Source of the DNA: Halorubrum sp. Hd13
GTDB lineage: Archaea; Halobacteriota; Halobacteria; Halobacteriales; Haloferacaceae
Direction of reading: 5' to 3'
DNA: 32,741 nt
NCBI RefSeq assembly: GCF_002252755.1
Contig: NZ_NHOY01000021.1
Location: forward strand, 1 to 32,741
Shown: in pieces, positions 1 to 32,741 of the stretch
Layout of the letters: each line of letters starts with the position of its first letter
Position numbering within the stretch: position 1 is the first letter of the stretch
The notes under the pieces: generated by a model
The model's database searches: none
Seen by the model: the letters and a program-made list of their open reading frames with translations, nothing else
Told to the model about the DNA's origin: nothing
Position numbers and translations under genes: made by a program

Positions 1-147
1 TCCGGTGACGGTTCGTCCGACGATGGTTCGACCGATGACGGTTCGTCCGGTGACGGTTCGACCGACGATGGTTCGACCGATGACGGTTCGTCCGGTGACG
101 GTTCGACCGATGACGGTTCGTCCGGTGACGGTTCGACCGGTGACGGC
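1..147 (+). repeat. 15-base tandem coding repeat
   Basis: About ten units of a 15-base word of the form GGTGACGGTTCGACC encode alternating TDDGS and SGDGS. Copies differ by one or two bases. An in-frame array like this can change length by slippage without breaking the reading frame. Confidence 0.85.
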
Positions 148-237
148 GGGACTGACGATAGCACACCCGGCTTCAGTGTTATCGTCACGCTGCTGGCGCT
201 GCTGCTGGCAGCCGGGTTCCTGACCCGTCGCCAGTAA
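1..237 (+). CDS. PGF-CTERM surface protein, C-terminal fragment
   Basis: Frame 1 is open from the window edge and ends in TAA at 235-237; the start lies outside the window. The visible part is a Gly/Ser/Asp/Thr linker of five-residue units (TDDGS, SGDGS), followed by STPGF, a hydrophobic helix rich in Leu and Ala, and the basic tail TRRQ. This three-part end is the PGF-CTERM sorting signal of haloarchaea, which archaeosortase A is known to process so that the protein becomes lipid-anchored on the cell surface. The acidic linker probably spans the space between membrane and S-layer. Nothing can be said about the main domain. It is the same type of end as in the gene at 17973-19670. Confidence 0.9.
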   Translation, partial: SGDGSSDDGSTDDGSSGDGSTDDGSTDDGSSGDGSTDDGSSGDGSTGDGGTDDSTPGFSVIVTLLALLLAAGFLTRRQ

Positions 238-354
238 TCGCTCACCTCCCTCGGCTTCGGTTTGAGCCGTGGTGGGTGGCAGCCGACACCCGAATCTGAG
301 CACTCACAAACGACCGCCACACCCCAACGAGAACACACGACAAAGACGCAATCG

Positions 355-645
355 ATGGATCGCATCAACAAAACCGACTTTAAGATATTAGAGGCTCTTG
401 CCGACGGCGAGCGCAACATCGCGGCGAACATCGCGCTCGAGATCGACGCGAACCGTGGGTATATCAACAACCGGTTTAGCTACCTACTGAGTAGAGATCT
501 TGTGCAGCGTGTTGGCCCAAAGGAGCGGAGTGGCCTCTATCAAATCACAGAGAAAGGCGAGGTTGCGGTTGAACACAAACAGAAGTGCCTCAACGATACG
601 GTTGATGACTTTGAATCGTTCGTCGAAAATCGGCTCTCAGAGTAG
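355..645 (+). CDS. PhiH1-type winged-helix repressor (copy 1)
   Basis: A 96-residue protein with one winged helix-turn-helix: TDFKILEALADGERN (helix 1), NIAANIALEIDANRGYI (helix-turn-helix), the wing LVQRVGPKERSGLYQIT, then an acidic tail DDFESFVENRLSE. The pattern matches haloarchaeal regulators related to the phage phiH1 immunity repressor. The ATG at 355 was chosen over an upstream in-frame start at 262 because it aligns residue for residue with the starts of the related genes at 2336 and 2800. It differs from both in the wing (PKERSG instead of PAPNSG) and recognition region (NRGYINNRF instead of NR-YINTRL), so it probably binds a different operator. The exact target is unknown. Confidence 0.75.
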   Translation: MDRINKTDFKILEALADGERNIAANIALEIDANRGYINNRFSYLLSRDLVQRVGPKERSGLYQITEKGEVAVEHKQKCLNDTVDDFESFVENRLSE

Positions 646-691
646 ACCGATAGTAGCTAGCTGAGCGGGATTACGCAGTTGTTGGCGGTGT

Positions 692-1285
692 TTACGCTCG
701 CATCGCCTCACCAATACGCCCTTCTGTTGGTTCAGTAAGATACGGTTCAATCGCAGAGTAATCGCTCCACCCACCGAGCGACATCATTGTCCGAACGTCG
801 ACCTGCCGCTCAACAAGATGGTACGTCGCCCAGCTACGCCGGAGATCATGCGATGACACGTGCTGCCAACGGTGAGTGTCGGTCTTATCGGAAATCTGGT
901 GTCCAGCCTCTTTCACCCACCGCCGGACGGACGATGTCGAGGCGTCAACCCAGGGGTCAGACCCTGAAAGATCCTGTTCGCGCGTGTATTTGTGGAGATC
1001 ATCGGCGACATCCTCAGGCATCCAGGCATCACGAACTGTTTGGCCACCTCCTTTCGTGTTCTTTCCCCGCACTTCGAACAGCCAGATCTCTCCATCATCA
1101 GACCACCGAAGGTCATCACTGCTCGGATACGAAACCTCATCTGCTCGAAGCCCACATCGGCCCATCAGCTGCATGGCAACCTCTCGATGCCAACCGTTCT
1201 CACCAGCAACGCGCTCGAGACGATCGAGCTCATCGGGTGAAAGCCAACACTTGACGACGTCCCCAGAGTCATCGAGCCGGACCAT
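692..1285 (-). CDS. Short tyrosine recombinase/integrase
   Basis: A 197-residue protein that is essentially only the catalytic domain of the tyrosine recombinase family. Visible active-site positions are R47 (GLRADEV), K75 (RGKNTKGG), H146 and R149 (SSHDLRRSW), W173 (GGWSDYS, at the usual second His/Trp position) and the nucleophile Y182 (EPYL). The set is complete, so it is probably active. The N-terminal core-binding domain of XerC/D-like enzymes is missing or reduced, as in several small haloarchaeal viral and plasmid integrases. The ATG at 1285 lies about 26 bases from a TATA-like TTTAAT, suggesting a leaderless transcript, and overlaps a palindrome. It sits between phiH1-type repressor genes, which fits a provirus or integrative-plasmid remnant. 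No attachment site or tRNA was found nearby. Confidence 0.85.
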   Translation of the reverse strand: MVRLDDSGDVVKCWLSPDELDRLERVAGENGWHREVAMQLMGRCGLRADEVSYPSSDDLRWSDDGEIWLFEVRGKNTKGGGQTVRDAWMPEDVADDLHKYTREQDLSGSDPWVDASTSSVRRWVKEAGHQISDKTDTHRWQHVSSHDLRRSWATYHLVERQVDVRTMMSLGGWSDYSAIEPYLTEPTEGRIGEAMRA

Positions 1286-1316
1286 AATCGGATCTTACAT
1301 ACAATCCGATTAAATA
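1285..1316 (-). promoter_or_regulatory. Integrase promoter with palindromic operator
   Basis: TAATCGGAT (1285-1293) and ATCCGATTA (1304-1312) form a perfect 9-base inverted repeat with a 10-base spacer. One arm touches the integrase start codon and the other overlaps the TATA-like TTTAAT (about 1310-1315, minus strand). A bound dimer would block transcription start, so this is a likely repressor site. One of the phiH1-type proteins is a plausible binder, but that is inference. Confidence 0.6.
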
Positions 1317-1987
1317 GGAGGGGTTTGACTTCGTCAGGTGAGGCTCACATCCGTCTGTGAGCCAATTTCTAGTCGGGTTGTATAATAACTCGACTATGGC
1401 TACGGAGAGCGTGTTAGAAAAAGAGTGTAGCAATAATAGATAAGATAATAACCGTCGTGAGAATAATAAATGCGTAGCCAACAAGCGGGGTAACCGCATG
1501 GGTGTCTGAGATAATTCCCAAGTGCTTACTAGTTCGATCTTTCCAACTTCGGATTGTTATAATGTCAGCTAGCTGCATGAATCGTGATATACCAGTAGTA
1601 TGTACTAAAAGCAAATAAATTAATGGGACGAGCTCGCTTGTCAGCGAATGACCGCAGATAACATTACTAATATGATACTAGAGAAAGAAATAAGTGATAG
1701 TACATAGCAACAGTATGTGGCGGAATCAATGAAGGAGATCAAAAATCGCTCTCTGAGAAAGTAGCCCCAATTCTTCACTGTGTGACAACTAACTAAAGCT
1801 ACGACAGCGTACACAATCCGACCCAAAAATCTACCAGAACAAAAATCAGAATGAACAACACATTAACAAACAAAACAATGAATAGAACAATTAATTGAAA
1901 TTGTTGTTGAAAATACTAGTCGGAGGTTTTTGCTCCCAAGCACTCATACTAATAAGATGAAGTAATTACAATGAGATGTTCAATTAA
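1317..1987. other. AT-rich region without a clear gene
   Basis: About 670 bases much richer in A and T than the flanks, with stop codons in all frames apart from short ORFs. One (1414-1578, minus) is listed as a tentative gene. Another on the minus strand at 1641-1826 would encode a 61-residue hydrophobic peptide with no recognisable pattern and is not accepted. The composition suggests foreign or decaying DNA. Confidence 0.5.
1414..1578 (-). CDS. Small protein with pilin-like hydrophobic end (tentative)
   Basis: A 54-residue ORF from ATG at 1578. A polar, basic N-terminal half is followed by THAVTPLVGYAF and a hydrophobic stretch that runs to the stop. The segment resembles the RAVSPLVGY plus helix start of archaeal pilins and related class III signal proteins, but here the protein ends right after the helix. 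It is either a stand-alone small membrane protein or the 5' end of a truncated pilin-like gene. A TTG in frame at 1614 could extend it by 12 residues. No ribosome binding site or well-placed TATA decides the start. Confidence 0.3.
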   Translation of the reverse strand: MQLADIITIRSWKDRTSKHLGIISDTHAVTPLVGYAFIILTTVIILSIIATLFF

Positions 1988-2260
1988 ATGGATGGAACTG
2001 TCGAGAGTGGAGATGAAATAAAAATGGCGGGCTCAACAGAGGTGCCACCTAGTTTGAGATGGGCAGTAATCAAGTCGATGATGAATGCCCAGACTCACAC
2101 TAATGCGAGTCTCGAACAGTATCTATTGTACGTTACACACGAAAAATTCGACTTAAACAAAAAAGAGATCGAAGTCTGCCTCGATGAGGCAATTACTAGT
2201 CAAGAACGCGCTCTCGAAGATCTAAAAGCCGCACGTGATATCGTCCAAGAATTAGAATAG
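1988..2260 (+). CDS. Small acidic helical protein of unknown function
   Basis: A 90-residue ORF from ATG at 1988. I do not recognise a family. It is rich in Glu, Asp and Lys and should be almost wholly alpha-helical; the C-terminal half (KKEIEVCLDEAI onward to LEDLKAARDIV) has a heptad-like pattern that could be a short coiled coil. It lies 75 bases before the phiH1-type repressor at 2336, in the AT-rich island, with the same low-GC composition, so it is likely part of the same acquired segment. Confidence 0.55.
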   Translation: MDGTVESGDEIKMAGSTEVPPSLRWAVIKSMMNAQTHTNASLEQYLLYVTHEKFDLNKKEIEVCLDEAITSQERALEDLKAARDIVQELE

Positions 2261-2278
2261 TACTCTGCTTCATTATTC

Positions 2279-2311
2279 GATCCTGATAGCGAAATAAGGA
2301 TCAGACCTATA
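2279..2311 (+). promoter_or_regulatory. Promoter with small inverted repeat before repressor copy 2
   Basis: GATCCT (2279-2284) and AGGATC (2297-2302) form a 6-base inverted repeat directly upstream of the TATA-like CTATATT (2307-2313), which lies about 27 bases before the ATG at 2336. The spacing fits a leaderless transcript, with the repeat as a possible operator. Six-base arms are short, so the repeat could be chance. Confidence 0.4.
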
Positions 2312-2335
2312 TTGGATGCCGATAGTTTGTCGGTA

Positions 2336-2629
2336 ATGCGGCTAACGGTTCCCACTGATTTCGAAATACTTCGTGCGCTCAGTGATGAGAAACGGAATAA
2401 CGCTATTAACATTGCTGCTGAGATTGACCGTAATCGGTCGTATATTAACACTCGGCTTCCTGTTTTGGCAGATTTTGGACTTCTCGAACGGGTTGGGCCT
2501 GCACCAAACAGCGGGCTCTACGCTATTACAGAGAAGGGACAACTAGTTGCCGAGCATCAAGACGTCTATGAAGATGATAGCACCGACTTTGAAACGTTCA
2601 TTGAAGATAGGTTAACCAGCGAAGACTGA
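2336..2629 (+). CDS. PhiH1-type winged-helix repressor (copy 2)
   Basis: A 97-residue protein in the phiH1 repressor-like family: TDFEILRALSDEKRN, then NAINIAAEIDRNRSYI (helix-turn-helix), NTRLPVLADFGLLERVGPAP (second helix and wing), GLYAITEKGQ, and an acidic tail ending in FETFIEDRL. An in-frame TTG at 2312 would add eight residues, but ATG 2336 was chosen because it aligns with copies 1 and 3 and has a TATA element at the leaderless distance. It shares the wing PAPNSGLY with copy 3, and its acidic tail matches copy 1. Likely role: sequence-specific repression within the virus-like island. Confidence 0.8.
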   Translation: MRLTVPTDFEILRALSDEKRNNAINIAAEIDRNRSYINTRLPVLADFGLLERVGPAPNSGLYAITEKGQLVAEHQDVYEDDSTDFETFIEDRLTSED

Positions 2630-2799
2630 GATCATTCTGGGCGGGGACAATCAATTTGTGAACGGTCAGAAGAAATCCGATCCTAACAAGCGGTCTGTCC
2701 TCAAAGAGTATGCCTCTTCACTCATTGTGAAGCGTATAACAATATACCAACAGCAGATACTGATCGGTAGTCAGCGAAGTAATTGACAAAGAGGATATT

Positions 2800-3039
2800 A
2801 TGTCATCCATCACATCGACCGACCGTCAAATTCTAGAGGTGCTCGTTACAGAAGGACGAAACAACGCGATCAATGTCGCTGCCATTCTCGATCGGAATCG
2901 TCCATATATCAATACACGCCTCTCGGTATTAGCTCGAGAAGGCTATGTCAAACGAGTTGGACCAGCACCGAACAGTGGGTTGTACGAATTGACATCCACC
3001 GGACGACAAAAAGTAGACTCTCAAAAAATCATTCAATAA
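2800..3039 (+). CDS. PhiH1-type winged-helix repressor (copy 3, short)
   Basis: A 79-residue member of the same family: TDRQILEVLVTEGRN, NAINVAAILDRNRPYI, NTRLSVLAREGYVKRVGPAP, GLYELTSTGR, ending shortly after the wing. It lacks the acidic FE(S/T)F(V/I)E(N/D)RL tail of copies 1 and 2. GAGG lies nine bases before the ATG, so unlike its neighbour it may be translated from a leadered mRNA. The three copies within 2.7 kb share the same fold and start but differ in wing and tail, which points to repeated acquisition or duplication of immunity-type repressors. Confidence 0.75.
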   Translation: MSSITSTDRQILEVLVTEGRNNAINVAAILDRNRPYINTRLSVLAREGYVKRVGPAPNSGLYELTSTGRQKVDSQKIIQ

Positions 3040-3243
3040 ACTAACACCAAGTGCTGCAGGCTCTCCTTACTCAAAATAGTATGTGAAATAATAAGATGTT
3101 GTCACTTTTGCCGCTTCGGCCAATCATAATTTGTAGTATATTCTAGTAGTATCTGCGGAGAACAATCATGGCACACGGTTGTTTGCAAGCCTCAGCCCTT
3201 CCCTCCCCCCTAGGGCTGTGTTATAACAGGGATTGTCGTTATT
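3040..3243. other. Intergenic, nothing recognised
   Basis: AT-rich sequence between the third repressor and the small membrane ORF at 3244-3360. No gene, strong hairpin or repeat was seen apart from a short C-rich run near 3203-3209. Confidence 0.4.
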
Positions 3244-3360
3244 CTATGCAACAGCACGGACAAGAAGTGGAATAGCACAACCGAGGAGAAGAGCCCCAAC
3301 CACAGCGAACACTGTTGGTGATGACGTGACTTCAATTGTTTCTAGCAGTGCGATGACCAT
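3244..3360 (-). CDS. 38-residue single-helix membrane protein (candidate)
   Basis: ATG at 3358-3360 and TAG at 3244-3246 on the minus strand enclose 38 codons. The product starts MVIALLETIEVTSSPTVF, continues with a hydrophobic stretch rich in Ala, Leu, Val and Gly, and ends in LLVRAVA: one predicted membrane helix with a short, slightly basic end. Support comes from the promoter: TTTAAATATT lies about 24 bases upstream of the ATG, the haloarchaeal leaderless arrangement. I do not recognise a family. It is too short for coding statistics, so the call rests on promoter spacing and the coherent hydrophobic pattern. Confidence 0.4.
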   Translation of the reverse strand: MVIALLETIEVTSSPTVFAVVGALLLGCAIPLLVRAVA

Positions 3361-3454
3361 ATTTATTTAACAACTGTCTAATATTTAAAAGAAACTTTTC
3401 GCTTGCGGGTTGATCTATCAGCAGCCAATCTAACAAAAAGGTCAACTGAGAGGA

Positions 3455-4234
3455 TCACATTTCTGCGAGATTGAGCGCCCACATGGCAGCAGCTGAGACA
3501 GTCACACCTCGATCGCCTGCACTCGCGTGTTCATTGGTTACCTGTTCAATTAGGTCTGCAATAGCCTGATGGAACGCTATTGGCTGTTGTCCATGCAGTC
3601 GGCTCGTTGCTTTATTCGGATAGTCGACCGCACGGTGGCGGACATACGCGTCGAGAAAACCGGCTTGGCCTGCCACACTAGCATGATCAACAATCGCAGG
3701 AAGCGTTTCGACAGTAGCTCGCCCACCAACCGGACAGCCCCATGCAGCAAGTGTGCGACCGAGGACCGACCCGTGAGTTGCTGGGAGCACCTCAGTGGCT
3801 CGTGACTCAAGTTCTTCGTGCCGGCGTGTCGGATGGACGCCGACATCACGAAATGCCTCCTCAATCTCATCAAGCGAGACCCGACGACCAGCTGCAACAC
3901 TTGGAACATAGTTTTTTGCGGCAATTGATCCACCCCCGAGAAGATGTCCAGCGAGCGCCGCCAGCGCCACACTCATGTCGTCGTCAGGGTCAACCCAGCC
4001 ATGCCGTTGGGCAAGCATGACGCCACGGGCGGCATCTGGCATCCCATCCTCATCAACCCACGCACGGATGCGACCACGTGGAAGTTCGACAATTGTAGAC
4101 AGGGCCGTAGAGCCTTTATTCGGGTTGTTGGCGGAAGCTTCGACAACTCGATTGTAATCTTGGACTGCCTCGTATGGATCCTCGTAACTCGGGTGGTTGT
4201 AAGTACGAGCAAGAGTGGTAACAACTGTTTTCAT
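3455..4234 (-). CDS. HTH protein with inactive LAGLIDADG-like core
   Basis: A 259-residue protein. Residues 43-80 (ALSTIVELPRGRIRAWV and following) look like a helix-turn-helix. Residues 91-104 (LAALAGHLLGGGSI) resemble the first helix of a LAGLIDADG homing endonuclease, which usually reads LxGxxxGDGS; the metal-binding Asp is Gly here. A middle stretch (VLGRTLAAWGCPVGGR, 157-172) fits the usual linker between the two halves, and residues 191-203 (AGFLDAYVRHRAV) occupy the place of the second motif, again without its Asp. It is therefore probably a DNA-binding protein built on a dead endonuclease fold, as known for bacterial WhiA, not an active nuclease. It stands alone with AT-rich flanks. 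Family assignment is by pattern only. Confidence 0.55.
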   Translation of the reverse strand: MKTVVTTLARTYNHPSYEDPYEAVQDYNRVVEASANNPNKGSTALSTIVELPRGRIRAWVDEDGMPDAARGVMLAQRHGWVDPDDDMSVALAALAGHLLGGGSIAAKNYVPSVAAGRRVSLDEIEEAFRDVGVHPTRRHEELESRATEVLPATHGSVLGRTLAAWGCPVGGRATVETLPAIVDHASVAGQAGFLDAYVRHRAVDYPNKATSRLHGQQPIAFHQAIADLIEQVTNEHASAGDRGVTVSAAAMWALNLAEM

Positions 4235-4348
4235 AATTTAATACAGATCAGATAATCAACAATAATATCTGTTATGCGTAATTAGAGATGTTGCCTGTGC
4301 TTAGACAGCTCTCATATATTCAGTGTGAAAGAAATTTAACCAGGTCAG

Positions 4349-4717
4349 TTAGCAGGCTTCCCTTCGGAGGATAGCGGTTTCACCACCATTTGGACTCTGC
4401 CAAATGAGTGGCGCTGCGCTGCTGTCAAAGCTAGAGACAACTGTGTCACCAGCATTGTATGTCCCGCCAATAGCGGAGGTGGTGGTACTGTTTGAGTATA
4501 GATTAGCTCCATCCAGCTCTTCGCCTCCGTTGTGAACGAGATCACCACTATCACACTGGAAACTCGCCTGTGGTGCCGAGTCGCCGAGTGAGTCACCCAG
4601 TCCAAGCACGAACGTCCCGATCACAGCTGCTAGAATGACGGTTATAGCAACCATGAGTATCACACCAATGACAGGTGAGACAGCACGATCGTCGTCGAAC
4701 ATTTGGTCTAACTTCAT
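4349..4717 (-). CDS. Type IV pilin
   Basis: A 122-residue archaeal type IV pilin. The start [20 protein letters not shown] is a class III signal peptide: a charged leader, the prepilin peptidase site at RA/VSPVIG, then a hydrophobic helix (about residues 13-40) that both anchors the subunit and builds the fibre core. The rest is a small Ser/Thr/Gly-rich domain with C-terminal Cys. This is the archaeal type IV pilin N-terminal domain (formerly DUF1628). No assembly ATPase or membrane platform protein is in the window, so export would rely on genes elsewhere. A TATA-like ATATAAG lies 15-20 bases upstream of the ATG. It probably serves adhesion. Confidence 0.9.
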
Positions 4718-4836
4718 GTTATATCTGGCTTATATTCCAGTAAGGAGTTACTTAATCATACCGGCCCGACTCTCAATAGTGATACCATCTATCAAACAAA
4801 GCAAATAGAAGAATCGGGAGATACGGCTGGTGAGGG

Positions 4837-5799
4837 TCAGCGCCAGTGGACTTGCCATCCACCATCTGTGTAGTAGCCAGCACTTGTATGTGTGAGTACG
4901 AGGTCACTCTGGACCACAGTTGCAGGCACCTCATAGATGAGCGTCCACTGCTCGCTGTCACCGGGGGCCAGATCAGTCCAGGTGTCAGTCGTGTCCCCGC
5001 CAATCGACGTATGTGGTCGCTCCGTTGTTCGTCTGGTAGTATGCAGCTGGAAACCATGCACATCAGGTGTCCGGCGCTGCTCGGCTGCTGCGTTACGCAC
5101 TTGCAGCGGTAAGACAACAAGTTGTGTTCGTGTCGTCGTCGAGACCGTAACTGAGGTGCCATCAGATCGAGTCCCGGTGTAGCGGTCGGTGACGGTTGGC
5201 GTCCCAACACTGAGGACATGGCCTGTTGCTGGCTGATAGGAGCCTCCCCACGATCGAGTGCTTAATTCGACGGTTGTACTGGCGGTGGCGGTAACTCGGC
5301 TCTCCCCGGCTGTTGCCCAGGCGGTCCACAAAAGCGCTCCCCTCTCCCAGTTTGCTATCGGCTGCGTGCTCGTGTATGTCTCGTCTGGCTCAAGTGTCGT
5401 CTCTACGGTGTTCAATGTTTGAAAGACCATCTGTGGCCGTCGCACGTCGACACCAGATGTGACCGTTGTCGCTGTCTCCCCAGTGTTCGTCACACGGAGA
5501 TCATAGGTATTTTCTAGTCCCGTGTCAAGCGTCTCTGGGACCGTCAGATCGATTGACAACTGTGGCGTCGATGTGTCCGGGGTCGCAGTGGTGGTATTAG
5601 ACTCATTCGCCCCGGAAGTCAACGACGATGGAGCGTCTGTTTCTGGCTGTGGGTCGACAGACGATTGCGGGGGTGACTCAGGTTCAGTGAAGAGACACCC
5701 GGCAAGAGAAAATGCCGCTGCTGTGCCCGCTCTGGTGAGCCACTGTCGGCGCGAGTGGGTCAATCGCGAATCGTCTCTACGTGGAGGTGAGTCAGACAT
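4837..5799 (-). CDS. Tat-exported lipoprotein of unknown function
   Basis: A 320-residue protein with a twin-arginine signal (SRRQWL at 16-21), a hydrophobic stretch and the lipobox LAGC with Cys35 as the lipidated residue. Most haloarchaeal lipoproteins use the Tat route, so a membrane-anchored extracellular protein is expected. Residues 37-80 form a Pro/Ser/Thr/Asp linker. The remainder is beta-rich; LDTGLENTYDLRVTNTGET resembles the start of a CARDB or BACON-like immunoglobulin fold, and a second beta-rich half follows (about 170-320). No catalytic motif was seen. It follows the pilin gene with a separate promoter region, so co-transcription is not indicated. Confidence 0.75.
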   Translation of the reverse strand: MSDSPPRRDDSRLTHSRRQWLTRAGTAAAFSLAGCLFTEPESPPQSSVDPQPETDAPSSLTSGANESNTTTATPDTSTPQLSIDLTVPETLDTGLENTYDLRVTNTGETATTVTSGVDVRRPQMVFQTLNTVETTLEPDETYTSTQPIANWERGALLWTAWATAGESRVTATASTTVELSTRSWGGSYQPATGHVLSVGTPTVTDRYTGTRSDGTSVTVSTTTRTQLVVLPLQVRNAAAEQRRTPDVHGFQLHTTRRTTERPHTSIGGDTTDTWTDLAPGDSEQWTLIYEVPATVVQSDLVLTHTSAGYYTDGGWQVHWR

Positions 5800-5927
5800 A
5801 CGAGTATACTACACTGAGCCAATCGAGTTGGACGGCAATATCCTAGATGTCTAGCAGTGTATATCTTTGTCAGGCTGTTGGCGCGTGTAACACAGATGAC
5901 CCAGAAGTATCCAATCAGACGAGAGGC

Positions 5928-5975
5928 ACTATAGAAATAACTACAGGAATTACTATAGATATTACTATAGACAAT
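5928..5975. repeat. Four 12-base tandem repeats (ACTATAG core)
   Basis: ACTATAG or ACTACAG occurs at 5928, 5940, 5952 and 5964, exactly 12 bases apart, in a very AT-rich setting, and is followed by GCTATATGGATTC. The CTATAG and CTATATGG words recur at the parA operator (9120-9138) and at the palindrome at 12004-12033. It may be an iteron-like protein-binding array. It lies in the 400-base gap between the lipoprotein gene and tnpA, which holds no gene. Confidence 0.55.
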
Positions 5976-6040
5976 GCTATATGGATTCAAAAACACCATG
6001 TACGAACCTGAAAAGCCTGAAAGACAGTTAGCTGGATATA

Positions 6041-6105
6041 GGCGCTAAGCCCCCACCCTCAACGGAGCGATCGAAGGGAGCGGAGTAGGGTGGGGATACA
6101 GCGCC
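6041..6105 (+). repeat. IS left-end hairpin
   Basis: An interrupted stem: GGCGCT (6041-6046) with AGCGCC (6100-6105), and CCCCACCCT (6051-6059) with AGGGTGGGG (6087-6095). Its inner part (CCCTCAACGGAGCGA) is almost the same as in the right-end hairpin (CCCTCAAGGAGCGA). Confidence 0.75.
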
Positions 6106-6201
6106 GTCATCATCTGTTCATACAGCGAAACGGTTGCAGGCCCACAGACCCACGTAGTCACAACGTTTTTCACTGGGGTACCGTACAATAGTACGAACCC
6201 A

Positions 6202-6609
6202 ATGGAGTACGACCTCGATTCGGGAGCGCACTCGACGTATTCCCTGCACTACCACCTGATACTCACTACGAAGTATCGGCGCGGAGTGCTAACCGAGGAG
6301 CGAACCCAATTCATTCGCGGGGTTATCAGCGGGTTCACGGACAAGTACGGCGTCGAACTGACGAACCTCGACGGAAAGGACGACCACGTTCACATCCTGT
6401 TCCGAGCGAAACCAACCACAGACCTCGTGAAGTTCATCAACACGGTCAAGGGCGCGACCGCCCGCCGTATCCGTAACGAGTACGAGGATGAACTGAAAAC
6501 CGAACTGTGGGGCGACTCGTTCTGGAACGACTCGTACTGCCTCATCTCGACGGGGCAGGTGTCGCTGGATGTGCTGAAACAGTACGTCGAAGACCAGCGG
6601 GAGAGCTGA
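6202..6609 (+). CDS. tnpA: IS200-type Y1 transposase TnpA
   Basis: A 135-residue HUH-type single-strand transposase, close to the usual family length. The metal-binding HUH motif is H62-V63-H64 (KDDHVHILF) and the single catalytic tyrosine is most likely Y128 (LDVLKQYVEDQ). The N-terminal strand YSLHYHLILTTKYRR is typical of the family. It is known to cut and join single-stranded element ends at the hairpins as a dimer. Both key motifs are intact, so it may be active. Its TGA stop (6607-6609) overlaps the tnpB ATG by one base, implying translational coupling. Confidence 0.95.
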   Translation: MEYDLDSGAHSTYSLHYHLILTTKYRRGVLTEERTQFIRGVISGFTDKYGVELTNLDGKDDHVHILFRAKPTTDLVKFINTVKGATARRIRNEYEDELKTELWGDSFWNDSYCLISTGQVSLDVLKQYVEDQRES

Positions 6610-7853
6610 TGTACTACGCCTACAACTACCGCCTCAAGCCGTCCGACGCCCACCGTGAGGAGTTGGACCGCCACCGCGATATTTGTCGGCAACTCTACAA
6701 CCACACGCTCTACCGCCTCAACGAGTATCAAAACGAACACGGCGAACTGCCTTCTATGACCACGCTTCGGTCGGAACTCCCCGACCTCAAGAAGTGGTGG
6801 GACGGCCTCTCCGACGTGTACTCGAAGGTTCTCCAAACCGTCGTTGAACGGTTGTTCGACAACCTCAAAGGGCTCTCCGCGCTCAAGGAGAACGGCTACG
6901 GCGTCGGTCAACTCAAATGGAAGCCGCCACGGGAGTTCCGCAGTTTCACGTACAGCCAGTCTGGCTTCAAGCTCGACAAAAAGGGCGGTCAGACTGTGCT
7001 GTCACTCTCGAAACTCGGAGACATACCGATTCGGCTCCACCGCGCCATCCCCGACGACGCGAAGCTCAAACAGGTCACGGTCAAGAAGGAACCGACGGGC
7101 GAGTGGTTCGCCACGTTCGGAGTCGAAATAGACCGTGAACCGCCCGAACCGCCTGAGAATCCCGAGCGGTGCGTCGGCATTGACGTGGGAATTCTCAAGT
7201 ACGCCCACGACACCGACGGGACCGCCGTCGGGTCGCCCGACCTCTCCGCCGAACGGGAGCGTCTGGAACGCGAACAGCGGTCCCTCTCACGGAAGGAACA
7301 CGGGTCGAACAACTACGAGAAGCAACGACGGCGGGTCGCGGAGTGTTACGCCGACCTCCGACGGAAGCGCCGTGACTTCCTACATAAGCTCTCGAACTAC
7401 TACGCTCGGGAGTACGACCTCGTGGCGGTCGAAGACCTGAACGTGAAAGGGATACTCGAATCACCGTCGAACAGCCGCAACACGGCATCTGCCGCGTGGC
7501 GAACGTTCCTCTCGTTGCTCGAATACAAGTGCAAGCGTGAGAGGACGCACTTCGTCGCCGTGAATCCGAGAGGGACAACCAAGGAGTGCGCGTCGTGCGG
7601 CGTTTCGACCGACAAACCGTTGTGGGTCCGTGAACACACCTGTCCTGCCTGCGGGTTTAAGACGGACAGGGACGCGAACGCGGCGTGGAACATCCTTTCT
7701 CGCGGCCTCGAAGATGTAGGAGTGGGACACTCCGAATCAACGTCTGTGGAGACTGCGCTCCCTGTGGACACCGACTTGGTGTCTGCAAAGCGCGTCGTGG
7801 AAGCAGGAAGCCCTACCCTCAAGGAGCGAACGGCGTCAGCCGTGAGCGAGTAG
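6609..7853 (+). CDS. tnpB: RNA-guided nuclease TnpB
   Basis: A 414-residue TnpB, the family from which Cas12 nucleases descend. The ATG at 6609 overlaps the tnpA stop; a longer frame from 6507 would run through tnpA and was rejected. Order: N-terminal YYAYNYRLKP start and wedge/REC part (1-185), then the RuvC nuclease with D192 (VGIDVG), E275 (AVEDLNVKG) and D355 (TDRDANAAWN), and a zinc finger C327xxC330 ... C345xxC348 between the last two. All catalytic positions are present, so RNA-guided cleavage next to a short target-adjacent motif is expected. The last codons run into the right-end hairpin, as expected if the guide RNA overlaps the gene's 3' end. An acidic, family-variable tail follows D355. 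Confidence 0.95.
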   Translation: MYYAYNYRLKPSDAHREELDRHRDICRQLYNHTLYRLNEYQNEHGELPSMTTLRSELPDLKKWWDGLSDVYSKVLQTVVERLFDNLKGLSALKENGYGVGQLKWKPPREFRSFTYSQSGFKLDKKGGQTVLSLSKLGDIPIRLHRAIPDDAKLKQVTVKKEPTGEWFATFGVEIDREPPEPPENPERCVGIDVGILKYAHDTDGTAVGSPDLSAERERLEREQRSLSRKEHGSNNYEKQRRRVAECYADLRRKRRDFLHKLSNYYAREYDLVAVEDLNVKGILESPSNSRNTASAAWRTFLSLLEYKCKRERTHFVAVNPRGTTKECASCGVSTDKPLWVREHTCPACGFKTDRDANAAWNILSRGLEDVGVGHSESTSVETALPVDTDLVSAKRVVEAGSPTLKERTASAVSE

Positions 7854-7864
7854 GGTAGGGTAGT
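7690..7864 (+). ncRNA. Predicted TnpB guide RNA (omega/reRNA) scaffold
   Basis: In characterised TnpB systems the guide RNA comes from the tnpB 3' end and the element's right end, with the guide taken from the flank just outside. Here the tnpB end plus the hairpin CCCTACCCT ... AGGGTAGGG (7811-7860) has the right position and a strong stem. The guide would start at about 7864 with TTCACAGTCGG and so be antisense to the 3' end of the gene at 7865-8251. The 5' limit is a guess. Confidence 0.5.
7811..7860 (+). repeat. IS right-end hairpin
   Basis: CCCTACCCT (7811-7819) pairs with AGGGTAGGG (7852-7860); an inner CGGC/GCCG stem closes over GTCA. The tnpB stop TAG (7851-7853) lies inside the second arm. 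Confidence 0.75.
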
Positions 7865-8251
7865 TCACAGTCGGTTTGTGGCGTGTTCGCCAGCTGCATC
7901 ACGAACGGCATCAAGCTCGTCGGGAGCTGCCTCTTTGAATCCGAGCCGAAGCGCAAGCCGAAGGATCTCACTGCGATCGACCTCCTCGTGCTCGAGATCA
8001 AGCCGTTGTTGGAGTCCTTCTCCAACCGAAGTCATTCGGTCAGGATTCGCTTCGAGCGCACGGACAAACGCAGCGAGATGCCCGTCCCAGACGCTGACCG
8101 TCTTCTGTTTGTCACCGTCGTCGATGGCCTCGAGTTCGCTAACAATATCGTCGACGAATGCACGGCGATCTGACGCGGCGTCTGCCGTGTCGATCCGATC
8201 GCCGTGTGCCGTCTCATCACGGAGGGCCGCGAGTTCGTCGTCCTCAGACAT
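7865..8251 (-). CDS. Small ParA-operon partner, likely DNA-binding
   Basis: A 128-residue protein from ATG at 8251 (MSEDDELAALRDET). This start was chosen over one at 8308 because it overlaps the parA stop by eight bases, a coupled arrangement. It is acidic and helical; KQKTVSVWDGHLAAFVRAL and VDRSEILRLALRLGFKEA look like a strand-plus-helices DNA-binding module, perhaps of ribbon-helix-helix type. Small genes downstream of parA in plasmids commonly encode the centromere-binding partner, so that role is inferred. The gene ends 11 bases from the convergent tnpB stop, and the IS right end abuts its stop codon. Confidence 0.65.
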   Translation of the reverse strand: MSEDDELAALRDETAHGDRIDTADAASDRRAFVDDIVSELEAIDDGDKQKTVSVWDGHLAAFVRALEANPDRMTSVGEGLQQRLDLEHEEVDRSEILRLALRLGFKEAAPDELDAVRDAAGEHATNRL

Positions 8252-9110
8252 GGATCTCACCCTGAAGCCGCTTAACGAGAAGATCCGCAGCCGCGAGATA
8301 TGCCTCACGAGCCTGTGTTGCAGTTGCTGAGGGATCGGTTAGTGCGAATGCCGTCTGCCCTTGCTGTGCAGCATTCCGAATATCCTGTGAGTAGGGGACG
8401 TAGTCGGCTGCAATCGCATCAGGATACTCTCGCTCAAACGCGTCAAGATACTCTTCAGCGAGGGTCGTTCGCGTATCGACTTTGTTCGGTAAGACGAGTG
8501 CCAGTTCAATTGTCGTCGCGAAGTTGGTTGCAATTTTGTCTAGATCGCGGCGGAGCGCGTCAGCCTGTTCAGCCTCAAACGGTCCCATCTCAATGGGGAC
8601 GATCACGTTTTGTGCCGCCCAGAGGCCATTGTATGAGACGTTGTTCGTCATGCCAGGGAGATCGATGAGGACGATATCGTACGCAAGCGGATCGACGTAC
8701 TCGTCGAGAAACTGCTCGAACCGGCTATATCGTTCGCGAGCGTCATTGATGTTTCCTAGCTCGGAGTCGAGCGTATCGAGCCCAGGGTGTGCCGGGATGA
8801 GGTCGACGCCCTCGTCAGTCGCAACGATGAGGTCATCAAGTGGGTCCGCACCCAATTTCTCTGCAATCGTCGGCCACGCATCGTCGAAGACCGTCGAGAC
8901 GTTCGGCCACGCCGCATCGGCCTCGATGCGTTGCTGGTAGTCGTCCCAGACGCCGAAGTGCTTCGCAAGGTCGCCTTGCTTGCCTGCTAAGTCGACCAGT
9001 AACACGTCGAATCCATGCTCGTTGAGTGCGATACCGAGATGGGCGACTGTCGTCGTCTTGCCGGTCCCGCCCTTATCCAGAAATGCAGCAGCACGGAGTG
9101 TTGATCCCAT
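8244..9110 (-). CDS. parA: ParA-family partition ATPase
   Basis: A 288-residue ParA/Soj-type ATPase. The deviant Walker A motif is KGGTGKTT at 13-20, with signature K13 and K18; the Walker A' Asp is D40 (LLVDLAGKQG) and Walker B is D150 (YDIVLIDLPG). These proteins bind DNA non-specifically as ATP dimers and move replicon copies apart with a centromere-binding partner. It is the first gene of a two-gene minus-strand operon, overlapping the small partner gene by eight bases. The start codon lies inside a perfect palindrome, suggesting autoregulation. It is encoded next to orc1 in the same orientation, as on many haloarchaeal plasmids. Confidence 0.93.
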   Translation of the reverse strand: MGSTLRAAAFLDKGGTGKTTTVAHLGIALNEHGFDVLLVDLAGKQGDLAKHFGVWDDYQQRIEADAAWPNVSTVFDDAWPTIAEKLGADPLDDLIVATDEGVDLIPAHPGLDTLDSELGNINDARERYSRFEQFLDEYVDPLAYDIVLIDLPGMTNNVSYNGLWAAQNVIVPIEMGPFEAEQADALRRDLDKIATNFATTIELALVLPNKVDTRTTLAEEYLDAFEREYPDAIAADYVPYSQDIRNAAQQGQTAFALTDPSATATQAREAYLAAADLLVKRLQGEIHV

Positions 9111-9147
9111 ATAGGTTCACCTATATGAAATCCTATAGCAATTCCTA
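9108..9147 (-). promoter_or_regulatory. parA operator/promoter palindromes
   Basis: CATATAGGT (9108-9116) and ACCTATATG (9119-9127) form a perfect 9+9 inverted repeat with a 2-base centre, including the parA start codon. Next to it are ATCCTATAG and TTCCTATTGG, giving three CCTAT words in 25 bases. The stretch 9120-9138 matches the palindrome at 12015-12033 in 18 of 19 bases. It probably binds the ParA partner and covers the basal promoter of a leaderless transcript. Confidence 0.65.
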
Positions 9148-9221
9148 TTGGATAAAGTTACGCCTACAGAGAATCTGTTGGGCAAATCAAATAGATCCGG
9201 CGACAAGAAAATCGGCGACAC

Positions 9222-9238
9222 ACCACCCTGCAAGTGTT
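9222..9238 (+). repeat. Origin recognition-type box 1
   Basis: ACCACCCTGCAAGTGTT, preceded by ACAC. One of five identical 17-base copies around orc1/cdc6, on the 3' side of the gene. Also seen at 9323, 10788 and 10854, and inverted at 11179. Confidence 0.7.
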
Positions 9239-9322
9239 CTTTTGCCGGGTTTTCGATCAGCCAGATGACGAGTCATCACGAAAGTGAGTCACAAAAAGAG
9301 GGCAGATAGGTGCTGAGGACAC

Positions 9323-9339
9323 ACCACCCTGCAAGTGTT
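9323..9339 (+). repeat. Origin recognition-type box 2
   Basis: A second exact 17-base copy, 101 bases after box 1 in the same orientation, between the orc1 stop and box 1. Confidence 0.7.
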
Positions 9340-9344
9340 TTATA

Positions 9345-9364
9345 CCATCAGTATATCCTGATGG
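9345..9364 (-). terminator. Hairpin downstream of orc1
   Basis: CCATCAG (9345-9351) and CTGATGG (9358-9364) with a 6-base AT loop, about 54 bases after the orc1 stop on the minus strand. It could end the transcript or be a protein site; no strong T-run follows. Confidence 0.35.
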
Positions 9365-9417
9365 AATAGTCAAGATGCGGGTCAAAAAAACGTTCATCAC
9401 AGGATCTGGGATGGTTA

Positions 9418-10746
9418 TCAGGTGAACTGCCAGATTTGTTGTTGTTCCTCATCGTCCGGGTCGGGAGCCTCAAACGAGGTTGCTTCATCTTCCTTGTGGT
9501 GCTCGAGAATTTCCCAGACATTATTCGGAAGCGCGTCAACGTAATCTGACTTGACAACGGCATTAATGATGTCGACGGGGTCATCTGTGACCTGGTACAC
9601 GAAGCGGCGCCCACCTCGACGCCCCTGATTGTGATCCTCTGATCGGACAAAGCCCTGCATTGAGAGCTGGTCAAGATACTCGTACAGTTTCCGCTCTGAC
9701 CGTGGATTGCTACCGGCCGCCTCGGCGATCGACGAGTACAGCGTGTAGATCCGTTTTGTCCGCGCGTCGTGGTCTGGTTCAATAATTGCGAGTGTCGTCG
9801 CGATGTACGTGAGCGCCTGCTGGCGAGTTAGATCGTTGTCGAACGAGTTGAGAATCTCGTCGGTTTCGATGGTTTCTGTTGCGCGTCGAGTATGTGCTTC
9901 GGTGACAACTGACGCGTCATCCATCCGGGCATACTCGCCCGCTTTCTCGAGAATTTTGAGCCCTTGGCGGACGTCACCGCGTTCTTGGGCGGTGAATGCG
10001 GCAGCAAGCGGGATTACCTCATCGGTTAACACACCGTCGTGAAAGGCGATCCCCGCATAGTACCCGAGGATATCACGGAGTTCGTCGGCATCATACGGTC
10101 CGAACTTGATTTCGCGTTCCCCGAGTGTGCTCTTCACTTTCGGCTCCAACGAGTCGACAAATTTCAGATCGTTCGAGATACCGATCAGCCCAATACACGC
10201 CTCGTCGATGGCTGCATTCTCGCTGGCCTCAGCGCGCGGAAGGTCATACAGAAAGTCGTTGCGTGCGTCCGGAGGGATGTTGTCGATCTCGTCAAGGATG
10301 ATGAGAACGTTCCCACCAGCGTCCTCGATCTCTTCGTACAGAAACTCGAAAACAGTATCTGTACTATATCCGCTTTTCGGGAGCGCGTTGTCAGGTGTAC
10401 GGAATTCGTTAACCAGCCGGCTCACGAGTCGGTATGACGACTTGTAGTTCCGGCAGTTGATCGGGCCGAGAATTTCGAGGTCGACACCCTGCTCAGTTGC
10501 TTTTTCGAGCAGCATGTCGCGGACCCATTTCGTGACAGCAGTTTTCCCAACGCCAGTCGGACCGTAGACGAAGACATTGTTTGGCTCGTGACCGACGACG
10601 ACATCCTGGAGCGCGTTCACGTAGAGGTCAATCTCGTCGTCACGGTGAAAGATCATCTCGGGATCGAAGCTGTCCTTCTTTAGTGGCTGTTTGGAGTCGA
10701 AAATCTCGTCCGTCCCAGCGAACGGATTTTCGTCCGTTTGCACCAT
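9418..10746 (-). CDS. orc1/cdc6: Orc1/Cdc6 replication initiator
   Basis: A 442-residue Orc1/Cdc6-family AAA+ initiator of normal length. Walker A is GPTGVGKT (62-69), Walker B LIILDEID (D152, E153), sensor 1 GLIGISND (186-193) and sensor 2 GDVRQGLKIL with R260. The C-terminal part (about 300-420) is the winged-helix DNA-binding domain, including RRGGRRFVYQV in the wing. It recognises origin boxes and opens DNA for MCM loading. The gene is bracketed by five copies of one 17-base box, two beyond its 3' end and three beyond its 5' end, so it very likely serves its own origin. A TATA-like ACTTATG lies 27-33 bases upstream of the ATG. Confidence 0.95.
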   Translation of the reverse strand: MVQTDENPFAGTDEIFDSKQPLKKDSFDPEMIFHRDDEIDLYVNALQDVVVGHEPNNVFVYGPTGVGKTAVTKWVRDMLLEKATEQGVDLEILGPINCRNYKSSYRLVSRLVNEFRTPDNALPKSGYSTDTVFEFLYEEIEDAGGNVLIILDEIDNIPPDARNDFLYDLPRAEASENAAIDEACIGLIGISNDLKFVDSLEPKVKSTLGEREIKFGPYDADELRDILGYYAGIAFHDGVLTDEVIPLAAAFTAQERGDVRQGLKILEKAGEYARMDDASVVTEAHTRRATETIETDEILNSFDNDLTRQQALTYIATTLAIIEPDHDARTKRIYTLYSSIAEAAGSNPRSERKLYEYLDQLSMQGFVRSEDHNQGRRGGRRFVYQVTDDPVDIINAVVKSDYVDALPNNVWEILEHHKEDEATSFEAPDPDDEEQQQIWQFT

Positions 10747-10787
10747 CTTGGTAATGGCCTATGCGGCATTGGGCATAAGTTTCGTGG

Positions 10788-10804
10788 ACCACCCTGCAAG
10801 TGTT
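10788..10804 (+). repeat. Origin recognition-type box 3
   Basis: Exact 17-base copy, 42 bases upstream of the orc1 start codon; its position could also allow Orc1 to regulate its own gene. Confidence 0.75.
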
Positions 10805-10853
10805 TCAACTGTTCAGTATCGTGTTCTCTCTCGCAGTGACGGGACACACACAC

Positions 10854-10870
10854 ACCACCCTGCAAGTGTT
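10854..10870 (+). repeat. Origin recognition-type box 4
   Basis: Exact 17-base copy preceded by five AC units; left arm of the 32-base inverted repeat. Confidence 0.8.
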
Positions 10871-11006
10871 CTCGGGTCTCCAGAGGAAGGGGTGGGGGGT
10901 TCTCGGTTGTCAGTAAGTGGCGCTGTCAGTATCGGCGATCTACGGGACAGCACGCGTCCCCGTGATAACAACTCGAACACGTCTATTATATATCTATAAT
11001 ATAAAT

Positions 11007-11027
11007 GTTGTTGTTGTTGTTGTTGTT
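11007..11027 (+). repeat. (GTT)7 microsatellite in the unwinding region
   Basis: Seven GTT triplets follow directly after the AT-rich core of the origin. Confidence 0.9.
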
Positions 11028-11178
11028 GCCGGTTGTAGATGAGACGCAGACAGTACGCCGTCATGTGATTTTGTAAATAAAGTACAGTATCTTGTTGTCT
11101 ATTACCGCTGTGTTTATAATAAAACGGTGGAAGCCCGTTCGATCCTACACACCCCCTCCCTCCGGTTCAACCCCCTAG

Positions 11179-11195
11179 AACACTTGCAGGGTGGT
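11179..11195 (-). repeat. Origin recognition-type box 5 (inverted)
   Basis: AACACTTGCAGGGTGGT on the plus strand, the exact reverse complement of the other four boxes, followed by the matching GT units; right arm of the 32-base inverted repeat. Confidence 0.8.
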
Positions 11196-11298
11196 GTGTG
11201 TGTGTCCCCGCCAGACCGCCATTGTTTGTGACAGCTAGAGCCGCCCATGGTGTTGGATCTCCACAACGTGTGTACAACCTCGCGGGACGGTTCCCCGC

Positions 11299-11730
11299 TC
11301 AATTCCAAACCAACACTGAGAGTCCCTCAAGGAGCTCGACCGTCTCTTGGATCTCACGACCAGCCAGCCCGCTGAGCAGCTGATATTCCTGTAAAAACAG
11401 GTATCCAGTTGTCAGCAGAATCCCGCCACCGAGTCCGAGCGAGCCAACAACGACAAGGGCAGTTAACAGTCGAGAAATCCTGAGCAATTTCAGGAGCACT
11501 GGCATCGCGAATAGCACGAACAGGACTACCCCAAACACTCTGAGCAGCATCGCGATCGCCCGGTCTAGGCTCGGCATGGTTAACTGACTCCTTGCGAGCA
11601 CGAAAATCGCCACAGACAGTGAGAGCAATGTCACCCATACGAGTACAGCGAGGAGTCCAGCGTGACTCTGATGAACTTCGGAGGTTGCTGTGTCCACCCC
11701 CTCATCCTCATGTACCCACGGGTTTCGCAT
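11299..11730 (-). CDS. Membrane protein of unknown function
   Basis: A 143-residue protein with a polar N-terminus (about 25 residues) and three predicted membrane helices, around LLAVLVWVTLLSLSVAIFVL, VFGVVLFVLFAMPVLL and LTALVVVGSLGLGGGILL, and a helical C-terminus. I recognise no family. TATTTTAA lies about 26 bases before the ATG at 11730, which supports this start and a leaderless transcript. It borders the origin, on the opposite side from orc1 and in the same orientation. No functional inference is warranted. Confidence 0.65.
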   Translation of the reverse strand: MRNPWVHEDEGVDTATSEVHQSHAGLLAVLVWVTLLSLSVAIFVLARSQLTMPSLDRAIAMLLRVFGVVLFVLFAMPVLLKLLRISRLLTALVVVGSLGLGGGILLTTGYLFLQEYQLLSGLAGREIQETVELLEGLSVLVWN

Positions 11731-12424
11731 ACATAGAGCACGCTTCGGAGATGTTAAAATATCAATTGTTTTTTCAGATCCGCCTGTGTCAGATGAATAT
11801 AGTATCAGTATATGCTGTTGGTTAGTTACAAGTTATCCGCTCGTGATTGCTTGTAGTACGATCTCGTCTCGCGTTTCTTTATACAGCTATTTTGTCCGCT
11901 AATTCCCTGACTCCTACCCCCTATTTTTTGATGCCGGAGGTTGTTGAGGAAGCACAGTTTGCTGCTGTTCGCGTTTCCCGCGCTATATGGGTCTCTCATC
12001 TCTCTATAGGATTCCCTATATGGAATCCTATAGTAGCTTTGGTGTGCTGAGTAGGCTCCGATCAGGCTTTCAGAGACTGAGATCCATATCCGGAGACAAC
12101 TTGCAACCCGATCTAACATCTAATGAATCCGAAAACATAACTAATGATAGTATATACTGTTGCTATATATGACCGGAGCCTTTCTTTTCACGACACAGGC
12201 GCAGCCAGTCACAGACACAACGTTCCAGTGGTGGGGTGAGACTCGAGTTGAGTCTACAGTCTCACCACGCCACTTGCGATCACATTCTCTCTCGGCGGTT
12301 TGGACTCACCCATCAGTAGAGGCGGCTCTTCGACTCCGTCTGTCTTCGGTGTATTCACACTCCGATCGCTGGACACACGGCTCGCACAGCGGTGCAACGG
12401 TCTGCACTCGGTCGCACTAATTCA
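11731..12424. other. AT-rich intergenic region with a 30-base palindrome
   Basis: About 690 bases with no convincing gene. It holds the palindrome at 12004-12033, a further CTATATGG word at 11983, and TATA-like sequences near 12144-12170 that could drive the sensor kinase gene. ORFs here are short, lack family features, or overlap the palindrome. Confidence 0.55.
12004..12033. promoter_or_regulatory. 30-base palindrome related to the parA operator
   Basis: CTATAGGATTCC (12004-12015) and GGAATCCTATAG (12022-12033) are perfect 12-base inverted arms around CTATAT. Bases 12015-12033 equal the parA operator stretch 9120-9138 at 18 of 19 positions. A shared binding protein is likely; this could be a second operator or the partition site (centromere). 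Confidence 0.65.
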
Positions 12425-14701
12425 ATGACTACAACGGAGACACCGATCCAGCTGTTACACGTCGACGATCAACCGAGTTTTACCGAGATGGTCGCTGCAC
12501 AGTTAGAGCATGAACGTGATCGGTTCACGGTGCAGACGGCAACAAATGCAACTGACGGCCACGACATCTTAGCCGACCACGAGATTGATTGTGTCATCTC
12601 CGATTATGAGATGCCTGGCCAGAACGGTATTGAGTTTCTCGAAACCGTTCGTACAGAGTACCCTGATCTCCCATTTATCCTGTACACCGGCAAAGGTTCT
12701 GAGGCCGTCGCGAGTGAGGCCATCTCTGCTGGTGTGACCGACTATCTTCAAAAGGGAAGTGGGAATGGACAGTATGCGGTTCTTGCGAATCGGATCGAGA
12801 ATGCTGTCGATCGATATCAAGCCCAGCGTGTGATTGAAGAAAGTCGAGAGCGGCTCTCGTTGTTTATCGACCAGTCGTTACTCGGTGTTATTGAGTGGAA
12901 CAAACAGCTTGAGTGTGTCAGTATGAACGATGCGGCGGTCGATATTCTCGGGTACTCTGCAGACGAGTTCGTTGGGAACTCGTGGAAAACGATTGTTCCC
13001 GACTCAGAACATGGTACTGTCAGCGATATCATCGCCTCACTGTCCGGGTCAAACGGGGCATCCCGTACCGTCATCGAGAATACGACACGCGATGGCGAGC
13101 GGATCATCTGTGAATGGCACAATCACGTAATTACTGATGCTGACGGCGAGATCGTGACGATCTTCTCGCAGCTTCAGGACGTTACAGAGCAGAAACAGCA
13201 TGAGCGTGCGATCGAGAACGAGCGCGACAAATTCAAAGCGTTCTTCGAACAGTTACCCATCCCAGCAGTTCGGACCACTATCGAAGACGGGGATCCAATT
13301 GTCCACGGTCTCAATTCCGCGTTTGAAGAGACGTTCGGCTACGAAGAGACGGAACTCGAAGGCAGGAACCTCGATGCATACGTGGCTCCTGACTCGCTGT
13401 CACACTCTGCCGATCGGATCAACCAGCAATTCGTTGAGTCCGGCCATACGAGTGAACGTGTCCGTCGTCAGACGGCTGCTGGCATTCGTGAGTTCCAACT
13501 CAACGTCACGCATATTGACTCGACGACACTCCCTGAGGCGTACGCAACCTATCTCCCACTCGGTGACGACTCGCCAGTAAATACTGGCATTGGAGCGCAC
13601 AATACGAAAATTAAAACACTACACGACGTCGCTGCTGCCATTCACGAGGCGTCTGATCCGGAGGCGGTGTACACGCTCCTTGTCGATGCTGCCGAGCGGA
13701 TTCTCGCGTTTGACTTAGCACTTGCTGATACGATCGACGATGGAGAATTGGTTCCGGTCGCAATCACCGACCAGGTTGAGACGTATTATGAGACGATTCC
13801 GCTTGCTGCAGACGACGCACTTGCTGCTGAGATCGCCCGCACTGGCGAACCGGATATCACGGCTGACCTCACCGATCGCGACTGCTCGCCAGCCGATCCC
13901 ACATATCGATCCGCACTTACCGTCCCAATTGCAGACCACGGCGTGTTCCAGGCTGTCGCGAGAGAACCAGATGCCTTCGATGAAACTGATCTGAATCTGG
14001 TATCGCTGCTCACCACGCATGCGGATTTAGCCCTTGAGCGTCTCGACCGCGAGCACGAACTTCGTGATCGAACCGCCGAACTTGAGCGACAGAACGAACG
14101 ATTCGAAGAGTTCGCCGGTGTTGTCTCACATGATCTTCGGAGCCCACTGACGGTCGCGCAAGGACATTTAGAAGTCGCACAAGACGAGTGCGATTGTGAC
14201 CGGTTAGACCGGATCGACGACGCACACATCCGGATTGACACGCTGATCACGAATCTGTTAACGTTAGCACGCGACGGCGACACCCTCTCTGACCGCCAGC
14301 CACTCGATCTTGCACAGGTTATCGACGCTAGCTGGGATCATGTTGATACGGCTGATGCAACCCTCCAGGTTGATGTTGACACTACAGTACACGCTGATCC
14401 GAGTCGGTTGCAGCAGCTCTTTGAGAACCTAATTCGGAACGCTGTTGAGCACGGTGGGGCTGACGTGACGGTTCGAGCTGGCACACACGCTGATGGATTT
14501 TATATCGAGGACGACGGTCCAGGGATCTCGGCAGACGACCGAAAGCAAGTCTTTGAGATTGGAAACTCACGGGTCACTGACGGGAGTGGGTTCGGTTTGA
14601 ATATCGTCAAACAGATTGTCGAGACACACGGCTGGGAAATTGTACTAACTGACAGCGTATCTGGTGGGGCCCGATTCGAGATACACGGTGTTTCTGGGTG
14701 A
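12425..14701 (+). CDS. Hybrid sensor histidine kinase (REC-PAS-PAS-GAF-HisKA-HATPase)
   Basis: A 758-residue soluble kinase; no membrane helix is visible. Receiver domain, residues 8-125: acidic pair D14/D15, phosphoacceptor D60 (ISDYEMPG), K110. Two PAS domains, about 140-260 and 268-385, the first ending in QLQDVTEQKQHE. A GAF-like domain, about 395-545. A coiled linker leads to HisKA with H569 (VVSHDLRSPLT). The ATPase has N672 (LIRNAVEHGG), DDGPG (696-700) and GSGFGL (720-725). This N-terminal-receiver order is common in haloarchaea. The ATG at 12425 was chosen because an upstream in-frame start adds only 11 unconserved residues. The signal is unknown. The HalOD1 gene 61 bases downstream is a candidate partner. 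Confidence 0.92.
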   Translation: MTTTETPIQLLHVDDQPSFTEMVAAQLEHERDRFTVQTATNATDGHDILADHEIDCVISDYEMPGQNGIEFLETVRTEYPDLPFILYTGKGSEAVASEAISAGVTDYLQKGSGNGQYAVLANRIENAVDRYQAQRVIEESRERLSLFIDQSLLGVIEWNKQLECVSMNDAAVDILGYSADEFVGNSWKTIVPDSEHGTVSDIIASLSGSNGASRTVIENTTRDGERIICEWHNHVITDADGEIVTIFSQLQDVTEQKQHERAIENERDKFKAFFEQLPIPAVRTTIEDGDPIVHGLNSAFEETFGYEETELEGRNLDAYVAPDSLSHSADRINQQFVESGHTSERVRRQTAAGIREFQLNVTHIDSTTLPEAYATYLPLGDDSPVNTGIGAHNTKIKTLHDVAAAIHEASDPEAVYTLLVDAAERILAFDLALADTIDDGELVPVAITDQVETYYETIPLAADDALAAEIARTGEPDITADLTDRDCSPADPTYRSALTVPIADHGVFQAVAREPDAFDETDLNLVSLLTTHADLALERLDREHELRDRTAELERQNERFEEFAGVVSHDLRSPLTVAQGHLEVAQDECDCDRLDRIDDAHIRIDTLITNLLTLARDGDTLSDRQPLDLAQVIDASWDHVDTADATLQVDVDTTVHADPSRLQQLFENLIRNAVEHGGADVTVRAGTHADGFYIEDDGPGISADDRKQVFEIGNSRVTDGSGFGLNIVKQIVETHGWEIVLTDSVSGGARFEIHGVSG

Positions 14702-14734
14702 TAATCTTGATTGATCTGTCTGAGAAACTGGATT

Positions 14735-14762
14735 TATTATACTATAACTATATACTATTAGT
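14735..14762 (+). promoter_or_regulatory. Promoter of the HalOD1 gene
   Basis: TATACTATAACTATATACTA covers the -26 position relative to the ATG at 14763 and leaves almost no leader, so a separate leaderless transcript is likely despite the closeness to the kinase gene. Confidence 0.55.
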
Positions 14763-15005
14763 ATGTACAACGATTTGATTTCAGACGTTATCAAAGCTAT
14801 CGCTCATAGCAAAGATATGGAGCCGGATGAGCTAGACATTGTTCTGCAGGATCATATCGATCCCGATGCTCTAGAAACTCTCGTAAAACACGACAAAGGC
14901 ACATGGAGCCTCCAGTTTGCATTGCCAGAACAGACAGTGATGGTGGAATCTAATGGCCAGATCCTTGTTAATGGGCAGTTTGAGCAACGTTGGGGTTCTG
15001 ATTGA
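14763..15005 (+). CDS. Stand-alone HalOD1 output-domain protein
   Basis: An 80-residue protein consisting of one HalOD1 domain, the haloarchaeal output domain: an N-terminal helix (LISDVIKAIAHSKD), the motif EPDELDIVLQDHIDPDALE, then two or three strands (WSLQFALPEQTVMV, GQILVNG). HalOD1 domains occur alone or attached to receivers and are thought to act in signal output; the biochemical activity is not established. It follows the hybrid sensor kinase, which has a receiver but no obvious output domain, so the two may form one pathway (inference). It has its own TATA element. Confidence 0.75.
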   Translation: MYNDLISDVIKAIAHSKDMEPDELDIVLQDHIDPDALETLVKHDKGTWSLQFALPEQTVMVESNGQILVNGQFEQRWGSD

Positions 15006-15360
15006 ACAAGATCGAACAACTCCAGTAGGGTTAACAGACTCTAGTCACTCGATTCTTTCGCCGCAAGGCAAACCGAATGAGCACCGGTTCGGCGGCACAC
15101 AACTGACTCGATTCAGTTCTGCCGCTCTACAGGTGTCAGCGGGACACCTGCCTCACACGAGGCAACAGACACCACGTCTACCCGTTAAACAGCTGAAGGG
15201 GCCATCTCCCTTCTGAGTGCAATCTCGTCTTACAGTACAGGTTGATTTGGCAGCCGCAGCTGCTGTCAGCTACCAGCGACGAAAGTCGTGGAGTTGCGCC
15301 CTCGAAATGATGTGAGCTGTTTGTCTCTGGGGCCACTCTTGGTCGCTATTGAGCGGTGTC
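15006..15360. other. Intergenic hairpins before element A
   Basis: No gene seen. AGGTGTC (15131-15137) pairs with GACACCT (15143-15149), and GAAGGG (15195-15200) with CCCTTC (15208-15213). Either could end transcription of the HalOD1 gene, but they lie 125-190 bases downstream. The region leads into the phased-repeat element at 15361. Confidence 0.4.
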
Positions 15361-15524
15361 GCCCGTGACTGTTTGTGGGTGCCTCGATGGGGTGTCTCGG
15401 GAAGGAGTGCTCTCTTGGGCTCCCTGTGTGACAGCCAAGGGCCCACCAAGGGATAACCAAGGGGAGACCAAGAGCAAACCAAGGCCGACACCAAGGATCT
15501 GCCATCTCCTTGGCCAAGGCTTGG
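15361..15524 (+). repeat. Phased-word element A (CCAAG array)
   Basis: A GC-rich leader ends in TGCTCTCTTGGGCTCCCTG (15408-15426). CCAAG then starts at 15435, 15446, 15457, 15468, 15479 and 15491, spacings 11, 11, 11, 11, 12, separated by unrelated bases. The array ends with alternating inverted and direct words: CCTTGG (15508), CCAAGG (15514), CTTGG (15520). The first word starts 21 bases after the leader's CTTGG. It is related to elements B (16453) and C (17541) in leader and layout but uses a different word. It lies beyond the 3' end of vapC1. Confidence 0.85.
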
Positions 15525-15649
15525 TGGGGGTACTCGGATGGTGTCGATCGCCGCAGCAGGAGTGGTCTCTGGACTGCCTGCCTCTCCAGCACTCGGTGGT
15601 GGCGCTATGGGGTGGCCGAGACGCTCATAGCTTCAGTCGTGAGCGACCG

Positions 15650-16087
15650 TTAGACTGCGTGGTCTCGGAACCGGTACAGGTCAACCTCGAGTGGTAGGTC
15701 ATCAAAATCATCGTCAGTTCCGGCGACAAGCGTCGCATCACGGTCGTGGGCAAGTGCAACAGCGTACGCGTCCGCAAGTGAGATGCTCCCAGCGGCTTTC
15801 ACTTCGGCTGCTCGTCGCCAGTCAGCCGCTTCGAGTGCGACTCCTTGTCGTTCAAGCGCACGGATATCGCGGTCCGCTTCTCGCAGCGAGGCGTCTGTCG
15901 GTCCGTCATCGACACCTTCGAATCGAGCAACAAGATAGTACACTTCACTCGCGTTCGTCTCCGTCAGGAACCCATCAGTACTGGCGGTGAATACCTCGTC
16001 AAGACGATCAGCGACGGCCTCGTGACCGGGTTCGTTGTACAGGAAGGCGATGATCGCTTCAGTATCGAAGACGTACCCCCCGCTCAT
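15650..16087 (-). CDS. vapC: VapC-type PIN-domain toxin 1
   Basis: A 145-residue PIN-domain ribonuclease. Acidic metal-binding positions are D8 (YVFDTEAIIAFL), E48 (ASEVYYLVA), D106 (SLADAYAVALA) and the Asp cluster at 125-130 (GTDDDFDDLP). VapC toxins cleave RNA, often tRNA or rRNA, when freed from their antitoxin. It overlaps the upstream AbrB-type antitoxin gene by four bases (ATGA), the standard coupled order of antitoxin before toxin. The target RNA is unknown. All catalytic acids are present, so the module looks intact. Phased-word element A lies 126 bases past its stop. Confidence 0.92.
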   Translation of the reverse strand: MSGGYVFDTEAIIAFLYNEPGHEAVADRLDEVFTASTDGFLTETNASEVYYLVARFEGVDDGPTDASLREADRDIRALERQGVALEAADWRRAAEVKAAGSISLADAYAVALAHDRDATLVAGTDDDFDDLPLEVDLYRFRDHAV

Positions 16088-16380
16088 TCGTCCTCAGACG
16101 GGCGTAGCCGGTCAGCTCGCTCCGTGTCCCTGCGTTTCTCTTCTTCCTTCATTTCATGCACCCGCTCGAGTACGGCACCGCGTTCGCGCTCTCCTGCGTG
16201 AATTCCATGTAGCTCATCCGGTGACGGCACCGGCTCGATAATGATGCGTCCCTGCTCTTCATAGACGAACACCTCTCCTGGCGTCTCGATCCCGAACTTC
16301 TCGCGTAGCCCTTTCGGGATCGTGGCCTGTCCCTTCTGGGACACGCGCACGACCCTTGGTTCTGTTGTACTACTTGCCAT
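16084..16380 (-). CDS. vapB: AbrB/SpoVT-type VapB antitoxin 1
   Basis: A 98-residue antitoxin with an N-terminal swapped-hairpin AbrB domain: VVRVSQKGQATIPKGLREKF, then a Gly-containing turn and EVFVYEEQGRIIIEPV (residues about 9-52). The charged helical C-terminus (ERERGAVLERVHEMKEEEKRR) should wrap the toxin. It binds its own promoter as a dimer, and the palindrome across its start codon (16367-16389) is the probable site. TTTAGTAATA about 25-35 bases upstream serves as the TATA region. The gene overlaps vapC1 by four bases. Confidence 0.9.
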   Translation of the reverse strand: MASSTTEPRVVRVSQKGQATIPKGLREKFGIETPGEVFVYEEQGRIIIEPVPSPDELHGIHAGERERGAVLERVHEMKEEEKRRDTERADRLRPSEDE

Positions 16381-16389
16381 TAGTAGTAC
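16367..16389 (-). promoter_or_regulatory. vapB1 operator
   Basis: GTACTACT (16367-16374) and AGTAGTAC (16382-16389) form a perfect 8-base inverted repeat with a 7-base centre that contains the vapB1 start codon. It probably mediates autoregulation by the AbrB-type antitoxin. Confidence 0.65.
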
Positions 16390-16452
16390 TTACAACTCGC
16401 TGTATTACTAAATGTATCGCAGCCATACAGATTGTGAGTGTCTCGGATCGGT

Positions 16453-16620
16453 CGGCGTCCCCATCCTCGGCGGGGGCCCCACAGGCTGGTCGGGGGTGTC
16501 CGGGGGCGCACTGCTCTCTTGGAGTGCCCGTGATCGCCACGCCGGGGGACGTCGAAGGGACGTCGGGCACACGTCGAGGCAACGTCGGGCGGGGGGTCGG
16601 CTGACGGGTCGATCGACGTC
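16453..16620 (+). repeat. Phased-word element B (ACGTCG array)
   Basis: The leader 16453-16532 aligns without gaps to 17541-17620 of element C, with roughly 70% identity by eye. CTTGG at 16518 is followed 21 bases later by ACGCCG (16539), then ACGTCG at 16549, 16560, 16571 and 16582 (spacing 11), and a decayed GGGTCG at 16594 (spacing 12). The inverted word CGACGT is at 16614. It lies upstream of vapB1 and downstream of vapC2 on the minus strand. The gap 16381-16762 has no gene. Confidence 0.85.
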
Positions 16621-16762
16621 CCCGCGGCGTGGGACATTCCAACAGTTTGGGAACTCCTTCAACGAGTGTGTTCCGCTGGTTGAGTTGGCGCAGTTACAAC
16701 GCGAACCATTCTCTCCACGATTCGCGATTTCAGTGGCGTCCAAGAGACAGTGCGTATCTCGG

Positions 16763-17179
16763 TCACAAAATGATCGTCTCTATCTCATCAAGCTCAGCAA
16801 AATCAGGATCGCCAGAATAGAGCACCTCACAGTCGTCGTGGACGACAGCCGTTGCGATGTGTATCGCATCCGCGTACGATAGTTCCCGTTCCCCTGGGTC
16901 GTAGTATTTGAAGCGAAGTTCCGCAGCGTACTCCGCGATCTCGTCGATCAGCGGCATACTGTCGATATATTGGAACTCTCGTATCGCGCGCACCGTTTCT
17001 TTCGCGGTGTCTTGATCCTCGACAACACGGACTCGATACGCGACCTCAGCGATGATCGTCGGCGCAATAAGACCCCCTTCTGCAGCCGTATTCGCTCGTT
17101 CGATGAGCGATTCAGCGCTGTCTGCGTTCTCGCCGCTAAAGACGAACTCGAGCCAGACCCACGAATCGAGAAAGATCAC
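16763..17179 (-). CDS. vapC: VapC-type PIN-domain toxin 2
   Basis: A 138-residue PIN-domain protein with the full acid set: D5 ([12 protein letters not shown]), E45 ([10 protein letters not shown]), D104 ([12 protein letters not shown]) and D124/D126 ([10 protein letters not shown]). It overlaps its AbrB-type antitoxin gene by four bases. Its sequence differs clearly from VapC1, so the two modules are independent, not a recent duplication. The expected activity is RNA cleavage on antitoxin loss, giving stability to the replicon. Confidence 0.93.
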
Positions 17180-17445
17180 GTCTCGTCCTCATCAATATGT
17201 GAACTCCATGCCGCCTTCGATTCTCGCCGCATCTCCTCGATATCCACGTCGTATTCAGACAGTTTCTCTTTGACGCTCCGAAGCCGTTGTAGTGGTGGCT
17301 CCTTCGGTTGAACACGAATTGTTCCCCCTTCTTCGATAATGAACTCGATTTCCGTGCCTGCAGTCAGCCCTAACTCGTCTCGAATCCGTTTTGGGATGGT
17401 CACTTGCCCTTTGCTCGTGATCGTTGCGTTGTCTGAGACACCCAT
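17176..17445 (-). CDS. vapB: AbrB/SpoVT-type VapB antitoxin 2
   Basis: An 89-residue antitoxin: the AbrB domain [20 protein letters not shown] plus [17 protein letters not shown] (residues about 6-50), then a charged helical toxin-binding tail ([20 protein letters not shown]). The ATG at 17445 gives the normal family start. No clear palindrome was seen at this start codon, unlike vapB1. It overlaps vapC2 by four bases, and element C lies about 95 bases upstream. Confidence 0.93.
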
Positions 17446-17540
17446 ATCTTACTGCTGTATGAGTTCCTTACTATTCAATTCATGCCTTACTCTTTGCTGG
17501 AGTACAGCCCAATTGCTGTCTCGCTGCGTTGTTTCTCGAA

Positions 17541-17717
17541 CGGCGTCCCACTGCCCGGCGGTGACGCTATCGGGTGGCCGGGGGTGGCCGGGGTAGCACT
17601 GCTCCCTTGGGCTCCCTGCTCTGCAGGTCCCCACCCACGTAGTGGTGACGTAGGGTGGACGTAGAGCGAACGTAGGCCTACCCGTAGGAGCCGGCACGCC
17701 CTACACGTAGGCTACGT
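17541..17717 (+). repeat. Phased-word element C (ACGTAG array)
   Basis: The leader 17541-17620 matches element B and ends in TGCTCCCTTGGGCTCCCTG (17600-17618), almost the same as element A. ACGTAG starts at 17637, 17648, 17659 and 17670 (spacing 11), then CCGTAG at 17682 (spacing 12). The end alternates inverted and direct words: CCTAC (17700), ACGTAGG (17705), CTACGT (17712). A further ACGTAGG is at 17744. The first clear word is 31 bases from the leader's CTTGG, one unit further than in A and B, so the first unit may have decayed. The gap 17446-17972 has no gene. Confidence 0.85.
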
Positions 17718-17908
17718 CAGATCGTCCCAACTCGTTCGGCTCAACGTAGGGCTTGCTTTCAGCTCATAGGTGTGATCACGTTCGTTCACCCGCAAAATGG
17801 CACGCGATGACGACTCCATCTGACTACTGAGTCGACTACCGCTGCCAGATATCGTTACTTATACGTTCTAGATATGTCACCGACGGTATGGAGCTGTGTG
17901 CTCCTACT

Positions 17909-17942
17909 GGTAGTAGGTACTACCCCCCCTTTGCCTACTACC
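17909..17942 (-). terminator. Hairpin after the PGF-pre-PGF surface gene
   Basis: GGTAGTAGG (17909-17917) and CCTACTACC (17934-17942) are perfect 9-base arms, 31 bases beyond the stop of the minus-strand gene. A likely 3' end structure. Confidence 0.5.
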
Positions 17943-17972
17943 GCTCTCTGTGAAAATGACCTGCAGTGACCG

Positions 17973-19670
17973 CTAGTCGGTTCGCCGCGCGATGACGAGG
18001 CTTACTAACAGCGCAAGTACAGCAAGTCCCCCAGTAAAGCCAGGAGTACTATCATCAGTCTCACCGCCGCCGCCAGTATCTCCATCTGCATCGGCATCCG
18101 TGCCATCGCTGGCTTCCACGACCGATATCGTCGACGTTGTTGTATTCGTCTCACCGGCATCGTTCGTCACCACTAACTCGACCGTAACCTCTCCAGTCGT
18201 CTCGAATGTCGTCGTGGCTGTCTCGCCACTAAGCGACTCACCGTCGACGGTCCAGTCGTACGCAGTGATATCGCCGTACGTATCCGTTGAGGTACTCGCA
18301 TCGAGCGTCACGTTCTCACCGGTCGTCAGTTCACTGGGTGCGTCAAACGACGCTGTCGGCTCGCTTACGGCACTCACAGCGAAGTATGAGAAGCCGGGCA
18401 CCTCGCTTTCGAGGATGATCTCGTCGTCTGATTCCTCACTTACCGTCGTCGGTACTGGCTCCCACGTGCCGTCGGTGTAGCGATACGCCTGTAGATCCGC
18501 CACGTTCGCGTCTATGTCTTGCACGCGTTCGCGCGCAACGCGCTGTTCAACGATCGCCGACTCATCAGCGATCTCGTTAGGGACCGTCACTTCCGAGACG
18601 GTCGCCATCGCGCCGGGGACCGCACTCACGTTCTCGGGCGTCCGATTAAACGCAGTCGTGGTGACGCTCCCGTTGACGTCGGTACCCTCCCACGTGATCG
18701 CAACGATATTGGAGTCGTTGGTAAAGCGAACCTGTGAGAGTCCGAAGTCCTCGCTGGTGACGATTGTCTGTGACTCGGTGAGACTTCCCGGCGTCTCGAC
18801 AGTGTCAGTGTCATCGCCACTTGTGCCGTTGCCATCGGTGTCGCCACCACTGGTGTCATCGCCAGCCGGCTGGTCATCGATCGCTCCGGGGTTCCCACCA
18901 GCGCCGCCCCCGCCACTTGGCGGCGGCGCGATTGGGGCTGTCTCGGCGGCTTCAACCTCAACGGTCACATTTTCTGAATCCTGTCCTGAGCGCACAGTAA
19001 GCGTCTCACTCCCGCTCATCGTATCGTCGGTCGCCCACGTAAGCGACGTGCTCGTCGTGTTCCCGATTGGGACGGTCACTGACCCACTGTCGACGACGGT
19101 CCCATTACTGTCGACGAGCTCGATGTCTTGTGTCGAGTCCACGGGGCCAGTATTGTCGACCTCAACGTCGATCGTGGCGTCACTGCCCGCCTCGATGCTC
19201 CCCGGTGCGTTCGTGACTGCCACTTCGAGCGACGGCGCGACGGTTTCTGCGTCGGCCTCAAGCATGACTTCTTGTGTGCCAGAGTCCCACGGCATCGTCG
19301 TCCCGCCGATGGACTCGTTTTCGAGACTGGTGATCGTCACCGGTGTCCCTCCAATCTGGAATTCAACCTCACCGCTGTCGGGTTCTTGGACCACAAGGGC
19401 GTCATCTTCAGCGGCTGGGCCCCCAAATGTTCCGTCAGCGTCTGTCCGCAGCGTATGCTGAACCTCACCGTCAGCCACCGCCTGGATCGTAACTGGACCC
19501 TCCAGCGATCCGTCCGTTACTGAGAGTTCACCGTAATAGACTCCCGGAATCGACGGCACGTCATCGTCTTGTGCTGTTGCCGGTTCAACTGGTGCCGCGC
19601 CGCCGACGGTCATGGCGGTTGTGGCCAGACACACAGCAACGACAACTGTGAGAACCCGTCTACCGTTCAT
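17973..19670 (-). CDS. PGF-CTERM surface protein with PGF-pre-PGF and PKD domains
   Basis: A 565-residue secreted protein. Signal peptide, residues 1-34 (MNGRRVLTVVVAVCLATTAM to ATAQ). A short beta domain follows, then a CARDB-like domain (about 148-243: SIEAGSDATIDVEVDNTG), a Gly/Asp/Thr linker (about 245-300), the PGF-pre-PGF domain (about 305-440, containing SQVRFTNDSNIVAITWEG) and a PKD domain (about 440-525: DAPSELTTGENVTLDASTST). The PGF-CTERM end is STPGF, a helix and ARRTD, which archaeosortase A should process to a lipid anchor. The PGF-pre-PGF domain normally sits directly before the sorting signal; here a PKD domain separates them. Several NxS/T sites suggest glycosylation. It is divergent from the giant surface gene at 19972. 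Confidence 0.9.
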   Translation of the reverse strand: MNGRRVLTVVVAVCLATTAMTVGGAAPVEPATAQDDDVPSIPGVYYGELSVTDGSLEGPVTIQAVADGEVQHTLRTDADGTFGGPAAEDDALVVQEPDSGEVEFQIGGTPVTITSLENESIGGTTMPWDSGTQEVMLEADAETVAPSLEVAVTNAPGSIEAGSDATIDVEVDNTGPVDSTQDIELVDSNGTVVDSGSVTVPIGNTTSTSLTWATDDTMSGSETLTVRSGQDSENVTVEVEAAETAPIAPPPSGGGGAGGNPGAIDDQPAGDDTSGGDTDGNGTSGDDTDTVETPGSLTESQTIVTSEDFGLSQVRFTNDSNIVAITWEGTDVNGSVTTTAFNRTPENVSAVPGAMATVSEVTVPNEIADESAIVEQRVARERVQDIDANVADLQAYRYTDGTWEPVPTTVSEESDDEIILESEVPGFSYFAVSAVSEPTASFDAPSELTTGENVTLDASTSTDTYGDITAYDWTVDGESLSGETATTTFETTGEVTVELVVTNDAGETNTTTSTISVVEASDGTDADADGDTGGGGETDDSTPGFTGGLAVLALLVSLVIARRTD

Positions 19671-19971
19671 TTGACAGTAGACAGATAGCCACAGCGGATA
19701 AGTACCACGATTTTATCTACCATCGGTATATATTTTGAGCGACATGTGTGAACGCTCCCAGTCATACAAATTTCGAATTTAAAATTGCGCTTTGACTGGG
19801 AAGCAATCGATTGCAGATCGATAGATAGCGCTGTACCCCACTGCAAACACTAGTCATGTCGCCACACTGGGTTTTATATAGGACCGCGATAAACCAGAGC
19901 AATATACCAATGGTAGACAGACTTGGTGTGGCGAATGGACCAGCAATTGCTGCGACAGATGGGGGCTGCCC
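19671..19971. promoter_or_regulatory. Divergent promoter region of two surface genes
   Basis: Minus strand: AAATATATACC (about 19726-19736) lies about 60 bases before the ATG at 19670. Plus strand: TTTTATATAGG (19872-19882) lies about 95 bases before the ATG at 19972, so both mRNAs should carry leaders, unlike many neighbours. TCCCAGTC (19756-19763) and GACTGGGA (19794-19801) form an 8-base inverted repeat around an AT-rich core in the middle, a possible shared regulator site. Confidence 0.5.
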
Positions 19972-22900
19972 ATGAGTTTACGCGATCGGGTGAACCCCAC
20001 GCAGCTACTGGCCGTATCGTTTGCCGTGATTATGCTCGTCTCGATGGGCGGGATGGCGTTCGTCGGCGGTGTCGGCGCCCAGACGGGTGGTACCGCTGAT
20101 GGGCTGATTGTCGACGAAGAACCAGTCACGTCCGAGTTGGGTATCGCGTCAGGCGATGGTGATGTTCAACTCACAGGGGCCACAGATGACCTAGATGCGG
20201 AGAATGTCGACGTCGACGATGACGGTAGCATCACCGTTAACCCTAGCAACTCCGCTGGTGCTAACCAGTTCTCTGGGGTTACGGTCACCCCGAACCGGGT
20301 CGGCGTTGCTGATGGGAATCTGGCAACAGGCCTTAACGACGCCGTTGACGACGTTGTCGTTGAGGGTGATGCCGCACCCATCGTCGTGATCGAACTCGCT
20401 CCGCAGTCGAACTTCTCACAGACTAACGGCGTTGCGGGGACTCACGACTTCATCGTCATCGGTGAAGATAACGATCTGCCCGTTGATATCGACAGTACCA
20501 CCGATGGTGATATCGCAGCCTACGCTGTTAACAACGACGACGTCACCGACAACAGCGAGGTAGCTACCAGCGGGAACTTCGGTGATACTATCGACGCGTT
20601 CGTCGGTACGAGCGAGTCCGATCTTCAGAACGAGAACGTTGACGACTTCCGCATCGGTGCCGGTACCTTCGGCGACGGTGACGTAGACGTCAACGCGCTC
20701 CAGATCAGCAGTGACGCTGCCGACGGTGAAACCGTTCACTCCGAACTGATTGCGCTCGATGACGGTACCACTGAGCGCTACTTCAGTTCGGTTACTGACG
20801 CTTCCGTGGCGGCGACTGACGGTGACACAATCACTGTCGCTGATGGGACGTACACCGATCTCGAAGACGACCCGGTTGCCCTCTCGAATAACGAACTGAC
20901 CGTTTCAGGCGCTGGTGACGATACCAACCTGAACACGAATGTCGACGTGACCGGGAACAACGTCACCGTTGAAGCATTCGACATCAATGCTGAGGATGAT
21001 GACACCAACGGTATCGTCGACGTTAGTGGCGAAAATACGACGCTTCAACAACTAACTGTCGATCAGGCGACAGCTGGCACTGGCATCGACATTGCGTCGG
21101 GTGCCGATAGCGCGGTCACGACTGTTGATAACGTCACGGTCAACGCCACTGACCTTGATACAGTCACTGCTGGTGACACCGGCCTCGCGCTCGATACGAA
21201 CGCAGGCGAAGAAGTCATCGTTACGAGTTCGGCGTTCGTTGGTCACCAGACGCAGATTGCTGGCAACGACAACGTCGATGAAGGCGCGCTCCTGACTGCG
21301 AATAACTTCGCAGGCGCGGACGCACAGTCCGCTGTTGCCCGCAACACAGACGGTGACGTTGTTGGCAACGCTATCTACGGCTCGATTAACGACGCCGACG
21401 ATGCTGCGCCCGCAGATGGCAGTATCGACGTCTCAGAGGGGACGTACAACCACGGCGCCGGGACTCCGGTGACGATCGAGACTGACAACGTCACTGTTAC
21501 CGACACTGATGACGCCGCGACTGTCAACAACAATCTTGTCGTCGATAGTCGCTCTGGTGACGTTGTCGTCAATAACTTCGACGTCAACGTAGTGAGCACG
21601 ACTGGCGATGCTACTCTCGATTCGCTCAGCTTCAATGGAACTGCCGCTGACTCCTTCGATACTACCAGCGGATCTGTTACCAACGCTACGTTCACGAACA
21701 CCGACACTGGCACGGGTAACTACGACGTAACCGCCGGCAATACGGTTGACGTCGATGGCGCAGTTGGTGGCGCATTCACCCTTGACGGTGCGAGTGCGGT
21801 GAGTGTCTCCGGTGCCGACGGTGCCAACTTCGCGCTTGACAGCGCGGGTGATGTGACTGTCACTCAGACGCTGTCTGATGGTCTCGTTGACATCGGATCT
21901 GGCGCATCGACGCCGGCCGACGTGACTATCACTGACGGTGAAGCGAGTAACTACGACATTGCGGACGTGTCCGGTGATGTTGATGTTACTGGCGTGACGG
22001 TCACCGCTGGTGGTATTTCTGTCCCGAACACTGCACAGAACGTCAGCGTTGCTGACGCTAACATTACACTCGATGCTGATGGAGACACCGGCGTCGACAT
22101 CACTGCGACCGGCGAGGCCGACGAAGTCATCTCCGTAACGAACACCTCGGTCGACGGGGATACCACAACCGGGACTGGCATCGAGGTTACTGATGTCAAC
22201 TCCGGCGTGACTGCAGAGTACACTATCGAGAACAACACGCTCACGAACTTCGGTGACAGTGAGGATGCCGATATCGGTATCGGCGTGAATATCGCCGAAC
22301 AGGACTCGACAGGTCGTGAAGCCGTTATCTCGATCTCCGGCAACGTGATTGCTGGTGGAAGCGAGTTCATCGGGATCCAGGCCGACCTCTCTGCTGCCGA
22401 AGACGTCGCGATGGTCGACAACGAAATTGTCGGCGCTGACGTGAGCGGTGGCGCAGACAGTGTCGGGATCAAGTTCATCGAGGCGCCTGACTTCGGCGGT
22501 GGCTTCCTCGGTGGTGGTGACGGTGCAGCCTTCAGCGGCAACACCATCACTGGCCACGCCCGGCTCATTGAAGACCGCTCGAGCGGCGACGAGCCGCCGA
22601 TTCGGTCCGATGGCTACACGAAGATCATCAACGACCTCGACAACGACTTCGGTACGCTCGTTATCGGACCCAACGGCGACTATGAGGCTACGTACGGTGA
22701 CGACCTCGACATTAACGACAACAATGGTGAGGTCGTTTACCTGCCTGGCAGTATCAGTGAGGCGACGAACCTCGTTGGCGCGAACCCCAATGTGGATTCG
22801 GCTGACCTCCAGGCCTACGAGACTGACGTCACGGTCTCGAGTGCGATCAACTCGACACCGGACACCTACGACGACGATCCGGTCGTCTTCCCGAACGCTG

Positions 22901-25900
22901 ATGACATCACTGTGAGCGGTGAAACCGAGGCCGTCACTGCTGAGACGACCTTCGAAATCACTGGCGGTGATCAGCGGAACAACCACAATATCCGCTCGCT
23001 AATCATCGAGAGCGACGGTGACGCAATCACTGTCAGCACGACGAAGGCACAGAGCCAGTTCACGAACCTCGATGTGAACGCCACTGATGGCAGTGGTCTT
23101 ATCGTCAACGCCGACGACACCGACGTGAACGTCATCACCGTCCAAGATGTTGACTTCGAAGTCGACGAGAACGGTGTCGTTCTGTCCGGTGGTACCGGAA
23201 GCGCATCCGCACCCGCGTCTGACGACCGTGACGGCTTCACGCTTGACGGCGTCATGATCGACGGATCGGGTATCGGTGACGGCTACACCGGTCTTGATCT
23301 CACCGATGTCGAGAAGCCCGGTAAAGATGGTATCGAGGGCTTGACTATCAACGGCCTCACTGTCTCCAACTTCACCACGCAGGTGGCCGTTGGTGATCAG
23401 TTGCCCGACGAGGTTGACGGCAAAGCATTCGAGGACGGTACCCCCATCGACGTCGACGGTGTTCACATCGATAACACTGAGTTCTCGCACGCGGTCCTTG
23501 TCGAGCAGAGTAATGGGGACCTGCGGAGCGATGACCTGTACGGCTCGGTAGACACTGCTGATGACGCGGCTACTGGCGGCGACGTCATCAACATCACGAA
23601 CGCCGGTACTGGTGACTACGATCACAGCGCCCCGGTCACCATCGACACAAACGATGTTACCGTTTCAGGCGCTGATACTGTCGATGTCGAGATTCGTAAC
23701 CCGATCAATGTCGGCGGCACGGGTGAGGTGACCCTTGAGACGCTGGCCGTTGTCGCCTCCGACAGTGTTGACGTGCTGAACACTGCGGACGGCGGTACGG
23801 ACACGGCTGTCATTGGCACCGACGCTGCTACGGACCTCACGGTCCGTGACGTGGTTGTGTCGACGACCCTTGATCCGGATGATGACAACGAGATGCCGGT
23901 CGGTATCGGTGCAAGCGACACTGCATCGTCGCTCACCATCGAGAAGACCCGCGTGGGTCAGGTAACTGGCGATAGTACAACTGGTACTGCCGTCGTCGCA
24001 CAGAGTGGCGTTGATCTCAAGATCAGCGACAGCGTGCTTCGTAGCGGTGCGACGGTCATCGACACGACCACCAGCCCTGACAATACGCTCGTCTCCGAGG
24101 CATACGGCGTCCTCGCTGCTACGGAGACCAGCCCGAACATTACTGATACCGTGATCGAAGGGTTCGACGAAGACGGTATCAACACTGACGCCGATTCGCT
24201 CACCCTGACGGGTGGCGAAGTCACTGATAACAACCAGCTTGACGACCCGGACGACGCCAACAATGGTGTCGGTGGGGTCGTGGCCGACGTCACGTCTGAC
24301 GACCAGTACGAGATCGATGGCACGACCATCGAGAACAACGCTGGGCCCGGGGTCCAGCTGAAGGGTGTCGACCTCACGATGGTGGGTGCGACAGTCTCGC
24401 ATAACGCTGGCGACGGTGTCAGCGTTGACGGCGACGAGGTCACCATCAGCGACGACACGACGATCGAAGCTAATGACAATACGGGTGCTGACCTGACGGT
24501 CGCAAACGCGACGGTTGTCGACAGCACCGTTAGCGCGAACGCGAATGGGCTTGCTGTCGACGCTGGCAACGATGTCTCCGTCGACAACAACACGGTCGCG
24601 AGCCACGACGGCAACGCCGTTGATGTGGCGGCGACGACCGCGTCGGTGACAAACAACACGGTCACCGACAACGGGCTTGGGGTCACCCTCGGTCTCAGTG
24701 ACGGTGCGAACTCCACGGTCACACTCAACGAGATCGAGAACAACGGTGTTGGCCTTGAGGTCGTGTCCGGCGCAGATGGCCTGACGGTCACCGGCAACGA
24801 CATCGAGAGCACCGACACGGACATCGTGCTTAACGATGGCACGGCAGAGCTCGATGCTACGCTGAACTACTTCGGCGACAACGGTCCCGAAGCAGCCAGC
24901 GCGGCTGGACTCGACGAGGGTGACGGAACGATCGTCTACGATCCGTTCCTCAGTGAGTCGCAGGTCGACGACGTCAGCTCGGCTGCTGACCTCCAAGACA
25001 CGACCTCCTTCGGGCACGACGTTGTGGTGCCGGAGGCACCTGACGGCGAGACGGTCTTCGTGAGTGTTGGCTTCCCGGCGGAGCCGGCAACGGACAGCAA
25101 TGATCCGAATGCCGTGCCGGAAGTCCAAGACTACTTCAACACGAGTCAGGCCGGTCAGATCTACGCGTGGGACGGTGACAGCTTCGTCCCCGCTGCTCCT
25201 GGCGACGAGATTGACGCGTTCGACGCGTTCGTCGTCGAGAACGACGATAGCGGTGAGCGCGTTGCGACGATCGAATACCAGAACGACCGCAACGTGGCTG
25301 ACAGTATTGACAACGAGTACCAGTTCGAGAAGGGACTGAACTTCGTCGCGCCGCAGCAGGCTGGCACGGTCAACCAGGCGCTGTTCCCCGGTGGCCCGAC
25401 GGACTCCGTCACCCAGCCGTTCCCGGCTGGCGAGAACCTGTACGGTGACTTCGACGCCACGCAGGTTCGTGACGGCTTCACGAGCCCCGACAGCGCGCAG
25501 GCCTTCGGGAACTTCCGCTCCGGTGTCGGTGACGCCACCGTGCACCCGCACGCGGGGTACTTCGTGACGGTCAACGAGAACTCCAACGTGAACCTCTCGG
25601 TGACCGAGCGGATTCCGGTGGCGTCCGGACCGACAGAACAGACTGAGCCCGCCGCCGACAACGTCGCCGACCGGACGGACGCGACGTCCGGCACGGTGAC
25701 GAACATCGACACGGGCGCAAGTTACACCAGCCTCAGTGAGGCTGTCCAGGAGGTCGACGACAGCCAGACGCTGGAGTTCGGTGCCGGTGTCTTCGCGAGT
25801 GACACCGACGAGATCCTCGTCGACAACGAAGACGTGACGCTTCGTGGCGCCGCGACGTCGGCGACGGTCATTGACGCGAACGTCACGATTGCGGCCGACA

Positions 25901-27876
25901 ACGTGCGTGTGTCTGACCTGACGGTGGTCGGCACGCTCGACTCGACGGCTGCCGGCACGATCGTCGAGGAGACGAACGTTGTGGCCAACAGTCCGGGTGA
26001 CGTCACCCTCAACGGTGACAACGCCCGCCTGAGCAGTGTGGACGTCGAGAAGAACATCAACGTCAACGGGAACAACGCGGACATCAGCGAGAGCAGTGCT
26101 GGTGAGCAGCTGACCGTTGATGCTAGTACTTCCGGTGTCTCGGTGAGCAACACGCAGGCTGGAAGCTTCGACATTCCGGCTGAGGCTAACGCAGGCGGAC
26201 TCAGTACGAACACGGTTGTAGTGGACACCGCTGCTGACCTCCGTGATGCTGCAACGGATGAGTACAGTCAGCCCGTCGGCTCACAGACGACAATTGTCGT
26301 GAGCGACGATGTCGAACTCACGGACACTCAAGTTGACGTCGAGGTTAACGGCGTCACTATCGAAGGCGCACAGGACGACACGCTCGTGAGTCTTACCGGT
26401 GACACCACCACCCAGAAGGTCTTCGAGATTGGAGCCGACGACGTGACGCTCCAAGACCTTGCCGTTGAACGGACTGGTGGGCAGGTGCTCACAAACGGGC
26501 CAGCCGGAACGCAAGCTGTCGTCATCCGCGACGCCTCTGGTGTGACGATCGACAATGTCGACATCACGGCTGATGGCGATGTTGCGAGCGGGATTGCGGT
26601 CCTCGATGGTGGGCCTGAGAACACTGACGCTGGTGCTGCGACAGACATCACCATCGTCGACTCCAGTGTGGGAGCTGCGACCGCCGAGGGGACTGGCCCC
26701 GTAACCGGTATCAATGTGGCTGCGGCCTACGCTGGTGAGGTCGATGCCGTGACGGTAGAAGACAACGGCATTGAGGCCGGTTCGAATGGCCTCATCGTCT
26801 CCACGACGAGTGTTGGTCTCGGTGCGTCTGAGCCCGGTACGTTCGGTGCTGAGGGCGTCACCGTGACTGATAACAACTTCGTTGGCACGTTCAGTGATGC
26901 TGCTGTCACTGAACTCGCTGCGGCTAACGACGATGCGGTCGACGTGCTCGACTTCAGTGCGGTGTTCGAGGACAACAGCTTCGACCAGGCGGCAGCTGCC
27001 GTCGCTGACGGTGGCGACGACGTGCGGACCGAGACAAAGACAGTGACGAACGCGCTGGGTAATGAGGTTGAGATTGAATCCGGCGCAATCGTCTCCAGCG
27101 TTCAGGCTGCCGAGGATATCGCACAGGACGGTGACACCGTTGTTGTGGCTGGTGGCACCTACGCGGAATCCGTGACGGTCGATACGGCAAACCTGACGAT
27201 TGCAGGTGCAGGTGCTGACGCGACGACGATTGACTCTACCTCTGGTGCGACGATCGAAATTAGCGGTGCCGATGGTGTGAGTATTAGTGGTCTTGAGCTA
27301 GACGGTAGTGGTAGCAGCAACAGCGGTGCTCAAGGAATCAGTATCCAGAACGGTGGCTCCGCAACCGTTACTAACACGGACATTACCAACGCGTTTGGGG
27401 GTATTCAGACCCTCTCCGACGAAAGTAGTGTGACCGTCGATGATGTTGAAGTGACCAACAGTGTCTTTGGTGTTGGACTTCAGAGTAGTTCATCAGACGT
27501 TGTGCGTAACAGCACCTTCGATGTCTCGACACAGGGAATCGGTATGTCTGGTGATGCTGCTAATGTAGAGATCACCGGTAACGAGATCGATGTTGAGGAG
27601 TCGGAGAGTACTACGTTCGACCAAGAACGTGGGATTGACTTCGCTGCAGATAGTGAAAATGTCACCATCGAGAACAACGTCATCAGCAGCACTGACACCG
27701 GTATCATCAGTAATACGGGTCTGGATAATGTGACCATCAGCGGAAACGACATCGCTGGAGACCTGACTCATATCGATGACAGTGCCGAGGCGCTTGATCT
27801 CGAGGCCATTCTGGGTGGCAACACCTTCGACCCTGCTGGCGTGGTCGATGGTACCCAGATTGTGCCTGAAGAGTAG
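19972..27876 (+). CDS. Giant secreted beta-helix surface protein
   Basis: 2634 residues. The N-terminus MSLRDRVNPTQLLAVSFAVI with the following hydrophobic run and VGAQ is a haloarchaeal surface-glycoprotein signal. Most of the rest is short strands rich in Asp, Thr, Val and Asn with NxxT(V/I)xxN-like turns, typical of right-handed parallel beta-helices (NosD/pectate-lyase type). Modules restart at residues near 270, 470, 1190, 1918 and 2374; the clearest openings read DGDTITVADGTY and DGDTVVVAGGTY. Residues about 1685-1885 are a different insert (VSVGFPAEPATDS, later FEKGLNFVAP). NxS/T sites are frequent. There is no PGF-CTERM or C-terminal helix: the protein stops at QIVPEE. It is probably an adhesin or cell-coat protein; attachment is unclear. 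Confidence 0.85.
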   Translation: MSLRDRVNPTQLLAVSFAVIMLVSMGGMAFVGGVGAQTGGTADGLIVDEEPVTSELGIASGDGDVQLTGATDDLDAENVDVDDDGSITVNPSNSAGANQFSGVTVTPNRVGVADGNLATGLNDAVDDVVVEGDAAPIVVIELAPQSNFSQTNGVAGTHDFIVIGEDNDLPVDIDSTTDGDIAAYAVNNDDVTDNSEVATSGNFGDTIDAFVGTSESDLQNENVDDFRIGAGTFGDGDVDVNALQISSDAADGETVHSELIALDDGTTERYFSSVTDASVAATDGDTITVADGTYTDLEDDPVALSNNELTVSGAGDDTNLNTNVDVTGNNVTVEAFDINAEDDDTNGIVDVSGENTTLQQLTVDQATAGTGIDIASGADSAVTTVDNVTVNATDLDTVTAGDTGLALDTNAGEEVIVTSSAFVGHQTQIAGNDNVDEGALLTANNFAGADAQSAVARNTDGDVVGNAIYGSINDADDAAPADGSIDVSEGTYNHGAGTPVTIETDNVTVTDTDDAATVNNNLVVDSRSGDVVVNNFDVNVVSTTGDATLDSLSFNGTAADSFDTTSGSVTNATFTNTDTGTGNYDVTAGNTVDVDGAVGGAFTLDGASAVSVSGADGANFALDSAGDVTVTQTLSDGLVDIGSGASTPADVTITDGEASNYDIADVSGDVDVTGVTVTAGGISVPNTAQNVSVADANITLDADGDTGVDITATGEADEVISVTNTSVDGDTTTGTGIEVTDVNSGVTAEYTIENNTLTNFGDSEDADIGIGVNIAEQDSTGREAVISISGNVIAGGSEFIGIQADLSAAEDVAMVDNEIVGADVSGGADSVGIKFIEAPDFGGGFLGGGDGAAFSGNTITGHARLIEDRSSGDEPPIRSDGYTKIINDLDNDFGTLVIGPNGDYEATYGDDLDINDNNGEVVYLPGSISEATNLVGANPNVDSADLQAYETDVTVSSAINSTPDTYDDDPVVFPNADDITVSGETEAVTAETTFEITGGDQRNNHNIRSLIIESDGDAITVSTTKAQSQFTNLDVNATDGSGLIVNADDTDVNVITVQDVDFEVDENGVVLSGGTGSASAPASDDRDGFTLDGVMIDGSGIGDGYTGLDLTDVEKPGKDGIEGLTINGLTVSNFTTQVAVGDQLPDEVDGKAFEDGTPIDVDGVHIDNTEFSHAVLVEQSNGDLRSDDLYGSVDTADDAATGGDVINITNAGTGDYDHSAPVTIDTNDVTVSGADTVDVEIRNPINVGGTGEVTLETLAVVASDSVDVLNTADGGTDTAVIGTDAATDLTVRDVVVSTTLDPDDDNEMPVGIGASDTASSLTIEKTRVGQVTGDSTTGTAVVAQSGVDLKISDSVLRSGATVIDTTTSPDNTLVSEAYGVLAATETSPNITDTVIEGFDEDGINTDADSLTLTGGEVTDNNQLDDPDDANNGVGGVVADVTSDDQYEIDGTTIENNAGPGVQLKGVDLTMVGATVSHNAGDGVSVDGDEVTISDDTTIEANDNTGADLTVANATVVDSTVSANANGLAVDAGNDVSVDNNTVASHDGNAVDVAATTASVTNNTVTDNGLGVTLGLSDGANSTVTLNEIENNGVGLEVVSGADGLTVTGNDIESTDTDIVLNDGTAELDATLNYFGDNGPEAASAAGLDEGDGTIVYDPFLSESQVDDVSSAADLQDTTSFGHDVVVPEAPDGETVFVSVGFPAEPATDSNDPNAVPEVQDYFNTSQAGQIYAWDGDSFVPAAPGDEIDAFDAFVVENDDSGERVATIEYQNDRNVADSIDNEYQFEKGLNFVAPQQAGTVNQALFPGGPTDSVTQPFPAGENLYGDFDATQVRDGFTSPDSAQAFGNFRSGVGDATVHPHAGYFVTVNENSNVNLSVTERIPVASGPTEQTEPAADNVADRTDATSGTVTNIDTGASYTSLSEAVQEVDDSQTLEFGAGVFASDTDEILVDNEDVTLRGAATSATVIDANVTIAADNVRVSDLTVVGTLDSTAAGTIVEETNVVANSPGDVTLNGDNARLSSVDVEKNINVNGNNADISESSAGEQLTVDASTSGVSVSNTQAGSFDIPAEANAGGLSTNTVVVDTAADLRDAATDEYSQPVGSQTTIVVSDDVELTDTQVDVEVNGVTIEGAQDDTLVSLTGDTTTQKVFEIGADDVTLQDLAVERTGGQVLTNGPAGTQAVVIRDASGVTIDNVDITADGDVASGIAVLDGGPENTDAGAATDITIVDSSVGAATAEGTGPVTGINVAAAYAGEVDAVTVEDNGIEAGSNGLIVSTTSVGLGASEPGTFGAEGVTVTDNNFVGTFSDAAVTELAAANDDAVDVLDFSAVFEDNSFDQAAAAVADGGDDVRTETKTVTNALGNEVEIESGAIVSSVQAAEDIAQDGDTVVVAGGTYAESVTVDTANLTIAGAGADATTIDSTSGATIEISGADGVSISGLELDGSGSSNSGAQGISIQNGGSATVTNTDITNAFGGIQTLSDESSVTVDDVEVTNSVFGVGLQSSSSDVVRNSTFDVSTQGIGMSGDAANVEITGNEIDVEESESTTFDQERGIDFAADSENVTIENNVISSTDTGIISNTGLDNVTISGNDIAGDLTHIDDSAEALDLEAILGGNTFDPAGVVDGTQIVPEE

Positions 27877-27955
27877 GTAATCTACCTACTTTCGACCGCT
27901 CGCTAACTGACTGCTTTCTTCATTCTTTCCGACCGACAAGCAGTAGCCACAGGTC

Positions 27956-28178
27956 TCATTCGAGCAAACTGAGCCTTGCGCCGTCGTAGGTTTGCTCCAG
28001 TCGTTCTGCCCAGTAATTGGGGACTCTTCTCCAAGACGCTCGACAGAGCACGATCGCAATATGCGTCAATGTACCTCGCGTCCAGGTCGAGACGACTCAT
28101 CTCGGTGCCGAACCATCTGCGGAACTGCTGAAGCATCACGTGATGTGTCTCACTGATCTCGAACAACTCGCTGGTAGT
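27956..28178 (-). pseudogene. Frameshifted tyrosine integrase C-terminal remnant
   Basis: In one minus-strand frame, THHVMLQQFRRWFGTEMSRL followed by DLDARYIDAYCDRALSSVL resembles the C-terminal part of haloarchaeal integrases (HxxxxFR, then the RYIDAFCGR region before the catalytic Tyr). The frame then leaves the pattern near 28025, while the next frame continues as NYWAERLEQTYDGARLSLLE and stops at 27956-27958, which fits the usual HYTDYSPERLxxIYDxAGL ending. One frameshift therefore breaks the gene, and its N-terminal part is absent upstream. The assignment is by pattern memory and should be tested by search. It lies 80 bases after the giant surface gene, which lacks its anchor. Confidence 0.45.
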
Positions 28179-28562
28179 CCCGCGCAGGAGCGAGTATCAC
28201 GATGCGAGTAGCTCGACCGATCGCATGCATGCGACGCGTACGACTACGGTGCCTGCCCCGGTCAAACACACAGTTGGCATGTGGTTTTAAGCCGTCCCGG
28301 ACGGAAGCGAAAAGCACAGCTAGGAGGTCAAAAGAACGACACAGGGAAACCCCGTGCCGACCGCCCAGCAGTATCCATCTGGACGGTCGGGAGCAGGCAA
28401 CTTCAATATTACCCCTGTGAGTGGCATCACTGGCAGTTGCTTGCGCTGGCACGCAGTGCCCACGGTGGACCCGAGCTGTATCTACGATGTCCACCACACC
28501 GAATACACGACCCACGATCGACGCACAGTACGCACTCACGATCTGGATGGAGAGCCTGACCA
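28179..28562. other. Intergenic, no gene recognised
   Basis: About 380 bases between the integrase remnant and the coiled-coil gene. ORFs on both strands have no family features. A short palindrome GGCACGCAGTGCC lies near 28448. No clear TATA was seen before 28563; GGAG about 13 bases upstream of that ATG may be a ribosome binding site. Confidence 0.4.
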
Positions 28563-29309
28563 ATGCGTGAGGCAAGCACAGCCACGGCGGAGACCACAGC
28601 CGCACTGGAGACGTTCATCGAGACGGCTACCGACGCGCTCGCGTCGCTCGGCGCTAACGAGACGACCCTCTCGGAGGTTGAAGCCGCCGGCGACGATCTC
28701 GTCAAGACGGTCACGACCCAGCAAGACCGACTCGAGGAACTCGAAACCCGTGTCGACACACTCGAGTCCGAACTCAAAACGGAGCGAGAGACTCGTGCTA
28801 AAGAGGCGGCCGAAGATCGCAAGCGACTCTCCGACCTCGAAGCCTGCGTCGACGATGACACAGAGACCGCAGATTCCCAACCGGATGTAGAGACCCCATC
28901 TGACGCCTCGACACTCGGGGTGGAACCCCCACAAACTCCACTCGAAGACGTTATGCGAGTGCCGGAACATCTCGTCGAAGAGAGTCTCACTGCCAACCAG
29001 CAGCGGGCGCGGTTCATCGCGAAAGATGCCCACGAGTACACTCAACAGGTGCCAGCAGGGCGCGCAATCAAGTCCTCGGCCCTTCGCCGAGTGCTCGCAG
29101 CGGGCGAAGACGCAACGATCTACACCGAAACGGTGAGTCGAGTGATCGACTTCCTCGACGAGCTCGGCCAAGAGGCTGTCAAGATACGTGAGTCCCAACA
29201 GGGAGAACGTGTCGTCGTCTTCACGGACGCGTTTGTGAAACGCGTGGTCGCGTATCAGAATCATCGCCAGCGTAACACCGTTGTTACCGAGGGAGGGGTA
29301 ACCGGGTAG
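28563..29309 (+). CDS. Coiled-coil protein with C-terminal DNA-binding-like domain
   Basis: 248 residues. An in-frame TGA two codons upstream fixes ATG 28563 as the longest start. Residues about 1-105 are a long helix/coiled coil with clear heptads (RLEELETRVDTLESELK). An acidic Pro/Ser/Thr linker follows (106-135). Residues 140-240 form a compact helical domain (ANQQRARFIAKDAHEY, AIKSSALRRVLAAGED, VSRVIDFLDELG, ERVVVFTDAFVKRVVAY) that looks like a winged helix. I recall similar unnamed proteins on haloarchaeal plasmids, but no function is established. The last codons coincide with a GTAACA-type palindrome, and a second copy lies 200 bases downstream, suggesting the protein binds these sites (inference). 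Confidence 0.75.
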   Translation: MREASTATAETTAALETFIETATDALASLGANETTLSEVEAAGDDLVKTVTTQQDRLEELETRVDTLESELKTERETRAKEAAEDRKRLSDLEACVDDDTETADSQPDVETPSDASTLGVEPPQTPLEDVMRVPEHLVEESLTANQQRARFIAKDAHEYTQQVPAGRAIKSSALRRVLAAGEDATIYTETVSRVIDFLDELGQEAVKIRESQQGERVVVFTDAFVKRVVAYQNHRQRNTVVTEGGVTG

Positions 29310-29493
29310 GCGGTAGTGTTACTGACTCACGTCACACCGAGCTGACCACGACGGACACCAGCACGATCCCGGTACCGTCGTTGTTTATCCTAGTAACAAC
29401 TGAAGGCAACTCTCTGTTTGATTCAGAAGTAGTAGTCTTGTTAAAACACTGATCGAGAAAGACGCAGCGACTTGTCGGTAACAACGGTGTTAC
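29272..29493. repeat. 19-base inverted repeats built from GTAACA palindromes
   Basis: GTAACACCGTTGTTACCGA (29272-29290) recurs exactly inverted at 29475-29493. Each copy is itself palindromic (GTAACA, 4 bases, TGTTAC). Between them are GGTAACC (29298), GTGTTAC (29315) and GTAACAA (29394). The first copy is inside the coding end of the upstream gene. The cluster looks like a multi-site protein-binding locus. Confidence 0.75.
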
Positions 29494-29805
29494 TCAGTTG
29501 GGAGCGTTGGTGCCGCTCTCATGACTCGCCCGACGCTCCGTGTTGGTGACAGCGCGGCTCGGTAGGAGTGTAGTAGGTCCGACTTGGTGGCGACAGCGAT
29601 CACGGCTGCTCGATCGGCGTGTCCGCAATGGACAGGCGCGGTACCCGTCTGTATGTCGCTACATACCAATGGAATATACCGATGTTATAAGGCCCTTGGC
29701 AGGAAACCCCTCAGTAAGGTAGATGAGTGAAGCTGCCACACGGCGTCTGCGCGCGCCCTGCCATCACGCAGCCTCGCTCAGCAATTCCGGCCACGACACC
29801 AACCA
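29310..29805. other. Intergenic region with binding-site cluster and promoter
   Basis: Apart from the GTAACA cluster, GGAATATACCGATGTTATAA (29670-29689) is the best TATA candidate for the surface gene at 29806; that would give a leader of roughly 100 bases. No convincing gene was seen. Confidence 0.45.
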
Positions 29806-32741
29806 ATGATCAAACAACCTGCCACAGTCGTTCTGACAACGGTACTCCTCGTTGTCGGACTCACGATTGCACCGTTCGCTGCACTTGGACCTGCCGCTAG
29901 CACCGCTGCTGCACAAAGCGATTTCACCCCCGATAATAACGCGACATCTGTCGTGAATCCAGACGGTAGTATTGAGGGTGACCTTGTGGTTGATGTTGGG
30001 ACTTCATTTGATGACGTGTATGTCGGTGACAGCGGCTCAGTACTGCTTGATGGTGAAGAGCCAGGAACAGAACTGAATATTACGGCACAGGCCGATGAAT
30101 CTCAGGGTCTCGTTCGTTTTCTCGTAGCTGGCGAAGTTGCCACGATCACACGGACTGAGACGGCTGACGGGTTCGTAAACGACACTGATCGGACGCTTAC
30201 CGAGGGGTACCCGTCAGCAGAGCAGAACCCGATTCAGGTCGATCTAGAAGTCGATCCCGAAATCCTGGATACCACGCTCCGGACCGATATCGCTGTTGAC
30301 GACCAGCTTGACAACGAGTCGTTCACCGTCTCTCCTACTGTCGAGGAAATCGGGAATGACGCAACCGAGAATCTCGGCGTCGATCTGACCATCGAAGACA
30401 GCACTGGCACGGAAGTCTACAGCCCGTCACAAACACCCAGCGAGATCGCGGGTGAGGAAATCAGCGTACCGTTCGATGCTGTTGGCCCCCTCGAAGCGGG
30501 CACCTACAACGCGACGGTCACCGCGACAGCTGACAACGCGGAGACGGTCACCGCGTCGGATTCATTCACCGTCCAAGAGGTCGGTGAGCTTGCTGTCAGC
30601 ATCAACGAGTCGAGCACGCTCGATGTGCGCGAAAACGAGACCATCAGTGTCGATGCCGACATCGAGAATACGGGCGATGTCCCCCTCACGCAGAACATTA
30701 CTGCCAGCGTCAACGGCTCGGAACAGGCGACCACGACCGACGTGTCGGTTGGTGCCGGGGAGACAGTGACGAAGACACTCACTTTCACGGGTGAGACCGC
30801 CTTCGACGGCCAGAACGTCACCGTCAGCAGCGCGGATACAGCTGCTGAAGCACAGCTCACTGTCAGAAAAGTTGGCGAACTCGTCATCTCGACGCTTGAC
30901 GCGCCCGCGAGCGCGAACCAGAGTGACACGATCGCAGTCAACGCGACGATCGAAAATACCGGCGATGTAGAGCTCACCCAAGACGTCACGTTCCTGGTCG
31001 ATGAGACGATAGAAGCCACGGAGCAAGACGTCACTCTGAGTGGCGGCGAACAGCGGACATTCGAGTTCACGTACGATATCGCGGCAGATCGCCAGTCCGA
31101 CATCCCGGTGAACGTCACGACAGCAAACGATTCAGCGACGCAAACGGTTGCGCTCAACGGGCTCGGTGATCTGACGGTCGACATCAATGAGACGAACAGC
31201 GATCTTGCGGTCACCGATGAGGAGAACGTCGTGGTCAACGCGACCCTCAACAACACCGGTGAGATCGATCTGACAAAGGAAATTACAGCCAGCGTCAATG
31301 GTACTGACCAGACGAGCCAGCAGGTCAATCTCGAAGCGGGAACGACAGACACGATTGAGCTCACGTTCCCGGCTGAGGAATCCTTCGACCACCAGAATGT
31401 CAATGTCAGCAGCGGCGACGACAGTGACAGTGCGCTGCTTATGGTCGATAAGGTCGGTGAACTGAACGTCTCGCTGAACGAGACGAGTGATCTGGAGGTG
31501 CGGGAAGATGAGAATATCACCGCCGTTGTTGATGTCAAAAACACTGGTGACATCGAATTCACACAGAACATTACAGCCGACATCAACGGCACGCAGGTGA
31601 AAGTTAAGGAGAACGTCACTGTGCCTGGCCGGACGACGACCACCACAACGTTCGACATCCCGGTTGACCTCACTGACGATGGAGAAACGCTCACCGTCAG
31701 CAGTAATGACACGAGCGATCCGGCTCAACTCACGGTGCTAGAGGTCGGTGAACTCGGCGCCACCATCAACGAGACGGCAAGTAGTCTCGACGTCAACGAC
31801 GAACAGAACGTCTCGGTCAACGTGACGCTTGAGAACACGGGCGAGGCAACGCTCAACCAGACCATCGCGGCAAGCGTCAACGGTACTAATCAGACGACCG
31901 CCGACGTGAGCGTCGAGAGGGGCACCGATGCAGTCACGCTTGAGTTCCCGGCTGAGAAGGCCTTTGACGGCCAGGACGTCACGGTCCGGAGCGACGACAC
32001 CAACGATACGGCGGCGCTGAGTGTCGCCGAAGTGGGAGAACTCACCGTCAACGATCTCCAGACACCGGCTGGCGTGAACCAGAGTGAAACGGTCAACATC
32101 AACGCCACGATCACCAACACTGGGGAGACAGAGCTCTCCCAGAACGTGACGCTGACCGTTGATGGCGAGGTCGTCGAGCCTAACGAGACTGTGACGGTCG
32201 CAAATGACAGTAGTCTGACCCAGAACTTCACCTACACAGTCCCAGACACCCAACAGACGAACCTGTCAGTCGCAGTCAGTACGACCGATGATACGGCCAG
32301 CGAAGAGGTGCCACTCATCGGGCTTGGTGACCTCACAGTCGAAATTAACGAGACAGCAAGTTCCCTGGATGTCACCGACGAGGAGCATGTCTCTGTCAAT
32401 GTGAGTCTTACCAACACCGGTGAGATCGACCTCACGCAAAACATCACAGCGGCGGTCAACGGTGAGCAACAGGCGATCCACGAGGACGTCACGGTCGCGG
32501 CTGGCGACACGACACAGGCAACGCTCACGTTCGATGCTCACAAGGCCTTTGACGGTCAGAGCGTAACGGTCAGCAGCAACGACGACAGCGACCACGCACC
32601 ACTCAGCGTTGCTGAGGTGGGTGAGTTCGACGTCAGTATTAGTGAAACGAGCCATCTTGGTGTCACTGACGAGGAGAACGTCGTGGTCAACGTTGATGTC
32701 ACCAACACCGGTGAGACCGAGCTCACGCAAAACATCACAGC
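29806..32741 (+). CDS. Surface protein with eight or more 97-residue CARDB-like repeats (3' end missing)
   Basis: Open from ATG 29806 to the window edge, 978 codons. A signal peptide (MIKQPATVVLTTVLLVVGLT, ending near AAAQS) and a distinct N-terminal domain (about 40-255) are followed by repeats that start at residues 259, 356, 453, 550, 647, 743, 840 and 938: spacings 97, 97, 97, 97, 96, 97, 98. Each begins V/L-G-E/D-L plus a strand, then DEENVVVN, NTGEIDLTQNITASVNG, an AGET-type turn and FDGQNVTVSS. The unit resembles CARDB-type immunoglobulin folds. NxT/S sites are dense, so heavy glycosylation is likely. It is probably a stalk-like adhesin; the anchor lies outside the window. Confidence 0.88.
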   Translation, partial: MIKQPATVVLTTVLLVVGLTIAPFAALGPAASTAAAQSDFTPDNNATSVVNPDGSIEGDLVVDVGTSFDDVYVGDSGSVLLDGEEPGTELNITAQADESQGLVRFLVAGEVATITRTETADGFVNDTDRTLTEGYPSAEQNPIQVDLEVDPEILDTTLRTDIAVDDQLDNESFTVSPTVEEIGNDATENLGVDLTIEDSTGTEVYSPSQTPSEIAGEEISVPFDAVGPLEAGTYNATVTATADNAETVTASDSFTVQEVGELAVSINESSTLDVRENETISVDADIENTGDVPLTQNITASVNGSEQATTTDVSVGAGETVTKTLTFTGETAFDGQNVTVSSADTAAEAQLTVRKVGELVISTLDAPASANQSDTIAVNATIENTGDVELTQDVTFLVDETIEATEQDVTLSGGEQRTFEFTYDIAADRQSDIPVNVTTANDSATQTVALNGLGDLTVDINETNSDLAVTDEENVVVNATLNNTGEIDLTKEITASVNGTDQTSQQVNLEAGTTDTIELTFPAEESFDHQNVNVSSGDDSDSALLMVDKVGELNVSLNETSDLEVREDENITAVVDVKNTGDIEFTQNITADINGTQVKVKENVTVPGRTTTTTTFDIPVDLTDDGETLTVSSNDTSDPAQLTVLEVGELGATINETASSLDVNDEQNVSVNVTLENTGEATLNQTIAASVNGTNQTTADVSVERGTDAVTLEFPAEKAFDGQDVTVRSDDTNDTAALSVAEVGELTVNDLQTPAGVNQSETVNINATITNTGETELSQNVTLTVDGEVVEPNETVTVANDSSLTQNFTYTVPDTQQTNLSVAVSTTDDTASEEVPLIGLGDLTVEINETASSLDVTDEEHVSVNVSLTNTGEIDLTQNITAAVNGEQQAIHEDVTVAAGDTTQATLTFDAHKAFDGQSVTVSSNDDSDHAPLSVAEVGEFDVSISETSHLGVTDEENVVVNVDVTNTGETELTQNIT

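Follow-up and report, generated by a model that had tools for sequence, protein, structure and literature searches.

Iteron origins of plasmids and phages are built from tandem direct sites, and the promoter of their rep gene carries inverted half-iterons. In the type II (ParMRC) partition system of plasmid R1, ParR requires no fewer than two repeats of 11 bp; the repeats vary from one plasmid family to another and determine specificity (PMC9426499). The experimentally mapped origin of pRN1 lies 3' of the rep gene, which codes for a primase-polymerase, contains a stem-loop of ~100 nt and lacks iterons (PMC4234260). Haloarchaeal origins adjacent to Orc1/Cdc6 genes carry origin recognition boxes (PMC3528665).

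The window analyzed here is a stretch of 32,741 nucleotides from Halorubrum sp. Hd13, which constitutes one whole contig of the assembly and for which no terminal overlap was found. Within positions 15389-17717 it contains three elements, A, B and C, each composed of a leader, four to six six-base words at steps of 10-12 bp and, thereafter, inverted copies of the word. The initial annotation had placed three elements of the same layout here, and all three were found, with small departures from the steps and gaps it gave. Chains of four or more 5-mers occurred in 0/200 dinucleotide shuffles of the whole window, compared to three such arrays within 2.3 kb of the real sequence.

The leader of element A, GGGGTGTCTCGGGAAGGAGTGCTCTCTTGGGCTCCC, is located at 15389-15424 (+) and is matched by the profile models R1 and R2. 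It is followed by six CCAAG words at 15435-15495 (+), five of which read ACCAAG, starting at 15435, 15446, 15457, 15468, 15479 and 15491 (steps 11, 11, 11, 11, 12). A terminal block of inverted, direct and inverted words, CCTTGG-CCAAGG-CTTGG, was read directly at 15508-15524 (+). The words have an ortholog at locus L091 of genome G110, and blocks similar to the terminal one are present at L091 and at the Haloglomus irregulare locus L479, both described below. A partial leader-like copy without an array is found at 15594-15618 (+); its 25 nt match the beginning of the C leader region with 88% identity. Element B starts with its leader at 16493-16530 (+), followed at 16539-16587 (+) by ACGCCG (16539) and four ACGTCG words (16549, 16560, 16571 and 16582; steps 10, 11, 11, 11). 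One inverted word, reading CGACGT on the plus strand, is seen at 16614-16619 (-), and 216 bp of the element align with its counterpart in L091 at 72.7% identity. In element C, the leader at 17581-17616 (+) precedes four ACGTAG words (17637, 17648, 17659 and 17670) and one CCGTAG (17682), which together span 17637-17687 (+) with steps of 11, 11, 11 and 12. The L091 ortholog of this array is 79% identical over 81 columns. The terminal words CCTAC, ACGTAG and CTACGT, again inverted, direct and inverted, were read directly at 17700-17717 (+).

The leaders are homologous: the 38-nt copy in B has 74% identity to that of A and the one in C 82%, and between B and C the identity is 76% over 75 nt, which bears out the common leader proposed initially. 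The final 12-base step proposed along with it is present in A and C, but not in the five words of B, and a constant gap of 21 bases between leader and first word was not found, as the gap measures about 10 bases in A and about 20 in C. The bases between words had been regarded as unconserved; they do differ from spacer to spacer, but some of them are common to neighbouring words (GAGCAAAC / GAGGCAAC / GAGCGAAC). A simple tandem repeat was rejected as an explanation, since the spacers differ between words and background tandem repeats look different. All three words, ACCAAG, ACGTCG and ACGTAG, share an AC-NNN-G frame. A search of the window's own genome with a core-motif pattern returned 264 loose matches, and among the 30 loci examined phased arrays were present only at A, B and C.

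Related arrays are present in other haloarchaea. By blastn, profile searches and searches with the protein of a small ORF that follows some arrays, we collected at least 15 arrays in at least nine haloarchaeal genomes, numbers that are lower bounds because the elements of G027 and G083 fell below the thresholds of the profiles. Searching 148 genomes of the family with element C by blastn gave one strong match outside the window genome, on contig 92 of G110 (L091). Each of the three arrays has an ortholog at this locus, with 73%, 75% and 79% identity, and a TnpB gene lies between A' and C'. The words of A' and C' are those of A and C in the window, and B' alternates between ACGTCG and ACGCCG. 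A sequence-only profile run against 392 genomes of the order found G045, G119 and G147, and a second profile run against 167 genomes of the family found G169. The small-ORF protein alone, used as query, led to G027, G083 and Haloglomus irregulare, and in all three an element was located upstream of the ORF. In Haloglomus a second array occupies the opposite strand and consists of four ACCAAG words, three ACGTTG words and, inverted, two CTTGGT words. When 170 and 392 genomes were scanned with the generic pattern (ACNNNG N5)x4, homologous arrays were found only in the window genome (G000) and G110, the remaining matches being tandem repeats or chance. Blast searches of C and B against plasmids and of A against phages gave no relevant matches. 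In IMG/VR, words at 11-bp spacing were counted in at least 120 stretches for ACCAAG, 60 for ACAACG, 57 for CAAAGC and 12 for ACGTAG; the excess of ACCAAG was set aside as evidence because the background is high.

Across the elements, 144 of the 167 pairs of AC[C/G]NNG sites within 60 bp of each other are separated by ~11, 22, 33-35, 45 or 56 bp, compared to a mean of 3.5 in shuffled sequences; as the element sequences were chosen for having arrays, this count reflects the tightness of the register and is not an independent test of the existence of arrays. In Haloglomus, ACGTTG words stand at relative positions 0, 22, 45 and 56, so that the register is kept across missing words and whole turns are skipped. 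A register that persists where two or three turns separate the words is easier to reconcile with a protein reading double-stranded DNA than with a single strand, and we regard it as the main evidence that the duplex is what is read. An arrangement of the words on one face of the DNA, suggested initially from the one-turn spacing, agrees with the ~11-bp register, but is only approximate because the mean step of ~11.2 bp exceeds the 10.5-bp turn of B-DNA.

The initial annotation had further described the words as uniform within an array and different between arrays. This applies to A, B and C, and the words of A and C are retained in G110, but other arrays mix their words. The array of G169 contains five different ones (ACGCCG, ACGAAG, ACGTTG, ACGTAG and ACGTCG), L166 and L167 combine ACGTCG/ACGCCG, ACCAAG and ACGTTG within one array, and in Haloglomus ACCAAG switches to ACGTTG inside a single array. 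What is left of the idea of word diversification is more modest: homogenisation to one word is seen in some arrays, and the words differ between paralogous arrays of the same element. What is invariant in the family is the AC[C/G]NNG frame together with the spacing of ~11 bp, not the uniformity of the word. The two expectations that the layout would recur in intergenic DNA of other haloarchaea and that its spacing would stand out from shuffled controls were both confirmed, as the arrays form a real family with helical phasing as its hallmark. Most members have inverted word copies, which are located at the 3' end. A dyad in the leader can be made out clearly in roughly half of the family, being strong in L165, L167, L479, L483 and L484; it was discarded as a defining feature because A and B lack a strong one.

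The small ORF that follows some of the arrays codes for an uncharacterised haloarchaeal protein of ~139-178 aa, with members at L166:9028-9447 (-), L483:8523-9059, L484:9253-9705 and L479:5926-6375. At L166, L167 and the G169 locus an ORF of ~139 aa comes right after the array, the L167 copy having an internal stop. In all six genomes that have the ORF an element lies directly upstream of it, including the three found by the protein alone. In L166 and G169 an inverted CAACGT immediately precedes the start codon, and in G027 one is found close to it. The protein is marked by the conserved motifs M-T..GGW, GRYR.IRR..GRI and W.YET. Searches of Pfam, PHROG and NCBIfam with the L166 sequence gave no match, and a structure predicted from five sequences at low confidence (pLDDT 72.5) revealed no recognisable DNA-binding fold and no significant match in the PDB. 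No relatives of the ORF were found in the window, L091 or L165, each of which has two or three arrays.

The genes around the arrays include functions of replication, partition and mobility. The window codes for a ParA-type ATPase at 8244-9110 (-; Pfam AAA_31/CbiA, NCBIfam ParA_partition below cut-off) and an Orc1/Cdc6 initiator at 9418-10746 (-; Pfam Cdc6_lid and Cdc6_C, NCBIfam TIGR02928 with 357 bits). Both are candidate partners of the arrays in a plasmid context, but lie ~5-7 kb away from them, a distance that weighs against the replication or partition reading proposed below. A tyrosine recombinase of 197 aa, reduced to the catalytic domain, is encoded at 692-1285 (-; Pfam PF00589) and has relatives near the arrays in L091, L165 and L483, the one in L483 being 74% identical. 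An IS200/IS605 element with TnpB at 6028-7869 is of the ISHma12 type, and many haloarchaeal plasmids have copies with ~88-91% identity to it. The window also codes for three small winged-helix paralogs, at 262-645, 2312-2629 and 2800-3039 (+), with one homolog in L091 at 16129-16485 (-). On the other side of the arrays, an ORF of 2634 aa with right-handed beta-helix/NosD repeats (19972-27876, +) adjoins a gene for a PKD-domain protein (17973-19670, -).

At some other loci the arrays are found next to replication genes. In L165, L166 and the Haloglomus locus, primase-type genes end about 100-870 bp before an array, which is therefore located 3' of the gene; of these, the primase of Haloglomus is a relative of the replication protein of pRN1 (E 6e-25). 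L091 encodes a PHROG 'replication protein', whereas at L167, L483 and L484 no gene of the primase type was recognised. Relatives of the L165 Rep at 29 other loci, checked over limited flanks, had no such array nearby, nor did five haloarchaeal plasmid records with pRN1-type primases in the stretch examined, which argues that the array is not a fixed origin of those Rep families. Type I-B cas operons are present 3' of the primase-type gene and the array in L165 (1583-6431, -) and L166 (497-8814, -), comprising cas6, cas8b/TM1802, cas7 and cas5, plus cas3- and cas4-like genes in L166. Their position beside a primase-type gene and an array in two genomes suggests a mobile element that carries CRISPR-Cas. 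Defence-like genes were also seen near two other array loci, namely a DUF1156 DNA methyltransferase at L483:13236-15905 (-) and a UvrD helicase-nuclease with a PD-(D/E)XK protein at L484:1035-6119 (+).

A literature search that covered few subscription journals found no description of this layout. The initial annotation knew of no family with it, and indeed none was found with the exact leader, word and layout, but direct sites at about one turn are known from plasmids, and the arrays appear to be phased direct-repeat binding arrays, a kind already described. Iteron origins and the R1 parC centromere are the working models nearest to them. Judged from sequence, the arrays resemble iteron origins in their tandem direct sites, in the inverted copies near a start codon and in the replication genes nearby at several loci. 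They depart from them in the size of the site, 6 bp recurring about once per turn compared to iterons of ~20 bp, and in that no single Rep family accompanies them. A Rep gene is adjacent in L165, L166 and L479 and absent or distant elsewhere. Short direct repeats in 11-bp steps and a plasmid setting are likewise features of R1 parC, to which a small reader protein and specificity words belong (PMC9426499). Unlike in type II partition, no ParM actin-like ATPase or ParR adaptor was recognised among the neighbouring proteins scanned, a subset of the ORFs. A further difference from R1 parC is that one element can have several arrays that differ in their words; to our knowledge, neither the leader nor the inverted words are part of R1 parC. 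The pRN1 origin is matched in the position of the elements 3' of a primase-type gene in Haloglomus, L165 and L166, but not in the window, L167, L483 or L484; moreover, it is the arrays that dominate here, and most members have no comparable stem-loop of ~100 nt. In pRN1 itself (L514), short words (ACATA, ACATCT) at steps of about 10 bp occur at 793-840 and 1635-1675, away from the mapped origin, and may be analogous. With regard to the origins next to Orc1/Cdc6 genes, such a gene does share a contig with the arrays, but at a distance of about 4.6 kb or more.

Many short direct sites one turn apart, inverted copies, some of them near a start codon, and plasmid-like carriers together have the anatomy of a landing strip for a protein that binds at multiple sites. 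We therefore consider it about an even chance (roughly 50%), on the basis of sequence comparison, that A, B and C are cis-acting double-stranded DNA elements of haloarchaeal plasmid-like and integrated mobile elements and serve as a replication or partition site. A putative reader protein, probably of the winged-helix or ribbon-helix-helix type, would fill neighbouring direct sites in a row on the same face of the helix, and the same protein, or a dimer of it, would occupy the inverted sites. The resulting nucleoprotein block could act in iteron-type replication control or as a parC-like centromere and, at the six small-ORF loci, where a gene follows, might also control that gene as an operator. 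Where one element has two or three paralogous arrays that differ in their words, each array would be a site of its own, and readers or affinities might differ between them.

The constant linkage to the small ORF could also mean that the element is in the first place a transcriptional operator of that gene, bound by its product or by a host regulator, and that A, B and C have lost the gene or regulate their neighbours. The inverted word abutting the start codon in L166 and G169 would suit this reading, and so would the recovery of three of the six genomes through the protein alone. We regard it as possible, though unlikely, given that the window, L091 and L165 maintain two or three arrays without a relative of the ORF, that the modelled protein shows neither a DNA-binding fold nor a significant PDB match, and that five or more sites plus a dyad are elaborate for a simple operator. 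Pairing between direct and inverted words offers another explanation, in which the element acts as structured RNA or single-stranded DNA, for instance a small RNA, an RNA antitoxin or a leader. Since the inverted copies match the direct words, hairpins do form: folding z scores are about -3 for B and C and -4 for the second Haloglomus array, and two-sided changes occur in at least one sequence at 9/16 consensus pairs. Nevertheless, the consensus energy of six sequences is negligible (-2.87 kcal/mol in all) with an unfavourable covariation term, the excess in B and C is similar on both strands, and A (plus strand), L165 and L166 show none. An Rfam search gave no hit at the gathering threshold, and a strict register of ~11 nt that skips whole turns is unexpected for RNA, which leaves this reading rather improbable.

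Two further explanations start from the genes between the arrays of the window. Between A and B lie vapB1, coding for an AbrB/MazE-type antitoxin (16084-16380, -; Pfam PF04014), and vapC1, coding for a PIN-domain toxin (15650-16087, -; Pfam PF01850); between B and C, vapB2 (17176-17445, -; PF04014) and vapC2 (16763-17179, -; PF01850) code for proteins of the same types. The resulting order of array, VapBC, array, VapBC and array at 1.1-kb spacing would be expected if the arrays were recombination sites, either arm-type sites of a tyrosine recombinase or integron-like boundaries of movable VapBC cassettes, and a catalytic-only recombinase is indeed encoded at 4/9 array loci. However, VapBC modules between arrays were recognised only in the window and at none of the other array loci, and we judge them to be passengers and not parts of the element. 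The recombinase family is found in 9/13 relatives searched, mostly without arrays, and no array is present near its G151 homolog; the encoded enzyme, furthermore, consists of the catalytic domain only. A role in recombination thus appears quite improbable. The position of B and C upstream of vapB1 and vapB2 would alternatively be explained by operators of the neighbouring VapB antitoxins, each module having its own word, which would also account for the difference between words. This is very improbable and largely contradicted by G110, where orthologous arrays, those of A and C with the same words, are present at L091 and no VapB was recognised. In addition, no vapB is found on the leader side of A, and the words are ~160-240 bp away from the vapB starts.

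Returning to the arrays as cis-acting sites of plasmid-like and integrated elements, the differences between their words may be taken further. Recognition could be coded by the word, with each paralogous array homogenised to its own word and read by a different paralogous DNA-binding protein, for example one of the three winged-helix proteins of the window. We hold this to be decidedly doubtful; if true, such a system would give a single replicon individually addressable sites for its replication, its partition and its regulation. The cis sites that serve the replication, partition and control of haloarchaeal plasmids and integrated elements are little known, and a family recognisable by its phase, with AC[C/G]NNG every ~11 bp, presents a concrete target for finding the reader protein. 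The arrays may also serve as an incompatibility marker for haloarchaeal mobile elements, and their natural word variants offer material to study how the specificity of DNA reading shifts under a constant architecture.
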